NCBI RefSeq assembly: GCF_000007705.1
Contig: NC_005085.1
Span: 682,001-746,000, forward strand
DNA: 64,000 nt
Reading direction: 5' to 3'
Source: Chromobacterium violaceum ATCC 12472
GTDB taxonomy: Bacteria; Pseudomonadota; Gammaproteobacteria; Burkholderiales; Chromobacteriaceae
Below, piece after piece: positions 1 through 64,000 of the stretch; within the stretch, counting starts at the first letter, position 1, and the number at the start of each line of letters is the position of its first letter. The notes under the pieces were generated by a model. It was not told where the DNA came from, did not search any database, and was given only the letters and a program-made list of their open reading frames with translations. A program made the translations under genes and the position numbers.

Positions 1-33
1 CTGGTACTTCTCGGACTCTCTCGGAGTTGTCGC

Positions 34-118
34 TGGTGCCCAGAGTCGGACTCGAACCGACACGCCTTGCGGCGGGGGATTTTGAATCCCCTGCGTCTAC
101 CAATTTCGCCATCCGGGC
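34..118 (-). tRNA. tRNA-Leu (anticodon CAA)
   Basis: On the minus strand the 85 bases fold as a class II tRNA. The acceptor GCCCGGA pairs with TCTGGGC, followed by discriminator A and an encoded CCA (plus-strand tgg at 34-36). The anticodon arm is GGGGA-TTCAAAA-TCCCC, giving anticodon CAA, which reads UUG leucine codons. The variable arm is long (CGCCGCAAGGCG-like), as expected for leucine, and the T arm contains GGTTCGAACCC. Confidence 0.97.
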
Positions 119-137
119 GACATCTGCGAGAGAACGG

Positions 138-166
138 ATATTAACCTTGCGCCCACTGCTTGTAAA
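138..166 (-). promoter_or_regulatory. sigma70 promoter of the tRNA-Leu gene
   Basis: Read on the minus strand: -35 TTTACA (161-166), a 17-bp spacer, and -10 TAATAT (138-143). It lies about 20 bp upstream of the tRNA 5' end. Both boxes are close to consensus and the position is right for the tRNA. Confidence 0.7.
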
Positions 167-176
167 TAGTTGGCGC

Positions 177-1073
177 TCAGTCTTTCTTCATTTTCAGCGC
201 GTGGTCGTACAGTTGCTTGCGGTTGGCGCCGCTGATCTGCGCGGCCAGCGTGGCCGCCTGCTTGGTGGGCAGTTCGGCGGCCAGGATCTCCAGCACGCGC
301 AGCGCTTCGGCCGGCGGCGCATCGGCGTCCGCCTCCGCGGCGGGGGCGGCGTCTATGATCAGCGCGATCTCGCCGCGCTGCTGGTTGGCGTCGGCTCTCA
401 CCCACTCCAGCAGCTCGGCCGCCGGCAGCGCGTGGAAGGTTTCGAAGGTCTTGGTCAGCTCGCGGGCCATCATCACCCGGCGCTCGCCGCCCAGTTCGGC
501 CACGATGTCCTGCAGCGCGTCGACGATGCGGTGCGGCGCTTCGTAGCAGACGGTGAGGTGGGGCGCGGACAGCCACTGCTGCAGCGTCCTGCGGCGTTCG
601 CCGCTCTTGGGCGGCAAAAAGCCGTGGAACAAAAAGGTGGGCGCGGTGAAGCCGCTGGCGGACAGCGCGGCGATCACGGCGCTGGCGCCGGGCAGCGGGC
701 GCACCGGGTGGCCGGCGGCCCGCACCGCCTCCACCAGCCGCGCGCCGGGGTCGGACACCGCGGGGGTGCCGGCATCGGACACCTGCACCACGATCTGGCC
801 TTCGGACAGCCAGCGCGCCACCTGTTCCGCCATGCCGCGCTCGTTGTGTTCGCGCAGGCTGACCAGCCGCTTGGCGCGGATGCCGTAGGCGGACAAGAGC
901 TGGCCGGTGACGCGGGTGTCCTCGGCGCAGACCACGTCCGCCGCCTCGAACGATGCCAGCGCGCGGGCGCTGATGTCGGCCAGATTTCCAATGGGCGTGG
1001 CCACCACATATAATGTCCCGCTACAGAAACTATCCCTGGCGGCATCGATAAGGTGGGCGAACGAGGTATGCAA
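177..1073 (-). CDS. rsmI: 16S rRNA (cytidine1402-2'-O)-methyltransferase RsmI
   Basis: SAM-dependent tetrapyrrole-methylase-fold enzyme that 2'-O-methylates C1402 of 16S rRNA. Visible family signatures are TPIGNL near residues 26-31, AEDTR, the glycine-rich [12 protein letters not shown] loop, GASA and [10 protein letters not shown] placed the start at TTG 1073 because no ATG exists between the conserved core and upstream antisense sequence, and because a GGAG sits 7 nt before this TTG. That gives about 298 aa, normal for the family. A longer open frame runs on to position 2003, but it is the antisense of the lpoA-like gene. The start lies head-to-head over the start of that gene (1068), which preserves the E. 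coli yraL/lpoA arrangement. Confidence 0.93.
985..1014 (+). promoter_or_regulatory. possible sigma70 promoter of the lpoA-like operon
   Basis: A perfect -10 TATAAT at 1009-1014 lies 53 bp before the lpoA-like ATG, with a weak -35 (TTTCCA, 985-990, 18-bp spacer). It sits inside the 5' end of rsmI on the opposite strand. The -10 is strong and the -35 is poor, so the call is tentative. Confidence 0.45.
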
Positions 1074-2231
1074 AGACTGACTCCGCTGTTGTTGGTTGGC
1101 GTCTTGCTGACGTGGTTGACGCCGGTCGCGGCGCAAACCCCCGACTATATCATTCAAAGCAACGGCGCGCCGATGCGCGCGCTGGTGCAGCCGCCCGGCT
1201 ATACGCCGAGACTGGCGCCGGCGACGGCGGCCGCCGTCCCGGCCGCGCCTGCGGCCAGGGCCGATCTGCCGGCATCCGGCGCATTGGCGGCGAAACCGGC
1301 GGCCGCCCGGCCCAAGGTGAGAATCGGCGTGATCCTGCCGGCGGAATCGTCGGCGCTGGGCGAGGCGGCGGCCGTGGTGCGCAGCGGCGTCGAGGCCGCG
1401 GCCCAGGTGGATCAGAGCGCCGAGCTCTACAGCGTGGATGCCACCGGCGACAACGTGGTGGAGCGCTACCGCGCGGCGGTGGCGGACGGCGTCAACGTGG
1501 TGATCGGCCCGCTGTCGCGCGACTCCATCGTCAAGCTGGCGCCGTCGGTGACGGTGCCGACGCTGGCGCTGAACTCCGTCGGCCGCGAGGCGGCGGCCAA
1601 TCCCAAGCTGTATTCGCTGTCGCTGATCGTCGAGGGCGAGGCCCGCCAGCTGGCGCGGCTGATGCGCGACGACAGCCGCGCCGCGCCGTTGCTGGTGGTC
1701 GGTGGCGACGCGCTGTCGCAGCGGCTGGGCAAGGCCTTCGCCGACGAGTGGCGCGCGGCGGCCGGCAAGCCGGTGCGGCAGATGGCTTTCGACGCCAACG
1801 ACATGGCCCCGCTGCTGCAGGCGGCCGGCCAGGCCGACGCGGTCGCGCTGGCGCTGGACGTGGCGCAGGCGGCCAGGCTGAAGTCCGCGCTGACGCCCGA
1901 TGTGCCGGTGTACGGCACTTCGCAGCTGAACGTCGGCGGCATGCAGCCGGAACTGGCCGGCGTGCGCTTCATCGACATGCCGTGGTTCCTGATGCCCGCC
2001 CATCCAGCGGTGCAGCGCTATCCGCGGCCGGCCGCGCCGCTGACCAGGCAGACCGAGCGCCTGTACGCGCTGGGCATCGACGCCTACCGGCTGGCTGTGC
2101 AGCTGGCGGGCAGCCGGTCAGGCGCGGCGGTGAGGCTGGACGGCGTCACCGGCGACCTGAAACTGGGCCGCGACCGCGCGTTCGAGCGCCAGCTGCCGGC
2201 CGGCGTGATGGGCGGCAACGCGCTGCAATGA
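1068..2231 (+). CDS. LpoA-like penicillin-binding protein activator (LppC family)
   Basis: About 387 aa. An N-terminal hydrophobic stretch (residues 5-22, ending VAAQ) looks like a signal peptidase I site. The rest resembles the periplasmic-binding-protein-like C domain of LpoA/LppC, with sequences such as [10 protein letters not shown] near residue 87 and [11 protein letters not shown]. coli LpoA is an outer-membrane lipoprotein that stimulates PBP1A. This protein lacks both a lipobox cysteine and the N-terminal TPR domain, so it is probably a soluble periplasmic version. ATG 1068 is preferred over GTG 1053 because translation from it begins directly with the signal sequence; no good Shine-Dalgarno is seen for either. 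yraN follows with an ATGA overlap. The family call rests on context plus partial similarity. Confidence 0.78.
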
Positions 2232-2566
2232 ACCAGGCCGGGCGCGACGCCGAGGACCGCGCGCTGGCGCTGCTGGAAAAGCGCGGCCTGAAGCTGGTGG
2301 CGCGCAACTGGCACTGCCGGGGCGGCGAGATCGACCTGATCATGCGCGACGGCGACGCGCTGGTGTTCGTCGAGGTGCGCCATCGCGGCGGCAGCCGTTT
2401 CGGCGGCGCGGCCGACAGCATCACCGCGGCCAAGCAAAGGAAACTGCTGCTGGCCGCGGAAGTCTATCTAAGCAGCCACAACATCGACTCGCCCTGCCGC
2501 TTCGACGCGGTGGTCAGCGTCGGCGGCGACGCGCCGCAGTGGCTGAAGAATGTGATCACGCAGTAA
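2228..2566 (+). CDS. yraN: UPF0102 (YraN) endonuclease-like protein
   Basis: 112-aa protein of the UPF0102 family, a restriction-endonuclease-like fold related to Holliday-junction-resolvase nucleases. The conserved parts are visible: GRDAEDRAL at the N terminus, then [15 protein letters not shown] and VFVEVRHR. These supply the E-x-D and E-V-[KR] residues of the putative active site. It overlaps the stop of the preceding lpoA-like gene by four bases (ATGA), so the two are probably translationally coupled. No biochemical role is firmly established for the family. Confidence 0.92.
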
Positions 2567-2590
2567 TTGTTGAGAAAAGGGGATTCCCCA

Positions 2591-3181
2591 ATGGATCTGA
2601 TTGACCGGGTCAACGGCCATTTCCTGGAAAGCATCGCGGCCAAGCAGGAGGCGATGGAGCTGCTGTCGCCCGGCGTGGCGGCGGCGGCCGAGCGGATGGT
2701 GGCCTGCCTGATGAACGAGGGCAAGATTCTGGCCTGCGGCAATGGCGGGTCCGCCGCCGACGCCCAGCATTTCGCCGCCGAGATGGTGGGCCGTTTCGAG
2801 AAGGAGCGGCCGGGCCTGGCGGCGATTTCGCTGGCCACCGACACTTCGGGGCTGACCGCCATCGGCAACGACTACGATTTCGACATGGTGTTCTCCAAGC
2901 AGGTGCGGGCGCTGGGCCATACCAACGACCTGCTGCTGGCGATCTCCACCTCGGGCAATTCCGCCAACGTGATCGAGGCGGTCTATGCCGCGCACGAGCG
3001 GGGCATGAGCGTGATCGCGCTCACCGGCAAGGACGGCGGCAAGATGACTGAAATACTGTCGCCGGAAGATATACACCTGAACGTGCCGTCGCTGCGCACC
3101 TGCCGGATCCAGGAAGTCCATATCCTGCTGATCCACGCGCTGTGCGACGCCATCGACTGCATGCTGTTGGGAGGGGAATGA
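2591..3181 (+). CDS. diaA: DiaA-type SIS-domain protein (GmhA/DiaA family)
   Basis: 196 aa, the same length as E. coli DiaA, with a single SIS (sugar isomerase) domain. Visible blocks are [16 protein letters not shown] near residue 50, [10 protein letters not shown] near 122 and LTGKDGG near 145. DiaA binds DnaA and promotes timely replication initiation. The paralogue GmhA makes heptose-7-phosphate for LPS and is hard to tell apart by sequence. I favour DiaA because of its place between yraN and dolP. ATG 2591 has AAGGGG 8 nt upstream; an in-frame TTG at 2567 is less likely. Confidence 0.85.
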
Positions 3182-3182
3182 A

Positions 3183-3770
3183 ATGAAGCGTAGCGTATTC
3201 GCGTTGTTGCTGGCGGCGGGCGTCGCCAGCGCCTTGAGCGGCTGCGTCGGCCTGGTGGCCGCGGGCGCCGCAGGCGGCGCGCTGGTGGCGTCGGACCGCC
3301 GCACCAGCGGCGCCTATGTCGACGACCAGGCGATCGAGCTGAAATCCGGCGAGCAGATCGCCAGCCGGCTGCCGTCGGCCCACGTCAACCGCACCAGCTT
3401 CAACCGCGCGGTGCTGCTGACCGGCGAGGTGCCGAACGAGGAGGCCCGCCAGCAGGCGGAGCTGATCGTGCGCGGCCTGCCCAATGTGCGCCGCGTGTAC
3501 AACTACACCACGGTGGGTCCGGTGTCCGGCTTCTCCGAGCGCAGCAACGACACCTGGATCACCAGCAAGGTGCGTACCCGGCTGCTGGACGGCAAAGGCG
3601 TGAACCCGAACAACATCAAGGTGGTGACCGAGCGCGGCGTGGTCTACCTGCTGGGCCTGGTGACCCAGGGCGAGGGCGCCGAGGCGGCCCGCGTGGTCAG
3701 CGAGACCGCAGGCGTGCAGAAGGTGGTGACGCTGTTCGAGTACATCCAGGATGTGACGCCGGCGCAATAG
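3183..3770 (+). CDS. dolP: DolP-like outer-membrane lipoprotein with two BON domains
   Basis: 195 aa. The signal peptide ends in the lipobox LSGC (Cys21), so this is a lipoprotein. Two BON domains follow, roughly residues 45-115 and 120-192. In E. coli DolP (YraP) sits at the outer membrane, binds anionic phospholipid and supports BAM function and envelope integrity. It starts 1 nt after the diaA stop, and a strong intrinsic terminator follows. It is therefore the last gene of the lpoA-like/yraN/diaA/dolP operon. Confidence 0.92.
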   Translation: MKRSVFALLLAAGVASALSGCVGLVAAGAAGGALVASDRRTSGAYVDDQAIELKSGEQIASRLPSAHVNRTSFNRAVLLTGEVPNEEARQQAELIVRGLPNVRRVYNYTTVGPVSGFSERSNDTWITSKVRTRLLDGKGVNPNNIKVVTERGVVYLLGLVTQGEGAEAARVVSETAGVQKVVTLFEYIQDVTPAQ

Positions 3771-3783
3771 GCGCGGCAAGCAA

Positions 3784-3812
3784 AAGCGGCCCTTTCGGGC
3801 CGCTTGTGTTTT
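3784..3812 (+). terminator. intrinsic terminator after dolP
   Basis: Perfect 9-bp stem AAGCGGCCC / GGGCCGCTT with loop TTTC, followed by a T-rich stretch (GTGTTTT). It lies 14 nt after the dolP stop and before the convergent EAL gene. Confidence 0.85.
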
Positions 3813-3838
3813 GGGCACCCTACCGAGCGGGCAAAGCG

Positions 3839-5041
3839 TCAGATGGTGTCGTGCTGCGGCACCAGCAGGTCGGCGCACAGCACGTGCAGGCACTCGTCGA
3901 TCTCGATGGCCATCGACATCGTCACGCAGGAGCGCGGGTCGGTCATCGACAGATAGGGCTCGCTCATGTACAGCACGCCGGGCTGGTCCACCGCGTGCTG
4001 GAAATAGCTGCGGCGCGACCACACCGCGCCGGTGGTGTCGGCCAGCGGGCTGTAGCGCGGGTCGGCGCTGGTCGACGACTGGCGGCTGTTGAGGTTGCGG
4101 CCGATCTGCCGGCCCTCGCTGTCCAGCAGGAAGCAGCGGATCACGTCCGGCAGCGACAGCATGGGCTTGGCCGCCAGGTCGAACGGCGTGCCCTGCATCA
4201 GCGAGATCGCGCTTTGGACGAAGCATTGCCGCGCCAGCTCGATCTGGCGGCGGGTGAGCTTGCGCTTGAGCAGCGCGTGCGCCATCAGCTCGTCCCAGCG
4301 CTCGTCCAGCTTCGGCGTGATCGTCTCGTCGCCGGCCGGGTCGTCGGCCGGCTTGGCGATGAAAAAGCCCTGGATCAGGTCGCAGCCGGAATCCATCGCC
4401 ACCAGCACGTCGCGCTCGGTTTCTATCCCTTCCACCACCACCAGCGCACCGATTTCGTGCATCAGCCGCACCAGCCTGGACAGCAGGCCGCGGCTGCGCG
4501 GCTGGGTGAGGGCGTTGCGCAGCAGCTGGCGGTCGAACTTGACCAGGCTGGGTTCCAGCTGGCACACCCGCTCCAGATTGGAGTGGCCGACGCCGAAGTC
4601 GTCTATCGCGATCATGAAGCCGTTGTTCTTAAGGATATGAACGCCCTCGATCAGCGCCTCGTCCACCTCCAGCACGTGCTCCAGCACTTCCAGCACCACC
4701 TGGTGCGGCTCCAGGCCGGCCTGGCGGATGTGGTTGACCAGCGCCATCGCGCGGTCCGGGCGCGACAGCGAGGCGGCGTCGATGTTGAGGAACAGCCAGC
4801 GCGGGTGGTCGGACTTCAGCTGCAGGTAGCGCTGGATGTGGGCGCGGCAGATGGCCAGGTCGAGCTGGTGGCGCTGCTCGGGCGAAGCGGCGGTGTAGAA
4901 GGCTTCGGCGGGGGAGAGCGCGGTCTGGCCCTGTTCGGCGCGCAGCAACGCCTCCACGCCTATGCTGCGCCGGTGCGCCAGGCTGTAGACGGGCTGGAAG
5001 TGGCTGCCGATTTTCAGGCCGGCGTGCTCGAATGCTGTCAT
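3839..5041 (-). CDS. EAL-domain c-di-GMP phosphodiesterase with a C-terminal YkuI-type sensor domain
   Basis: 400 aa from ATG 5041, chosen because GGAGG lies 10 nt upstream; an upstream in-frame ATG at 5110 lacks a clear site. The EAL domain (about residues 10-235) keeps the residues expected for hydrolysis of c-di-GMP to pGpG: E30-A-L, N86, E118, D147-D148, K168, E204 and Q224. The protein is therefore probably active. The second half (about 250-400) resembles the YkuI C-terminal/PDC-like sensor domain. No membrane segment is seen, so it is cytoplasmic. It is monocistronic and convergent with dolP. What the sensor domain binds is unknown. Confidence 0.88.
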   Translation of the reverse strand: MTAFEHAGLKIGSHFQPVYSLAHRRSIGVEALLRAEQGQTALSPAEAFYTAASPEQRHQLDLAICRAHIQRYLQLKSDHPRWLFLNIDAASLSRPDRAMALVNHIRQAGLEPHQVVLEVLEHVLEVDEALIEGVHILKNNGFMIAIDDFGVGHSNLERVCQLEPSLVKFDRQLLRNALTQPRSRGLLSRLVRLMHEIGALVVVEGIETERDVLVAMDSGCDLIQGFFIAKPADDPAGDETITPKLDERWDELMAHALLKRKLTRRQIELARQCFVQSAISLMQGTPFDLAAKPMLSLPDVIRCFLLDSEGRQIGRNLNSRQSSTSADPRYSPLADTTGAVWSRRSYFQHAVDQPGVLYMSEPYLSMTDPRSCVTMSMAIEIDECLHVLCADLLVPQHDTI

Positions 5042-5135
5042 CGCGATACTGCCTCCGTGTCCAAGATGCGGGCTCTGTCGGCCCTTGTCCGCTGCTGAAG
5101 CAATCGGCATTCCAGTTTAGTGCATGGGCGTTCAA

Positions 5136-5160
5136 ATAAAAAACGGGCCCGAGGGCCCGT
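5136..5160 (-). terminator. intrinsic terminator of the Tim44-like gene
   Basis: On the minus strand the stem ACGGGCCC / GGGCCCGT is followed by TTTTTTATTT. It lies about 50 nt past the stop of the Tim44-like gene. Confidence 0.8.
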
Positions 5161-5211
5161 CGTCAACGATTGTTAAGCGCGCGGCAAAAACAACAGCCGC
5201 CCGCGGCGTCG

Positions 5212-6228
5212 TCAATTCTGCTGGATGCCGGCCACCAGCCATTTGCCGCCGGTGCCGCCGTCCTTGACGTAATGCCAGGTTTCGGTGAACGGCACGGCCG
5301 GCGCGCCCACTTCTTCGCTGACTGTTCCGCTGAAAGTCACGCTGGCGATATAGGCGCCGTTTTCGACGGTGGCTTCGGACAGCTGGCAGTCCAGCTGCGG
5401 GAAGTCGGCCACGCCGCTGTTGCCGGCGATGTCGGCGGCCAGCGCGCTGAACAGGTCCGGCGTCATGTACTTGCGCACTTCTTCCAGGCTTTCCGGCGTG
5501 TTCAGGCTTTGCAGGTGCAGGAAGGTGGCCTTGGCCTGGCGCAGGAAGTGCGGGGTTTCGGTGCCGTCAGGCAGGCGTGCCGGGGCGGGCGCGGCGTTGA
5601 AGCCGCCGCCGAAGCCGTTGCCGGCCGGGACCGCGCCGCCGTTCATGCCGGAGCCGATCTTGGGAATGGCGTCGAAGTTGGACTGGCCCTGGCTGTCCGC
5701 CATGCCGCGCGGCATGCCCGCCGGTTGCGGCGCGTTGGCTGCCGGATTGCCCGCCTTGCGGCGGAAGAACATCATGCCGCCGACCAGCACCAGGCCCAGC
5801 AGCGCCAGCATGCCCCAGGGCATGCCGCCTTTTTCAGGCTGTTGCGCCGGCTGATGGGCCGCTTGCGATTGCTGGTCCGCTGAAGCGGCGTGCGGCTGCT
5901 GGCCCTGCTGGGCGGCTTTGTCGTTGCCGGAGGAGCCTGCCATGTAGCCGATGGCGGCGCCCGCCACCGCGCCGGCGGCGCCGGCGGCCAGCGCGGTCCC
6001 CACGCCGCTCTTGGCGGGCGCCTGGGCCGGCGGCACGGCCGCGCCGCGCGGCTGCGGGGCGGCCATCGGTTGCGGCGCCGGGGTGCTCGGCTGGTAGCTG
6101 CGGGTGGGCGCGGAGCGCTGCATGCCTGCGCTCTTGCCCTTGCCCAGGCGCGCGGCCTCGGCAAACGGGGTGGCCAACACGGAAACCATGGTGAAGGCGA
6201 GTACGATCGTCTTCGCGCGAGTGGTCAT
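5212..6228 (-). CDS. Tim44-like domain membrane protein
   Basis: 338 aa. An N-terminal signal-like segment ends near AEAAR. A long low-complexity Ala/Pro/Gln region follows, with a glycine-rich stretch (GAAGAVAGAAIGYMAG). There is a transmembrane helix near residues 152-168 (GMLALLGLVLVGGMMFF), then a C-terminal domain (about 225-338) of the bacterial Tim44-like type. That domain is related to the membrane-binding part of the mitochondrial import factor. Bacterial members have no agreed function. It appears to be transcribed alone with its own terminator. Family assignment is good; role unknown. Confidence 0.8.
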   Translation of the reverse strand: MTTRAKTIVLAFTMVSVLATPFAEAARLGKGKSAGMQRSAPTRSYQPSTPAPQPMAAPQPRGAAVPPAQAPAKSGVGTALAAGAAGAVAGAAIGYMAGSSGNDKAAQQGQQPHAASADQQSQAAHQPAQQPEKGGMPWGMLALLGLVLVGGMMFFRRKAGNPAANAPQPAGMPRGMADSQGQSNFDAIPKIGSGMNGGAVPAGNGFGGGFNAAPAPARLPDGTETPHFLRQAKATFLHLQSLNTPESLEEVRKYMTPDLFSALAADIAGNSGVADFPQLDCQLSEATVENGAYIASVTFSGTVSEEVGAPAVPFTETWHYVKDGGTGGKWLVAGIQQN

Positions 6229-6282
6229 GTTTTATTTTCCTGGTAGGTTTGAATTGCCCGGATATGACCGGGCGGATGCGAA

Positions 6283-6981
6283 TTAGTTTTGTGCCGCGGG
6301 CAGAATTTCAAGCACGCGGGCGACGCCGTCGGCGATGCCGAAGCGCACATTGTAGCAATACAGCGTCACGCCGTAGACGCGTTCTGGATCGTCCTGGTAG
6401 GCCGGGCGCGGATCCTGCGCCAGCACCTGCTCCACCAGCTGGGCGAAGCCGGCAGGCGCGTCCGTCTGATCCAGGCGCCGCCGCGCGGCCTCGCTCCACT
6501 CCACCCGCAGCTGCGGGGGAGGGCCGTCGACGAAGCCGCCCGACGCCTCGGGACGCGACTCCACGAATGGGATGTAGGGCTTGATGTCCAGCACCGGCGT
6601 GCCGTCCAGCAGATCGGCGCCGGCCAGCTCCAGCGTGACGCCGTTGTCGACGTTCACCGCAAGCAGTTCCACCAGCGACAGGCCCATCGGGTTGGGGCGG
6701 TGGGTGGAGCGGCTGGCGAACACGCCCACCTTGGCGTTGCCGCCCAGCCGCGGCGGCCGCACCAGCGGCTGCCAGCCCCGGTCCATGGTCTGGTGGAACA
6801 CGAAGCTGATCCAGACATGGGAAAACTCAGCCAGGCCGCGCACGCAGTCCGGGTGGTCGTACGGCGGCGACAGCTCCAGCCGCATGCGGGCCGCGCTGAC
6901 CAGCGACGGCTGGCGCGGGATGCCGAATTTCTCGCGATACGGCGAACGGATGACGCCTATCGGCTCGAAGGTGTAGTTCAT
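6283..6981 (-). CDS. trmO: tRNA (N6-threonylcarbamoyladenosine37-N6)-methyltransferase TrmO
   Basis: 232 aa of the TsaA/TrmO family, a beta-barrel SAM methyltransferase that methylates t6A37 in tRNA-Thr. Visible signatures are PIGVIRSPY near the N terminus, KFGIPRQ, FSHVWISFVFH, GVFASRSTHRPNPMGLS and DIKPYIPF. The start is ATG 6981. The following minus-strand gene ends 54 nt away. Length and motifs are normal. Confidence 0.93.
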   Translation of the reverse strand: MNYTFEPIGVIRSPYREKFGIPRQPSLVSAARMRLELSPPYDHPDCVRGLAEFSHVWISFVFHQTMDRGWQPLVRPPRLGGNAKVGVFASRSTHRPNPMGLSLVELLAVNVDNGVTLELAGADLLDGTPVLDIKPYIPFVESRPEASGGFVDGPPPQLRVEWSEAARRRLDQTDAPAGFAQLVEQVLAQDPRPAYQDDPERVYGVTLYCYNVRFGIADGVARVLEILPAAQN

Positions 6982-7025
6982 GCCGGGATTGTAGCATCCC
7001 GGCCGGCGTCGGCAGCCGGCTGGCC

Positions 7026-7775
7026 TCAGCCGACGAAGTGCTTGTTGTAGCGCGCGCTGAGCCGGCTCATCGGCAGCAGCATGAAGAAGTCGGCGCAGTT
7101 GAAATCCGGGTCCCAGGCCGGCTCGCCGCAGACGTGGGCGCCGGCGCGCAGATAGCCCTTGATCAGCGGCGGCAGCGGCACCGGCGCGGTATCGTCTATC
7201 ACGCGGTCCAACGGCAGCGGCAGGTGGGGGAACACGCGCCATTCCGCCGGCGACAGGTACTGGCCTTCCAGCTGGCGGTACAGGCTGACCGCCTGGTGGC
7301 CGCCGTCGGTCAGCGACACGCTGGCGCAGCCGGCGAGATAGGCGCCGCCCTGCTGCTGCACGTAGTCGGCCAGGCCCGACCACAACAGCGCGATCACCGC
7401 GCCGGAGCGGAAGTCGCGGTGCACGCAGGAGCGGCCCACTTCGATCAGGTTGTCGCGCAGGTGGGACAGGCGGGAGAGGTCGAACTCGTGCTCGGAGTAC
7501 AGGCTGGGCGCGCGGCGGGCGGCTGCCGGGGACAGCATGCGGTAAGTGCCCACCACCATGCCGGTGTTGTGGTCCTCGACGATCAGGTGGTCGCACAGCT
7601 CGTCGTATTCGTCGCGGTCTATGCCCAGCTCGGCGGACGCCAGCTCGGCGCCCATTTCGCCGGCGAAAACCTCGAAGCGCAGCTTCTGCGCGCGGCGGAT
7701 ATCCTCGGCGCACTGGGCCAGGCGCACGGCCAGGCGCGGTTTGCTTCTGCTTGCAAGCTGTTCATTTAGCAGCAT
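7026..7775 (-). CDS. GNAT-fold N-acyltransferase, OlsB-like (COG3176)
   Basis: 249 aa from ATG 7775, which has a G-rich Shine-Dalgarno six nt upstream; an in-frame ATG at 7802 has none. The sequence fits the family of L-ornithine N-alpha-acyltransferases (OlsB) and so-called hemolysin-like acyltransferases: LRFEVFAGEMG, DEYDELCDHLIVED, EVGRSCVHRDFR and GCASV. OlsB transfers a 3-hydroxyacyl group from ACP to ornithine, the first step of ornithine-lipid synthesis. No OlsA partner lies next to it, so the substrate is inferred only from family. Confidence 0.72.
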   Translation of the reverse strand: MLLNEQLASRSKPRLAVRLAQCAEDIRRAQKLRFEVFAGEMGAELASAELGIDRDEYDELCDHLIVEDHNTGMVVGTYRMLSPAAARRAPSLYSEHEFDLSRLSHLRDNLIEVGRSCVHRDFRSGAVIALLWSGLADYVQQQGGAYLAGCASVSLTDGGHQAVSLYRQLEGQYLSPAEWRVFPHLPLPLDRVIDDTAPVPLPPLIKGYLRAGAHVCGEPAWDPDFNCADFFMLLPMSRLSARYNKHFVG

Positions 7776-7905
7776 GTTTTGCCCCCCGTTGTGGTTCTGC
7801 ACATGCTAGGCGGGCTGTTTGACGTCGCGATGTCCGTATCATGACCATGCAGTGAAGGGCGCTTGACGTTTCTATGACGGCGGCGGGGTTATTGAAATCA
7901 AGGAC

Positions 7906-7934
7906 TTATCAGTCAAACTGTTTTGGCGTAAAAT
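7906..7934 (+). promoter_or_regulatory. sigma70 promoter of mnmG-rsmG-parA-parB
   Basis: -35 TTATCA (7906-7911), exactly 17 bp of spacer, and -10 TAAAAT (7929-7934), 35 bp upstream of the mnmG start. Five of six -10 bases and four of six -35 bases match consensus. Confidence 0.6.
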
Positions 7935-7968
7935 AACCCGTTTTTCCGTTCGGTTTGCTCTTTCAGCC

Positions 7969-9867
7969 ATGATTTATCCGACAAGCTTCGACGTGATAGT
8001 GGTGGGCGGCGGTCACGCCGGCACCGAGGCCGCGCTGGCCGCCGCGCGCATGGGCTGCGCCACGCTCCTTCTGACCCACAACATCGAAACCCTGGGCCAG
8101 ATGTCGTGCAATCCGTCGATCGGCGGCATCGGCAAGGGCCATCTGGTGAAAGAGGTGGACGCGCTGGGCGGCGCGATGGCGCTGGCCACCGACATCGGCG
8201 GCATCCAGTTCCGCACGCTGAACGCGTCCAAGGGCCCGGCGGTGCGCGCCACCCGCGCCCAGGCCGACCGCATCCTGTACAAGGCCGCCATCCGCGAGAT
8301 GCTGGAGAACCAGCCCAATCTGACGCTGTTCCAGCAGCCGGTGGACGACCTGCTGATCGAAGGCGACCGCGTGGTCGGCGCCATCACCGCCATCGGCATC
8401 ACTTTCCGCGCCAAGACCGTGGTGCTGACCGCCGGCACCTTCCTGTCCGGCAAGATCCACGTCGGCCTGGAAAATTACACCGGCGGGCGCGCTGGCGATC
8501 AGGCGGCGTCCACGCTGGGCGAGAGGCTGCGCGAACTGAACCTGCCGGTGGGCCGGCTGAAGACCGGCACCCCGCCGCGCATCGACGGCCGCAGCGTCGA
8601 CTTTTCCGTGATGGAAGAGCAGCCGGGCGACACACCCGAGCCGGTGTTCTCCTATCGCGGCAAGCGCGCGATGCACCCGAAGCAGCTGCCGTGCTGGATC
8701 ACCCACACCAACGAGCGCACCCACGACATCATCCGCAGCGGCTTCGACCGCAGCCCGATGTTTACCGGCGTGATCGAAGGCGTCGGTCCGCGCTACTGCC
8801 CGTCCATCGAAGACAAGATCAACCGCTTCGCCGACAAGGACAGCCATCAGGTGTTCCTGGAGCCGGAAGGCCTGACTACGCACGAATTCTATCCGAACGG
8901 CATTTCCACCAGCCTGCCGTTCGACATCCAGCTGGCCGCCGTGCGCTCGATCCGCGGCATGGAGAACGCCCACATCCTGCGCCCCGGCTACGCGATCGAA
9001 TACGACTACTTCGACCCGCGCGGCCTGAAGGCCTCGCTGGAGACCAAGGCCATCCAGGGCCTGTTCTTCGCCGGGCAGATCAACGGCACCACCGGCTATG
9101 AAGAAGCCGCCGCCCAGGGCTTGCTGGCGGGGCTGAACGCCGGCCTGTTCGCCCGCGAGCAGGAAGCCTGGTGCCCGCGCCGCGACGAGGCCTACCTGGG
9201 CGTGCTGGTCGACGACCTGATCACCAAGGGCGTGTCCGAGCCGTACCGCATGTTCACCAGCCGCGCCGAATTCCGCCTGCAGTTGAGGGAAGACAACGCC
9301 GACCTGCGCCTGACCGAGATGGGGCGCAAGCTGGGCGTGGTCGGCGACGAGCAGTGGGACGCCTTCTGCCGCAAGCGCGACGCGGTCGAGGCCGAGAAGG
9401 CCCGCCTGCAGGCCACCTGGCTGCATCCGTCCAAGCTCGCCGATCCGGCCGCGCTGGCGCGCGTGCTGGGCAAGCCGATCGAGCGCGAGTACACGCTGCA
9501 GGACCTGCTCAAGCGCCCCAACGTGCCGTACCGCGAGCTGATGACGGTGCCGGAAGCGGCCGACGGCGCGCCGGAACTGGCCGACGAGGTTGCCGAGCAG
9601 GTGGAAATTCAGGTCAAATACCAGGGATACATCAATCGCCAGAACGAAGAGCTGGCGCGCCGCGACAATCTGGAAGACATCCGTCTGCCGGGCGACATCG
9701 ATTACGGCCTGGTCAAGGGCCTGTCCAAGGAAGTGCAGCAGAAGCTGAACCAGCAGCGTCCGGAGACGCTGGGCCAGGCTTCGCGCATCCAGGGCATCAC
9801 CCCGGCCGCCGTCGCCCTGCTGATGGTGCACCTGAGACGCGGCTTCACCGACGCTAAGACCGCATGA
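7969..9867 (+). CDS. mnmG: tRNA uridine-5-carboxymethylaminomethyl modification enzyme MnmG (GidA)
   Basis: 632 aa. This FAD-dependent enzyme works with MnmE to place the cmnm5 group on U34 of several tRNAs. The FAD dinucleotide-binding loop [10 protein letters not shown] is at residues 13-22. Other family blocks are [31 protein letters not shown] and [16 protein letters not shown]. The length is normal. It is the first gene of mnmG-rsmG-parA-parB, an order widespread in proteobacteria. rsmG starts inside its stop (ATGA). Confidence 0.98.
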
Positions 9868-10493
9868 CACTACATACCGCCGAATTGAAACAGGGGCTGG
9901 CGCAGCTGGCGCTGGAACTGACCGAACCGCAAGTGGAGCTGCTGCAGCGCTATCTGGCGCTGCTGGTCAAATGGAATCAGACCTACAACCTCACCGCGAT
10001 CCGCCAGGAAGAGCGGATGGTCAGCTATCATTTGCTGGACAGCCTCAGCCTGGTGCCCCACCTGGCGGGCGGCACGCGCATGCTGGACGTGGGCTCCGGC
10101 GGCGGCATGCCCGGCATCCCGACCGCCATCGCGCGGCCGGACCTGCAGGTGGCGCTGTTGGACTCCAACCACAAGAAAACCACCTTCCTGCGCCAGGTGG
10201 TGCTGGAACTGGGCCTGCCCAACGTGCAGGTGGTCACCGACCGCGTCGAGGCCTACCAGCCTGAGCAGAAGTTCGATCGCATCACCAGCCGCGCGTTCTC
10301 CGAGCTGTCCGAGTTCGTCAAGCTGACCCGCCACCTGATGGCCGACGACGGCCAGTATGTGGCGATGAAGGGCGTGTATCCGTATGAGGAAATCGCCTTG
10401 CTGCCGCAAGGCGTGGCGGTTTCGGAGGTGCTGCCGGTAACGGTGCCGGGGCTGGACGCCGAACGCCATCTGGTGAGGATGGTGCTGCAATGA
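9864..10493 (+). CDS. rsmG: 16S rRNA (guanine527-N7)-methyltransferase RsmG (GidB)
   Basis: 209 aa. SAM methyltransferase making m7G527 in 16S rRNA; loss of the E. coli enzyme gives low-level streptomycin resistance. The SAM motif [13 protein letters not shown] is near residues 74-86, followed by [12 protein letters not shown] and ITSRAFSEL. The start overlaps the mnmG stop (ATGA), and parA begins within its stop codon, so all three are probably coupled. Confidence 0.97.
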
Positions 10494-11281
10494 ATCCACG
10501 CGTGATCGCGGTGGCCAACCAGAAAGGCGGGGTAGGCAAGACCACCACCGTCGTCAATCTGGCGGCCGGTTTGGCCGAGCTCGGCCGGCGGGTGCTGATC
10601 GTCGATCTGGACCCGCAGGGCAACGCCACCATGGGCAGCGGCATCGCCAAGCAGTCGCTGGAGAAGTCCGGCTACGACGTGCTGCTGGGCGAGGCCACCA
10701 TCGAGGAGGCGCGCCAGGACGCGAAGGCCGGCGGCTACCAGGTGCTGCCCGCCAACCGCAATCTGGGCGGCGCCGAGCTGGAGCTGGTCAACGAGCTGGC
10801 GCGCGAGGCGCGGCTGAAAAACGCGTTGGCCGAAGTGGCCGGCCAATACGACTACGTGCTGATCGACAGCCCGCCGTCGCTGAACCTGCTGACGCTGAAC
10901 GGCCTGGTGGCCGCCGACAGCGTGCTGATCCCGATGGTGTGCGAGTACTACGCGCTGGAAGGCCTGTCCGATCTGGTGGCCACGCTGCGCAAGGTGAGGC
11001 TGGCGGTCAATCCCAAGATCGAGATCATGGGCTTGCTGCGCACCATGTTCGACGCGCGCAACAATCTGTCGCAACAGGTGTCGGAACAGCTGGCGCGCCA
11101 TTTCGGCGAAAAAGTGTTCCAGACCGTCATCCCGCGCAATGTGCGCCTGGCCGAGGCGCCCAGCCACGGCCTGCCGGGCCTGGTCTACGACCGCAGCTCG
11201 CGCGGCGCCCAGGCCTACCTCGCGCTGGCGCAAGAGCTGGTCGAACGCCTCGAACCCGCAACCGCAACCCCCACCGTCTGA
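10490..11281 (+). CDS. parA: chromosome-partitioning ATPase ParA (Soj)
   Basis: 263 aa. P-loop ATPase of the ParA/MinD class. The deviant Walker [10 protein letters not shown] is near residues 11-19, the [11 protein letters not shown] block near 40, and the Walker B-like [12 protein letters not shown] near 124. It binds nucleoid DNA non-specifically and drives ParB-parS segregation. Overlap with rsmG (ATGA) and a 4-nt gap to parB indicate one transcript. Chromosomal type, no HTH. Confidence 0.97.
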
Positions 11282-11285
11282 CAAT

Positions 11286-12143
11286 ATGGCCAAACTCAAA
11301 GGATTGGGGCGCGGACTGGACGCGCTCCTGTCCACCGTTGACGCGGTGGACGACAGACTTTCCACCCTTCCCATCGACAGCATCCGTCCCGGCAAGTACC
11401 AGCCCCGCAGCTTCATGAACGAGGCGGCGCTGGACGAGCTGGCGGCCTCCATCCGCGCCCAGGGCATCATCCAGCCCCTGATCGTGCGCGAGCTGGGCCT
11501 GGGCGACTACGAGCTGATCGCCGGCGAGCGCCGCTGGCGCGCGTCGCGCAAGGCAGGCCTCTCGGAGGTGCCGGTGGTGATCAAGAGCGTGCCGGACGAG
11601 GCGGCGCTGGCGATGGCGCTGATCGAGAACATCCAGCGCCAGGAACTGGATCCGATCGAGGAGGCGCAGGGCATCAAGCGCCTGATCGACGAATTCGGCC
11701 TCACCCACGAAGCCGCCGCCGACGCGGTGGGCCGTTCGCGCAGCGCGGTGTCCAATCTGCTGCGCCTGCTGGTGCTGCCGCAGCCCTTGCAGCAGATGAT
11801 GCACGAAGGGCAGCTGGAGATGGGGCACGCCCGCGCCTTGCTGAGCCTGCCGACCGTTTCCCAGCTGGAATTGGCGAACGAAGTGGTGCGCAAGGGCATG
11901 TCGGTGCGCGAGGTGGAGCGCAGAGTACAACAGCATGCTGCGCAAAAAACCACAGTTGCGCCGCAGCAAAAACGCGTCGATCCTGACGTGGCGCGGCTGG
12001 AGGAGCAGGTGTCCGAGGCCATCGGCGCCCGTGTCAGCATTCGCCACGCCGCGGGCGGCAGCGGCAAGCTGGTCATAGATTATGCCAGTCTGGACGAGCT
12101 GGATTCGCTGCTGGAGAAGCTGCAAAAAAACGCTAAAAAATGA
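11286..12143 (+). CDS. parB: chromosome-partitioning protein ParB (Spo0J)
   Basis: 285 aa. N-terminal CTPase domain with the GERRWRA motif (near residue 79), a central KorB-like HTH that reads parS (EAADAVGRSRSAVSNLLRLL), and a C-terminal dimerisation segment after a lysine/glutamine linker. Starts ATG 11286, 4 nt after parA. An extended in-frame reading from 11139 is antisense/other-frame parA sequence and is not used. No consensus parS (TGTTTCACGTGAAACA) was found in the window. Confidence 0.97.
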   Translation: MAKLKGLGRGLDALLSTVDAVDDRLSTLPIDSIRPGKYQPRSFMNEAALDELAASIRAQGIIQPLIVRELGLGDYELIAGERRWRASRKAGLSEVPVVIKSVPDEAALAMALIENIQRQELDPIEEAQGIKRLIDEFGLTHEAAADAVGRSRSAVSNLLRLLVLPQPLQQMMHEGQLEMGHARALLSLPTVSQLELANEVVRKGMSVREVERRVQQHAAQKTTVAPQQKRVDPDVARLEEQVSEAIGARVSIRHAAGGSGKLVIDYASLDELDSLLEKLQKNAKK

Positions 12144-12178
12144 GTTTGTTGCAGCGCAAAAAGTCTGCTGGAGCAAAG

Positions 12179-12208
12179 TTGACGCAACTCAAGCGCGAAG
12201 CCTATAAT
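12179..12208 (+). promoter_or_regulatory. sigma70 promoter of the atp operon
   Basis: -35 TTGACG (12179-12184), 18-bp spacer, perfect -10 TATAAT (12203-12208), 27 bp before the atpI start and 35 bp after the parB stop. This is the best sigma70 match in the window. Confidence 0.8.
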
Positions 12209-12234
12209 CCAGCGGTTTTTTTGCACTGGCGATC

Positions 12235-13420
<1,186 letters not shown>

Positions 13421-13430
13421 TTTACCGTAG

Positions 13431-13772
<342 letters not shown>

Positions 13773-13830
13773 TCCGTTTCCGACGGACACGTAGACGGTT
13801 GTTGTAGTCATACTCTGGAGGAAAACAAGC

Positions 13831-14301
13831 GTGGAATTCAACGTAACACTACTGGGCCAGGCGATCACTTTCGCCATCCTGGTATGGTTCACCATGAAGT
13901 TTGTTTGGCCTCCGCTTACCAACATGATGGATGAGCGGGCCAAGCGTATCGCTGATGGCTTGGCCGCCGCGGAACGCGGCAAGCAGGATCTGGAAGCGGC
14001 TGAAAAGCGCGTTGCGGACGAAATCCGCAAGGCCAAGCAGCAAGCGACCGAGATCGTGGTTGCCGCTGAAAAGCGTGCTAACCAGATCGTGGACGAAGCC
14101 AAGGAAGCGGCGCGCACCGAAGGTGCCCGCATCGTGGCCGACGCCAAGGCGGAAACCGAACAGGAAGTGCTGCGCGCCAAGGAAGCCCTGCGCGCGCATG
14201 TCGCCGATCTGGCCGTTGCCGGCGCCGAGAAGATCCTGCGCAAGGAGATCGACGCCGCCAAGCACGCCGACCTGCTTGCCTCCATCAAAGCGGAGTTTTA
14301 A
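13831..14301 (+). CDS. atpF: ATP synthase Fo subunit b
   Basis: 156 aa with a GTG start preceded by GGAGG. One N-terminal membrane helix (about residues 7-26) is followed by a long, charged, heptad-rich coiled coil ([21 protein letters not shown] onward). This coil forms the peripheral stalk that holds F1 against rotation. Normal length for the family. Confidence 0.96.
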
Positions 14302-14308
14302 CTAACTC

Positions 14309-14845
14309 ATGGCAGAACTCATTACCGTCGCAAGGCCCTACGCCGAAGCGGTATACAGCCTCGCCACGGAACAGGGCAAGCTCGACCAGTGGTCGGATGC
14401 GCTGTCGTGGCTGGCTGCCATGGTGAACAACCCGGATCTGGCCCAAGTCGTCACCAATCCGAAACATACCGCACAAGAGGTTGAGGCGCTGATGCTGGAT
14501 GTGCTCGGCTCGCGCGGCAACGATGACGTGAAACGCTTCATCGCCGCGCTGATCGAGAACGCCCGTTTGACGCTGCTGCCTGAAATCGCCGCGCAGTTTG
14601 AATTGCTGAAGGCGCAATCGGAAAACATCGTGGACGCCCTGGTGGAGTCCGCTTTTGCTTTGTCCGATGAACAGAAAGCCGAACTGACCAACACGCTTTC
14701 CAAGAAGTACGGCAAAGCCGTGCGTCTTGACGTGCGTGAGAACGCCGACCTGATCGGCGGCGTTCGCGTGTCGGTAGGCGACGATGTCATCGACGCTTCC
14801 GTGCGCGGCAAACTGCAGGCAATGGCAGCAAGCCTCAAGAATTAG
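14309..14845 (+). CDS. atpH: ATP synthase F1 subunit delta
   Basis: 178 aa soluble stator subunit linking subunit b to the top of F1. The N-terminal [12 protein letters not shown] block and the C-terminal signature ([26 protein letters not shown] region) are typical. It starts 7 nt after atpF and ends 8 nt before atpA. Confidence 0.96.
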
Positions 14846-14853
14846 GAGAGATC

Positions 14854-16398
14854 ATGCAGTTGAACCCCTCTGAAATCAGCGATCTGATCAAGGCCAAGAT
14901 CCAGAATCTGGCTGAAGGCGCTGAAGTTCGCACCAAGGGCACGGTTATCTCCGTGACCGACGGTATCGTCCGCATCCACGGCCTGGCCGACGTGATGCAA
15001 GGCGAAATGCTCGAATTCCCGGGCAACACCTTTGGCCTCGCCATGAACCTGGAGCGCGACTCGGTCGGCGCCGTGGTGCTGGGCGAGTACGAGCACATCT
15101 CCGAAGGCGACGAAGTCAAGTGTACCGGTCGCATTCTGGAAGTGCCGGTTGGTCCGGAACTGGTTGGCCGCGTGGTCAACGCCCTGGGTCAGCCGATCGA
15201 CGGCAAGGGCCCGATCAACGCTCAGAAATCGTCCCCGATCGAAAAGATCGCTCCGGGCGTGATCGCGCGTAAATCGGTATCGCAGCCGATGCAAACCGGC
15301 CTGAAGTCGATCGACTCCATGGTTCCGGTCGGCCGCGGCCAGCGTGAGCTGATCATTGGCGACCGTCAGACCGGCAAAACCGCCGTGGCGCTGGACGCCA
15401 TCATCAACCAGAAGGGCAATGGCGTCATCTGCATCTACGTAGCCGTGGGTCAGAAGGCTTCCTCCATCGCCAACGTGGTTCGCAAGCTGGAAGAGCATGG
15501 CGCGATGGGTCACACCATCATCGTGGCCGCCACCGCTTCCGAAGCCGCCGCCCTGCAGTTCATCGCCCCGTACTCCGGCTGCGCGATGGGCGAATACTTC
15601 CGCGACATCGGCGAAGACGCGCTGATCGTATACGACGACCTGTCCAAGCAAGCCGTCGCCTACCGTCAGATCTCGCTGCTGCTGCGCCGTCCGCCGGGCC
15701 GCGAAGCCTACCCGGGCGACGTGTTCTATCTCCACTCCCGTCTGCTGGAGCGCGCCGCGCGCATCAACGAAGAGGAAGTGGAAAAGCTGACCGGCGGCGC
15801 CGTTAAGGGCAAGACCGGTTCGCTGACCGCACTGCCGATCATCGAAACCCAGGCCGGCGACGTTTCCGCGTTCGTTCCGACCAACGTGATTTCGATTACC
15901 GACGGCCAGATCTTCCTGGAAACCGACCTGTTCAACGCGGGCATCCGTCCGGCCATCAACGCCGGTATCTCGGTATCGCGCGTGGGCGGCGCCGCTCAGA
16001 CCAAGGTCATCAAGAAGCTCGGCGGCGGTATCCGTCTGGCCCTGGCCCAGTACCGCGAGCTGGCTGCGTTCGCGCAGTTCGCTTCCGACCTGGACGAAGC
16101 CACCCGCAAGCAGCTGGCCCACGGCGAAGTGGTGACCGAACTGATGAAGCAGAAGCAGTTCTCCACCCTGTCGACCGCGGAAATGGCGCTGACCCTGTGG
16201 GCGGTGAACAAGGGCAGCTACGAAGACGTTCCGGTGAAGAAGGCCCTGGCTTTCGAAGCCGAGTTCCTGGCCAACGTGCGTGCCAACCACGCCGATGTGC
16301 TGCAGGCCGTGAACGCCTCCGGTGATCTGTCTGCCGACAACGAGAAGGTACTGGCCAAGGCGATGGAATCGTTCAAGGCTGGCTACAGCTTCAACTGA
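14854..16398 (+). CDS. atpA: ATP synthase F1 subunit alpha
   Basis: 514 aa. Walker [11 protein letters not shown] near residue 169; an arginine-finger region is within VGGAAQTK and neighbouring sequence. Forms the non-catalytic nucleotide sites of the alpha3beta3 hexamer. RBS AGGAGA lies immediately before the ATG. Full length. Confidence 0.98.
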
Positions 16399-16438
16399 GC
16401 CTTCGACGATAAGTCGTAGCTAGAGAAAGGTTCAGGAT

Positions 16439-17305
16439 ATGGCAGTCGGTAAAGAGATTCTCACCAAGATCCGAAGCGTGCAGAACACGCAGAAGATCAC
16501 CCGCGCTATGCAGATGGTGTCGACCTCGAAGATGCGCAAGACGCAAGAGCGTATGCGCGCTGCCCGTCCTTACGCCGAGAAGGTGCGCACGGTTATGGCG
16601 CACCTCGCTCAGGCGAACGCGGAACTTGGTCACCCGCTGCTTGCCCGTCGCGAGACGATCAAGCGCGCCGGCATCATCCTGGTTTCCTCTGACAAGGGCC
16701 TGTGCGGCGGCCTGAACGTGAACTCGTTCAAGCGCTTCTTCGGCAAGGTCAAGGAACTGCAGGATCAAGGCATCGAAGTCGATGTCTGCTGCCTGGGCCA
16801 GAAAGGCCTGGCGGCTGCCCAGCGCGCCCGTCTCAACGTCGTGGCCAGCGCGGTCCATCTCGGCGACATGCCGAAGATGGAAAAACTGATTGGCCCGCTT
16901 ACGGTTCTGTTCCGGCAATACGCCGAAGGCGAACTGGACGCGGTCTACATCGTGTACTCCAGCTTCGTGAACACCATGAAGCAGGAGCCGGCACTCGAAC
17001 AGCTGCTTCCGCTGACCCCGCACCACATGGTGGTCGAGCATTCGCACTCGTGGGATTACCTGTACGAGCCGGATGCGCCGACGCTGATGGAATTCCTGGT
17101 GCGCCGTTATCTGGAATCGGTGGTGTACCAGGCTCTGGCCGAGAACATGGCTTCCGAGCAGGCCGCGCGGATGGTGGCGATGAAAGCCGCCACCGACAAC
17201 GCGGGCAACACCATCAAGCAGCTGCGCCTGGTGTACAACAAGGCGCGTCAGGCGGCGATTACGACCGAGCTGTCGGAAATCGTGGCAGGTGCCGCGGCGG
17301 TGTAA
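16439..17305 (+). CDS. atpG: ATP synthase F1 subunit gamma
   Basis: 288 aa central rotor shaft. N-terminal [20 protein letters not shown] and C-terminal [20 protein letters not shown] are the coiled-coil helices that turn inside the hexamer. Full length and in the expected place between atpA and atpD. Confidence 0.97.
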
Positions 17306-17337
17306 CCGTCAACGGAACTGTAAAAGTTTATTTTTAG

Positions 17338-18744
<1,407 letters not shown>

Positions 18745-18755
18745 GGAGAGGGCGG

Positions 18756-19178
18756 ATGTCCAAGATGCGTGTCGAAGTGGTTAGCACCGAGCAGCTCATC
18801 TTCTCCGGCGAGGCGGAATTCGTCGTCGCGCCGGCTACCGAAGGCGAGATCGGCGTCTACCCGCAACACGTGCCGCTCCTGACCCGTATCAAGCCCGGCG
18901 TGCTTCGTCTGAAGGTGCCGGGTACCAAGGAAGAAGTACTGGTGGCGGTGTCCGGCGGCATGATGGAAGTGCAGCCGAGCCTGATCACCGTGCTCGCCGA
19001 TACGGCGATCCGCGGCGAGGATCTCGATGAGGCCCGCGCCAATGAGGCGAAACGCGCTGCCGAGGATGCCCTCAAGCACGCGACCGACGACATGAGCACG
19101 GCCAAGGCCCACGCCGCACTGGCGGTGGCGATTGCCGAGCTCAAGACGCTGGACTACCTCAAGAAGCGCGCCCACTGA
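18756..19178 (+). CDS. atpC: ATP synthase F1 subunit epsilon
   Basis: 140 aa. N-terminal beta-sandwich (VEVVSTEQLIFSGEAEFVVAP, GEIGVYPQHVPLLT) followed by the two C-terminal regulatory helices rich in Ala/Glu/Lys. It is the last gene of the atp operon; RBS AAGGAGAGG and a strong terminator flank it. Confidence 0.96.
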   Translation: MSKMRVEVVSTEQLIFSGEAEFVVAPATEGEIGVYPQHVPLLTRIKPGVLRLKVPGTKEEVLVAVSGGMMEVQPSLITVLADTAIRGEDLDEARANEAKRAAEDALKHATDDMSTAKAHAALAVAIAELKTLDYLKKRAH

Positions 19179-19208
19179 TTGCGCGATGCGTAATCGTGTA
19201 TAGTGCAA

Positions 19209-19240
19209 GGCTGCCACGCAAGTGGCAGCCTTTTTCCGTT
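19209..19240 (+). terminator. intrinsic terminator of the atp operon
   Basis: Perfect 9-bp stem GGCTGCCAC / GTGGCAGCC with loop GCAA followed by TTTTT. It lies 30 nt after the atpC stop and 20 nt before glmU. Confidence 0.92.
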
Positions 19241-19259
19241 TTGGTGAAGCAAAAAGATC

Positions 19260-20627
19260 ATGGATAGTCTCAGCATCGTCATCCTGGCTGCCGGCAAAGG
19301 CAAGCGCATGTATTCCTCCCTTCCCAAAGTATTGCACCCGATAGGCGGCGAGCCGATGCTGGCGCGGGTGATCCGCACCGCGCGCGCGTTGAATCCGTCC
19401 CGTCTGGTGGTGGTGTATGGCCATGGCGGCGAGCAGGTGCGCGCCCGGATTCAGGATGCCGACATCGTCTGGGCCGAACAGGCTGAGCAGCTGGGCACCG
19501 GCCACGCGCTGAAGATGGCTTTGCCGCATCTGCCGCAGGACGGCAAGACGCTGGTGCTGTACGGGGATGTGCCGCTGACCAAGGCCTCCACGCTGCAAAG
19601 GCTGGAGCAGGCCGCCGCCGGCGGCATGGCGGTGCTGACCGATGTGCTGGCCGACGCCAGCGGTTATGGGCGCATGGTGCGCGGCGCCGACGGCAAGCTG
19701 CAAGCCATCGTCGAGCACAAGGACTGCACGCCTGAGCAATTGGCCATCCGCGAGATCAACACCGGCATGATGGCGCTGCCCAACGCGCGGCTGGCTGATT
19801 GGCTATCCGCGCTGAACAACGGCAACGCCCAGGGCGAGTATTATCTGACCGACGTGCTGGAACTGGCGGTGAAAGACGGCGTGGCGGTGGAAAGCGCCAG
19901 CGTCGACGCCAGTTGGGAGGCCGCCGGCGTCAACAACAAGGTCCAGCTGGCGGAGCTGGAGCGCATCCTGCAGGCCAATCAGGCGCGCGCGCTGCTGGAA
20001 GCCGGCGTCACGCTGGCCGACCCGGCGCGCATCGACATCCGCGGCGAACTGAAGCACGGCATGGACGTCAGCATAGATATCGGCTGCGTGTTCGAAGGCG
20101 CGGTGGAGCTGGGCGACCAAGTGGAAATCGGCGCCCACTGCGTGCTGAAGAACGTGAAGATCGCCAGCGGCACCCGGATCGCGCCGTTTTCGCACCTGGA
20201 AGACGCGGTGGTCGGCGCCGAATGCCGGATCGGCCCGTACGCGCGCCTGCGTCCGGGCGCGGAGCTGGCCGGCCACGTGCACATCGGCAACTTTGTCGAG
20301 GTGAAGAAGAGCAAGATAGGCGAGGGCTCCAAGGTCAACCACCTGAGCTATGTCGGCGACGCCGAGATCGGCCGCAAGGTCAATGTCGGCGCCGGTTCGG
20401 TCACCTGCAACTACGACGGCGTCAACAAGTTCAAGACCATCATCGGCGACAATGTGTTCGTCGGCTCCGGCACGCTGATGGTGGCGCCGGTGAAGCTGGA
20501 GCGCGACTCCACCATCGGCGCGGGCTCGGTGATCAGCAAGGACACGCCGGCGGGCGAATTGACCGTGGCGCGCGCGCGCCAAGTGACGGTGCCGGGCTGG
20601 AAGCGGCCGCAAAAGAAAAGCGGATAG
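19260..20627 (+). CDS. glmU: bifunctional UDP-GlcNAc pyrophosphorylase / glucosamine-1-P acetyltransferase GlmU
   Basis: 455 aa. N-terminal nucleotidyltransferase domain with [18 protein letters not shown] (residues 9-26). The C-terminal left-handed beta-helix (from about residue 250) has hexapeptide repeats and the acetyltransferase loop [13 protein letters not shown]. It makes UDP-GlcNAc for peptidoglycan and LPS. glmS, which supplies its pathway, lies 1.4 kb downstream, separated by an NTF2-like gene and a DeoR regulator. Confidence 0.98.
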
Positions 20628-20648
20628 CCTGATACCGCGGTTTTGAAT

Positions 20649-20702
20649 TCGCGGCTGAAGCCGCTCCTACACCTCACCCTGTAGAAGCGGCTTCAGCCGC
20701 GA
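20649..20702. repeat. REP doublet (REPIN-like) hairpin
   Basis: Two 23-bp arms (20649-20671 and 20680-20702) are inverted copies matching at 22 of 23 positions around an 8-nt loop. Each arm contains its own palindrome GCGGCT-GA-AGCCGC. The form (GTAGGAGCGGCTTCAGCCGC-type) matches REP elements known from Pseudomonas and other proteobacteria, which are mobilised by RAYT transposases. No RAYT gene is in the window. It lies between glmU and the convergent NTF2-like gene and may also act as a terminator or mRNA-stabilising hairpin. Confidence 0.75.
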
Positions 20703-20742
20703 TGCTTTTGGCGCTGGGCATGGCCCAAGCCGCACTACCGCT

Positions 20743-21129
20743 TCACACCACCGCAAATGGCTCGGTGACGGTGCCTTGGTGAAACACCATTTGCCATGCG
20801 TTGTCGCGCCGGCGCCAGATAGAGCTGCGCAGGGTATAACGCGGCGCGCTGGAAGCGGGGGCGCGGACGGATTTGAAGGTGATCTGCACCACGTCTTCTC
20901 CCAGCCGCCGCGCCTGAAAATCCTGGGCATGAATGGCCGGGCCATCTTCCGCCGCCGGAAGTTGTTGCAGAACCTCGCGTTTCCCAAATGCGGTGCCAGA
21001 GGCCCCAAATTCCAAGAAATCGTCCGCGATCATGCGATCCAGCATGGCAACATCACGGCGTATGGCTTTCGTTAGCAGCGCCGCTTCCTTGTCAATCAAG
21101 TGCCGGTAAAGGCGATCCGTATCTTCCAT
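20743..21129 (-). CDS. NTF2-like protein (DUF4440 type)
   Basis: 128 aa. The pattern of an N-terminal helix (LYRHLIDKEAALLTKAIRRD), DRMIADDFLEFGASG, and late strands (YTLRSSIWRRRDNAWQMVFHQGT) fits the SnoaL/DUF4440 branch of the NTF2-like fold. Such proteins are small ligand-binding or enzymatic cones, and the substrate cannot be read from sequence. It is alone on the minus strand between glmU and the DeoR gene. Confidence 0.75.
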   Translation of the reverse strand: MEDTDRLYRHLIDKEAALLTKAIRRDVAMLDRMIADDFLEFGASGTAFGKREVLQQLPAAEDGPAIHAQDFQARRLGEDVVQITFKSVRAPASSAPRYTLRSSIWRRRDNAWQMVFHQGTVTEPFAVV

Positions 21130-21203
21130 TCCGTCTTTCCCATGCGATGAGGTGGCTGACAGGCCACGCTAGCGCAATGACATGGCATTGCCAAGCTTCT
21201 GTG

Positions 21204-21253
21204 TTGCTTGACGGATTGCGCGCTGCTATCATTACGAAACTTTCGAAACGAAA
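21204..21253 (+). promoter_or_regulatory. promoter and probable autoregulatory operator of the DeoR gene
   Basis: -35 TTGCTT (21204-21209), 17-bp spacer, -10 TATCAT (21227-21232). Three CGAAA repeats follow at 21235, 21244 and 21249, covering the expected transcription start. On the other strand these read TTTCG, the core seen in operators of several DeoR-family repressors. The arrangement suggests the regulator represses its own gene and hence glmS. There is almost no leader before the start codon. Confidence 0.5.
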
Positions 21254-21259
21254 CTTGTG

Positions 21260-22054
21260 ATGACAAAACGTAACACACAACAGCGACGGCATGCGATTGC
21301 CGCGCTGGTGCAGGAAAGAGGCGAAGTCAGCGTGGAAGAGCTGACCCAGCGTTTCGCCACATCGGAAGTCACCATCCGCAAGGACCTGGCCCTGCTGGAG
21401 ACTGGCGGCTTGTTGCTGCGCCGCTACGGCGGCGCGGTGTCGCTGCCCAGCGAAATGGTAGCCGAGCCGGATGCCGGACAGGTTTCGAAGCGAAAGTTAT
21501 CGATCGCGCGCGCGGCGGCGGACCGAATCCGCGACCACAACCGCGTGATCATAGACAGCGGCACCACTACCAGCGCGATGATCCCCTTGCTCGGCAACAA
21601 GCGCGGGCTGGTGGTGATGACCAACTCGCTGAACGTGGCCGGCCAGCTGCGGGAGCTGGAGAACGAACCCATCCTGCTGATGACCGGCGGCACCTGGGAC
21701 CCGCATTCGGAGTCGTTCCAGGGGCAGGTGGCCGAGCAGGTGCTGCGCTCCTACGATTTCGACCAGCTCTTCATCGGCGCCGACGGCATAGACCTGGAAC
21801 GCGGCACCACCACCTTCAACGAGCTGGTGGGCCTGTCCCGCGTGATGGCGGAAGTGGCGCGCGAGGTGATCGTGATGGTGGAGTCGGAAAAGATCGGCCG
21901 CCGCATTCCCAATCTGGAATTGCCGTGGGACAAGATCCACACCCTGGTCACCGACGACGCGCTGGGCCAGGAAGCCAGAGACAAGATTCAAGCGAAGGGC
22001 GTGACGCTGATTTGCGCGCCCGCAGTTCAAGACAGCAATGCAAGGAGAAAATAA
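21260..22054 (+). CDS. DeoR/GlpR-family transcriptional regulator upstream of glmS
   Basis: About 264 aa (ATG 21260; an adjacent GTG at 21257 is possible). N-terminal DeoR winged HTH ([24 protein letters not shown]...[11 protein letters not shown], residues 8-50). The C-terminal DeoR sensor domain carries [10 protein letters not shown] and [10 protein letters not shown], related to phosphosugar isomerases. Ligands of the family are usually phosphorylated sugars. Its stop overlaps the glmS ATG by one base (TAATG), so regulator and GlmS are co-expressed, which suggests control by an amino-sugar phosphate. No clear Shine-Dalgarno is present, so it may be nearly leaderless. Confidence 0.85.
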
Positions 22055-23883
22055 TGTGCGGCATCGTTGGCGCCATCGCCAAGCGTAATATCGTTCCCAT
22101 CCTGGTGGATGGCCTGAAGCGTCTGGAATACCGCGGTTATGATTCCGCCGGCGTGGCCGTGCTGGCCGGCGACGAAATCCGCCGCGTGCGCCGCGTCGGC
22201 CGCGTGGCCGAGATGGAAGGCGCCGCCGCCGAGGAAGGCCTGCAAGGCGAACTCGGCATCGGCCATACCCGCTGGGCCACCCACGGCGGCGTGACCGAGT
22301 ACAACGCCCACCCGCACATTTCCTTCGGCAAGATCGCCGTGGTGCACAACGGCATCATCGAAAACCACGAACAGCAGCGCCAGCGCCTGAAGGGCCTGGG
22401 CTACCCCTTCGAGTCGCAAACCGACACCGAGGTGATCGCCCACCTGGTGCACCACTACTACCAGGCCGGCGACAGCCTGTTCGACGCCGTGAAGAAGGCC
22501 ACCCGCGAACTGACAGGCGCCTACGCCATCGGCGTCATCGCGCTGGACCGTCCGGACGAACTGGTGTGCGCCCGCATGGGCTGCCCGCTGCTGGTGGGCC
22601 TGGGCGACGGCGAAAACTTCATCGCGTCCGACGTCTCCGCCATCTTGTCCGCCACCCGCCGCGTGATCTTCCTGGAAGAGGGCGACATCGGCCACCTGAG
22701 CCGCGACGGCGTCAAGCTGATCGACAAGCACGACCAGGCTGTCGAGCGCCCGGTGCATCTGTCCGACGTGTCGTTGGCCTCGCTGGAATTGGGTCCGTAC
22801 AGCCACTTCATGCAGAAGGAAATCCACGAGCAGCCGAAGGCGCTGGCCGACACCATCGAGGCGGTGCAGGACTGCGGCTTCAACCCCGAGCTGTTCGGCG
22901 AGTCCGCCGCCGCCATCCTGCCGCAGCTGGAAGGCGTGAAAATCCTGGCCTGCGGCACCAGCTACTACGCCGGCATGACCGCCAAGTACTGGATCGAAAG
23001 CATCGCCGGCCTGCCGTGCGACGTGGAAATCGCCAGCGAATACCGCTACCGCGACGCCTTCGCCAATCCCAAGCACCTGATCGTCACCATCTCCCAATCC
23101 GGCGAAACACTGGACACCATGGAGGCGCTGAAGTACGCCAAGGAGCTGGGCCACCAGTACGCGCTGTCCATCTGCAATGTGCGCGAATCCGCCATCCCGC
23201 GCGCCAGCGACCTGGTGTTCTACACCCGCGCCGGCGCCGAAATCGGCGTGGCCTCCACCAAGGCCTTCACCACCCAGCTGGTGGGCCTGTTCGCGCTGGC
23301 GGTGACGCTGGGCAAGACCCGCGGCCGCGTGTCGGCCGAGGCGGAGGCGCAATACCTGGACGAACTGCGCCACCTGCCGGGCAGCGTGCAGCACGCGCTG
23401 AACCTGGAGCCGCAGATCAAGGCCTGGTCCGAGCGCTTCGCCGCCAAGGACGACGCGCTGTTCCTCGGCCGCGGCCTGCATTACCCGATCGCGCTGGAAG
23501 GCGCGCTGAAGCTGAAGGAAATCTCCTACATCCACGCCGAGGCCTATCCGGCGGGCGAACTCAAGCACGGCCCGCTGGCGCTGGTGGACGAGAATATGCC
23601 GGTGGTGGTGATCGCCCCCAACGACGCGCTGCTGGAAAAGGTGAAGTCGAACATGCAGGAAGTGAGCGCCCGCGGCGGCGAGCTGTTCGTGTTCGCCGAC
23701 GCCGACAGCCACTTCAGCGAATCCGATGGCGTGCACGTGATCCGCACGCCGCGCCATGTCGGCATCCTCAGCCCCATCGTCCACACCATCCCGGTGCAGA
23801 TGCTGGCCTACCACGTGGCGCTGTCGCGCGGCACCGACGTCGACAAGCCGCGGAACCTGGCCAAGAGCGTCACTGTGGAGTGA
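22054..23883 (+). CDS. glmS: glutamine-fructose-6-phosphate aminotransferase GlmS
   Basis: 609 aa. N-terminal glutaminase domain beginning MCGIVG (nucleophile Cys2) and two SIS domains (residues about 285-605) with [10 protein letters not shown] and SQSGETLDT. It makes glucosamine-6-phosphate, the first committed step toward UDP-GlcNAc. AAGGAG lies 8 nt before the ATG. The last codons (about 23848-23883, CCGCGGAACCTGGCC onward) match the conserved TnsD-binding end of glmS, that is, attTn7. Confidence 0.98.
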
Positions 23884-23907
23884 TGGACGCCAACTGGTTT
23901 GACTAGT

Positions 23908-24020
23908 GATCGGAAAGAATAAAGTCTGTCACGAGGTAATGAAGTCTGTAATGACAATGACATTATTGGCTTGTTGCCAGTAGTACTCAGCAAAGAGGCC
24001 CAGAAGGGCCTCTTTTCGTT
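23908..24020. repeat. 113-bp tandem unit, copy 1
   Basis: First of two directly adjacent units of identical length (113 bp), matching at about 95 of 113 positions (84%). It starts 25 nt after the glmS stop. Inside are two AATRAAGTCTGT motifs 20 bp apart (23918 and 23938), a small hairpin (23949-23965) and a terminator (23992-24016). No ORF in it is convincing. Confidence 0.9.
23992..24018 (+). terminator. intrinsic terminator in unit 1 (probable glmS terminator)
   Basis: AAAGAGGCCC - AGAA - GGGCCTCTTTT: a long stem with an in-built A/T tract on both sides, so it can act in both directions. Confidence 0.85.
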
Positions 24021-24133
24021 GATCGGAAAGAATAAAGTCTGTAACGAGGCAATAAAGTCTGTCATGGCGATGACATGACCAGTTTGTTGCTAGTAGCGCT
24101 AAACAAAGAGGCCCGGAAGGGTCTCTTTTCGTT
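24021..24133. repeat. 113-bp tandem unit, copy 2
   Basis: Second copy, starting at the base after copy 1. It keeps both AATAAAGTCTGT motifs (24031 and 24051), the small hairpin and the terminator. Most of the differences from copy 1 are transitions. One A-T pair of the small hairpin (23950/23964) is replaced by C-G (24063/24077), a compensatory change. Confidence 0.9.
24105..24131 (+). terminator. intrinsic terminator in unit 2
   Basis: AAAGAGGCCC - GGAA - GGGTCTCTTTT. One C-to-T change relative to copy 1 turns a G-C pair into G-U, so pairing is kept in RNA. Confidence 0.8.
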
Positions 24134-24403
24134 TGAGATTGTTGGGTTTGGGGATGCGAAAGGAAAGGATGGAAGTGGCTGTTCGTCGGCCTTGGCTCGA
24201 GGGCTATTCGTGGCGTCGCAAGATCGGGAATTCCCCGTTCTATTGCTGAAACAGCCAAAATATTAAGACTGAAATCTTTTTCTGGGCTTGGGTTCCGTCT
24301 GGGCCAGCTAGAATCATCCATTCGGGTCAAAATTTAGTCGGCACCTACAATCACGCCCCACAATGCCGCTGTCGCGGCAGCGGGGAGCTTGGGCCTTGTC
24401 GCG
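24134..24403. other. AT-richer spacer without a recognised gene
   Basis: 270 bp between the twin units and the AraC gene. I see no convincing reading frame. A GC-rich inverted repeat (CCGCTG-N6-CAGCGG, near 24366-24383) lies just past the AraC stop and may help to end that minus-strand transcript. Confidence 0.5.
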
Positions 24404-25291
24404 CTACAGTTCTGCTGCGAAGGCCTTGGCTTTCTTCGGCGTGACGCCGTAGCGTTGCTTGTAGACCTTGATGAAGTGGGAGGTATTTTCATATCCCACC
24501 TCCGCTGCCGCGTCGGTGACGGAATAATTTTTAGCTGTCAACAGTTGATGCGCGATGTCGACTTTTTTCTCGATGATCCAGCGGTTCGGGGTGGTGTTGT
24601 AGCTGCGCCTGAAGTCGCGGATAAAGGTCGACACGCTGCGTCCCGTCAGCAGGGCGTAATCTTCAATCTTCAGCTTATGAGAATAGTACTGCTCCATGAA
24701 GTTGGTGATGGGGCGGCGTTTGCGGCTGCCGCCGCTGGACAGCTCGCGCAGGAAACGGAAGGACTTGTCCTGGATGGCGATCAGGTGCAGTAGTTCGAGC
24801 AGTTTCAATTCCAGCAGCGCGTCGGAGCCCTCCGCGTCCTTGTAGACATAATTCAGCGAATCGATATAGCGCTGAATCTGTTGATTGGCATGCAGGATAT
24901 AAGTGCCGTGCGCGTTGTTCTGCAGGCCATCCGTATGCGAATGGCCTGTGCCGGCCGCGCGCGACAGGTATTTGGCGATCAGCTTGTCGTCGCAAAACAG
25001 CAGCACCGCCTCGAAGATATCGCTGCCAGTGACGTAGTCCGATACCGTGTAAACGCCTTTGGAGAGGAAAATCAAATGATTTTCCTCGACGACATGGGCC
25101 ATGGCGTCATGGTCGCGAATAATCTGCTTGCCTTGCTTGATGTAGACGATCAACGGCGTGGCGATATAGATCGCCTTGTTTTCCAGGTTTGTTTCAAGCG
25201 TTTTATGGAGGATGGACGAGCTGCCGTCAGCGAGGATAGGCTTTACATTGCGCATCGAATAAAGCGCCGCCGGTACTACTTCGAGTGTCAT
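24404..25291 (-). CDS. AraC-family transcriptional regulator
   Basis: 295 aa. The C-terminal 100 residues contain two HTH motifs of the AraC/XylS type: KIEDYALLTGRSVSTFIRDFRRSY and DAAAEVGYENTSHFIKVYKQRYG, the second ending with the usual G-V-T-P. The N-terminal half is of the kind seen in ExsA-like and other cupin-less members, and its ligand is unknown. It is transcribed in the same direction as the ABM gene upstream, across a 218-bp gap. Base composition is more AT-rich than the flanking core genes. Confidence 0.85.
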   Translation of the reverse strand: MTLEVVPAALYSMRNVKPILADGSSSILHKTLETNLENKAIYIATPLIVYIKQGKQIIRDHDAMAHVVEENHLIFLSKGVYTVSDYVTGSDIFEAVLLFCDDKLIAKYLSRAAGTGHSHTDGLQNNAHGTYILHANQQIQRYIDSLNYVYKDAEGSDALLELKLLELLHLIAIQDKSFRFLRELSSGGSRKRRPITNFMEQYYSHKLKIEDYALLTGRSVSTFIRDFRRSYNTTPNRWIIEKKVDIAHQLLTAKNYSVTDAAAEVGYENTSHFIKVYKQRYGVTPKKAKAFAAEL

Positions 25292-25509
25292 TGCTATGGC
25301 TTCTCAACAAATTGGCCGCCCCATTTGGACAGGACGGTATCCAGCAGCGCGACATGCTGCTGCCCAAGCGTGCGGCACGTTTGGGACGGAAGAGGATATC
25401 CGGGAAGATAGCAGAAAATACATAATAGCCAATAGCGCGTGTATGCCAGAGATGGCGCCGGAGGCGCGGCCGGACTCGCCGCACGCGCCCTGCCGCTGAT
25501 GTTACGGCA

Positions 25510-25797
25510 TCAAACTTCGCTGAAGTAGCCGCTGACCGGCGCGCTGCTCAGATGCTCGGCGATGATGCTCCACTGACCGCTCGAGATCATCTGGTCGACG
25601 TGGGCGCCGTGCATTTCACGCGAATCCCAGGCTTCCACGAGCGTGAATGCGAGTGGATCCTCCAAGTGGTTGAGAATCTTGACCGTTTGGCAACCGTCCA
25701 CCTTCGGCAGATTGATCTTCACGTCGTTCATGATGTCCTTGAACGATTGCAGCTTTTCTTCTTTTACATTAAAGCTGATGACGAGATTGACGGACAT
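25510..25797 (-). CDS. ABM-domain monooxygenase-like protein
   Basis: 95 aa with the antibiotic-biosynthesis-monooxygenase fold pattern: NLVISFNVKEEKLQSFKDIM, GCQTVKI, FTLVEAWDSREMHGAHV. The E-x-W and following H-x-x-H-like spacing is typical of small dimeric YgiN-like proteins. The ATG has GGAG seven nt upstream. These proteins act on quinones or polyketide-like aromatics, but the substrate is not evident. Possibly the target of the downstream AraC regulator. Confidence 0.8.
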   Translation of the reverse strand: MSVNLVISFNVKEEKLQSFKDIMNDVKINLPKVDGCQTVKILNHLEDPLAFTLVEAWDSREMHGAHVDQMISSGQWSIIAEHLSSAPVSGYFSEV

Positions 25798-26838
25798 ATT
25801 AGTTCTCCAGTTGAATTAGACTACAAAAACATCGTCGATTGCAGGAGCCGTAGATTGCCGAGGCGGCGCAAGCAAAATGCGAAAGGCATGTTCAGGCTTT
25901 CATTTTTTGTCCCGTTCCCGTATCTGACATGGTCAAGACGACCAATGAAACCACCAAGTTCTTGAGCCATGGTTTGACCTGAGCTGCATCGGTAAAATCT
26001 TTTCCTTTCACATGACGCGTAGTGCTAGCCCAAAGTCCTCTTATGGTTGGGAGGATTATGTAAATTCCTTTTGGGTGTGAATCCGATATGGCGCAAAGAA
26101 TTCGCGCTGCGAGCCACTACTATATCGATGGGTAGAAGATGAAAATGATTAAAAATGACTAAAAATGGACGATTCCAGTCACTCTTGCGTTTTTCTTGTT
26201 CGACGGCCGACGGCATGCGCTGCTTGGGCGAATGGAGAGTCAGGCGGTGTTCAAAAATGACCTATCTTGGGTAAGCGCCTGAAGTTTTGCTTGGGGCATC
26301 TCCCATTCGTAAATATGTCTTTGGGATTGGCCGTGGAACAGTACGGGCATGTCTGAAATTCTGTGTAAACCACCCATCCCATCGCATCGTCGACCGCGGG
26401 CTTTGGCCGACCGGTCTCTGCGCTCGCTGTCCTGAAATCCTTGCGATTGCTGGCTGTGACAGACCATGACCGAAGGGCTGCTCGCCGGCCTTGTCGGCCA
26501 CTGGGATGCACCATGCGCAATGTCGGCAATCCGTCAGCGAGCGGCCTGCGGCGATGATTCCAGTCTGAACGAATGCGTTTCTCGGTGGCTTTGGCCGCTC
26601 TCGCTTTGTAAGTAGCCATTGCAGTGCCTGGCAGACCAGAAGCGCACAGCTATTCCACCGGGAAATCGGGTCAGGGGAAGCGGCCACACCGCCCACAAAG
26701 CTTCGCAGTGTTGAAACAACAAGTTGGTGCGGGATCTGTGCTCTTGGCTAGCAAATATCGGCCGGATCACTGCGTCATGATCAGATTCGGGTGGTCGTGC
26801 ACGCTGTGCAGGGGCATGTCCGCCGATTTCTGTTTCAG
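25798..26838. other. about 1 kb intergenic or decayed region
   Basis: No reading frame here has family-like sequence or a good ribosome site with normal codon use. Several overlapping frames of 60-144 codons exist on both strands between 26240 and 26917, but none is recognisable. Composition is lower in GC than the core genes. The stretch around 26245-26260 (TGTTCAAAAATGACC) has the look of an insertion-sequence end, which I cannot confirm. I interpret the region as decayed mobile or accessory DNA. Confidence 0.5.
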
Positions 26839-26862
26839 TTCTGACACAAGTTAGACAGAACA
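26839..26862. promoter_or_regulatory. possible upstream activator dyad for fapA
   Basis: Perfect inverted repeat GTTCTG-N12-CAGAAC, ending about 50 bp upstream of the -24 element of the fapA promoter. Position and symmetry fit a binding site for a dimeric sigma54 activator. This is inference. Confidence 0.35.
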
Positions 26863-26910
26863 TCTGCATGAAAAAATCAAATTCCCTTATGCCATGGGGG
26901 CTTGGCAAGG

Positions 26911-26926
26911 TTGGCACGCTTTATGC
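26911..26926 (+). promoter_or_regulatory. sigma54 (-24/-12) promoter of fapABCDE
   Basis: TTGGCACGCTTTATGC: the invariant GG (26913-26914) and GC (26925-26926) are exactly 10 bp apart, and TGGCACG is a full match to the -24 consensus. The -12 half reads ATGC instead of TTGC. It lies about 40 bp upstream of the first fap gene. No comparable sigma70 promoter is evident. Confidence 0.75.
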
Positions 26927-26965
26927 GCTAGGTTAGGTGATTGCGCAAGCTAACTGGAGCCAATG

Positions 26966-27400
26966 ATGAAAGCGCAAAACCATCGCCTGGTCCTGTTTTT
27001 TCTGGCAGGCCTGGGCCTGCAGGCGGCAGTCCATGCCGCAGATGATGGCGACATCATCATCGGCAGGGAGGTGCCGAGCCGGAGTGCCATTCGCCATGGC
27101 GAGCCCAGTCCCGATGTCAGCGCGGTGAATGCCTCGCAGTCTGATGTGATCGTTGGCGCCACCCAGCAAGTCGTCAGCATCAGCGGCCAGGCCGGCGAAA
27201 TGGTGTTGGGCGCGGTGCGCGGCAGCGTGACCGATCAGACCAGACTGCTGCAGGGGCTGCCTGTCACGGTGATGACGGCAACGCCCGTTGCCGGTTTGGG
27301 CATATCAGGGGCGGCGGGCAGCAGGGAAGGACTGGCTGGAGCGGGTATCAGCCAGCCGCTGCAATCCGGCCTGCAACCCTTGAGCGGCCTGGCTCATTAG
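26966..27400 (+). CDS. fapA: FapA-like periplasmic protein of the Fap amyloid system
   Basis: 144 aa. Signal peptide residues 1-24 (cleavage at VHA-ADDG). The mature part is small, Gly/Ala/Ser/Val-rich and without cysteine. In Pseudomonas the first fap gene encodes a small periplasmic chaperone that keeps FapB and FapC unfolded. I call this one FapA from its position, size and signal peptide; sequence similarity is not obvious by eye. ATG 26966 is favoured over 26963 because GGAG lies six nt before it. First gene behind the sigma54 promoter. Confidence 0.6.
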   Translation: MKAQNHRLVLFFLAGLGLQAAVHAADDGDIIIGREVPSRSAIRHGEPSPDVSAVNASQSDVIVGATQQVVSISGQAGEMVLGAVRGSVTDQTRLLQGLPVTVMTATPVAGLGISGAAGSREGLAGAGISQPLQSGLQPLSGLAH

Positions 27401-27410
27401 GACAGACGCC

Positions 27411-27995
27411 ATGCGCATCATGCAATTGTTGTGGCTCAGCAGTTGCCTTGGCCATGCGGCGGCGCATGCCGAACAGGCCGTGATCGACAACAGCGGGCAG
27501 TCAGTACACGGGATAGTGGCATTGAATCAGGCTGCGGGTAGCGCCAATCAACAAGGCAATCTGCAAGCCTTGGCGGTGTCGGCCACGGCGAGCCATGCCA
27601 ATGTGTTTCTGTTCCGGCAGCAGTCGGCCACTAGCACGGCCGGAACGGCCGATGCCCATGCCAGCATTGCCGGGGCGGCCTTCTCCGGCAGCCAGGGCCT
27701 GATGGCCATCAACCAGACGGCAGGCCATGCCAATCATTCCTTGAATGCTTTCACGCTGGCGGCGTCGCCACAGCCTCAGGCGACAACGCTGCCATCCTCC
27801 GCCGCGGACAGCCTGTTAGCCGGCACCGCAGGCAGCAATCCGGCCATGGCTGCAGGTAGCAGCGGCCGCCATGACCAGACTGATATTTCCGCAGCCGCTT
27901 TCCTGGGAAGCCGGGGGCTGGTGCAACTCAACCAGATTGCTGGCAGCCACAACCAGGCTGTCAATGTAGTGGCCGTGCAATGGGCCAAGCCGTGA
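27411..27995 (+). CDS. fapB: FapB-like amyloid nucleator
   Basis: 194 aa. Signal peptide residues 1-20 (AHA-EQAV). The mature protein contains three imperfect repeats: GIVALNQAAGSANQQGN, GLMAINQTAGHANHSLN and GLVQLNQIAGSHNQAVN. They are separated by Ala/Ser/Thr-rich linkers. The N-Q-x-A-G-x-x-N-Q core is the hallmark of FapB/FapC amyloid repeats. In Pseudomonas FapB is the minor fibril subunit and probable nucleator. AGGA precedes the ATG by 8 nt. There is an 10-nt gap after fapA. Confidence 0.85.
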   Translation: MRIMQLLWLSSCLGHAAAHAEQAVIDNSGQSVHGIVALNQAAGSANQQGNLQALAVSATASHANVFLFRQQSATSTAGTADAHASIAGAAFSGSQGLMAINQTAGHANHSLNAFTLAASPQPQATTLPSSAADSLLAGTAGSNPAMAAGSSGRHDQTDISAAAFLGSRGLVQLNQIAGSHNQAVNVVAVQWAKP

Positions 27996-28059
27996 GCAGT
28001 ACTGGTCGCCACCTGGAGGGTGATGACCGGCATTCAAGCAAACCGCCTGGAGAATGATC

Positions 28060-28878
28060 ATGACCGCAATGCTGCAGAAAAAAGTGCTTTTCCTCGCTCT
28101 TGTTGGTGCGTGTGGCCTAGCCCATGCCGCAGGAGCGGACACTTCCAACGACCCGTCGTCTTCCACGAGGAGCGAGATCAGCAACAATCTATCCAACACT
28201 TATGGCAATACCAATGTCAACCAGACGGGTACGGCGTATCTGGAAGGCATCTCCGTATACGAAGTATTTGATCCCAAAGCGGATGCCATGGCCACGGCGC
28301 GGGTGGATGATGTACAGAAAAATCTGGGCAACAAGCTCAATGTAACGGATCCAGCCAATGCCGCGATGAGCGGCAGCGTGACCGGCATCCAGGGCAATGC
28401 CGGCGTGAACAATGCTTCCGGCTTCTTCAATCAGCAGGCCAATAATGTTGCCATTACTTCGGCGTCCGGCAAGAAGAGCGGCGCCGCGGCTGCCGTTTCC
28501 TTCGAGCAGTTGAATGATGGCAACACTTACACCTTTGCCCAGCCGCTGTACGGCACCTCCAACAAAATGGATGCCACCATGAGTAATTCGGTGAGCAACA
28601 TTCAGGGCAATGCCGGGATCAACAATGCGGCGGGTGCCGGCAACCAGCAAAAGAACGATGTGGCGCTGTCGTCAGCCAGTTCCGCAGTGCTGGCGACGGC
28701 TTCGGCTGGCGGCACCCAGGTCAATCACGGTATTGCTGTGACGACCTTCCTGCCGATCAATGGCACCGCGAGCATCACCGGTTCCGTGAACAACGTCACT
28801 GGCAATGTCGGACTGAACAATGCAGCCGGCTTGTCCAACCAGCAGGTTAACAGCCTGTCGGTTGCCGCAACCCACTAA
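28060..28878 (+). CDS. fapC: FapC-like major amyloid fibre subunit
   Basis: 272 aa from ATG 28060 (GGAG 7 nt upstream; ATG 28054 is too close to it). Signal peptide about 1-23. Three clear repeats share the core G-x-x-G-x-N-N-A-x-G-x-x-N-Q-Q. They are at residues about 105-131 (IQGNAGVNNASGFFNQQ), 177-203 (IQGNAGINNAAGAGNQQ) and 242-268 (VTGNVGLNNAAGLSNQQ). Linkers are 45 and 38 residues. The mature sequence contains no cysteine, whereas as far as I recall Pseudomonas FapC ends in a CxxC motif. It should be the main extracellular fibril protein. Confidence 0.9.
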   Translation: MTAMLQKKVLFLALVGACGLAHAAGADTSNDPSSSTRSEISNNLSNTYGNTNVNQTGTAYLEGISVYEVFDPKADAMATARVDDVQKNLGNKLNVTDPANAAMSGSVTGIQGNAGVNNASGFFNQQANNVAITSASGKKSGAAAAVSFEQLNDGNTYTFAQPLYGTSNKMDATMSNSVSNIQGNAGINNAAGAGNQQKNDVALSSASSAVLATASAGGTQVNHGIAVTTFLPINGTASITGSVNNVTGNVGLNNAAGLSNQQVNSLSVAATH

Positions 28879-28930
28879 GCCAGGGAGGGGCCGGCGGCGC
28901 AGCTTGGTCTGTCGCTGCCGGTTTGTGACC

Positions 28931-29635
28931 ATGAAACTTCCCATCCGCCCGCTGTTATCGATCCTGCTATGCCTGTTCTGCTCCGGTGGCCAGGGGGGCG
29001 CTCAAGCGGCTGACATGATGCTGCCCGCTTACACCGGTGAGGGCAATGTTTACAAGCAGGTGCACAGCTTGCGTGAATTACGCTTCCGTTATGTGGTGGA
29101 ACAAAAGACGGATTTCAGCTGCGGCGCCGCCGCCTTGACCACATTGCTGCGCTATGGCTTTGGGCTTGATGTCAATGAGCAGCAAGTCATTGCCGGGATG
29201 CTGGCTCGGGCCAATCCCGATGTGGTGCGGCAACAAGGGTTTTCCATGCTGGACATGAAACGCTTCGTTAATGTTTTGGGCTTGCGTGCCAGTGGTTTCG
29301 TCAGTGGCGCCGAACGTTTGCCCGCGCTGCGCATTCCTGCGCTGATCATGCTCGACATCAATGGCTACAAGCACTTTGTCGTTTTGAAGATGGCTACCCG
29401 CGACACAGTCTATGTTGCGGATCCGGCGCTGGGCAACCGCGCCATTCCCATGCCAGAGTTCACCCGGCAGTGGAATGGCGTGTTGCTGGCGGTGGCCGGG
29501 CCGGGCTACCGGCCGCAGGGGCCTTTGCGCCAGTTTCCCAGCCCGTTGTCCGCGCGGCAGTTGATGGTGAACATGCAGCCGGCGTCGCCGGCTGAGCTGG
29601 TTGAATACGGCTTTCTTTACAGTGATTTCTTATAG
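28931..29635 (+). CDS. fapD: FapD-like C39-family peptidase
   Basis: 234 aa with a signal peptide (about 1-27) and a peptidase C39 domain like that of bacteriocin-processing proteases. Likely catalytic residues are Cys64 in DFSCGAAALTTLL with oxyanion Gln58, His148 in YKHFVVLK, and Asp164 in VADPALGN. FapD is thought to process Fap subunits or assembly factors during export. Fourth gene of the operon, 52 nt after fapC. A GGAGG lies closer to the fapC stop than to this ATG, so the exact start is slightly uncertain. Confidence 0.9.
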   Translation: MKLPIRPLLSILLCLFCSGGQGGAQAADMMLPAYTGEGNVYKQVHSLRELRFRYVVEQKTDFSCGAAALTTLLRYGFGLDVNEQQVIAGMLARANPDVVRQQGFSMLDMKRFVNVLGLRASGFVSGAERLPALRIPALIMLDINGYKHFVVLKMATRDTVYVADPALGNRAIPMPEFTRQWNGVLLAVAGPGYRPQGPLRQFPSPLSARQLMVNMQPASPAELVEYGFLYSDFL

Positions 29636-29687
29636 TCTCCGCTGCCGGCCAGCGCATGGCGGGAACGGAGAGGGCAGGGAGCAGAGC

Positions 29688-30359
29688 ATGCGTACGTTGA
29701 TTAAGGTACTGGCGGCAATGCTGGTGCTTGGCTTCAGCTTGCCGGCAAAATCCATGCTGGCCTATGTTGACGACAGCGTACTGGACAGCATGCGCGGGCG
29801 ATATGTGGATGCCGGGCAGATTGTGCGCTTCGGCGTGCAGATGCTGAGCACCTGGCAGAACGCCGACGGCGTGGTGCAGGGGGCCGGTGTCCAGCTCAGT
29901 GCCCAGGCCGGTGCCGTGCCGGTCATCCATCGCTATACGCTCAACAGTACCAGCGCGACAAGTCATGCCGTCGGCAGCATGCCGACGGGACTGGCTTCGG
30001 TGCAGGGGACGGTTCAGATCAATCAGCAAGCTGGCAACGGCAATATTTCCCGCAACATCACCCGTGTCGACATCGATGATGGCGCGGCCCCGGTCAGCAT
30101 GCCGGCTGGATGGCAGGCCAGCGCGCAGGGTAGCGCGGTCACCAATGGACAGCTGGGAGTCAGCATCAATATGGGCAGTGCCGGACAGATGGGTCAATAC
30201 CTGGGGCAAGGACAGTTGATGCAATTCTCCCGGATCACCGGTAACGGCATCATCACCAACAATAGCCTCCATATCCAGCTGGCAGTGCAGTCTCAGGTAG
30301 GGTTGATCCGTTTCACCATGCCAAGCCGAGCCATGATGGCCGGCATCGGGCTGCGCTGA
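29688..30359 (+). CDS. fapE: FapE-like minor fibre component
   Basis: 223 aa with a signal peptide (about 1-22). The domain is rich in Gly, Gln, Ser and Asn, including GTVQINQQAGNGNISRN, which echoes the amyloid repeat core once. FapE is a minor extracellular or envelope component of Pseudomonas Fap fibres and a proposed adaptor for export. GGGAG precedes the ATG. It is the last plus-strand fap gene; the minus-strand regulator gene converges on it across 70 bp. Confidence 0.82.
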   Translation: MRTLIKVLAAMLVLGFSLPAKSMLAYVDDSVLDSMRGRYVDAGQIVRFGVQMLSTWQNADGVVQGAGVQLSAQAGAVPVIHRYTLNSTSATSHAVGSMPTGLASVQGTVQINQQAGNGNISRNITRVDIDDGAAPVSMPAGWQASAQGSAVTNGQLGVSINMGSAGQMGQYLGQGQLMQFSRITGNGIITNNSLHIQLAVQSQVGLIRFTMPSRAMMAGIGLR

Positions 30360-30429
30360 ACATCGCCCGCCATGTCGTTTCTTGCCGACGCCGTGCGCCG
30401 TGGCCCGGTGGTCACCTGTTGTGCTGTCG

Positions 30430-31764
30430 CTAGTTGATGATTTGCATCGAATATTTCTTCAACAGCCGGTACAGCGTGGCGCGCGAGATGCACAGCATGC
30501 GCGCCGCCTTGCTGCTGTTATGGCCATGCAGCTCCAGCGCCATCTCCACCGCCTCGCGCTCGGCCTTTTCCCGGACGGCTTCCAGGCCATCATGCAGCGG
30601 GATGGCCATATTGCCGCCCAGCCCCATGTCCTGCGGCCGGATGACCCGCCCGCCGGCCATGGCCAAGCCCTGGCTGATGCGGTTGGACATCTCCCGGATA
30701 TTACCGGGCCAGTCATGTTGCAACATGATGGCCATTGCCTCGTACGACAGCCGTTTGTGCGGCAAACCCAGCCTCTGGGCATTCTGGAATAGCAGGTGCT
30801 TGGCCAGCAGGGGAATATCGGAACGCCGCTCGCGCAAGGGCGGCAGGTGCAGCTGGCAGACGCACAGGCGGTAATACAAGTCCTGACGGAAACGACCGTT
30901 GCTGATGGCGGCGGGCAGGTCGACGTGGGTTGCCGACAAGACACGGGTGTCGATGCTGCGGCTGCGATGGTCGCCCAGCCGGTCTATGGTGCCTTCCTGC
31001 AGGAAGCGCAGCAGGCTCACCTGCGCTTCAATGGCCATGTCTCCGATTTCATCCAGAAACAGGGTGCCATTGTGGGCAGCCTCGATGCGGCCGATACGAC
31101 CGGATGAAGCGCCGGTAAAGGCGCCTCGCTCGTGGCCGAATAATTCCGACTGCACCAGGCTGACCGGCAGCGCGCCGCAGTTGACTGTCTGGAAAGGGCC
31201 ATCGGCCCGGTCGGAGTACTGATGCAACAGCTGAGCCACCAGCTCCTTGCCGCAACCGGACTCCCCGGTGATGACGACGGTGACATTCACGCGCGCCAGA
31301 CGGCGGATTTCCTGACGCAAACGCCGCATGCAGTCATGCTCGCCAACCAGTTTTTTTTGCTCCTCCGGGATCTCCTCCTGCTGCAGATGCCTCCGCAGCA
31401 TGGTCTTGCCATGCAGCCGCCCCAGCGTGACCGCCAGCCTGGCGCTCTCGACCGGCAAACAATGGTAGTCATAGCAGCCGTCATTGATGAAGCTACGCAC
31501 GGCTGCGTGCTCCAGTTGTTGGCGTTCGGTTAGCAACACCCACTCCAGGTCAAGCTGGCCGCCAAGCTGCTGCAGCGCCTCCGCCTTGCGCAGCAGCTTG
31601 TTGTCCAGCAAGAGCAGGCCCGCGCTGAATGGCCCAGCCTGCCGGAGTTTGGGCTGCTGCACATCGTGGATGTGAATGATCTTCCAGTGCTGCTGATGCA
31701 AATCGTGCAGCACGGGAAGCAATGCATCCGACCCTAGCGCCAGCAGCGTTTTGCTCGCTTGCAT
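30430..31764 (-). CDS. sigma54-dependent activator with VpsR-like N-terminal domain, probable fap regulator
   Basis: 444 aa from ATG 31764 (GGAG 6 nt upstream). Residues 1-125 are a receiver-like domain without an obvious phospho-acceptor pocket, resembling VpsR of Vibrio. The AAA+ domain has Walker A GESGCGKE (167-174), the sigma54-contact loop GAFTGA (214-219) and Walker B LFLDEIGD (235-242). A Fis-type HTH closes the protein (NSSKAARMLCISRATLYRLLKKY region). It therefore can activate sigma54 promoters, and two candidates lie in this locus (26911 and 33130). It is co-transcribed behind fapF (11-nt gap). VpsR binds c-di-GMP; whether this protein does is inference. Confidence 0.9.
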   Translation of the reverse strand: MQASKTLLALGSDALLPVLHDLHQQHWKIIHIHDVQQPKLRQAGPFSAGLLLLDNKLLRKAEALQQLGGQLDLEWVLLTERQQLEHAAVRSFINDGCYDYHCLPVESARLAVTLGRLHGKTMLRRHLQQEEIPEEQKKLVGEHDCMRRLRQEIRRLARVNVTVVITGESGCGKELVAQLLHQYSDRADGPFQTVNCGALPVSLVQSELFGHERGAFTGASSGRIGRIEAAHNGTLFLDEIGDMAIEAQVSLLRFLQEGTIDRLGDHRSRSIDTRVLSATHVDLPAAISNGRFRQDLYYRLCVCQLHLPPLRERRSDIPLLAKHLLFQNAQRLGLPHKRLSYEAMAIMLQHDWPGNIREMSNRISQGLAMAGGRVIRPQDMGLGGNMAIPLHDGLEAVREKAEREAVEMALELHGHNSSKAARMLCISRATLYRLLKKYSMQIIN

Positions 31765-31775
31765 TGCCGACTCCG

Positions 31776-33059
31776 TTAGAATCGATAAGGGAACTTCACC
31801 GAAAATGCATAGTTCGGGCTGTCCGGCGTCATGCCCAGCGACAGGCTGGGAATGATAGAGAGCCGCTTGCTGTACGCATATGTCAGGCCCAGGTTCAGGT
31901 TGGCGGCATTGGCGCTGCTCCCCACCACATCGGTCCAACTGCTGCCCTGCTGGCGTACCCGTGCCTGACCCACCATCTGCTGTGAATAGGACAGACCCAG
32001 GCTGAGCTTGTCGTTAAGCGCAAAGGCGATACCGGCACCCCAGCTCCAACTGTTTCCCAGGCGCACATCGCCCGGCTGGGCCACGCCGACCGTGGGGCTG
32101 ATGTCGCGGAAATGGCCATCCAGATAATGGGTGTAGCTGAGGCTGGCGAACAGGACGGCCGGATCCGCCGTCTTGACGAAGGACAGGCCGGTGGTGATGC
32201 CCCAAACGCCATTGCCGGTAGGCAGGCGGTCCGGCGTGGAGAGATTGTTGTTGCCAGCAGACTGAACCAGCTTGATGCCATAAGGGTTGCGCCCGGTTGG
32301 TGCCTTGACGCGCAAACTCCACACCATGTCCGGCCAGTCGGCGTCCTCCTCCTTCAGCTTGTAACCCAGGCCAAGACTGATATCGCCCAGTGCCGGCCCC
32401 TGTTGTACCGACCCCTGCGAAACGCTGTTGGCGCCGCCGCCCGCGCCGCCGGAGAAATAAGTTGCGTCCCGCGCCACGAAAGGAAGGTCAATATCCAGCT
32501 GCCAACGCGGGCTGGGCGAGTACCGCGTGGCCAGGTCCAGCGTCAGACTGTCGCTGACCACCTTATCCAGGTTGATATTGCCAAGGAAAATGGAGTCCAG
32601 CGCCAGAAAGCCATTGAGCACGAGTTCGCGCGTATCGTAATGGGTGTAGGTGAGGCTGGGCTCGATGGAGAACTTGCCCGCGGCAAAACCGCTGGCTTCC
32701 TGATAGATGTCTTCCATGCTCTTGGGAACTTCGCTCACCACCGGCAGGGCCGGGCCATTGCCGCCGGCCATGGCTCCGTGATTGGCCGCCGTGTCAGCGC
32801 CAACGCTCTTGCTGCTGATGTCGGTACGACTGCCAATGGCGGCTGCCGCGCTCTGGCCGTCATGGCGGGTCAGCCCGGCCAATTGCTGCTCCAATTGGCG
32901 TATGCGCTGTTCCTGTTGCCGGTTGGTCTGCGCCAGATCACTGATCTGCTGTTGCAGGCTTTCGAGGCTGATATCGGCCCAGGCCTGTAAAGGAAAAGAC
33001 AAGGATAGCGCAGCCAGCAACAGGCTGCTGCAAGTGGAGCGCAAGGTGGTCGGCGGCAT
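31776..33059 (-). CDS. fapF: FapF-like outer-membrane amyloid exporter
   Basis: 427 aa. Signal peptide 1-28 (QAWA-D). A coiled coil at about residues 30-64 (LQQQISDLAQTNRQQEQRIRQLEQQL) is followed by a low-complexity linker. From about 130 there is a beta-barrel with alternating strands ending in a C-terminal aromatic residue (VKFPYRF), as for outer-membrane proteins. This matches FapF, a trimeric coiled-coil-gated barrel that secretes FapB/C. In Pseudomonas fapF is the last gene of one operon; here it is on the opposite strand with the regulator. ATG 33059 has AAGGA 7 nt upstream. Confidence 0.87.
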   Translation of the reverse strand: MPPTTLRSTCSSLLLAALSLSFPLQAWADISLESLQQQISDLAQTNRQQEQRIRQLEQQLAGLTRHDGQSAAAAIGSRTDISSKSVGADTAANHGAMAGGNGPALPVVSEVPKSMEDIYQEASGFAAGKFSIEPSLTYTHYDTRELVLNGFLALDSIFLGNINLDKVVSDSLTLDLATRYSPSPRWQLDIDLPFVARDATYFSGGAGGGANSVSQGSVQQGPALGDISLGLGYKLKEEDADWPDMVWSLRVKAPTGRNPYGIKLVQSAGNNNLSTPDRLPTGNGVWGITTGLSFVKTADPAVLFASLSYTHYLDGHFRDISPTVGVAQPGDVRLGNSWSWGAGIAFALNDKLSLGLSYSQQMVGQARVRQQGSSWTDVVGSSANAANLNLGLTYAYSKRLSIIPSLSLGMTPDSPNYAFSVKFPYRF

Positions 33060-33629
33060 GATCGTTTCCTTCGCGTGCAGGTGCGGCTGGCCCGCCTGCA
33101 TCCTCGGCGCATGCTGAGCGCCGAGTGCTGCAAGAAGATTTCCCCGCTACCTCATCGATAGCGTCATGATGCCCCGGTTTGGTTATTTAATATTACTTGA
33201 AACAGAATTATTGATTTGTTATTTATCTTAGTCGATATCAAAGACAAAACAAGCCCTGCGAAATTGTCATTGGCTGGTTTTTTTGATGATATAAGCCCGT
33301 GAAATTGCTACTGCGCGAAGGGCTAAAATTTTAAATGGATCGCAGTTTTAAGATGAAAAAAGCATGCATTTGCGATTTGTTGTCATGATTTTATTTATCT
33401 TGCCCGGCGAAGGGCGCATAAGGTTCGTAGGGGTCTGAGGGAGGCAAAGGAGCCCGCGGCCCTTTTGTTTTTGCTCATTAGCTAAGGGGTTGGACTTTCA
33501 AAGTCGTTTGCTGAGAGGCAGTGGCGGCCTCTGACTTTGTCCTTTCATTTGGCTGCGCAGAGGTCTATGGAGAGCGTCGTCGGCAGCCGGCAAGCATTCG
33601 GGCATCGCGGCCGCCCATTCCGTCGGAGA
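33060..33629. other. AT-rich intergenic region upstream of fapF
   Basis: 570 bp without a supportable gene. Composition is clearly AT-richer than the flanks, especially 33170-33400. It holds the candidate sigma54 promoter of fapF. Short frames at 33521-33902 are antisense to the SDR gene or lack features. Confidence 0.6.
33130..33143 (-). promoter_or_regulatory. candidate sigma54 promoter of fapF and its regulator gene
   Basis: On the minus strand the sequence reads GGAAATCTTCTTGC: GG and GC are 10 bp apart, with a full TTGC at -12 but a poor -24 box. It lies 71 bp upstream of the fapF ATG. Weaker than the fapA promoter. Confidence 0.4.
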
Positions 33630-34712
33630 TTATCGCCTGCCCCCATTGGCGAACCCGATGTTTTCTTTGCCGGATTGGCGCATCCCCGCTCGCGCCATTC
33701 GCTGCCGGATCCACGCGACTTCCTCCGCCAGCGTTTCTTCCATGGGCCTGAAGCCCAGGCCAAAGCGGGTCCGGATTTTTTCCGACGAGAATTTTCTTCC
33801 GTAGTCGTTAGCCATGTTTTTTACCGTGGCCAAGCTGAGCAATACCGGCTTGCCGGTCAGTCGAGCATAGATCTCCTGCAGAGAAGCGATGGCATACAAT
33901 AGTGCGCGAGGCAGTCCGCGGCGCGGGGCGGGCACACCGCTTACGGCTTCCATCGCCTGTAAAAGCCCGGCCATGCTGACGGGGTGGCCTGCGGCCAAAT
34001 AGCGTTCGCCTCGTTCCCCCGTTTGGCTGGATGCCAAAGCGACTTGGGCCACATCCCGGGCATCCACCACAGAAAAAGCGGCATCGATCACGCCTGGAAT
34101 TTTTTGTTGCAAGTAGTCCTCTACGAACTGCCCGGCCGAAGTCGGCCCAAGATCGCCTGGGCCATGCATCCAGCCGGGCAAGACCAGGGAAATGTGCATG
34201 TCCGGGTGGTTGTCGAGGAAAGCGAATATCACCGCGTCGGTTTCAATCTTGCTGCGGTAATAGTCATCCGGTGCCTCCTCTATTGCCAGCACCATGCTTT
34301 CGTCGGTCAATCCAGAGTCATTGCGGCCCAAAACCGCGATGGAGCTGATGTGGACCATGCGCCGAATGCCGGCCGTGTACGCCTCGCGCAGCAGATTTTG
34401 CGTGCCTTCGACATTCGTCTTGCGCAGGGCGTCCAGATGGCGGCCGCCTTTGTAGCTTTCGCGGAAGTAGGCCGCGGCATGGAAAATAACTTGGCAGCCC
34501 CGCAATGCTGGAGCAAAGCCTTTTACATCCGTGAGATCGCCCAGAACCACTTCTAGACGGCTGCCTGTCAACTCCCCGAACTGCTCCATGGCTTTCCGTT
34601 CCGACCTGGCTAAAGCCCTGACCCGATAACCTTCGGCGAGCAGCAAACGAACGAGATTATTGCCCAGCAATCCGGTAGCGCCAGTGACAAATGCGATTTT
34701 TTCTTGCGTCAT
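33630..34712 (-). CDS. NAD(P)-dependent epimerase/reductase (extended SDR, dihydroflavonol-reductase-like)
   Basis: 360 aa. Rossmann motif TGATGLLG at the N terminus (about residues 10-17), LGDLTD, and an active-site YxxxK (YYRSK, near residue 152) in the extended-SDR pattern. Related enzymes reduce ketones or act on NDP-sugars; the substrate is unknown. It is divergent from the MerR regulator, and its promoter spans a MerR-type dyad. The last 20 residues (GKENIGFANGGRR) look like an unstructured tail. Confidence 0.85.
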   Translation of the reverse strand: MTQEKIAFVTGATGLLGNNLVRLLLAEGYRVRALARSERKAMEQFGELTGSRLEVVLGDLTDVKGFAPALRGCQVIFHAAAYFRESYKGGRHLDALRKTNVEGTQNLLREAYTAGIRRMVHISSIAVLGRNDSGLTDESMVLAIEEAPDDYYRSKIETDAVIFAFLDNHPDMHISLVLPGWMHGPGDLGPTSAGQFVEDYLQQKIPGVIDAAFSVVDARDVAQVALASSQTGERGERYLAAGHPVSMAGLLQAMEAVSGVPAPRRGLPRALLYAIASLQEIYARLTGKPVLLSLATVKNMANDYGRKFSSEKIRTRFGLGFRPMEETLAEEVAWIRQRMARAGMRQSGKENIGFANGGRR

Positions 34713-34779
34713 GTTTTTCCCTGATCGTCAGCTCATTAAGAGGGCGTCGTGAAAGTCAGCCGAGGCTGTGCGAGAGGGC

Positions 34780-34811
34780 ACTGTAAACATTGGTGTATAG
34801 TCCAAGGTCAA
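34780..34811 (-). promoter_or_regulatory. MerR-type promoter of the SDR gene
   Basis: Minus strand: -35 TTGACC (34806-34811), unusually long 20-bp spacer, -10 TACAGT (34780-34785). The dyad TTGG-N2-TATA-N2-CCAA (34790-34805) sits in the spacer. Over-long spacers with a central dyad are the signature of MerR-activated promoters, and a MerR gene diverges from here. Confidence 0.5.
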
Positions 34812-34838
34812 GCCAAAATGCATCGGGGACGTTTGATC

Positions 34839-35198
34839 ATGCGGATCGGAGAGTTGGCAGCACAGACCGGGATGACGCGTGACGCTATCCGTTTTTACGA
34901 GCGGATCGGCCTTATCACGCCGGAACGCGGTCAAGAGGGCCGCCACGGCTACCGCCGCTACAATGCGTCGGCGGTGCGACGCCTGGGGCTGATCAAGCAG
35001 GCCAAGACTTTGGGGTTTTCACTTGGCGAAATCCAGGCGCTGCTGGATGCATGGGCCAATCACCGTTTCAGTCCGGCGCAGAAGCGCGCAGTGATTGCCG
35101 ACAAGATCAGGGTAATCGATCGCAAGATCTTGGAGCTGCAGGCGCTTGCAAGCGAGCTCAAATTGACGCTGGCCGGCATCCGCGACGCGTGCCAATAG
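34839..35198 (+). CDS. MerR-family transcriptional regulator
   Basis: 119 aa. N-terminal winged HTH (MRIGELAAQTGMTRDAIRFYERIGL) followed by the dimerisation helix, and no cysteine pair of the metal-binding type, so a metal sensor is unlikely. ATG 34839 is chosen because the conserved MRIGELA start follows directly and GGGGA lies upstream. Probably controls the divergent SDR gene. Confidence 0.9.
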   Translation: MRIGELAAQTGMTRDAIRFYERIGLITPERGQEGRHGYRRYNASAVRRLGLIKQAKTLGFSLGEIQALLDAWANHRFSPAQKRAVIADKIRVIDRKILELQALASELKLTLAGIRDACQ

Positions 35199-35455
35199 AC
35201 ATGGCGGCAACCGCCGGCGGCTCGTGGCTGATCGGCCTGTCTCTCTATCTTTGGCTATTGCTTTTCTGATCATGAAGTGTCGCCAGTCAGACTGGCGACT
35301 GGCTTGCTTTGTGATGCCAAGCGGATATTTCGAACTGTCGGCGCGCGGCATCTGCTGCGCGATCAAGCGGGCCGGAGCCTTTTCCAGACAGGGCTGTCCG
35401 GTATGGTGGCACTGTCGGCCAGGTTGGCGTCCCGCGCGTCGCGGACGGGGTATCG

Positions 35456-36850
35456 CTAGCTGGCGTTTTGCCTGACGAGCGCGTTCATCCGGCCGCGCCG
35501 CAACGCGGCGATGGCCGCCGCCGTGATCAGCGCGGCTGCGGCGAAGGCGGCGCGGGTGGCCCAGGCGACGGCCTCCGGCCGGGTATCGACGATGGAACCG
35601 CCCGCCGCGGCGGCGAAGACGGCGCCCAGCGCCGAGGCGCCGGTGACCAGGCCGAGATTGCGCGCCAGGTTGAGCAGGCCGGACACCAGGCCGCGCCGGT
35701 CGGCGGGCAGGCCGGCCATGACCAGGGTGTTGTTGGATGCCTGGAACAGCGCGTAGCCGGCGGTGAGGACGACAAGCGGCGCCAGGTAGCCTGCCAGGCC
35801 CAGCGCGGCCGGCGAGGCGGCGATGAGGGCGGCGCCCGCCAGCATCGCAACCAGGCCCGCCAGGCAGATCCGTTCCGCGCCGAAGCGGTCGGTCAGGCGG
35901 CCGGCCGGCACGCCGGCCAGCGCGGAGATCGCGGGACCGACGGACATGGCCAGGCCCGTAGCCACCACATCCAGTCCCAGCGCGCGGGACAAGTGAAAGG
36001 GGCCGATCACCAGGGTGCCCATCATCACCGCCGCCACCAGCGCGCCGGCGATCAGGCTGCCCGCCAGCGCCGGGTCGCGCAGCAAGCCTATCCTCACCAG
36101 CGGCGCTTCGACGCGCATTTCCACCCGAACGAAGGCGGCGACGCCTGCCGCCGCGGCCAGCAGCAGCGCCAGGTTCATCGGGCCGAAGCGGCCGCGACCC
36201 GATGTCATCGCCAGCGCGTAGGCGGTCAGCGCCAGCGCCAGCAGCAGGGCGCCAGCGAGATCGAAACGGATCCTGCCGGCCGGCGGCGCATCGGCCGGCA
36301 GGCTGCGCAGCGCGAGCAGGAAGACGGCCGCGCCGGCAGGCGCGAGCGCGAGGAACACGGCCGGCCAGCCCCAGGCGGAGAGCAGCGCCCCGCCCAGCGA
36401 GGGGCCGAGCGCGGTGCCGGCGGCCGACATGCTGCCCAGCCAGCCCATCGCGCGGCCGGTCCGCTCTTTGGGCGCGACGTCGGCGACGAAGGCCAGCGCC
36501 AACGCCAGCATCGCCGCCGCGCCCAGGCCCTGGAGCGCGCGGGCGGCCAGCAGCCAGCGGAAGGAGGCCAGCCCGGCCGCCAGCGAGGCGAGGCTGAACA
36601 GCAGGATGCCGGCCAGCAGCAGCCGGCGCTTGCCGGCCAGATCGCCCAGCCGGCCGACGCCGACGATCAGCGCGGTGACGGCGAGCAGGTAGGCGAGCAC
36701 CACCCATTGCGCTTGCTGGAAGGAGGCGCCAAAGGCGCGGGCCAGTTCGGGCAGCGCGACATTGGCGATGCTGGTGCCCAGCGAGGACAGCAGCACGCAT
36801 AGCGACAGGCAGGCCAGCGCGCCGCGTCGGTGAGAAGGCAAAGTGTTCAA
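35456..36850 (-). CDS. MFS drug transporter (DHA2-like, about 14 TM)
   Basis: 464 aa, very hydrophobic. The first helix carries LSSLGTSIANVALPELARAF, and the loop after TM2 GVGRLGDLAGKRR matches the MFS A motif. TM5 has the antiporter C motif region (GTALGPSLGGALLSAWGW). Likely a proton-driven exporter of drugs or small molecules. It is divergent from a LysR gene (37037), with a palindromic operator candidate between them. Stops at 35456 with 257 bp of gene-free DNA beyond. Confidence 0.88.
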   Translation of the reverse strand: MNTLPSHRRGALACLSLCVLLSSLGTSIANVALPELARAFGASFQQAQWVVLAYLLAVTALIVGVGRLGDLAGKRRLLLAGILLFSLASLAAGLASFRWLLAARALQGLGAAAMLALALAFVADVAPKERTGRAMGWLGSMSAAGTALGPSLGGALLSAWGWPAVFLALAPAGAAVFLLALRSLPADAPPAGRIRFDLAGALLLALALTAYALAMTSGRGRFGPMNLALLLAAAAGVAAFVRVEMRVEAPLVRIGLLRDPALAGSLIAGALVAAVMMGTLVIGPFHLSRALGLDVVATGLAMSVGPAISALAGVPAGRLTDRFGAERICLAGLVAMLAGAALIAASPAALGLAGYLAPLVVLTAGYALFQASNNTLVMAGLPADRRGLVSGLLNLARNLGLVTGASALGAVFAAAAGGSIVDTRPEAVAWATRAAFAAAALITAAAIAALRRGRMNALVRQNAS

Positions 36851-36983
36851 GCGGATGCTCCCTATGATGTGCGATAGCGCGTCGGGCGCGGGCCTTCAGC
36901 CGGTTTCGCCGGCCATTCCCAGGCCGCGCCGCGTTCATTTCCGTAGCCTAGGCGGGTCCATGGCATGGCGGAAGACGCACGAT

Positions 36984-37002
36984 ATGCACTCGATAAGTGC
37001 AT
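36984..37002. promoter_or_regulatory. LysR operator candidate (MFS / LysR divergent promoter)
   Basis: Perfect inverted repeat ATGCACT-N5-AGTGCAT, 35 bp before the LysR start and about 130 bp before the MFS start. It has the T-N11-A form of LysR boxes. Confidence 0.6.
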
Positions 37003-37036
37003 GTGGCGCCATGCCAGGCCGTGCTATGGTGGACGG

Positions 37037-37984
37037 ATGAGCACACCCGATCTGAACCTGCTGGTCACTCTCAACGCGCTGTTGGCCGAGGGCAGCGTGG
37101 CCGGCGCCGCGCGCCGGCTGGGGCTGAGCCCGTCGGCGATGAGCCGCGCGCTGGCCAGGTTGCGCGCGACGATGAATGATCCCCTGCTGGTCCGCGCAGG
37201 CAGGGGACTGGTGCCCACGCCGCGGGCGCTGGCGCTGCGCGAGCGCATCGGCCCGCTGCTGCGCGAGGCGGAGGCGGCGCTGAAGCCGGCGCGGCAGCTG
37301 GACCTGGCGACGCTGGCGCGCACGTTCACGCTGAGGACCAGCGACGGCTTTGTCGAGAACTTCGGCCCCAGGCTGATCGCGCGCGCGGCGCGGGAGGCGC
37401 CCGGCGCGCGCTTCCGCTTCGCGCTGAAGGCCGACAAGGACAGCGCGCCGCTGCGCGACGGCAGCGTGGACCTGGATACCGGCGTGGTCGGCGCGGCAGC
37501 CGGGCCGGAGCTGCGGGTGAGGATGCTGTTCCGCGACCGCTTCGTCGGCGTGGCGCGCGCCGGCCATCCCTTGCTGGACGGCGAGATCAGCGCCGAGCGC
37601 TACGCCGCGGCCCGCCACGTCTGCATGTCGCGCAGCGGCCAGGATCGGGGGCCGATAGACGCGGCGCTGAAGGCGCTGGGTTTGACGCGCAACGTTTCCA
37701 CCCTGGTCGGCGGCTTCACCGCCGCCCTGGCGCTGGCCCGCGCCACCGACCTGATCGCCTCGGTGCCGGAGCGCCACACCGGCTTCCTGCGCGACGGCAT
37801 GCAGAGCTTCCCTTTGCCGGTGGAGGTGCCCGGCATCGTCATCTCCATGATCTGGCATCCGCGGCATGACGCCGATCCCGCCCACCAATGGCTGCGCGGC
37901 TGCGTGAAGGCGGTGTGCGATGAGCAACTGGACGCGCACGGCTGCTCCGGCCGGTCGGGCCTGGACCCGTCAACGCTGGTGTAG
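37037..37984 (+). CDS. LysR-family transcriptional regulator
   Basis: 315 aa. N-terminal HTH (LNLLVTLNALLAEGSVAGAARRLGLSPSAMSRALARLR) and the type 2 periplasmic-binding effector domain. ATG 37037 is favoured because a G-rich site (GGTGGACGG) precedes it and the frame then starts directly at the HTH. It resembles NodD/LinR-type members (MSTPDLNLL). Probably regulates the divergent MFS pump. Confidence 0.9.
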   Translation: MSTPDLNLLVTLNALLAEGSVAGAARRLGLSPSAMSRALARLRATMNDPLLVRAGRGLVPTPRALALRERIGPLLREAEAALKPARQLDLATLARTFTLRTSDGFVENFGPRLIARAAREAPGARFRFALKADKDSAPLRDGSVDLDTGVVGAAAGPELRVRMLFRDRFVGVARAGHPLLDGEISAERYAAARHVCMSRSGQDRGPIDAALKALGLTRNVSTLVGGFTAALALARATDLIASVPERHTGFLRDGMQSFPLPVEVPGIVISMIWHPRHDADPAHQWLRGCVKAVCDEQLDAHGCSGRSGLDPSTLV

Positions 37985-38026
37985 CGTGGACGGGACCTGG
38001 CCGAGCGCCAAGGTGAAAATCCCGCC

Positions 38027-39226
38027 TCAGCGCGGAGCGCGGCTGTGCACGTCGTGGGTGACGAAGGGGCGGTCAGGCGTCGGCATGGCCAGCCATTCTG
38101 GATGGGCGAGAGTGGCGCGGATGTCGGCCAGGCCGCTTGCCCAGTGCTCGCGCATGGTACGGGCGCCGAACTGGTAGTCCTTGTAGTGGCCTTCGCAGGG
38201 CTTGTCCTGGTAGATCAGGTGGACCACGTTGAACAGGCGGTCGCAGGCCTGGACGGCGGCGCGTCGATAGGCCGGGCTGTCGCGCGCGGCTTCCGGCACC
38301 AGCTCCATCACCTCGCGCAGCAACTGGCGGAATTGCTGGCTTTCGCGCATGTAGTCGGTGATCATCCGCGTGCGGCTGGAGTACTGGATGTCCTTCTGCC
38401 TGAGCGCGACGCGCGACAGGTCGGACGGCAGCTCGCCGCGCGCGCTCCACAGGTCCACCTGGAACACCAGCGAGTGCTGGCGCGGCCGCTCGCTCAGCAC
38501 CGTCTGCAGCGGCGTATTGGACACCATGCCGCCGTCCCAGTAGTGCTCGCCGTCAATCTCCACCGCCGGAAAGCCGGGCGGAAGCGCCCCGGACGCCATG
38601 AAGTGCTCGGCGCGCAGCCGCTGCCGGGTGTTGTCGAAATAGCGGAAGTTGCCGCTTTCCACGCCCACCGCGCCCACCGAGACCCGCATCTCGCCGCTGT
38701 CGTTGATGCGGTCGAAGTCGGCCAGCCGCTCCAGCGTGTCCTTCAGCGGCGAGGTGTCGTAGAAGCTGGCGGTGCCGCCGCCATGCGGCGGCAGCGGCGG
38801 GCGCGGCAGGAAAAAGCCGTTCTGGCCCTCGGTCAGCGCGCGCCAGGCTTCCAGGCCGTTCAGCCAGCCTTGCAGCGGCGGCGGCAGCGCCTGGGCGTCG
38901 TCCAGCAGATTGTGCAGGGTCGGCGGCAGCAGCGGCTGGCGGCTGATGGTGTGCCAGAACTGCTCCAGCCGCTCGGCGCGCTTGTCCGGCGGATTGCCGG
39001 CGATGATGGCGGCGTTCAGCGCGCCGATGGAAATGCCCGCCACCCAGTTGGGATGCAGCTTGGCTTCCGCCAGGCCCTGGTAGACGCCGGCCTGGTAGGC
39101 GCCGAGCGCGCCGCCGCCCTGCAGCACCAGCGCCACCACCTGGTAGCGGTGCCCTTTCGGCAGCGCCGGGCTGCCGTGGAGGCCGGCGTCGGCATGACAG
39201 GCCGGATCGAGCTTGTCCTGCGCCAT
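38027..39226 (-). CDS. patatin-like phospholipase/esterase with C-terminal DUF3734
   Basis: 399 aa. Patatin fold: oxyanion loop GGGALGAYQAG (residues 37-47), nucleophile elbow GISIG with Ser66, and the catalytic Asp of the DGG motif at 231. The C-terminal region after about 260 is the DUF3734 extension seen in this clade. No signal peptide. The gene lies 9 nt downstream of bdhA in the same direction, a pairing often seen in PHB-accumulating proteobacteria. A role in PHB granule or membrane lipid turnover is plausible but not shown. Confidence 0.9.
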   Translation of the reverse strand: MAQDKLDPACHADAGLHGSPALPKGHRYQVVALVLQGGGALGAYQAGVYQGLAEAKLHPNWVAGISIGALNAAIIAGNPPDKRAERLEQFWHTISRQPLLPPTLHNLLDDAQALPPPLQGWLNGLEAWRALTEGQNGFFLPRPPLPPHGGGTASFYDTSPLKDTLERLADFDRINDSGEMRVSVGAVGVESGNFRYFDNTRQRLRAEHFMASGALPPGFPAVEIDGEHYWDGGMVSNTPLQTVLSERPRQHSLVFQVDLWSARGELPSDLSRVALRQKDIQYSSRTRMITDYMRESQQFRQLLREVMELVPEAARDSPAYRRAAVQACDRLFNVVHLIYQDKPCEGHYKDYQFGARTMREHWASGLADIRATLAHPEWLAMPTPDRPFVTHDVHSRAPR

Positions 39227-39235
39227 GGACGCTCC

Positions 39236-40018
39236 TTATTGCATGAACCAGCCGTGGCTGACGACGAAGGATTGGCCGGTGAGGGCCGCGCTGGGGAAGG
39301 CGGCCAGGAACAGCGCGGTCTGGGCGACGTCGTCCACGGTGGTGAACACGCCGTCCACGGTGTTGCCCAGCATCACGCGCTTGACCACTTCCTCCTCGCT
39401 GATGCCCAGCTCCTTCGCCTGTTCCGGAATCTGCTTGTCCACCAGCGGCGTGCGCACGAAGCCGGGGCAGATCACGTGCGAGCGCACATTGTAGGGCGCG
39501 CCTTCCTTGGCCAGCACCCGGGCCAGGCCCAAGAGCGCGTGCTTGGCGGCGACGTAGGCCGATTTCAGAGCTGAGGCCTCGTGCGAGTGCACCGAGCCCA
39601 TGTAGATCACCACGCCGCCGCGCTTGTCCTGGTACATGTGCCGCAGCGCGGCCTTGGTGGTGAGGAATGCGCCGTCCACGTGGATGGCCTGCATCTTCTT
39701 CCAGTCGGCGAAGCTGTAGTTGACGATGGGATTGACGATCTGGATGCCGGCGTTGGACACCAGGATGTCCAGCTGGCCGAAGGCGTCCACCACTTGCTGG
39801 GTGCCCTGGTTGACCGCGTCCTCGCTGGTGACGTCCATCGCCACGCCTATCGCCTTGCCGCCGGCGGAGACGATTTCGTCGGCTGTTTTGCGCGCGGCGT
39901 CGAGATTGATGTCGGCGATGGCCACCGCCGCGCCGGCGCGGGCGTAGACCAGCGCGATTTCCTTGCCGATGCCGCTGGCGGCGCCGGTGATCAGGGCGAC
40001 TTTTCCGTTCAATTGCAT
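39236..40018 (-). CDS. bdhA: D-3-hydroxybutyrate dehydrogenase
   Basis: 260 aa classical SDR. Cofactor loop TGAASGIG (11-18), NAG at 89-91, catalytic Ser142, Tyr155 and Lys159. The segment GSVHSHEAS is typical of 3-hydroxybutyrate dehydrogenases. It oxidises D-3-hydroxybutyrate from PHB breakdown to acetoacetate with NAD+. ATG 40018 has AGGAG 7 nt upstream. First gene of the bdhA-patatin pair. Confidence 0.92.
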
Positions 40019-40225
40019 GGCGCTTCTCCTGTCGTTTCTGAAAGATGAACAACTGGCAAAACCGTGTCGGCGGACGGCGCGGGACCGCGCGCCCGGCAAT
40101 CGAGACTCACCCGGTACGATGGCTGCCGGCCGCGCGGAGTTCCCGCGCGGCCCGGCGGCGGTTTTTAGATATAGCCGAACCGGCGGAGCGCGTCGAGCAT
40201 GACAATGTGCTTGTGCGATGTCGGA

Positions 40226-41104
40226 TTATCCATGATCGGCCTGCGCCAGCCAACGGCAGAATGCGGCGACCGCGGGATGCCCGTCCCGCGTTTCCGGCAC
40301 GTAGGCGAAATAGCGCCAGTCCTCCAGCCGCGGGCCGGCGAACGGCTGCACCAGGCGGCCGGCGGCCAGGTCGTCGGCGATCAGCCGGCTGGGGCCCAAG
40401 GCCACGCCCAGCCCGTCCAGCGCCGCCTGCAGCGTCAGGTAGAAATGCTCCAGCGTCAGGCTGGCGGCCGGCTGCAGGTCCGGCACGCCGGCGGCGTCCA
40501 GCCACTGCGGCCAGAACTCGGGGCTGCCGGCGGTGTGCAGCAGGGTGTGGCGGACGAGATCGGCCGGGGAGGCGAGCGGCAGGCGTTCGAGCAGGCCGGG
40601 GCTGCACACCGGCAGCCGGCTCTCCTGCAGGAATTCATGGGCGATGAAGCCCGGCAGCGCCTGCGGGCCGCCGCGTATCGCCACCTCGAAGCTGTCGGCC
40701 AGCTGGGCGACGGGCTCGCTGGAGGTGGTCAGCTTCACTTCCACGTGCGGATGCGCCAGCTGGAAGCGCGACAGCCTGGGGATCAGCCAGCGCAGCGTGA
40801 AGGTGGCCGGCGCGTTGACCCGCAGCGGCAGCGGACCCTGCCGCAGCCTGGCGCTGGCGGTTTCTATCCGCTCCAGCGCGGCGCGGACGTCGGCGAGGTA
40901 GCCGCGGCCGGCGTCGGTGAGCCGCACCTGGCGGTGATGGCGCTCGAACAGCGGCGTGCCCAGCCACGCCTCCAGCAGGCGGATCTGCCGGCTGACCGCG
41001 CCGTGGGTGACGTGCAGCAGCTCGGCGGCCTCGCTGAAGCTCTGCCGGACGGCGGCGGCCTCGAACGCGCGCAAGGCGTTCAGCGGCGGGAGATCTCGTT
41101 TCAT
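40226..41104 (-). CDS. LysR-family regulator (GcvA-like)
   Basis: 292 aa from ATG 41104; a second ATG at 41122 has no ribosome site. The opening KRDLPPLNALRAFEAAA and HTH (SFSEAAELLHVTHGAVSRQIRLLE) are of the GcvA/AmpR branch. Effector domain complete to the C terminus. Divergent from the second purA across 111 bp, which contains an inverted repeat (41164-41186). It therefore probably controls that gene. Confidence 0.9.
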   Translation of the reverse strand: MKRDLPPLNALRAFEAAAVRQSFSEAAELLHVTHGAVSRQIRLLEAWLGTPLFERHHRQVRLTDAGRGYLADVRAALERIETASARLRQGPLPLRVNAPATFTLRWLIPRLSRFQLAHPHVEVKLTTSSEPVAQLADSFEVAIRGGPQALPGFIAHEFLQESRLPVCSPGLLERLPLASPADLVRHTLLHTAGSPEFWPQWLDAAGVPDLQPAASLTLEHFYLTLQAALDGLGVALGPSRLIADDLAAGRLVQPFAGPRLEDWRYFAYVPETRDGHPAVAAFCRWLAQADHG

Positions 41105-41163
41105 TCGTGTGAGTTTTCCTGACATGAAAAGCCAGAATAAGTCGTTTGTCGACCTGCGGGCAA

Positions 41164-41186
41164 GTTGCGTAAGGTGTTGTCGCAAC
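41164..41186. promoter_or_regulatory. inverted repeat in the LysR / purA-like intergenic region
   Basis: GTTGCG-N11-CGCAAC, perfect 6-bp arms. Placed 30 bp before the purA-like start. Symmetry and position suggest a LysR-type site. Confidence 0.4.
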
Positions 41187-41215
41187 AGCATCAATTTTCA
41201 CTTCTGGAGAAACGC

Positions 41216-42514
41216 ATGAACAAGGTGATCGTGACCGGCGCGCAATGGGGCGACGAAGGCAAGGGAAGGATCGTCGACTTGCTGGCGGAGGCGGCGGACT
41301 GCGTGGTGCGCTTCAACGGCGGCCACAACGCCGGCCATACGCTGGTGGTGGGCGGCAAGACCTGGAAGCTGGCCTTGCTGCCCTGCGGCCTGCTGCGCGG
41401 CAAGCTCGGCGTGATCGGCAACGGCGTGGTGGTGGATCCGCAGGCGCTGCTGGCCGAGATTGACCGCATCGCCGCGGAGGGGCTGGCCATCACGCCGGAC
41501 ACGCTGGCCATCGCCGACAACGCCACCCTGCTGCTGCCGTCGCACATCGCGCTGGACGCGGCGCAGGAGGCGGCGCGCGCCCAAGCCATCGGCACCACTG
41601 GCCGCGGCATCGGCCCGGCGTTCGAGGACCGCGCCGGCCGGCGGGCGATCAGGCTGGCGGACTTGGCCGATCCCGCCGTCCTGCGCGAACGGCTGGCGGA
41701 AGCGCTGCGCTACCACAACGCGGTGCTGGCGGCGCTGGGGCGGCCGGCTTGCGAACTGGAGCCGATGCTGGCGGCGCTGCTGGAACAGGCGCGCCGCATC
41801 CTGCCCTACCTGCGCCCGGCATGGAAGCTGCTGAGCGAGGCCGATGAGGCCGGGCGGCGCATCTTGTTCGAAGGCGCGCAGGCGATGCTGCTGGACGTCG
41901 AGCACGGCACTTATCCCTTCGTCACCTCGTCCGGCACCGGGCCGGCGCAGGCGGCTTCCGGCTCCGGCCTGGGCAGCGCCGCGCGCGGCCACGCGCTGGG
42001 CGTGTGCAAGGCCTACGCCACGCGGGTGGGCGGCGGGCCGTTCCCGACCGAGCTGGACGACGCCGTCGGCGCGCGCTTGCGCGAGAAGGGCGGCGAGTAC
42101 GGCACCAACACCGGCCGGCCGCGGCGCTGCGGCTGGCTGGACGCGGCCTTGCTGCGCCAGAGCGTGCGCGTGGGCGGGATGAGCAGCCTGGCGCTGACCA
42201 AGCTGGATGTGCTGGATGGCCTGGACGAGCTCAGAATCTGCACCGGCTACCGGGTGGACGGCGTTCTGCGGGATGACTATCCGGCGGGGCTGGCCGAACG
42301 CGGCCGGGTGGCGCCGGTGTACGAAACGCTGCCCGGCTGGCAGGAAAGCACCCGCGGCGCGCGCAGCCTGGACGCGCTGCCGGAGGCCGCGCGCGCCTAT
42401 GTGCGGCGAATCGCCGAGCTGGCCGGCGCGCCGGTGTCGCTGATCTCCACCGGCGCCGAGCGCGACGACGTGATCCGCCTGGCCGACCCGTGGATGCCGG
42501 CGTCCGGCGGCTGA
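41216..42514 (+). CDS. purA: adenylosuccinate synthetase, probably a second paralogue
   Basis: 432 aa. Converts IMP, aspartate and GTP to adenylosuccinate. The core is intact: [11 protein letters not shown] (P-loop with the catalytic Asp), [48 protein letters not shown]. Departures from usual PurA include GKGR for [16 protein letters not shown] for the common GATTGR form, and GWQESTRG for GWxESTxG. Housekeeping purA usually lies elsewhere (near hflX/hfq); this copy has its own divergent LysR, so I infer an accessory paralogue. GGAGA precedes the ATG. Confidence 0.88.
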
Positions 42515-42607
42515 GCGCCGCTGACAAAGCCGCGCGGTAGCGCCAGCCGTACGACACGTCGGCGCAGCGCAGGATAGGCGGGGACTGGCGGGTCTAAGCC
42601 TGGCCGC

Positions 42608-43378
42608 TCAACCGCCCGCGTCCAGGTAGAAGCGGATGCGCCGGCGCGTCAGATCGTCGCGCTGGGCGGCGATGGCGCTCCACAGGCAGTCCACCTGCCG
42701 GGGATGGCTGGCGGCGTAGCGGCGCGAAACCGGCAGGAAGTAGGGCTTGGTGCTTATGGGCAGCGCCAGCTTGCGCACCGGCAGCGCGGGATTGCTTGCC
42801 AGATAGGCGTCCCCCAGCGTCTCGTGCACCGCGTAGGCGTCGATGCGCTTGTTGGCCAGCTTGTCGAAATTCTGCTCGACGCTGTTGGCGGTTTCGGCGG
42901 GGATGCCCAGCTTTTGCAGATCCTTGTTGATCGACCAGCCGGCATTGGTGCCGACGCTGCGCTGCAGATTGGACAGTTTCTTGCCGTCCCAGCGCACGTC
43001 GCTGTCGCGGCGCACATAGAGCGAGTAGCTGAGCGTGGCCAGCCGGCGCGCCTCGTCCGGCTTGCCGTTCCGTAGCGGGAAGACGGCGTAGGCGGCGCGG
43101 TCCGCTGTGTAGGAAAGCATCATCGCAGTGTCCACCGCGTTGTTTTCCAGCGCCTTCAGCAGGCGGGCGCCGGGCAGCAGGCGGATGTCGGCTTTCAGCC
43201 GGCAGCTGCGCGCGGCGGCCAGCACCAGCTCCACCGACAGGCCGGGCCGGCGCGGGTCCAGCGTGTCGTTGCCGACCTTGTAGGGGGGGAAGGCCTGGTC
43301 GCCTATGCCCACGGTCAGCGTTTCCGCGGCTGCGGCGGCGCTGAGGCCGCAGGCGAACAACAGGATCAACGGTTTCAT
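42608..43378 (-). CDS. periplasmic solute-binding protein, amino-acid-type (PBPb family)
   Basis: 256 aa with a signal peptide (residues 1-18, AAAAAE). The sequence fits the type 2 substrate-binding fold (TVGIGDQAFPPYKVG, LSVELVLAAARSC, NNAVDTAMMLSYTADRAAY). It has no transporter genes beside it, so it may be an orphan binding protein or a sensor-like protein. Ligand unknown. Start ATG 43378; two longer in-frame starts lack the signal sequence at the right place. Confidence 0.78.
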   Translation of the reverse strand: MKPLILLFACGLSAAAAAETLTVGIGDQAFPPYKVGNDTLDPRRPGLSVELVLAAARSCRLKADIRLLPGARLLKALENNAVDTAMMLSYTADRAAYAVFPLRNGKPDEARRLATLSYSLYVRRDSDVRWDGKKLSNLQRSVGTNAGWSINKDLQKLGIPAETANSVEQNFDKLANKRIDAYAVHETLGDAYLASNPALPVRKLALPISTKPYFLPVSRRYAASHPRQVDCLWSAIAAQRDDLTRRRIRFYLDAGG

Positions 43379-43450
43379 GCCGGCAGCGTACTCCTGGGAC
43401 ATTACCGCCAATGTAATGTTTTGGGACTGCTTCGGATAGTCAGTTTTAGC

Positions 43451-44326
43451 TCATTCAGCCAGCGCGTCCGCCAGGTAGTCCACCAGGCAGGCGATGCGCG
43501 GCAGCGGTCGGCCCTGTTTGTAGAATACAGCCCAGATCGGCTGTTTCCAGTCCCGTTGTTCCGGCAGGCGCACTGCCTCCAGCCTCCCGGCCGCGATGTC
43601 CGGCCCCACCAGAAAGTCAGCCAGGCAGGCGATGCCGCAGCCGTGCAGCGCCAGCGCGCGCAGCGTGGCGCCGCTGGAGGCGGCCGGCGACGGGTTCACT
43701 TTCAAACCGTTGGCGCCCAGCGGCCACAGATTCAGCGAGGCCGGGCTGGTGAAGCCGAGCTGCCTGTGCGCCTGCAGGTCCGCCGCCGTCCGGGGCCGGC
43801 CGTGCCGGCGCAGATAATCCGGCGCGGCGACGATGCGCAGCGGGCTTTCGCACAGCAGCCGCGCGTTCAGCGTGGAGTCGGCCAGCGGTCCGACGCGTAT
43901 CGCCAGGTCCGCGCGTTCCTCGATCAGGTCCACCACCGCCTCTGCCCCGGCCAGCTCCAGCCGGATGTCCGGGTAGCGGGCCTGGAAGCCGGCCAGATGC
44001 GGCGCCAGCAGGTGGTCCAGCACCGGGATGGCGGCGTTGACGCGCACCAGGCCGGACGGCCGCGCGGCGGCGGCCTGCAGCTGCTGCTCGGCATCGTTCA
44101 GGTTTTCCAGAATCACGCGGGCGCGCTCCAGCAGCCACGCGCCTTCCGCGGTCAGGTCCAGCCGCCGCGTGGTGCGGGTCAGCAGCCGCACGCCCAGCTG
44201 TTTTTCCAGCTGCGCCAGGCTGCGGCTGACATTGGAGGCGGTGACGCCCAGCTTGTCGGCGGCGGCGGTGAAGGAGCCGCAATCCATGATCGTGGTGAAG
44301 GCAATCAGGCTTTCCGTGCTTAGCAT
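43451..44326 (-). CDS. LysR-family regulator (next to MFS gene and dkgB)
   Basis: 291 aa. HTH at the N terminus (LIAFTTIMDCGSFTAAADKLGVTASNVSRSLAQLE). Effector domain with LRIVAAPDYLRRHGRP typical of the CrgA/YafC branch. In E. coli the LysR gene yafC is also near dkgB. Divergent from the MFS gene across 98 bp. Confidence 0.9.
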   Translation of the reverse strand: MLSTESLIAFTTIMDCGSFTAAADKLGVTASNVSRSLAQLEKQLGVRLLTRTTRRLDLTAEGAWLLERARVILENLNDAEQQLQAAAARPSGLVRVNAAIPVLDHLLAPHLAGFQARYPDIRLELAGAEAVVDLIEERADLAIRVGPLADSTLNARLLCESPLRIVAAPDYLRRHGRPRTAADLQAHRQLGFTSPASLNLWPLGANGLKVNPSPAASSGATLRALALHGCGIACLADFLVGPDIAAGRLEAVRLPEQRDWKQPIWAVFYKQGRPLPRIACLVDYLADALAE

Positions 44327-44424
44327 TATCAATTTTTTCGCAAAAGACCTTGTCAGTACAGCCCATTTTTCCGGGCGCGGCAAGCGCGGACAATCGGCGT
44401 CCTGATTTCTCAATGGAGGCAATC

Positions 44425-45618
44425 ATGCCCCTCGCACTATGGGCGCTGACGCTCAGCGCCTTCGCCATCGGCACCACGGAATTCGTCATCGTCGGCCTGA
44501 TCCCCTCCCTCTCCGCCAGCCTCGCGGTGCCGCTGCCGTCGGCGGGCCTCCTGGTCAGCCTGTACGCGCTGGGCGTCGCTGTCGGCGCGCCGCTGCTGAC
44601 CGCGCTGACCGGCCGCCTGCCGCGCAAGCTGCTGCTGCTCGGCCTGATGGCGCTGTTCACCGCCGGCAACCTGGTGGCCTGGCAGGCGCCCGGCTACCAG
44701 GCGCTGATCGCCGCCCGCGTGCTGACCGGCCTGGCGCACGGCGTGTTCTTCTCGATCGGTTCCACGCTGGCCGCCGGCCTGGTGCCGAAGGAGAAAGGCG
44801 CCAGTGCGATCGCGCTGATGTTCTCCGGCCTGACGGTGGCGCTGGTGACCGGCGTGCCGCTCGGCACTTTCATTGGCCAGCATTTCGGCTGGCAGGCCAC
44901 CTTTCTCGCCGTCGCGGCGCTGGGCGCGCTGGCCTTTGTCGGCAGCCTGATCCTGGTGCCGTCCAAGCTGCCCAAGCCGGCGCCGGCCTCGCTGTCCAGC
45001 CAGCTGGCGGTGCTGGCCCAGCCGCGGCTGCTGCTGGTGTACGCGATGACGGCGCTGGGCTACGGCGGCTCCTTCACCGCCTTCACCTTCCTCGCGCCGA
45101 TGCTGGAGAACGTGACGGGCTTCGCGCCGGGCGCGGTGGCGCTGATCATGCTGCTGTACGGCGCGTCGGTCGCCGTCGGCAATATCTGGGGCGGCCGGCT
45201 GGCCGACCGCAGGGGGCCGGTGGCCGCGCTGAAGATCATCTTCGCGGGCCTGTCGCTGGTATTGCTGGCCTTGAGCTTCACCGCCGTATCCAAATGGCTG
45301 GTGGCGCTGACGGTGCTGGCCTGGGGCGCGGTGGCCTTCGGCAACGTGGCCGGCCTGCAGCTCTACGTGGTGCAGCTGGCCAGGGCGCGGGTGCCGCAGG
45401 CGGTGGACGTGGCCTCCGGACTCAACATCGCCGCCTTCAACGTCGGCATCGCCGGCGGCGCCTGGCTGGGCGGCCACGTGGTGGCCAGCCTGGGCTTGAT
45501 GGCCACGCCGTGGGTGGGCGCAGCCATCGTGCTCGGGGCCTGGCTGTTGACGGCCTGGTCGGGTAGGCTGGATGCCGCCCATGCCTCGGGCATGACGGTC
45601 TCCGCCGACCGCATCTGA
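44425..45618 (+). CDS. MFS exporter, DHA1 family (AraJ/YdhP-like)
   Basis: 397 aa with about 12 membrane helices. TM1 reads LSAFAIGTTEFVIVGLIPSL, the signature of the arabinose-efflux (AraJ) and chloramphenicol-resistance-like group. The C motif GLTVALVTGVPLGTFIGQ is present. ATG 44425 has GGAGG 5 nt upstream. dkgB follows 49 nt later and is probably co-transcribed. Confidence 0.88.
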   Translation: MPLALWALTLSAFAIGTTEFVIVGLIPSLSASLAVPLPSAGLLVSLYALGVAVGAPLLTALTGRLPRKLLLLGLMALFTAGNLVAWQAPGYQALIAARVLTGLAHGVFFSIGSTLAAGLVPKEKGASAIALMFSGLTVALVTGVPLGTFIGQHFGWQATFLAVAALGALAFVGSLILVPSKLPKPAPASLSSQLAVLAQPRLLLVYAMTALGYGGSFTAFTFLAPMLENVTGFAPGAVALIMLLYGASVAVGNIWGGRLADRRGPVAALKIIFAGLSLVLLALSFTAVSKWLVALTVLAWGAVAFGNVAGLQLYVVQLARARVPQAVDVASGLNIAAFNVGIAGGAWLGGHVVASLGLMATPWVGAAIVLGAWLLTAWSGRLDAAHASGMTVSADRI

Positions 45619-45667
45619 TTCTCTCGCCGGGCGCGCGCCGTCCGGCCTCAACTCGATAAGGAAACAC

Positions 45668-46474
45668 ATGATGAAAATGCCGAAACTGGGCGTGGGCACC
45701 TTCCGCCTGAAGGATCAACAAGCCGAGGAATCGGTGTCTATGGGCCTGGAGCTGGGCTACCGCCACATCGACACCGCGCAGATCTACCGCAACGAGGCCG
45801 ATGTCGGCCGCGCCATCGCCAAGAGCGGCGTGCCGCGCGACGAGCTGTACGTGACCACCAAGATCTGGATCGACCAGTTCGCCCAGGGCAAGCTGATCCC
45901 CAGCCTGCGCGAAAGCCTGGACAAGCTGGGCTTGGACAGCGTGGACATGACGCTGATCCACTGGCCGTCGCCCAATGACGAAGTGCCGGTAGCGGTGTAC
46001 ATGAACCAGCTGGCCGAAGCCAAGCATCTGGGCCTGACCCGCGAGATCGGCGTGTCCAACTTCACCATCGCCCACCTGAGGCAGGCGATGGACGTCGTCG
46101 GCGCCGACGCGATCGGCACCCATCAGTTGGAAGTGCATCCCTATCTGCAGAACCTCAAGGTCCGCGCCTTCTGCCGCGAGCACGGCATCGCCCTGACCGG
46201 CTACATGCCGCTGGCCTATGGCCGGGCGGTGGGCGATCCGACGCTGCAGGCCATCGGCCAGAAACACGGCGCCACGGCGGCGCAGGTGGCCTTGGCCTGG
46301 CAGCTGCAGCAGGACATCGCGGTGATTCCGTCCTCGACCAAGCGCGCCAATCTGGCGGCCAACCTGGACGCGCTGAAGCTGCGGCTGGACGCGGACGACA
46401 TGGCGCGCATCGCCGCGCTGGAAGACGGCGGCCGCATCGCCGATCCGGACTTCGCGCCGGCCTGGGACGCCTGA
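45668..46474 (+). CDS. dkgB: 2,5-diketo-D-gluconate reductase B (aldo/keto reductase)
   Basis: 268 aa AKR barrel. Catalytic tetrad Asp35, Tyr40, Lys65 and His98 is intact. The signatures GYRHIDTAQIYRNEADVG and IGVSNFTIAHL are present, and IPSSTKRANLAANL gives the NADPH-binding end. Reduces 2,5-diketogluconate, methylglyoxal and related carbonyls. Confidence 0.88.
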   Translation: MMKMPKLGVGTFRLKDQQAEESVSMGLELGYRHIDTAQIYRNEADVGRAIAKSGVPRDELYVTTKIWIDQFAQGKLIPSLRESLDKLGLDSVDMTLIHWPSPNDEVPVAVYMNQLAEAKHLGLTREIGVSNFTIAHLRQAMDVVGADAIGTHQLEVHPYLQNLKVRAFCREHGIALTGYMPLAYGRAVGDPTLQAIGQKHGATAAQVALAWQLQQDIAVIPSSTKRANLAANLDALKLRLDADDMARIAALEDGGRIADPDFAPAWDA

Positions 46475-46540
46475 TGGCCGACCGGCGCGCCGCCGCGCTA
46501 CACTGAAGACGCGCGCGGCGCGCTGGAGGGTTCCCGCGCG

Positions 46541-46559
46541 GCAATTTCGTACAAGACGC
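46541..46559. promoter_or_regulatory. AraC-type operator, copy 1 (before the AraC gene)
   Basis: GCAATTTCGTACAAGACGC, 16 bp before the AraC start. It recurs with one change before azlC (47418-47436), in the same orientation. Probable binding site for the AraC regulator, implying autoregulation. Confidence 0.65.
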
Positions 46560-46575
46560 GCGGGAACGGCGGGGC

Positions 46576-47412
46576 ATGAAGGAACAGACGAGCGAGCAGG
46601 CCAGCTTCTATCACCTGGAAGCGTTCGACGGCCTGGAGATGCTGGACGCGAAATACCATAGACACCGGTTTTCCCGCCATGCGCATGAGAACTTCTGCGT
46701 AGGCGTGATCGAGGAGGGCGTGCAGCGCATCCAGTTCAATGGCCGCGACCGCCTGGTGCCCAAGGGCGACATCTTCCTGGTCAACGCCGACGAGGTGCAC
46801 GCCGGCTCGGCCGGCGTCGCCAGCGGCTGGTCCTACCGCGCCATCTATCCGTCGCCGGACATGCTGCGATCGCTGTCGCGCGACCTGGTCCGGCCGCAGG
46901 GCTCGGTGCCGTGGTTTCCCGAGGCGATGATCCACGATCCCGGCCTGGCCGAGCAGCTGCGGCTGGCCTTCACCCTGCTGGCCGAGGACGGCAACGCGCT
47001 GCTCAAGGAGACGCTGCTGCTGTCGTCGCTGGCCTGGCTGATGGCGCGCCACGGCCGGAGCCGCTTCGAGCCGGCTTTGCCGGCCGAGGCCGACCGTCTC
47101 ATCCTGCGCGCCAAGGACTATATGGACAGCTTTCCCGAGCGCGATGTTTCGCTGGCCGAGCTGGCGGCGCTGGCCGAACTCAGCCCCTGGCATTTCCTGC
47201 GGCGTTTCAGGCAGCGCGTCGGCGTGCCGCCGCACGCCTACCTGGTGCAGGCGCGGCTGCGCAAGGCGCGCCAGCTGTTGTTGGCCGGCTGTCCGATACC
47301 GGAGGCCGCCAGCGCCTGCGGCTTTTCCGACCAGAGCCATTTCCACCGCCATTTCAAGCGCGCGCTGGGCATCACGCCCGGCCAGTTCGCGCAGCGGCTG
47401 CCGCGCCGCTGA
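46576..47412 (+). CDS. AraC-family regulator with N-terminal cupin domain, linked to azlCD
   Basis: 278 aa. The N-terminal cupin-like sensing domain (HRHRFSRHAHENFCVGVIEEG, residues 28-48) has histidines that could hold a ligand. Two C-terminal HTH motifs follow (LAELAALAELSPWHFLRRFRQRVG and ASACGFSDQSHFHRHFKRALG). It precedes azlCD by about 100 bp and shares a 19-bp repeat with them, so it likely activates or represses branched-chain amino acid export. Confidence 0.9.
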   Translation: MKEQTSEQASFYHLEAFDGLEMLDAKYHRHRFSRHAHENFCVGVIEEGVQRIQFNGRDRLVPKGDIFLVNADEVHAGSAGVASGWSYRAIYPSPDMLRSLSRDLVRPQGSVPWFPEAMIHDPGLAEQLRLAFTLLAEDGNALLKETLLLSSLAWLMARHGRSRFEPALPAEADRLILRAKDYMDSFPERDVSLAELAALAELSPWHFLRRFRQRVGVPPHAYLVQARLRKARQLLLAGCPIPEAASACGFSDQSHFHRHFKRALGITPGQFAQRLPRR

Positions 47413-47417
47413 GCCGC

Positions 47418-47436
47418 GCAATTTCGTTCAAGACGC
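47418..47436. promoter_or_regulatory. AraC-type operator, copy 2 (before azlC)
   Basis: GCAATTTCGTTCAAGACGC, 18 of 19 identical to copy 1 and in the same orientation, 82 bp before the azlC start. Confidence 0.65.
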
Positions 47437-47517
47437 TTCCTCCGCCCTTTGCCTAATCTGGTTCGCGACGGCCGGTGCAGACCGGACCGGCCGCGAACGC
47501 AATAGAGAAGGCAAGGT

Positions 47518-48231
47518 ATGGATCATTCGCAATCTTTGGTTTTGGAAAACCGGTCCGGGCGCGACTTCGCCGCCGGGGCCGCGCAGATGGCGCCGCTGTG
47601 CCTGCCGGTACTGCCCTGGGGCGTGCTGGCTGGCTCGATGGCGGTGCAGGCTGGCTTGACCACGGCGCAAGGCGTGGGCATGTCGGCGCTGGTGTTCGCC
47701 GGCGCGGCGCAGCTGGTGTCGCTGGGCATGGCGATGGCCGGCTCGGGCGCGCTGGCGATCGCGCTGACGGTGTTCTTCATCACCGCCCAGCATTTCCTGT
47801 ATGGCCTGTCGATGCGCGGCCGGGTATCGGCTTGGCCGGCGCGGCTGCGCCTGCCGCTGGGCTTTTTGCTGACCGACGAGCTGTTCGCGCTCAGCTGCGC
47901 CAGGGGAGGCGCGCAGCGCCCGGCCTACTTGCTGGGCGCGGGACTGATGTTCTACCTGAGCTGGCTGCTCAGCAGCATCGCCGGCATCGCGATGGCGAAC
48001 ACGGTGCCGGACCTGGGCCGGCTGCATCTGGACTTTTCCATCATCGCCACCTTCGTCGCCATCGTGGTGCCGATGGTGAAGCGGCGCAGCGCGCGGTGCG
48101 GGGCCTTGTTCTCGCTGTTGGCGGCGATGCTGCTCGCTTGGCTGGGCGTGGAGGGCGGCATCGTCATCGCCGGCGCGGCCGGCATGCTGGTCGCGGTGCT
48201 GGCGGCGCGTTTGGGAGGAGAGAAAGCATGA
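47518..48231 (+). CDS. azlC: branched-chain amino acid exporter large subunit AzlC (YgaZ)
   Basis: 237 aa with about six hydrophobic helices. Family blocks are LPWGVLAG, FAGAAQLVSLGM, FFITAQHFLYGLSMRG, LLTDELFAL and LGVEGGIVIAGAAG. With AzlD it exports branched-chain amino acids or close analogues. The azlD start overlaps its stop (ATGA), so they are translationally coupled. Confidence 0.93.
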   Translation: MDHSQSLVLENRSGRDFAAGAAQMAPLCLPVLPWGVLAGSMAVQAGLTTAQGVGMSALVFAGAAQLVSLGMAMAGSGALAIALTVFFITAQHFLYGLSMRGRVSAWPARLRLPLGFLLTDELFALSCARGGAQRPAYLLGAGLMFYLSWLLSSIAGIAMANTVPDLGRLHLDFSIIATFVAIVVPMVKRRSARCGALFSLLAAMLLAWLGVEGGIVIAGAAGMLVAVLAARLGGEKA

Positions 48232-48539
48232 GCTGGGGATTGATCTTGCTGCTGGCAGCCATCGTGTTCTGCAACCGCTACGTTTTCCTGGAGCCCAGGG
48301 TGCCGGTGAAGCTGCCGGCCCTGCTGGAGCAGGCGCTGCAATACGCGGCCCCCTGCCTGCTGACCGCGATCTGCGGCCCCATCATCCTGCTGGACCAGGG
48401 CGCGGTGCGCCCGTTTCCGGATAATCCCTATCTGTGGGGCGCGCTGGCCAGCGTGATCCTGGCCTGCCTGGTGCGCAACATGGTGCTGAGCGTGCTGGCC
48501 AGCCTGGCGGCGTTCTACGCGCTGTGCGCGCTGCTGTGA
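48228..48539 (+). CDS. azlD: branched-chain amino acid exporter small subunit AzlD (YgaH)
   Basis: 103 aa with about four short membrane helices, an AzlD-type LPALLEQALQYAAPCLLTAI block and a C-terminal MVLSVLASLAAFYALCALL. Coupled to azlC by a 4-base overlap. Confidence 0.92.
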   Translation: MSWGLILLLAAIVFCNRYVFLEPRVPVKLPALLEQALQYAAPCLLTAICGPIILLDQGAVRPFPDNPYLWGALASVILACLVRNMVLSVLASLAAFYALCALL

Positions 48540-48596
48540 GCGGGCGGTTACAATAGGGTTTTCCTGCCCGCGCGGGCGTTTTGCGGATGAAAGAGC

Positions 48597-48938
48597 ATGA
48601 GCGAAGAACTGAAGATCGAGGACCTGGTGGTGGGCGAGGGCAAGGAGGCGGTGCGCGGCGCGCTGATCACCAGCCATTACACCGGCTGGCTGGAGGATGG
48701 CAGCAAGTTCGACTCCTCGCTGGACAAGGGCCGGCCGTTCCAGTGCGTGATCGGCACCGGCCGCGTGATCAAGGGCTGGGACCAGGGGATGATGGGCATG
48801 AGGGTGGGCGGCAAGCGCAGGCTGTGGGTGCCGGCGCACCTGGCCTACGGCGAGCGCCAGATCGGCGACCGCATTCCGGCCAACTCCAACCTAGTGTTCG
48901 AGATCGAGTTGCTGGAAGTGCTGACGCGGGATGAATAA
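48597..48938 (+). CDS. FKBP-type peptidyl-prolyl cis-trans isomerase
   Basis: 113 aa, a single FKBP domain without signal peptide or insert. It has VTGWLEDGSKFDSS-type strand (HYTGWLEDGSKFDSSLDKG), VIKGWDQGMMGMRVGGKRRLWVPAHLAYGER and the closing LVFEIELLEV. The main active-site aromatic and Asp residues are present. Cytoplasmic proline isomerase/chaperone. Its last bases overlap the next gene by 8 nt. Confidence 0.93.
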   Translation: MSEELKIEDLVVGEGKEAVRGALITSHYTGWLEDGSKFDSSLDKGRPFQCVIGTGRVIKGWDQGMMGMRVGGKRRLWVPAHLAYGERQIGDRIPANSNLVFEIELLEVLTRDE

Positions 48939-49563
48939 GCCGGATTTTTTTGTCGATACCTCGATGGGCGAGCTGCTGGCGGAAACCCGGCGGAATTTCG
49001 CCAAGCGGCCGAGATGGTGGCATGCAATCTGCGGCCGCATCCTGTATACCCATCCGCCGACTTTCATCGGCCCTGACGACGGCTTGAACGAGATCTACAA
49101 GCAACAGACGCTGCTGTTCAACCACGGCAGCGTGCGCTGGGCGGCGCTGGTGCAGGCCAACCGCCTGCTGTTCGAGGTCGGCGGTTACGATCACCCGCTT
49201 CTGCTGCTGCACTCCGCGGATCCCGAATTTGATGATAAGCCGCAAGCCTTGGCGAAACTGGCGGAGGACTTGTACCGGCTCAAGCATACCGAACCCGAGG
49301 ATGAGTCGAGGGCGAGGCTGGCGCAGTTTGTGACCGATGAAATGGATCGCTGCCTGGGCATGCAATTGCCGTCGGAATGGTCGGAGAGCGCCGTGATGGC
49401 GTCCACCGCGATGTTTTTCCGCCGCTATGCGCCGAATGAGCGCATCACCGGGCGTTGGTATCCGATACTGACGCACCCGTCCACCCAGGCGGTGTTGCAG
49501 CTGCCCAAGCTGTTTTGGCCGGAACGCCTGAGGGCGATGTGGGAAAACGAAGAATTGTATTGA
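48931..49563 (+). CDS. uncharacterised protein coupled to the FKBP gene
   Basis: 210 aa, soluble, not recognised. Features are an acidic middle segment (HTEPEDESRARL), several Trp and aromatic residues (RPRWWHAICGRILY, GRWYPIL) and a C-terminal LPKLFWPERLRAMWENEELY. Its start lies inside the FKBP 3' end (8-base overlap), and a terminator follows 22 nt after the stop. It therefore shares a transcript with the FKBP. No function is proposed. Confidence 0.75.
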   Translation: MNKPDFFVDTSMGELLAETRRNFAKRPRWWHAICGRILYTHPPTFIGPDDGLNEIYKQQTLLFNHGSVRWAALVQANRLLFEVGGYDHPLLLLHSADPEFDDKPQALAKLAEDLYRLKHTEPEDESRARLAQFVTDEMDRCLGMQLPSEWSESAVMASTAMFFRRYAPNERITGRWYPILTHPSTQAVLQLPKLFWPERLRAMWENEELY

Positions 49564-49585
49564 GCAAAGGCGCGTCCGCATCGCC

Positions 49586-49609
49586 AAAGAGGCCCTGCGG
49601 GCCTCTTTT
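49586..49609. terminator. bidirectional intrinsic terminator
   Basis: AAAGAGGCCC - TGC - GGGCCTCTTTT, between the convergent genes ending at 49563 and 49625. The arms are identical to those of the terminator in the first unit after glmS. Confidence 0.88.
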
Positions 49610-49624
49610 CGTTTCAGCTGTCCA

Positions 49625-51259
49625 TCAATAGCCGATGTTCTTCACCGCCTGCGGGCCCAGCCGCTGGCACAGCTGCATCAGGTACAGGCTGTCCGGGCCG
49701 ACGCGGACGTTGGCCGAGTCGACGCTTCCCAGTTTGGGCGGCACCGGCACGCCTTGCGCGTCCGGCACATCGGGCGTCAGCGCGCCGCTGCTGCCTATCG
49801 CCCAGTTGGTCGCGCCCGGCGGCGCGGCGATGGCCAGTTGATCCGCCTTGGCATTCCACGCCACGCCCCAACCGATGCTCCAGCCGTGGCCGCTGCCGTC
49901 GGCGCCGCGGTTGCCCAGCGCGATGGCGCCGCTGATGTCGGCGTTGTCCACCAGCAGGCCGGTGGCCCAGCGCTGGTGCGGCTCGATATTGCCGCAGGCT
50001 TCGGCGCGGCCGGTGAAGTTCAGCAGTACGTTGGGCCCGCCGGCCTGGGCCTGGGTGGCGTAGTAGAACGACTTCTTGCCGCCGATGGACGAACTGCGGT
50101 CCACCAGCACCTGGCTGCCGGCGATGCTGAACTCGAATGCCTTGGCGCCGGAGCAGTCGACATGGTTGTGGTCGTGGCTGAGCGCCACTTGTTCCAGCGT
50201 CAGCCGCCGGCCTTGCTTGCCGACCACCACGCCGTTGGTGAAGTTGTGCGCCTGGATGTCGTTGAGCCAGCCGTCGCTCAGATTGTCCAGGTTGGCCACG
50301 CCGTAGTCGGCGCCGCTGCCGTTGGGCAGGCCTTCCAGCGCCAGGCGCTCGGCGCCGATCTGGCTGGCGATGCCGCTGGCCGCGTATTTCTGCACGCTGC
50401 CGCCATTCGTCCCCAGATAGCCGCTGTCGAAGGAATCGGACAGCGGGATGTCCAGCGTCAGTTGGTTGCCGCTGACCGCGGCGACGGTGCGCAGCCAAAT
50501 TTCGTTGTTGTTGCCGGCGTTGATCCAGGTTTGCGGTTTGCCGTCGCGGACCAGCTGGTCCATGTCCATCACATGAATCCACTCGGCGCTGGCGCGGCGG
50601 CGGATCATCACCGCGTCGCCGGGCTTGAAGCCGGACGGGTTGGAAACATGGATGACGCTGCCGCCGGACGGCAGATAGCCGTCGGCGATGGCGGCGGCGG
50701 ATCCGATCGGCGTCAGGCTGGCGCCGGCGCCGCCCAGGCTCAGCATCGCGTGGCCGGCGCCTTGCGCCTTCAGCACGGTGCCGCCGGCGCCGGACCCGCT
50801 GCCGCGCAGCACCACGCCGTCGCTGGCCAGCTGGATCGGCGCTTCGAGCAGGAAGACGCCGGGCGCGAGCAGCACCGCGCCGCGTACGCCGTTCACCGCC
50901 GGCAGCGCCGCCACCTTGGCGATGGCGGCCTGGATGTTGGCGAGGTCGTCTGCCGCCTTGCCGCTGGGCTTGACCGTCGCCTTCACCGGCGCCGTCGGCA
51001 GCGCGACGCCGCCGCCCATATAGCCGGCGCTGGAGAAGTCCATGATGTGGTCGCCGTTGCCGTTCAGCGGCGCGTAGGCGAGGCCGCCCTGGCCGTCGTC
51101 CTTCACCCAGCGGCTGCGCGCGGTTTCCTTGCCCCACAGCGCCTGGCAGGATTGGGCGAAGGCGTGGTTGCGGATGGGCTGGAGCGGCGCGGTGGCGGCG
51201 GCCTGGCTGGCAAGCGCGGCGGCGATGGCGAGCGCCAGCCGATTGATCGAGTGCTTCAT
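49625..51259 (-). CDS. secreted right-handed beta-helix protein
   Basis: 544 aa with a signal peptide (ends near QAAATA). After a Ser/Gly-rich start the protein shows pectate-lyase-superfamily features: GAVLLAPGVFLLEAPIQLASDGVVLRGSGSGAGGTVL, then repeated short strand-turn units rich in Gly, Asn, Asp and Ile/Val. Such solenoids bind or cleave polysaccharides. A histidine/aspartate cluster (LSHDHNHVDCSG) lies near the middle and three cysteines are scattered. Substrate and activity are unknown; binding without catalysis is equally possible. A signal peptide and a following terminator indicate a single exported product. Confidence 0.75.
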   Translation of the reverse strand: MKHSINRLALAIAAALASQAAATAPLQPIRNHAFAQSCQALWGKETARSRWVKDDGQGGLAYAPLNGNGDHIMDFSSAGYMGGGVALPTAPVKATVKPSGKAADDLANIQAAIAKVAALPAVNGVRGAVLLAPGVFLLEAPIQLASDGVVLRGSGSGAGGTVLKAQGAGHAMLSLGGAGASLTPIGSAAAIADGYLPSGGSVIHVSNPSGFKPGDAVMIRRRASAEWIHVMDMDQLVRDGKPQTWINAGNNNEIWLRTVAAVSGNQLTLDIPLSDSFDSGYLGTNGGSVQKYAASGIASQIGAERLALEGLPNGSGADYGVANLDNLSDGWLNDIQAHNFTNGVVVGKQGRRLTLEQVALSHDHNHVDCSGAKAFEFSIAGSQVLVDRSSSIGGKKSFYYATQAQAGGPNVLLNFTGRAEACGNIEPHQRWATGLLVDNADISGAIALGNRGADGSGHGWSIGWGVAWNAKADQLAIAAPPGATNWAIGSSGALTPDVPDAQGVPVPPKLGSVDSANVRVGPDSLYLMQLCQRLGPQAVKNIGY

Positions 51260-51420
51260 GGCTGAAGATTTCCTGTCTGCGTTGAGATTGAATGGAAAGC
51301 GGAGGCGCCGCCGGCCGGGCCGGGCTGATTATTTTGAAGGCATATTGATAGCACGCAGTATATGTAGAAGTCTGTTACCGAATGGTGGCCGCAGGTAAGG
51401 ACTGGCCATCGAGACAGGGC

Positions 51421-51451
51421 AAAAAAAGCCCCGGCCACAAGGGCGCGGGGC
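51421..51451 (-). terminator. intrinsic terminator of the efflux operon
   Basis: Minus strand: GCCCCG...CGGGGC hairpin with a CCC/GGC inner part followed by TTTTTTT, about 27 nt after the stop of the MFS gene. Confidence 0.75.
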
Positions 51452-51477
51452 AAGTGGTGAAACGCGGGTCGAGAAAC

Positions 51478-53022
51478 TCAGTGGGCCTGGCTGGTGTCGG
51501 CGACGCGGCTGGGACGGGGCGCCAGCCAGATGGCGCAGGCGGCGACGACGAAAGACAGGCCGGCCAGCCAGAAGATCTGGTTGGTGGACAGCATGACGCT
51601 CTGCGCCTGCAGCGTTTGTTCGATCACGCCCCAGGCCGCGCCGTCGGACAGGCCGCCCGCGCTCAGCGCGCGCAGCGCGTCGCCGCCGCCGTCCACCATG
51701 CCGGCCAGCTCGGCGTGGTTGTAGCTGGCCTTGTCGTCCCAGGCGGTGGTGACCAAGGATGTGGCGAAGGCGCCGGACAAGGTGCGCATGAAGCTCATCA
51801 GGCCGGCGGCCGAGGCCACTTCCGCCGGCTCCACGCTAGCCAGCGCCAGCCCGGTCAGCGGCACGAAGAAGAAGGGCATGCCCAAGCCCTGGAACAGCAG
51901 CGGCAGCGCCACCTGCCAGAAGCCCATGTCGGTGGTGGAGAAGCTGCGGTACAGCGTGACGCAGCCCAGCCACATCACGCCGCAGAACACCAGCTTGCGC
52001 GGGTCCAGCCGCGAGGACAGCTGGGCGGCGATCGGCGCCGCCATCACCGCCAGCACGCCGCTCATCGCAGTGGCGTAGCCGGCCTGGGTGGCGGTGTAGC
52101 CCATATAGGCCTGCAGCCATTGCGGCGTCAGCACGGTGGCGCCGAAGAACGATCCGAACGCCAGCGAGATGGTCAGCACGCTGGCCCAGAAGCCGCGGTG
52201 GCGGAACACTCTGAGATCGACGATGGGCTGCGCCTCGGTCAGCTCCCAGATCAGGAAGGCGGCGAAGCCGATCACCGCGGCGATGGCCAGGCCGACGATG
52301 AGGGGCGAACCGAACCAATCCAGCTCCTTGCCCTTGTCCAGCATCAGCTGCAGCGCGCCCACCCACAGCACCAGCAGCGCCAGGCCCGCCGCGTCTATCC
52401 GCAGTTTGGCGGTTTGGCTCTGGTAGCGCTTGAGCAGCCTCCAGCCGAGCAAGCCGCAACCCAGCGCGATGGGCACGTTGATGTAGAAAATCCACGGCCA
52501 GCTGGCCTGGTCGCACAGCGTGCCGCCCAGGATGGGGCCCATGATGGGCGCCACCAGCGTGGTCATGCTCCACAGCCCTATCGCCGCGCCGGCCTTCTGC
52601 CTGGGGAAGATCTGCAGCAGCAGCGTCTGCGACATCGGCATCAGCGGGCCGCCGGCCAGGCCCTGCAGCACGCGGAACAGCACCAGCGTCTCCAGCGAGC
52701 CGGCCAGGCCGCACAGCATGGAGAACAGGCCGAACAGCAGCATCGAGCCGACGAACAGCCGCACGGTGCCGAAGCGCGCCGCCAGCCAGCCGGTCAGCGG
52801 CACGATGATGGCCTCGGCCACCGCGTAGGAGGTGATGACATAAGTGCCCTGGCTGGACGATACCGCCAGCCCGCCGGCGATATTGGGCACCGACACGTTG
52901 GCGATGGTGGTGTCCAGCACCACCATGAAGTTGGCGGCGGCCAGCACCAGCGCCGCCAGCCACAGCATATTGCCGCTCAGCGGCCGCTGGATTTCGCCGG
53001 CCGCCGGATTCGCGCTAGACAT
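51478..53022 (-). CDS. emrB: EmrB/QacA-type MFS drug:H+ antiporter (14 TM)
   Basis: 514 aa. About 14 helices; TM1 with FMVVLDTTIANVSVPNIAGGL is the motif D1 of DHA2 pumps. The C motif near TM5 is APIMGPILGGTLCDQASWPWIFYINVP. Inner-membrane engine of a tripartite pump with the adaptor (53030-54172) and outer-membrane channel (54207-55646). It starts 7 nt after the adaptor stop. Controlled by the divergent TetR. Confidence 0.93.
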   Translation of the reverse strand: MSSANPAAGEIQRPLSGNMLWLAALVLAAANFMVVLDTTIANVSVPNIAGGLAVSSSQGTYVITSYAVAEAIIVPLTGWLAARFGTVRLFVGSMLLFGLFSMLCGLAGSLETLVLFRVLQGLAGGPLMPMSQTLLLQIFPRQKAGAAIGLWSMTTLVAPIMGPILGGTLCDQASWPWIFYINVPIALGCGLLGWRLLKRYQSQTAKLRIDAAGLALLVLWVGALQLMLDKGKELDWFGSPLIVGLAIAAVIGFAAFLIWELTEAQPIVDLRVFRHRGFWASVLTISLAFGSFFGATVLTPQWLQAYMGYTATQAGYATAMSGVLAVMAAPIAAQLSSRLDPRKLVFCGVMWLGCVTLYRSFSTTDMGFWQVALPLLFQGLGMPFFFVPLTGLALASVEPAEVASAAGLMSFMRTLSGAFATSLVTTAWDDKASYNHAELAGMVDGGGDALRALSAGGLSDGAAWGVIEQTLQAQSVMLSTNQIFWLAGLSFVVAACAIWLAPRPSRVADTSQAH

Positions 53023-53029
53023 GATGGCC

Positions 53030-54172
53030 TCACTCGCTGACGTCTATCGTGGCTTCCATCGACAGCCCCACCTGCAGCGGATGGGCTTTCAGCTCCGCCT
53101 GGTCCAGCGCGATGCGCACCGGCAGCCGCTGCACCACCTTGATCCAGTTGCCGGTGGCGTTCTGCGCCGGAATCATCGCGAAGGCCGAACCAGAGCCGCC
53201 GGACAGGCCGGCCACCTTGCCGTGGTACACCACCTTGTTGCCGTAGAGGTCGGCGGTCAGCTCCACCGGCTGGCCGACGCGTACCTTGTTCAACTGCACT
53301 TCCTTGAAGTTGGCGTCGACGTGGGCGTTCTGCAGCGGCACCACCGACATCAGCGGCGTGCCGGACTGCACGCGCTGGCCCACCTGGGCCTGGCGCTTGG
53401 CCACCACGCCGTCCACCTGGGCGCGGATCACCGTGCGTTCCAGGTCCAGCCTGGCCTGGTCGCGCTTGGCGCGCGCCAGCGTCACTTCGGGGTTGTCGTC
53501 CACCGTGGTGTTTGCGGTCAGCGTCTGGTTGGCCTTCAGGCTGCCGACGGCGGCGCGGTAGTTGGCCTCGCTCTGGCGGCTGGCGGCCTCGGCGGCCTTC
53601 AGGCTGGCCTGCGCGGTGGAGTAGGCGTTCTGCGCGTTGCTCAGCTCCTCGCCGGACACCGAGCCGCTCTTTGCCAGCGCTTGGCGGCGCTGCAGGTCGA
53701 GCCTGGCGCGCGCCAGGTCGGCGCGGGCCGATCCCAGCTGCGCGGCGGAGCGGGCCTGGTCGGCGCTGCGCGCCTGGGCTTGGGCCGACAGGCCCTCGTC
53801 GTTGGCGAAGTAGCCCTTCACCCGGCGCTCGGCGCGGGCGAGGTCGGCCTCGGCCTGGGCCAGCGCCAGCCTGGCGTCGCTGTCGTTCAGCACCACCAGC
53901 ACCTCGCCGGCCTTCACCGGCTGGGTGTCGACCACCTTCACTTCCTTGACGGTGCCGGCCACCTCGGGCGTGACCTGGGCGATCTCGGCGGCGACATAGG
54001 CGTTGTCGGTGCTGACGCGATGGGAGGCGATCAGCGTCCAGTAGCCGCCGTAGGCGACGGCCGCGGCGGCGACGGCGCCGAACAGCAGCGTGAACAGCTT
54101 CTTGCGTTGCAGGGGACGGCCGGCGGCGGCGGGCGCCGCGGCGGCCGGCAGGGCTTGTGCGTTTTCGCTCAT
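53030..54172 (-). CDS. emrA: EmrA/HlyD-family membrane-fusion adaptor
   Basis: 380 aa from ATG 54172. One N-terminal membrane helix (about residues 26-46), lipoyl-like halves (RVSTDNAYVAAEIAQVTPEVAGTV and VIRAQVDGVVAKRQAQVGQRV), and a long Ala/Gln/Arg-rich coiled-coil hairpin between. The membrane-proximal C-terminal domain closes the protein. Couples the MFS pump to the outer-membrane channel. Confidence 0.93.
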   Translation of the reverse strand: MSENAQALPAAAAPAAAGRPLQRKKLFTLLFGAVAAAAVAYGGYWTLIASHRVSTDNAYVAAEIAQVTPEVAGTVKEVKVVDTQPVKAGEVLVVLNDSDARLALAQAEADLARAERRVKGYFANDEGLSAQAQARSADQARSAAQLGSARADLARARLDLQRRQALAKSGSVSGEELSNAQNAYSTAQASLKAAEAASRQSEANYRAAVGSLKANQTLTANTTVDDNPEVTLARAKRDQARLDLERTVIRAQVDGVVAKRQAQVGQRVQSGTPLMSVVPLQNAHVDANFKEVQLNKVRVGQPVELTADLYGNKVVYHGKVAGLSGGSGSAFAMIPAQNATGNWIKVVQRLPVRIALDQAELKAHPLQVGLSMEATIDVSE

Positions 54173-54206
54173 GATGGATTGTCCTGGTATGGGTTTGCCG
54201 GCGGCC

Positions 54207-55646
54207 TCAGCGGGCGGGTTCGGCTGCCTGGTAGCCGCCGCCCAGCGCCTTGACAAGCGCCACATCCAGCGAGAAGCGGCGGGCCTGCAGACTGGCCAGG
54301 CCGCGGCGGGCGGCGATCACGCTGTCTTCGGCGGTCAGCACGTCCAGGTAATTGGCGAGACCGCCGTCGAAGCGGTTCCGGCTGACGCGGTAGGCCTCGT
54401 CGGCGGCCGTCAGCGCCTGCTGGCGCTGTTGCAGTTGCGGCGTCAGCGCGGCCTGGCTGGAGACGGCGTCGGCCACTTCGCGCAGCGCCTGGCTCAGCGT
54501 GGCGTCGTAGCTGGCGACGGCGGCGTCGTAGTCGCCGCGCGCGGCGCGGTACTGGCCTTGCAACTGGCCGCCGCGGAATATCGGCAGATGGATCGCCGGG
54601 CCGACGCCGGCTATGCCGGAACCGGCCTTGTCGAACAGCCCCAACCCCAGCGACTGGGCGCCGACGAAGGCGGTGAGGTTGACGTTGGGGTAAAACTGGG
54701 CCTGGGCGACGTCGATGCGCTTGGCCGCGGCTTCGGCGCGGAGCCGGGCGGCGGCGAGATCCGGTCGGCGGCCCAGCAATTCGGCTGCCAGCGTGGCCGG
54801 GAGCCGCTGTTCGCGAAACAAGCCGGCGGCCGGACGGGCGATGGCCAGGCCGCGGTCTGGTCCGGCGCCGATCAGCGCCGCCAGGCTGTGGCGTTGCAAG
54901 GCGATGCTCTCGTCGGCGGCGGCCAGGTCGGCGCGGGCGGCGGCCTCGCGCGACTCCGCCTGGCGCAGCACGCCGCGGGTGTCCATGCCTTGCTGCCAAC
55001 GCTGCAGCATCAGCTTGGCGGTGTGCGCGCGCACCTCCAGCGCCTGGGCGGCGGCGTCGCGCTCGGAAAACAGCCGCGCCAGCTCGGCATAGCCGGCGGC
55101 CAGCGAGGCGGTCAGCATCAGCCTGGCCTGGGCCGCGTCGGCGCGGGCGGCGGTCAGGTCGGAGGTCGCGGCGGCCAGCGAGGCGCGGTTCTTGCCCCAG
55201 AAGTCCAGTTCGTAACTGAAGTCCAGCGTGGCGCGGCCGCTGGTGTTGAAGCCAGCCGGCGCCGGCATGCCGTTGTTGTAGCTCTGCTTGTCGCGGTCGA
55301 TCGCGGCGTTCAGGTCCGCGCCGGGCAGCCGCGCGGCGCCGGCTTGCTGCGCCAGGCCTTCGGCGCGCTCGACGCGGGCGCGGGCGGCGGCGAGGTCGGG
55401 CGCCTGGCTCAGCGCCTCGTCCATCAGCGCGTTCAGTTGCGCGTCGCCGTATTTTTTCCACCATTGTTCATTGGCCCAGACGCCGTCCGAGGCGGGCAGG
55501 CTTTGCGTATTCTGGTATTGTTGCAGCGGTTTGATCTGCGGCGCCGGCCCCATGTCCGGCGTCATCGCGCAGCCTCCCAGCAGCGTCAGCGCTGCGGAGA
55601 GGCCGGCTGCTGGCAGCGGCCGCCAGCGAAAATATGCGGTTCTCAT
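54207..55646 (-). CDS. outer-membrane efflux channel lipoprotein (NodT/OprM type)
   Basis: 479 aa. Signal sequence with a lipobox-like LLGGCAMTPDM, then two repeats of the TolC fold: NALMDEALSQAPDLAAARARVERAEG and LLGRRPDLAAARLRAEAAAKRIDVAQAQFYPNVNLTAF. First gene of the pump operon (channel, adaptor, MFS), so the regulator's operators lie just upstream. An order of outer-membrane factor first is common in TetR-linked tripartite MFS pumps. Confidence 0.92.
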   Translation of the reverse strand: MRTAYFRWRPLPAAGLSAALTLLGGCAMTPDMGPAPQIKPLQQYQNTQSLPASDGVWANEQWWKKYGDAQLNALMDEALSQAPDLAAARARVERAEGLAQQAGAARLPGADLNAAIDRDKQSYNNGMPAPAGFNTSGRATLDFSYELDFWGKNRASLAAATSDLTAARADAAQARLMLTASLAAGYAELARLFSERDAAAQALEVRAHTAKLMLQRWQQGMDTRGVLRQAESREAAARADLAAADESIALQRHSLAALIGAGPDRGLAIARPAAGLFREQRLPATLAAELLGRRPDLAAARLRAEAAAKRIDVAQAQFYPNVNLTAFVGAQSLGLGLFDKAGSGIAGVGPAIHLPIFRGGQLQGQYRAARGDYDAAVASYDATLSQALREVADAVSSQAALTPQLQQRQQALTAADEAYRVSRNRFDGGLANYLDVLTAEDSVIAARRGLASLQARRFSLDVALVKALGGGYQAAEPAR

Positions 55647-55673
55647 CGTCTCTGTCCGGGAGTGTTTTGATTT

Positions 55674-55695
55674 AACTGTACGGTACGGTATAGTT
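55674..55695. promoter_or_regulatory. TetR operator candidate 1
   Basis: 22-bp imperfect palindrome centred on GTAC (18 of 22 positions symmetric, arms AACT...AGTT). It shares the TACGGT-type core with candidate 2 and lies just before the pump operon start. Confidence 0.6.
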
Positions 55696-55729
55696 ATATG
55701 GCGGAGCGAGATTTCTTGTCAAGAAAAAT

Positions 55730-55745
55730 TGAACCGTACGGTTCA
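55730..55745. promoter_or_regulatory. TetR operator candidate 2
   Basis: Perfect 16-bp palindrome TGAACCGTACGGTTCA, 15 bp before the tetR start. Its centre is 53 bp (about five turns) from candidate 1. Confidence 0.75.
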
Positions 55746-55760
55746 GTTTTAAGGATGGAT

Positions 55761-56363
55761 ATGCGCACAAAAAGCGAAAACAAGCGCCAGGGCTTGGTGG
55801 CGGCAGCGACCGAAGTCTTCGTCGAACGCGGCTACGAGGCGGCGTCGATGTCCGAGATATCGGCCCGGGCCGGCGGCTCCAAGGCCACGCTGTACAACTA
55901 CTTCCCATCCAAGGAAGCCTTGTTCCTGGACGTGATGCGCTCGCTGACGACGGAGTTGTCGTCTGCTTACGTCAAGCTGCAGCCGGGCGGCGACCTGGAG
56001 GAAATGCTGCGCGCTTTCGGCGTGGCCTTCCTCGACAGCCTGTTCAGCCCCCAGCTGCGCGCGCTGCACGCGATCGTGATGGGCAGCGGCAGCCGCAGCG
56101 AGGTGGGCAAGCTGTTTTACGAGAACGGCCCGAAGACGGGCTGGACCAGGCTGGCGAATTTCATGGCGGCCGAGATGGAGGCGGGGCGGCTGCGCCAGGC
56201 GTCGCCGTGGACCGCCGCCATGCATTTCCACGGCCTGCTGCAGTCGGAATGCCAGGCGGCGATGATGACCGGCCTGATCGACGAGCTGGCGCCGGCGTCG
56301 GAGCGGCCGGGCAGGGTGGCGGAGGCGGTCAGGGTGTTTCTCGCGGCTTACGGCGCGCAATGA
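55761..56363 (+). CDS. TetR-family repressor of the divergent efflux operon
   Basis: 200 aa. N-terminal HTH (LVAAATEVFVERGYEAASMSEISARAGGSKATLYNYFPSKEALF, residues 13-56) and a C-terminal ligand domain of the AcrR/TetR_C type. ATG 55761 has AAGGA 5 nt upstream; an in-frame ATG at 55755 overlaps that site. Likely ligands are the pump's substrates. Confidence 0.93.
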   Translation: MRTKSENKRQGLVAAATEVFVERGYEAASMSEISARAGGSKATLYNYFPSKEALFLDVMRSLTTELSSAYVKLQPGGDLEEMLRAFGVAFLDSLFSPQLRALHAIVMGSGSRSEVGKLFYENGPKTGWTRLANFMAAEMEAGRLRQASPWTAAMHFHGLLQSECQAAMMTGLIDELAPASERPGRVAEAVRVFLAAYGAQ

Positions 56364-56435
56364 CATCGGAAAGTCCGCTGTGAGACAATGGGAGACTTGT
56401 CCCACCCGGCGCTGTCCGGCGCGAAAGGCCGCAAG

Positions 56436-56945
56436 ATGAGTCTCCCCGATCTGTTTCCTTCCCTGTTCCGCTACAAGGCCTGGGCCGACGAGGAGCTGCA
56501 TGCGCTGGCCGCCGCGCTGGACGGCGACGCCCATCCGGACAAGCGCCATCTCGCCATCCGCATCCTCAATCACATCCACGTGGTGGACCGCATTTTCGCC
56601 GGCAACCTGACCGGCCGGCCGCACGGCTACGCCGGCACCAATACGCCGGGCACGCCGGAAGCGGCCGAGCTGCTGGCGGCGGTGCGCGAAACCGACGCCT
56701 GGTACATCGGCTATGCCAGCGGCCTGAGCGAGGCCGAGCTGGCCGAAGACCTCGACTTCACCTTCACCGATGGCGGCCATGGCCGGATGAGCCGCGCCGA
56801 GATGCTGATGCAGGTGATCACCCACGGCGGCTACCACCGCGGCGCGGTGGGGCGCATTCTGGCCGAGTGCGGCTTGCAGCCGCCGCGCGATATCTACACC
56901 CGCTTCCTGCACGACAGCGAGCCATCTCGCAGAGCGGCCGGCTGA
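56436..56945 (+). CDS. DinB-fold metalloprotein
   Basis: 169 aa four-helix bundle of the DinB/YfiT type. The probable metal histidines are one in helix 2 (HIHVVDR region) and the pair in THGGYHRGAVG near the C terminus. DinB-like enzymes are thiol-transfer or hydrolase proteins (bacillithiol/mycothiol S-transferase-like), but the substrate here is unknown. ATG 56436 is used because it opens the conserved start SLPDLFPSLFRYKAWADE. Confidence 0.88.
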   Translation: MSLPDLFPSLFRYKAWADEELHALAAALDGDAHPDKRHLAIRILNHIHVVDRIFAGNLTGRPHGYAGTNTPGTPEAAELLAAVRETDAWYIGYASGLSEAELAEDLDFTFTDGGHGRMSRAEMLMQVITHGGYHRGAVGRILAECGLQPPRDIYTRFLHDSEPSRRAAG

Positions 56946-57115
56946 GCTGTGGCAATTACTCCACATGAAGAGATATGGTTGAAAATATTCTTCATGGCGA
57001 AAACATAAGGCCTTGTTACAATTGCCGCCGCCATTGCGGCGGTATGCTTTTCAGATAGAGACGGCGCTTGATCCGGCTCAGCACCGCCGCAATCCGGCGG
57101 GCGCAGCATGCGCGG

Positions 57116-57145
57116 ATGTCGGGTCCGGCGGTGCCGGACATTTTT
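57116..57145 (+). promoter_or_regulatory. terminator-like hairpin in the leader of the chemoreceptor gene
   Basis: Stem GTCCGGC - GGT - GCCGGAC (57123-57139) followed by ATTTTT, ending 27 bp before the ATG of the chemoreceptor. An upstream ATGTC (57116-57120) can pair with GACAT (57137-57141), offering a competing or extended fold. It could be an attenuator or the terminator of the preceding DinB transcript. Confidence 0.45.
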
Positions 57146-57171
57146 CGTCTCTTCCTGGAAAGCCAGCAAGC

Positions 57172-59106
57172 ATGTTCAAGAACTGGTCGGTCAAACAGAA
57201 AATCCTGGTCAGCGTCGCGCTGATCCTGCTCATCGCGCTGGCCATCGCCGGCACGGTGTCCACCCGCATGTTCCAGTCGGCGCTGACCGAGCGCCTGGAA
57301 CAGCATGAATTGAAGGCGACGGTGGAGGGCATACGCAACGAGCTGGACGCCTCCATCGCGCTGCCGCTGAGCCAGACCCGCCAGCTGGCCGCCAACACCT
57401 ATCTGTTGGACTGGACCGCCGCCGGCGAGCCGGAGTCGGGTGTCGGTCCCTGGCAGCGCTACGCCAAGGCGCTGATGCAGACCTCCGGCGCGTCCATCAT
57501 CTCCTGGACCTCCGAGGCCACGCTCAACATCTACATCGACCACGGCACGGTCAAGGCCGACCCCAAGGGCAACGACAAGTGGCTGGCCGACTTCCTGGCC
57601 TCCGGCCGCGACAGCCAGTTCACGCTGGGCTCGGAAACCGGCAAGCAGCAGGTGATGATGTTCGTCAACGTGCTGGCCAACAAGGGCCAGGCCGGCCACC
57701 GCGCGGTGGCGGCGCTGGGCTTCGACGTCACCCAGATGGCCGAGCGCGTGCGCAAGATGGCGGTGGGCGAGCGCGGCCAGGTCTACGTGGTGGATGCTTC
57801 CGGCCAGGTGCGGCTGCACCGCGATCCGGCGGCGATGCAGAAGAAAACCCTGCTGGCCGACCTGCCCGGCCTGTCGGCGATCGCGCCGCAGCTGCTGAAC
57901 AAATCCGGCTTCAACCTGGCGCATTTCGACGGCCCCAACGGCCCGACCATCGCCGCCTCCAGCTATATGCCCAACGCCGACTGGTTCGTGGTGGTGGAAA
58001 TGGACGCCAACGAGGTGTACGGCGCGGTGACGCGCACCATCTGGTGGGTGGCGGCGGTGGACGCGGTGGTGCTGCTGCTGTCGCTGCTGGTGATCTGGCG
58101 GGTGTCCGGCTTCATCAGCCGGCCGCTGGTGCAGCTGCGCGACGCGATGCGCGCGCTCAGTTCCGGCCACGGCGACCTGACCATGCGTTTGCCGGCTGAC
58201 AGCCGCGACGAAACCGGCCAGGTGGCGGCGGCGTTCAACCAGTTCATGGAGCAGCTGCGCGGCATGTTCCAGCAGGTGCGCGAGCAGAGCGGCCAGCTGC
58301 ACCGCAGCGCCGGCGAGCTGGCGCGGATGACCGAGCGCCTGTCCGCCGGTTCGCGCCACAACGCCGATCTCAGCGAAACCACGGCCGCCACCATCGAGCA
58401 GCTGTCGGTCAGCGTCAGCCACATCGCCGGCAATTGCCACGGCACCGCCGAGGCGGTGCAGCAGGCCGGCGCGCTGTCGTCGCAAAGCGCGGAAGCGGTG
58501 GGACGGGTCAGCGTGGAGATCGGCTCGGTCGCCGAGTCTATGGACGAGGTGAAGACGGTGATGGAGGAGCTGGAGCGCCGCTCGGCCCAGGTGGGCAGCA
58601 TCGCCGGGGTGATCAAGGACATCGCCGACCAGACCAATCTGCTGGCATTGAACGCGGCGATCGAGGCCGCCCGCGCCGGCGAGCAGGGCCGCGGCTTCGC
58701 CGTGGTGGCGGACGAGGTGAGGAAGCTGGCCGAGCGCACCAGCCAGGCCACGGTGGAGATCGACGACATGGTCGGCGGCATGCAGCAGGGCTCGGGCCAG
58801 GCGCGCGAGCGCGTGGCGAAGACCTACGGCGCGGTGCAGGGCGGCGTGGAGCTGGCCGAGGAGGCGCAGCGCCAGATTTCCGAGATCCAGTCCAGCATGC
58901 AGCTGGTGGTGCGCCAGGCGGCCGAGATCCGCGACGCCGCCAGCGAGCAGTCCAAGGCCACCGAGGACATGGCGCGCACCGCCGAGCAGATGTCGTCGCA
59001 GGCGCTGCAGTCGGACGCCGAGATCGGGCGCGCCGGCCAGGTGGTGGCGGACCTGGAGCGCTTGTCGCAGTCGCTGGAGGGGCTGGTGTCGCGCTTCAAG
59101 CTGTAA
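57172..59106 (+). CDS. methyl-accepting chemotaxis protein (dCache sensor)
   Basis: 644 aa. TM1 residues about 10-30, a periplasmic dCache-type sensor domain (about 33-285), TM2 about 288-308, and HAMP ([24 protein letters not shown]). The signalling domain has the invariant hairpin [40 protein letters not shown]. Lacks an obvious CheR-binding pentapeptide at the C terminus (ends LVSRFKL). Senses an unknown small molecule and signals to CheA/CheW encoded elsewhere. Confidence 0.95.
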
Positions 59107-59126
59107 GCGCCCCGCTTGGGCAAAGA

Positions 59127-59152
59127 AAAACCGCTCCGAAGGGAGCGGTTTT
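59127..59152. terminator. bidirectional intrinsic terminator
   Basis: AAAACCGCTCC - GAAG - GGAGCGGTTTTGTTTT, between the chemoreceptor gene and the convergent SDR gene. Confidence 0.9.
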
Positions 59153-59169
59153 GTTTTGCCGGCGGATGA

Positions 59170-59808
59170 TCAGTAGCCGACAGTGAAGCGGCTGCGCTGG
59201 TGTTCGCCTTTTTCCAGTTCGTCGATCATGGCGACGGCGTAGTCTTCCACCGAGATGTGGCTGTTGCCTTCGGCGTCGACCAGCAACTGGTCCTTGCCCA
59301 GGCGGAACTGGCCGGTGCGCTGGCCCGGCTGCAGCATCGCCGACGGGCTCAGCAGCGTCCAGTTCAGCTCGGTTTCGGCGCGCAGCAGGTTCAGCGCTTC
59401 GCGGGCGCCCAGCGCCGAGGCCTTCCATTGTTCCGGGAATTCCGGGGTGTCCACCAGTTGCACGCCGGGGGCCACTTCCAGGCTGCCGGCGCCGCCGACC
59501 ACCAACAGGCGCGGGGCCTGGGCGGCCTTGGCCGCGGCGATGATGGAGCGGATGCCCTTCACGAAGTAGTCGAACTGCTCGGCCTGGGCGTGGCCGCTGA
59601 AGGCGCTGAGCACGGCGTCGAAGCCCTTCAGCTGTTCGGCCAGCTGGGCGCTGTCCTGCACGTCCACCTTGGCGGCGGCCAGATTGGCTTGGGCTGCGAT
59701 GCGCTCCGGACGGGAAACCAGCGCGGTGACGTGGTGGCCGCGGGACAGGGCTTCTTTCAACAGGGCGGAACCGACATAGCCGCTGGCGCCGATCAGTGCG
59801 ATTTTCAT
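59170..59808 (-). CDS. NAD(P)H-binding atypical SDR (NmrA/YwnB-like)
   Basis: 212 aa. N-terminal Rossmann loop IGASGYVGSALL (residues 6-17), VDVQDSAQLAEQLKGFDAVLSAFSG, LLVVGGAGSLEVAPG, and no classical YxxxK. Members are redox-sensing or flavin/quinone-reductase-like proteins. Divergent from the LysR gene at 59942 and probably its target. Confidence 0.86.
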   Translation of the reverse strand: MKIALIGASGYVGSALLKEALSRGHHVTALVSRPERIAAQANLAAAKVDVQDSAQLAEQLKGFDAVLSAFSGHAQAEQFDYFVKGIRSIIAAAKAAQAPRLLVVGGAGSLEVAPGVQLVDTPEFPEQWKASALGAREALNLLRAETELNWTLLSPSAMLQPGQRTGQFRLGKDQLLVDAEGNSHISVEDYAVAMIDELEKGEHQRSRFTVGY

Positions 59809-59941
59809 GGTGAGACTCCTGGTTTGATATCGGATTGAGGCGCCGCGTCGCAGCGCTGATGGAGTGCATGATGCGCTTTTGAATTGATTCGATAAACGGC
59901 TGCAACCATAATTGATTGTTATTGAAAAATTGACAGTTGAT

Positions 59942-60850
59942 ATGGCGCGGGGCGTAGAGAACAATCTGGAAGGGCTGCAGATCTTCGTGGCGGTGGCGGA
60001 AGCCGGCGGCTTCACCGCCGCCGCGGAGCGGCTGGGGATGACCAAGGCCAACGTCAGCCTGCAGGTGGGCCGGCTGGAGGCGCAGCTGGGCGCGACGCTG
60101 TTCACCCGCACCACGAGGCGGGTGAAGCTGACCGAGGCCGGCCAGGCCTTGTACCTGGACGCGCAGCCGGCGCTGGCGGCCCTGCGCGACGCGCTGCTGC
60201 AGGCCGGCCACGGCGCGGCGGAGCTGTCCGGCACGCTGCGCCTGACCGCGCCGGTCAGCCATATGGCGGAATCGGTGGCGCCGGCGGCCACCCAGTTCAT
60301 CCGCCGGCATCCCGGCCTGCAACTGGAGCTGCACGCGATCGACCGCATGGTGGACCTGGTGGCGGAAGGCATGGACTTGGCGATACGCCTGGGCACGCTG
60401 CGCGACTCCTCGCTCAGGGCGCTGAAGCTGGGAGAGTTCGCCCAGCAACTGGTGGCGTCGCCGGCTTACCTGCGCGAGCGCGGCATGCCGGCGCATCCCG
60501 GCGAGCTGGCCGGGCACGACTGGGTGGCGCTGACGCTGCTGAAGACGCCGCTGACCTGGCGCTTCGCCGGCGCGGGCGGCGCGGAGGAGACGGTGAGGAT
60601 GCGCGCGCGGATCAAGGTGGATTCCGCCGCCTCGCTGCGCTCGCTGCTGCTGGCCGGGGCGGGGATGTCGGTGCTGGATTCGTTCAGCGTGCAGGAGGAT
60701 CTGCGCCAGGGACGGCTGATCCACCTGCTGCCGCAATGGACCTTGCCCAAGGGCGGCGTCTACGCGGTGTTCCCGCCCGGCCGCCACGCGCCGGCGGCGG
60801 CGCGCGCCTTTGTCGAGTTTTACCGGGTGCTGTTGGCGCGGCCAGTCTGA
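59942..60850 (+). CDS. LysR-family regulator
   Basis: 302 aa from ATG 59942 (an upstream in-frame ATG at 59912 is possible; neither has a strong ribosome site). HTH residues about 12-38 (LQIFVAVAEAGGFTAAAERLGMTKANVSLQVGRLE). CrgA-like effector domain. Its last 31 bases overlap the 3' end of the minus-strand LysR gene. Probably controls the divergent SDR. Confidence 0.9.
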   Translation: MARGVENNLEGLQIFVAVAEAGGFTAAAERLGMTKANVSLQVGRLEAQLGATLFTRTTRRVKLTEAGQALYLDAQPALAALRDALLQAGHGAAELSGTLRLTAPVSHMAESVAPAATQFIRRHPGLQLELHAIDRMVDLVAEGMDLAIRLGTLRDSSLRALKLGEFAQQLVASPAYLRERGMPAHPGELAGHDWVALTLLKTPLTWRFAGAGGAEETVRMRARIKVDSAASLRSLLLAGAGMSVLDSFSVQEDLRQGRLIHLLPQWTLPKGGVYAVFPPGRHAPAAARAFVEFYRVLLARPV

Positions 60851-61770
60851 TCCATTTGGTTTTCCGGCAGCGCGGCGGCGACGCGCGGCAGCACGAAATC
60901 GATGAAGGTCTGGTACTTGCGCGTCAGCGGCGCGCGGAAGGGGTGGACCAGATAGATCGGCCAGTAGTCGCAATGCCATTCCGGCAGCACCCGCGCCAGC
61001 TCGCCGTCGCGCAGATGGCTTTGCACCGCGTAATCGGCCAGCATCGTGATGCCGTGCCCGGCCAGCGCCAGGTGGGTCCGCAGCGGGTAGTCGTTCAGAT
61101 AGAACAGCGCGCCGACCGGCTGGGACAGCAGCTGTTCGCCGCGCGCGAGCTTGAGTCCGCCGCGTTGCTCCGATTCCATCACCAGCAGCCGATGCGCGGC
61201 CAGGTCGGCGGGCTGGCGGATGGCCGGGTGGCGGGCCAGATAGGCCGGAGACGCGTACAGGTTCTCGCTGGCGTAGCCGGCCAGCCGCGCCACCAGCCTG
61301 TCGTCATGCACGGTGTGGGAGCGGGCCGAGCGCAGGCAGAAGTCCAGCACGTCGGCCACCGGGTCCTGCAGCCGGTTGTTCACTTCCAGCGACAGCTGCA
61401 GGCCGGGATGCAAGGCGGCGAGCTCGCTCAGCGCCGGCCCCAGCACGTGCTGGGCCAGCGACGAGGTGGTGCTGACCGTCAGCGGGCCTTCGATGTCGCT
61501 TTGCGTTTCGTCCACCGCCATCCGCGCCTGGGACAGCGTCTCGCGCAGTCTGGCGGCGTGGGGGCGCAGCCGCTCGCCGGCCTCGGTCAGCGCCACCCTG
61601 CGCGTGGTGCGCAGCACCAGCGCCGCGCCCATCTCCCGCTCCAGCTCCTTGACCCGCGCGCTGACCAGGCTCTTGTGGCAATCCAGCAGATCCGCGGCGG
61701 CGGTGAAGCTGCCGGCGCGCGCCAGCGCATCGAAGGCCAGCAAGTTGTCCGGCGACGGCATTGTTTTCAT
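60820..61770 (-). CDS. LysR-family regulator
   Basis: 316 aa. HTH near residues 13-36 (FDALARAGSFTAAADLLDCHKSLVSARVKELE) and a complete effector domain. Tail-to-tail overlap of 31 nt with the plus-strand LysR gene. The two are similar in domain layout but clearly different in sequence. A palindrome (AATCCG-N6-CGGATT at 61783) lies just upstream. Confidence 0.9.
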   Translation of the reverse strand: MKTMPSPDNLLAFDALARAGSFTAAADLLDCHKSLVSARVKELEREMGAALVLRTTRRVALTEAGERLRPHAARLRETLSQARMAVDETQSDIEGPLTVSTTSSLAQHVLGPALSELAALHPGLQLSLEVNNRLQDPVADVLDFCLRSARSHTVHDDRLVARLAGYASENLYASPAYLARHPAIRQPADLAAHRLLVMESEQRGGLKLARGEQLLSQPVGALFYLNDYPLRTHLALAGHGITMLADYAVQSHLRDGELARVLPEWHCDYWPIYLVHPFRAPLTRKYQTFIDFVLPRVAAALPENQMDQTGRANSTR

Positions 61771-61782
61771 ATCAGGACAATC

Positions 61783-61800
61783 AATCCGATTTTGCGGATT
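61783..61800. promoter_or_regulatory. LysR operator candidate
   Basis: AATCCG-N6-CGGATT, a perfect 6-bp inverted repeat 13 bp before the start of the minus-strand LysR gene and 70 bp before the small ORF. The T and A of the arms give a T-N11-A-like spacing. Confidence 0.5.
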
Positions 61801-61870
61801 TATTTCGGAACAATCAGGCGACTATCCTAGCACGCATCACCCATCTGCCATCCCATGCGAGGAGTGCGTC

Positions 61871-61984
61871 ATGCATCATCTGTTCCGTTGCTATGCCTGG
61901 TTGTTTCAACGCGAGATCGCGGCGAGCCGCCATCTTAGCCAGCGCCGCCGCTGGGAGGAGCCGGCGCGGCGGGTGCTGCTGTGA
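61871..61984 (+). CDS. small ORF, 37 aa, unknown
   Basis: Encodes a basic, aromatic/arginine-rich peptide starting MHHLFRCYAWLFQ and ending ARRVLL. A full GAGGAG lies six nt before the ATG, which is why I list it. Position is divergent from the LysR gene with that gene's operator upstream. No similarity recognised. Confidence 0.45.
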   Translation: MHHLFRCYAWLFQREIAASRHLSQRRRWEEPARRVLL

Positions 61985-62084
61985 GCGGGAGGGGCGAGTC
62001 CGGAGGCGGGGAAGCCGCCATCGCCGCCTGCAGCGTCGCGAGGGGAGAAGAGCCGGCCCCGGCGATGGAGGCCGGCGGCGGACG

Positions 62085-62612
62085 CTAGGAGACTACCCGC
62101 TCGGTTTTGGCGGCGAGGAATTGCTGCAGGCAGTCCTGCAGGGCCGGGGAGAAGCCGGTCAGCAATTGCTGCAGGTCTTCCTGGTGCACGCCCATGCTTT
62201 GCCTGATGCTCTGCCCCAGGGCGTTGAACGCCAGCAGGTCGTCGGCGCCGCCGCGCGATTCCAGCAGATTGCGCAGCAATTCGTAGCCGTGCTGCCGCCA
62301 CAGCGTCAGCAGCTTCAACTGCCAATTCAACAGCTGGTGGCCGAACTGCTGGCCGATGTCCTGGCATTGCTGGCAGTAGTCCAGCCAGCCGTCGGCGTCG
62401 ACATGATGCCTCAGCGCCTGCCGCCACTGGTGGCTTTCTCCGCGTTGCCATTCGTCCAGGCGCTGCTTGCGCTCCAGTCCGGCCTGCAGGCCGGACTTCC
62501 AGTCATGGTGGGCCGGCAGGCCGGCGAAGAAAAATTGGCGCATCAACGGCTGCCAGGCCTGCAAGCCGGCATCGCCATGCTGCAGCCAGGCATTCAGCGG
62601 GTGGGGTTCCAT
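62085..62612 (-). CDS. helical, phasin-like protein coupled to the PHB depolymerase
   Basis: 175 aa, almost entirely amphipathic helix rich in Gln, Leu, Trp and His, with no signal peptide. ATG 62612 (MEPHPLNAWL) has AAGGA 8 nt upstream; an earlier ATG at 62630 overlaps the depolymerase stop (ATGA) but lacks a ribosome site. Composition and partner gene suggest a PHB-granule-associated (phasin-like) protein. I cannot match it to a named family, so treat the role as inference. Confidence 0.55.
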   Translation of the reverse strand: MEPHPLNAWLQHGDAGLQAWQPLMRQFFFAGLPAHHDWKSGLQAGLERKQRLDEWQRGESHQWRQALRHHVDADGWLDYCQQCQDIGQQFGHQLLNWQLKLLTLWRQHGYELLRNLLESRGGADDLLAFNALGQSIRQSMGVHQEDLQQLLTGFSPALQDCLQQFLAAKTERVVS

Positions 62613-62626
62613 CTCGGGTTTCCTTT

Positions 62627-63712
62627 TCATGGGCGGGGGCTGTCAAGACGCTCCACCATCGCGCGGATGGCGGAGAGTTGCGGCGCGTTCTTGGCGTAGT
62701 AGTCGGGATTGCTCGGGTTCTTGCTGCTGTAGCCCCAGAAATCCCAGCAGCCCTGCGGATTGCGCTTGGGGTCGGTGCGGATCTGCGGGTACAGCACCAC
62801 GATGCGGTTGCGGTCCGCCATCTCGTTGAAGCCGGTGCTGGTGTAGTAGCGGTTGCCGATGCGGCTGTCTTCCTGAGTGCAGCCGTGGAACACCACGTGC
62901 ACGCGGCAGCTTTGCTTGCGGCAATCGGCGGGGATGTAGACGTGGCCGATGTCGGACAGGCCGGTGTAGCGGCCGTCGGCGAACTCGGTCTGGTCGAAAT
63001 CCAGCAGCTCGCCGGACAGCCTGGCGGCGGGCGGCTTCAGGTTGCCGTACAGCTGGCGCAGGATGTCCTGCGACTGCATGAAGCCGCAGTTGTTGAGATT
63101 GGTCTTGGTGCTGCCCGCGGCGGGGGAGACGTTGACCGGGCAGGCCTCGTCGCCGGGATTGGAGGTGAGCAGCGCGTGGCCGGCGTTGACGTTGTCGACA
63201 TAGCGGATCTGCGAGTCGGGCACGCCAGCGTGCTGGTAGAAGGCCCGCGTCTGCGCCACCACCTTGGGATAGACCACGCTGTCTGACGCGCCGGTGAAGA
63301 TGTACAGCCGCTGCCGCTTGATGTTGTCCACCGGGTCGATCAAGCCCTGGCTGGCGAATTGCTGGGCTTCTTTCCAGGCGGCCGCGCCGGATGGCGCTGC
63401 GCCCTGGGGCCGCATGCACTGGTTGCTGGCGGTCATCATGAAGCGGTCGGCGCCGCCCAGCTTGTTCAGGCCGGCGCAGTAGAACGGTCCGCCGGCGACG
63501 ATGCCGGCGCCGGCCACGCTGGCCGAATAGGTGACGCTGTACTGGGCGGCCATGAAGGCGCCGGAAGACAGGCCGGACACGGTGTTCTGCATGGGGTCGG
63601 CGCCCAGCGCGGGCAGCGGCGGCGCGGCAGCGGCCACCGCCTGGCCGGCCGCGAGCATCCATGACAGCAGGGCGGCGCGCAACAGGCGCGCGCGCGGATT
63701 GACGGAATGCAT
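62627..63712 (-). CDS. secreted poly(3-hydroxybutyrate) depolymerase
   Basis: 361 aa. Signal peptide (about 1-29). Lipase box GLSSG with nucleophile Ser49 close to the N terminus, oxyanion-type HVVFHGCTQ near residue 270, and several conserved cysteines. Depolymerases of this sort hydrolyse extracellular PHB. No separate substrate-binding domain is seen after the catalytic domain, so it may act on short or denatured polymer. ATG 63712 has GGAG 8 nt upstream. The small helical gene follows directly. Confidence 0.85.
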   Translation of the reverse strand: MHSVNPRARLLRAALLSWMLAAGQAVAAAAPPLPALGADPMQNTVSGLSSGAFMAAQYSVTYSASVAGAGIVAGGPFYCAGLNKLGGADRFMMTASNQCMRPQGAAPSGAAAWKEAQQFASQGLIDPVDNIKRQRLYIFTGASDSVVYPKVVAQTRAFYQHAGVPDSQIRYVDNVNAGHALLTSNPGDEACPVNVSPAAGSTKTNLNNCGFMQSQDILRQLYGNLKPPAARLSGELLDFDQTEFADGRYTGLSDIGHVYIPADCRKQSCRVHVVFHGCTQEDSRIGNRYYTSTGFNEMADRNRIVVLYPQIRTDPKRNPQGCWDFWGYSSKNPSNPDYYAKNAPQLSAIRAMVERLDSPRP

Positions 63713-63903
63713 GGTGGGTTCTCCAGAGCGTTGATGAAGCTGGCTGCAACTCGTTGATACCTGACCATCCTGCGATGCGCCCGCGACAGCATCGGGGCCT
63801 GCTGAGTATGGCAGACCGGCGCGGGGTCCCATGGCTAGCCCTTTGGCCAGGGATGCCCGCTATCGCCCGCCCTGCGAGGCCATGCCGCTGCCCCGGCCCG
63901 TCG

Positions 63904-64000
63904 TCAGCGCGCGGCCGGCGCCGGTTCCGGCGCAGCCTGCTGGCCCGCCCGCGGTATCCAGCCTGCGATGAGCGCGCCGCTGAGCGAGGCCAGCGCGGCG
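63904..64000 (-). CDS. C-terminal end of a gene cut by the window edge
   Basis: The minus strand is open from the window end to a TGA at 63904-63906, giving the last 31 residues of a protein: a hydrophobic helix (LASLSGALIAGWI) and a short Gln/Ala/Pro tail. This looks like the end of a membrane protein, perhaps a transporter. No family can be assigned. Confidence 0.4.
   Translation of the reverse strand, partial: AALASLSGALIAGWIPRAGQQAAPEPAPAAR

Follow-up and report, generated by a model that had tools for sequence, protein, structure and literature searches.

A Fap functional-amyloid locus of Chromobacterium violaceum with an adjacent BrfA-type sigma54 activator and candidate enhancers at conserved spacings

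The closest described counterpart of the locus presented here is the BrfA-controlled fap system of Pseudomonas fluorescens PF07, on which Guo et al. 2024 is reportedly a reference. The idea of a dedicated fap switch is therefore not new, having already been reported for that strain (PMC9207406). According to the sections of that paper considered here, brfA lies beside fap and an RpoN promoter, mapped by 5'-RACE, precedes fapA-E; fap transcription is lost in brfA and rpoN mutants, and fapF does not rise together with fapA-E (PMC9207406). Excerpts of two other papers report BrfA as a c-di-GMP-sensing enhancer-binding protein (PMC13101488), and BerB, a sigma54 activator of matrix genes, as binding c-di-GMP and driving a biofilm-matrix regulator through RpoN (PMC5552954). 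A Chromobacterium Fap system with a detached fapF was listed in 2013, in the portion of PMC3792158 consulted. The window, by which we mean the whole stretch of 64,000 nucleotides from C. violaceum ATCC 12472 that was analysed, is compared with these systems below.

NCBIfam models for FapA, FapB, FapC, FapD and FapE matched in gene order across positions 26963-30359 of the window (Table 1), each match being significant and each under its curated cut-off, and FapF reached 511 bits against a curated cut-off of 700, so that homologues of FapA, B, C, D, E and F occur together with all six below those cut-offs. From reading of the open reading frames, refined starts were assigned to the activator (ATG 31764), FapF (ATG 33059), FapD (28931) and FapE (29688). 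The fapF stop and the activator start, both on the minus strand, are separated by 11 bp, and a sigma54 activator gene thus stands beside the fap cluster, as in BrfA-type systems. The fapA-E genes and the minus-strand pair of FapF and activator named in the preliminary description were confirmed by the NCBIfam and Pfam matches; overall, what that description observed holds, and its interpretation is partly supported. We regard the locus with good confidence as a Fap functional-amyloid cluster with a dedicated BrfA-type enhancer-binding protein, for which we propose control of fapA-E via enhancers and a -24/-12 box.

Table 1. Positions in the window of the fap genes and of the putative control elements
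Feature	Position	Strand	Remarks
UAS-II, distal candidate enhancer, CTTCGCAGTGTTGAAACA	26701..26718	+	8/10 core letters; midpoint 202 bp ahead of the -24/-12 16-mer
UAS-I, proximal candidate enhancer, TGTTTCAGTTCTGACACA	26831..26848	+	10/10 core letters; midpoint 72 bp ahead of the -24/-12 16-mer
Putative -24/-12 (sigma54) promoter of fapA-E, TTGGCACGCTTTATGC	26911..26927	+	GG 26913-26914, GC 26925-26926, N10 exact
fapA (chaperone)	26963..27400	+	NCBIfam FapA E 5e-12
fapB (minor subunit)	27411..27995	+	NCBIfam FapB E 7e-32
fapC (major amyloid subunit, by homology)	28054..28878	+	NCBIfam FapC E 4e-33
fapD (C39 peptidase)	28931..29635	+	NCBIfam FapD E 4e-77; Pfam Peptidase_C39 E 2e-19
fapE	29688..30359	+	NCBIfam FapE E 4e-22
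sigma54 activator, BrfA-like, 444 aa: VpsR-type pseudo-receiver + AAA+ + Fis-type HTH	30430..31764	-	
fapF (outer-membrane exporter)	31776..33059	-	NCBIfam FapF E 2e-153
Putative sigma70-type promoter of fapF-activator: TTGTTT, N16, TAAGAT	33225..33252	-	conservation; 7/12 consensus letters

The -24/-12 promoter with exact GG-N10-GC spacing that had been described before fapA is present, with a strong score and like boxes in related loci. It is the best sigma54 site in the 700 bp upstream of fapA, as good a site being found in 1% of 300 letter shuffles, and L009, L013, L083, L086 and L087 have a similar box 49-54 bp ahead of fapA. One RpoN gene was found in the genome. A putative RpoN -24/-12 promoter stands ahead of fapA, from which we would expect transcription to start at about position 26937. 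A sigma70 promoter at fapA was also considered and rejected: a consensus scan of 7 kb listed none before this gene, its three hits (2.6 expected) all being on the minus strand.

Upstream of this box, an alignment of the window and its close relatives yielded the palindrome TGT-N2-CA-N4-TG-N2-ACA as a candidate enhancer. Both of its spacings in the window, 72 and 202 bp, are conserved in 11 of the 13 Chromobacteriaceae fap loci, and among the 12 of these having UAS-I a UAS-II-like copy (at least 8/10) was found at 201-203 bp in 11. UAS-I and the fapA box form the one composite with a 70-76 bp spacing in the entire 64 kb window. Across 36 stretches containing 450 sigma54-like sites, 17 sites had the motif (at least 8/10) at 70-76 bp, one per locus in 17 loci, and distance counts in 7-bp bins gave 15 at 67-73, 12 at 200-206, 7 at 60-66 and 0-5 in every other bin. 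Scores at 70-76 bp in 14 loci not belonging to the family summed to 95 versus 62.5 (sd 3.5) for shuffles, none of 2000 being as high; these shuffles, like the others used for box and enhancer, preserve letters only and not dinucleotides. In the order of G165, possibly Pseudomonadales, the best copy of most loci stands instead at about 143-156 bp. When ten new loci from another order were held out, the composite was present at preset spacings in nine, the interval of 140-156 bp having been picked after such distances had been seen and then fixed before scoring, and six of the ten sharing a genus with two loci that helped choose it. For the four mid-distance loci, low p values (0.02 and 0.06) were obtained at control spacings too, of 115-131 bp and 170-176 bp respectively. 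L068, L077, L078, L079 and L080 have weak or no enhancer copies at their main box, and the same holds for L201. Genome-wide, the loose motif occurs at 68 places versus 90 for a reversed control and is thus not enriched, so that only the motif together with its spacing was used as evidence.

From a search with matches in 69 of 369 genomes, wide stretches were taken at the 17 top-scoring loci other than that of the window (above 300 bits) and at three weaker ones; 15 of the 22 entries of a second listing and 10 strong additional loci of a third, its weaker ones excluded, were then included. Leaving the window aside, 37 of 39 strong FapF loci had a sigma54 activator in the fetched stretch; the misses are L069 and L093, and L073 counts as a match because of a fragment at the end of a contig. 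L093, the family locus without an adjacent activator, has neither a good box nor an enhancer. Among 61 genomes of the family, a VpsR-domain match was found in 15/15 with FapF versus 1/46 without. The conserved fixed-spacing enhancer, this linkage and co-occurrence, and the genetics of the PF07 counterpart support the earlier proposal that the adjacent activator drives fapA-E, which we consider very probable from comparative and sequence evidence. Another sigma54 activator of the cell might instead control fapA-E, the adjacent gene controlling something else, given that the genome holds seven further strong activator genes, that such proteins are able to act at a distance, and that L164, elsewhere in the source genome, carries a weaker composite of a 9/10 motif at 139 bp from a weak box (17.7). 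However, all seven lie outside the VpsR-domain branch of the tree, fapA has the sole strong composite with a spacing of about 72 bp among 20 stretches examined (18 of the 68 loose-motif places), and the linkage of activator and fap is conserved across many families, all of which leaves this alternative extremely unlikely.

Control of fapA-E by its neighbour would then proceed as follows. The fapF-activator operon would be read at a base level from the sigma70-type promoter, as its conservation suggests, and the activator, probably as a dimer, would use its Fis-type HTH to bind both candidate enhancers, at 72 and 202 bp ahead of the -24 box. Its VpsR-like pseudo-receiver and AAA+ domain would sense a signal, to judge from relatives most probably high c-di-GMP, whereupon the activator would form a ring and loop to RpoN-RNA polymerase at the -24/-12 box. 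Engagement of sigma54 by GAFTGA is established for the activator family, and this contact would switch on fapA-E. Exporter and regulator would already be present, and the fibre subunits would be produced only upon the signal.

The preliminary description had further suggested that the activator drives its own operon from a weaker sigma54 site at 33130-33143. This GG-N10-GC site (GGAAATCTTCTTGC) exists, but with a score of 17.0 of 21.7 and conservation in 4 of 8 close loci (the window, L009, L013 and L086, being lost in L010-L012 and L090) it gives no evidence of a promoter. It would moreover fall inside the fapF leader, and no enhancer copy above 7/10 was found in the 330 bp upstream of fapF-activator. 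At near-constant distance before fapF, by contrast, the geometry TTG-N2-T, N16, TA-N2-AT recurs in 8/8 close loci, and a -35/-10 promoter before Chromobacterium fapF was predicted in 2013, in the portion of PMC3792158 consulted. In favor of autoregulation, the proposed sigma70 site agrees with the consensus at only 7 of 12 letters, and it was missed by the stricter scan already mentioned, which listed an overlapping site at 33235-33207 instead. Given the conserved sigma70-type promoter and the missing enhancer, we rejected sigma54 autoregulation of this operon as very unlikely.

Within the same leader, the stretch GGTAGCGGGG suggested a GEMM-like c-di-GMP riboswitch. A permissive Rfam search of the window leader returned only three hits, all at chance level and to unrelated families (E 3.5-4.6), and a search of six relatives' leaders returned none at gathering score. 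Folding of the window leader was somewhat more favorable than that of its shuffles (z -2.05), and the hairpin that it forms is seen again for L009 and L013 and is absent from the folds of L010-L012 and L090. With only chance-level hits and a poor consensus fold of the eight leaders, this candidate was rejected.

The activator itself matches Sigma54_activat (E 3e-66) together with AAA lid and HTH_8 in Pfam, so that an AAA+ domain with Walker A (GESGCGKE) and Walker B (LFLDEIGD), GAFTGA and a Fis-type HTH are all found. Profiles and alignment agree with the intact motifs described earlier, most residues of GAFTGA and of Walker A and B being invariant among 24 aligned sequences including the window, with the exception of the second residue of GAFTGA. 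The VpsR-like N-terminal domain was likewise borne out (PF20161, E 5e-15, 55.7 bits over a cut-off of 23.7), and in a model its order of strands and helices appears receiver-like in our reading. VpsR has a degenerate GAFTGA and works without sigma54, and GAFTGA was not found in the VpsR-domain relatives L103, L118 and L122; because the motif is intact in the window protein, we place it as a VpsR-domain sigma54 activator and not as a VpsR. The N-terminal domain had no match in L074-L076, whose activators, two of them encoded at the position described for brfA, share 37-40% identity with that of the window and fall within the wider branch of the tree. Outside the window's family, the fap activators do not form one clade (8 changes on the tree).

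Sensing of c-di-GMP by this protein is likely by analogy, as Pfam assigns the N-terminal domain to the VpsR family, the title of a VpsR crystal structure entry mentions c-di-GMP binding, and BrfA and BerB are reported to sense or bind it in the excerpts cited above. A site of the FleQ type is absent. Of the residues that we take to form it (R144, R185, N186, E330 and R334, numbering set two below the chain index), 0/5 are kept, with K, Q, L, H and Q in their places. This difference, the weak match to the solved VpsR N-terminal domain (7y19, E 0.0056) and our reading of this domain as the least conserved part of the alignment would fit an activator that acts on fapA-E upon another ligand or partner, or whenever it is made; weighed against the family assignment and the reported relatives, we find this rather unlikely, and c-di-GMP remains the preferred signal.

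In alignment with a sister genus the fap unit forms a single block; it is located in a variable region of the genome, and FapF was absent from all 18 other genomes examined of its own genus. A tblastn search of plasmids with FapF matched 18 records, none covering 80% of the protein; with the activator, thousands of general sigma54 activators were matched, which made that search uninformative. Perhaps the fap loci of many families share one ancestral switch, composed of a VpsR-domain or BrfA-type activator and a palindromic enhancer with one copy about 72 bp from the -24 box and the other at about 143-156 bp or at about 202 bp, with enhancer, promoter, fibre genes, exporter and regulator moving between genera as one self-regulated unit, and with c-di-GMP read via a site unlike that of FleQ; we offer this tentatively, at somewhat less than even confidence. 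A regulated amyloid unit crossing genera whole would help explain the patchy spread of Fap.

What is added to earlier work is the candidate enhancer at fixed spacings, the linkage of the activator across FapF loci, the putative sigma70-type fapF promoter and the block-wise unit in a variable region. These suggest that the fap switch of one Pseudomonas strain may be the usual arrangement in many lineages. The spacing of the enhancers lets fap regulation be predicted from sequence, and the exact DNA target, two candidate enhancers at fixed spacing, makes the pairing of activator and promoter testable.

Compared with known systems, the activator resembles FleQ of Pseudomonas aeruginosa in its AAA+ fold (46% identity over the domain), unlike it in the c-di-GMP contacts. 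With VpsR of Vibrio cholerae, of which structures have been solved, it shares the N-terminal family PF20161 and the AAA+ domain, whereas VpsR is described, in the excerpt consulted, as not requiring RpoN (PMC5552954) and the window protein has the sigma54-contacting GAFTGA. BerB of Burkholderia cenocepacia is likewise a sigma54 activator with GAFTGA linked to biofilm matrix, but the same excerpt has it controlling berA (exopolysaccharide) and not an amyloid, and describes it without an N-terminal input domain (PMC5552954). The Chromobacterium Fap system of PMC3792158, with its separate fapF, is very probably from the same species, and the portion consulted does not mention the activator, the sigma54 promoter or the enhancers in its account. 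Like the BrfA-fap system, as far as the sections of PMC9207406 considered here describe it, the locus has fapA-E behind a putative RpoN -24/-12 promoter, a Fis-family sigma54 activator gene adjoining fap on the opposite strand, and fapF under proposed control separate from fapA-E. It differs in that fapF runs opposite to fapA-E and shares an operon with the activator, and in an N-terminal domain that matches the VpsR model well; the relation to BrfA would follow from position and family and not from the BrfA sequence. The Chromobacterium locus is a further example of the known arrangement of activator and fap genes, with a clearer DNA switch.

The fap locus lies in a genome of 4,751,080 bases assembled as a single contig. 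All six Fap proteins were matched by NCBIfam models, with scores under the curated cut-offs, and close kin of the locus are found in Aquitalea (FapF identity 79-85%, five records). The adjacent gene had been described from the sequence as a sigma54 activator with a GAFTGA motif and a VpsR-like N-terminal domain, and domain matches bore this out: the N terminus is of the VpsR type, the AAA+ domain is complete and includes GAFTGA, and the HTH is of the Fis type. An AlphaFold model of the activator (mean pLDDT 84.9, pTM 0.64) had NtrX, NtrC1, VpsR and FleQ structures among its top Foldseek matches. By our reading of this model, residues 1-125 have their strands and helices in a receiver-like order; in the pseudo-receiver alignment we saw no conserved phospho-acceptor. 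Among related loci, the arrangement at L083:11647-16444 (genome G401), with two fapC, two fapD of which one is a fragment, and fapE in two pieces, is a partial tandem duplication, and at L096:8853-10145 (genome G412) fapF is split over several frames, with an activator frame and the candidate enhancer still present.

Features of the fap locus and its candidate regulatory sites (window positions)
Feature	Position	Strand	Remarks
Distal candidate enhancer copy	26701-26718	+	at least 8 of 10 letters
Proximal candidate enhancer	26831-26848	+	palindrome TGTTTCAG-TT-CTGACACA; upstream alignment
-24/-12 box	26911-26926	+	TTGGCACGCTTTATGC; near-ideal; 16-mer starts 51 bp before fapA
fapA-fapE	26963-30359	+	FapA, B, C, D, E in order; NCBIfam
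Sigma54 activator	30430-31764	-	444 residues; starts 11 bp after fapF
fapF	31776-33059	-	NCBIfam

The -24/-12 promoter proposed ahead of fapA-E was upheld as a near-ideal box, and the boxes of relatives line up with it when the upstream regions are aligned. In the window, as in L009, L013, L083, L086 and L087, the best box lies 49-54 bp ahead of the first fap gene. The listed ORF begins just 4 bp past the box in L010-L012 and L096, and includes it in L090; in L091 fapA was undetected and the box stands 654 bp ahead of fapB. No good box was found in L093, the sole Chromobacteriaceae fap locus that lacks an activator next to it; its best site scores 16.0, a value reached by half of the shuffles.

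Alignment of the window's upstream region with those of 11 relatives revealed a second conserved block, a candidate enhancer that we scored as the ten letters of TGT-N2-CA-N4-TG-N2-ACA. Each of the 12 Chromobacteriaceae fap loci that have an activator next to them carries it 72-74 bp upstream of the box, and the thirteenth, L093, lacks it at that distance. All of the 12 except L083 have a further copy, matching 8 or more of the 10 letters, at 201-203 bp. In 36 stretches there are 450 sigma54-like sites, and the motif stands 70-76 bp from 17 of them, each in a different locus; 16 of these composites precede the first fap gene detected, and the other (L077) stands 2.3 kb ahead of fapB. Counted in 7-bp bins from 25 bp, the sites number 15 at 67-73 bp, 12 at 200-206 bp, 7 at 60-66 bp and 0-5 elsewhere.

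For 14 loci outside Chromobacteriaceae the score sum was 95 at 70-76 bp, against 62.5 (sd 3.5) for shuffles, and 106 at 140-156 bp, against 71.0 (sd 3.1), with 0 of 2000 shuffles as high in either case; four control spacings gave p values of 0.49-0.81. The mid-distance loci L083, L087, L091 and L096 scored 35 versus 18.0 at 70-76 bp and 29 versus 18.1 at 199-205 bp, with less clean control spacings (115-131 bp, p 0.02; 170-176 bp, p 0.06). Because the 140-156 bp interval had been picked after seeing the data, it was then fixed and tried on ten further loci, all of the same order as genome G165. Nine of them have a composite at either preset spacing, 70-76 bp or 140-156 bp, and L201 has none. 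Over the 122 sites of these loci the other bins held 0-1 each, except for 4 at 56-62 bp, 3 at 63-69 bp and 5 at 154-160 bp, the last overlapping the preset interval. Six of the ten loci share a genus with L074 and L076, which helped to choose the interval; the remaining four belong to another family, and all four have the composite.

The loose motif by itself is not enriched in the window's genome (68 places versus 90 for a reversed control), and therefore only the spacing gives it meaning. The composite of motif and box occurs once in the 64 kb window, at fapA. Among 20 motif-bearing stretches of the genome, which cover 18 of the 68 places plus two others, this was the one strong composite, and L164 holds a weak one (139 bp, box score 17.7). 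The genome's sole other perfect match to the loose motif, at G000:C1:92051-92079, overlaps a one-mismatch copy; none of the spacings tried there gave a good -24/-12 box.

An activator of this kind was present in the fetched stretch (11-20 kb) at 37 of 39 strong FapF loci besides the window: 16/17 in the class, one of these hits being a fragment at a contig end, 11/12 in the family and 10/10 among the held-out loci. The chance of a strong sigma54-activator gene in a random 19 kb of the window's genome is about 3%. L069 and L093, the two misses, come from genomes in which another FapF-like locus (L070, L095) has an activator of this type, and one is present at all six weaker FapF-like loci examined (L094, L095, L097-L100). 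Across 61 family genomes the VpsR domain was matched in 15/15 with FapF versus 1/46 without, the single match being weak (24.8 bits, in a 131-residue frame). Across 369 class genomes, a VpsR match above 30 bits was found in 20/33 with a FapF-like protein above 100 bits versus 15/336 without. The Pfam VpsR domain itself is not universal among FapF genomes, since 5 of 17 strong FapF genomes, including all three of family f15, score under 30 bits. At the six weaker loci the activators sharing the stretch with the distant FapF-like exporters are of the VpsR branch; a FapD-like C39 protein is found in five, and FapB and FapC were undetected. These loci may represent a second system for export, controlled by the same family of regulators.

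In a tree of 62 rows, built without the held-out loci, the window's activator joins 11 other Chromobacteriaceae fap activators (support 100/94). Every fap activator in the tree forms one branch with other VpsR-domain proteins (95/85), and the genome's seven other strong activators fall away from it. Outside Chromobacteriaceae the fap activators are not a single clade (8 changes).

At the five positions that we take to be the c-di-GMP contacts of FleQ the window's activator reads K, Q, L, H and Q; unlike in FleQ, the contact residues are not kept, and therefore c-di-GMP, if bound, would use another site. The title of a VpsR crystal entry names c-di-GMP binding, and published reports describe c-di-GMP sensing by BrfA (PMC13101488) and c-di-GMP binding by BerB, another sigma54 activator (PMC5552954).

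Upstream of fapF, the sigma70-type pattern TTG-N2-T, N16, TA-N2-AT occurs in all eight close loci, 151-159 bp from the ribosome-binding stretch. The evidence for this putative promoter is its conservation, since the window's copy has just 7 of 12 consensus letters and is unlisted in a stricter promoter scan, which gave instead an overlapping site with no excess over shuffles. No enhancer copy better than 7 of 10 was found in the fapF upstream region. The sigma54 site that the preliminary description placed at 33130-33143 for fapF and the activator is not supported as a promoter: only four of eight loci keep it, and it falls within the leader, downstream of the putative conserved promoter. This leader (33059-33225, about 160 nt) is alignable among close relatives and gave no shared consensus fold and no Rfam match. 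According to the PF07 report, fapF does not track fapA-E and is separate from it in regulation (PMC9207406), and a -35/-10 promoter was predicted for Chromobacterium fapF in 2013 (PMC3792158); a conserved putative promoter without an enhancer agrees with both.

A single alignment with sister-genus genome G371 spans 26645-33255, reaching from a point just beyond the distal candidate enhancer copy to the putative -35 box of fapF, at 85.0% DNA identity, compared with 82.9% for the glmS stretch and 76.9% for a neighbouring stretch (protein identity 93% for the activator, 88% for GlmS). FapF is absent from 18 of 18 other genomes examined of the window's genus. Window 23890-38045 is a variable region: in same-genus genome G395 gene order is conserved on either flank, breaks off at 23.9 kb and resumes at 38.0 kb, and about 7.3 kb of different DNA fills the gap. 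The stretches taken from G393, G386 and G390, three more genomes of the genus, match on the left side only. The simplest reading is that the whole fap unit was transferred between genera; its loss from the other species instead is possible. An NAD-dependent epimerase (HpnA-like) adjoining fapF, at 33630-34712, has counterparts of 83-84% identity in two of four genomes of the sister genus, has no more than distant matches in the seven same-genus genomes tested and looks to have been acquired separately. The variable region also encodes an AraC-type regulator whose N-terminal domain is of the ExsA type (24404-25291; Pfam E 5e-25).

Among the matches listed in the open literature, none dealt with how fap is regulated in Chromobacterium. 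What merits follow-up is the phase-locked candidate enhancer, which makes a testable circuit out of a family resemblance; it may already have been mapped in the 2024 BrfA paper. The fap-RpoN-BrfA circuit is already published for P. fluorescens, and the window's fap locus with its activator is a well-made example of this already known kind of system.
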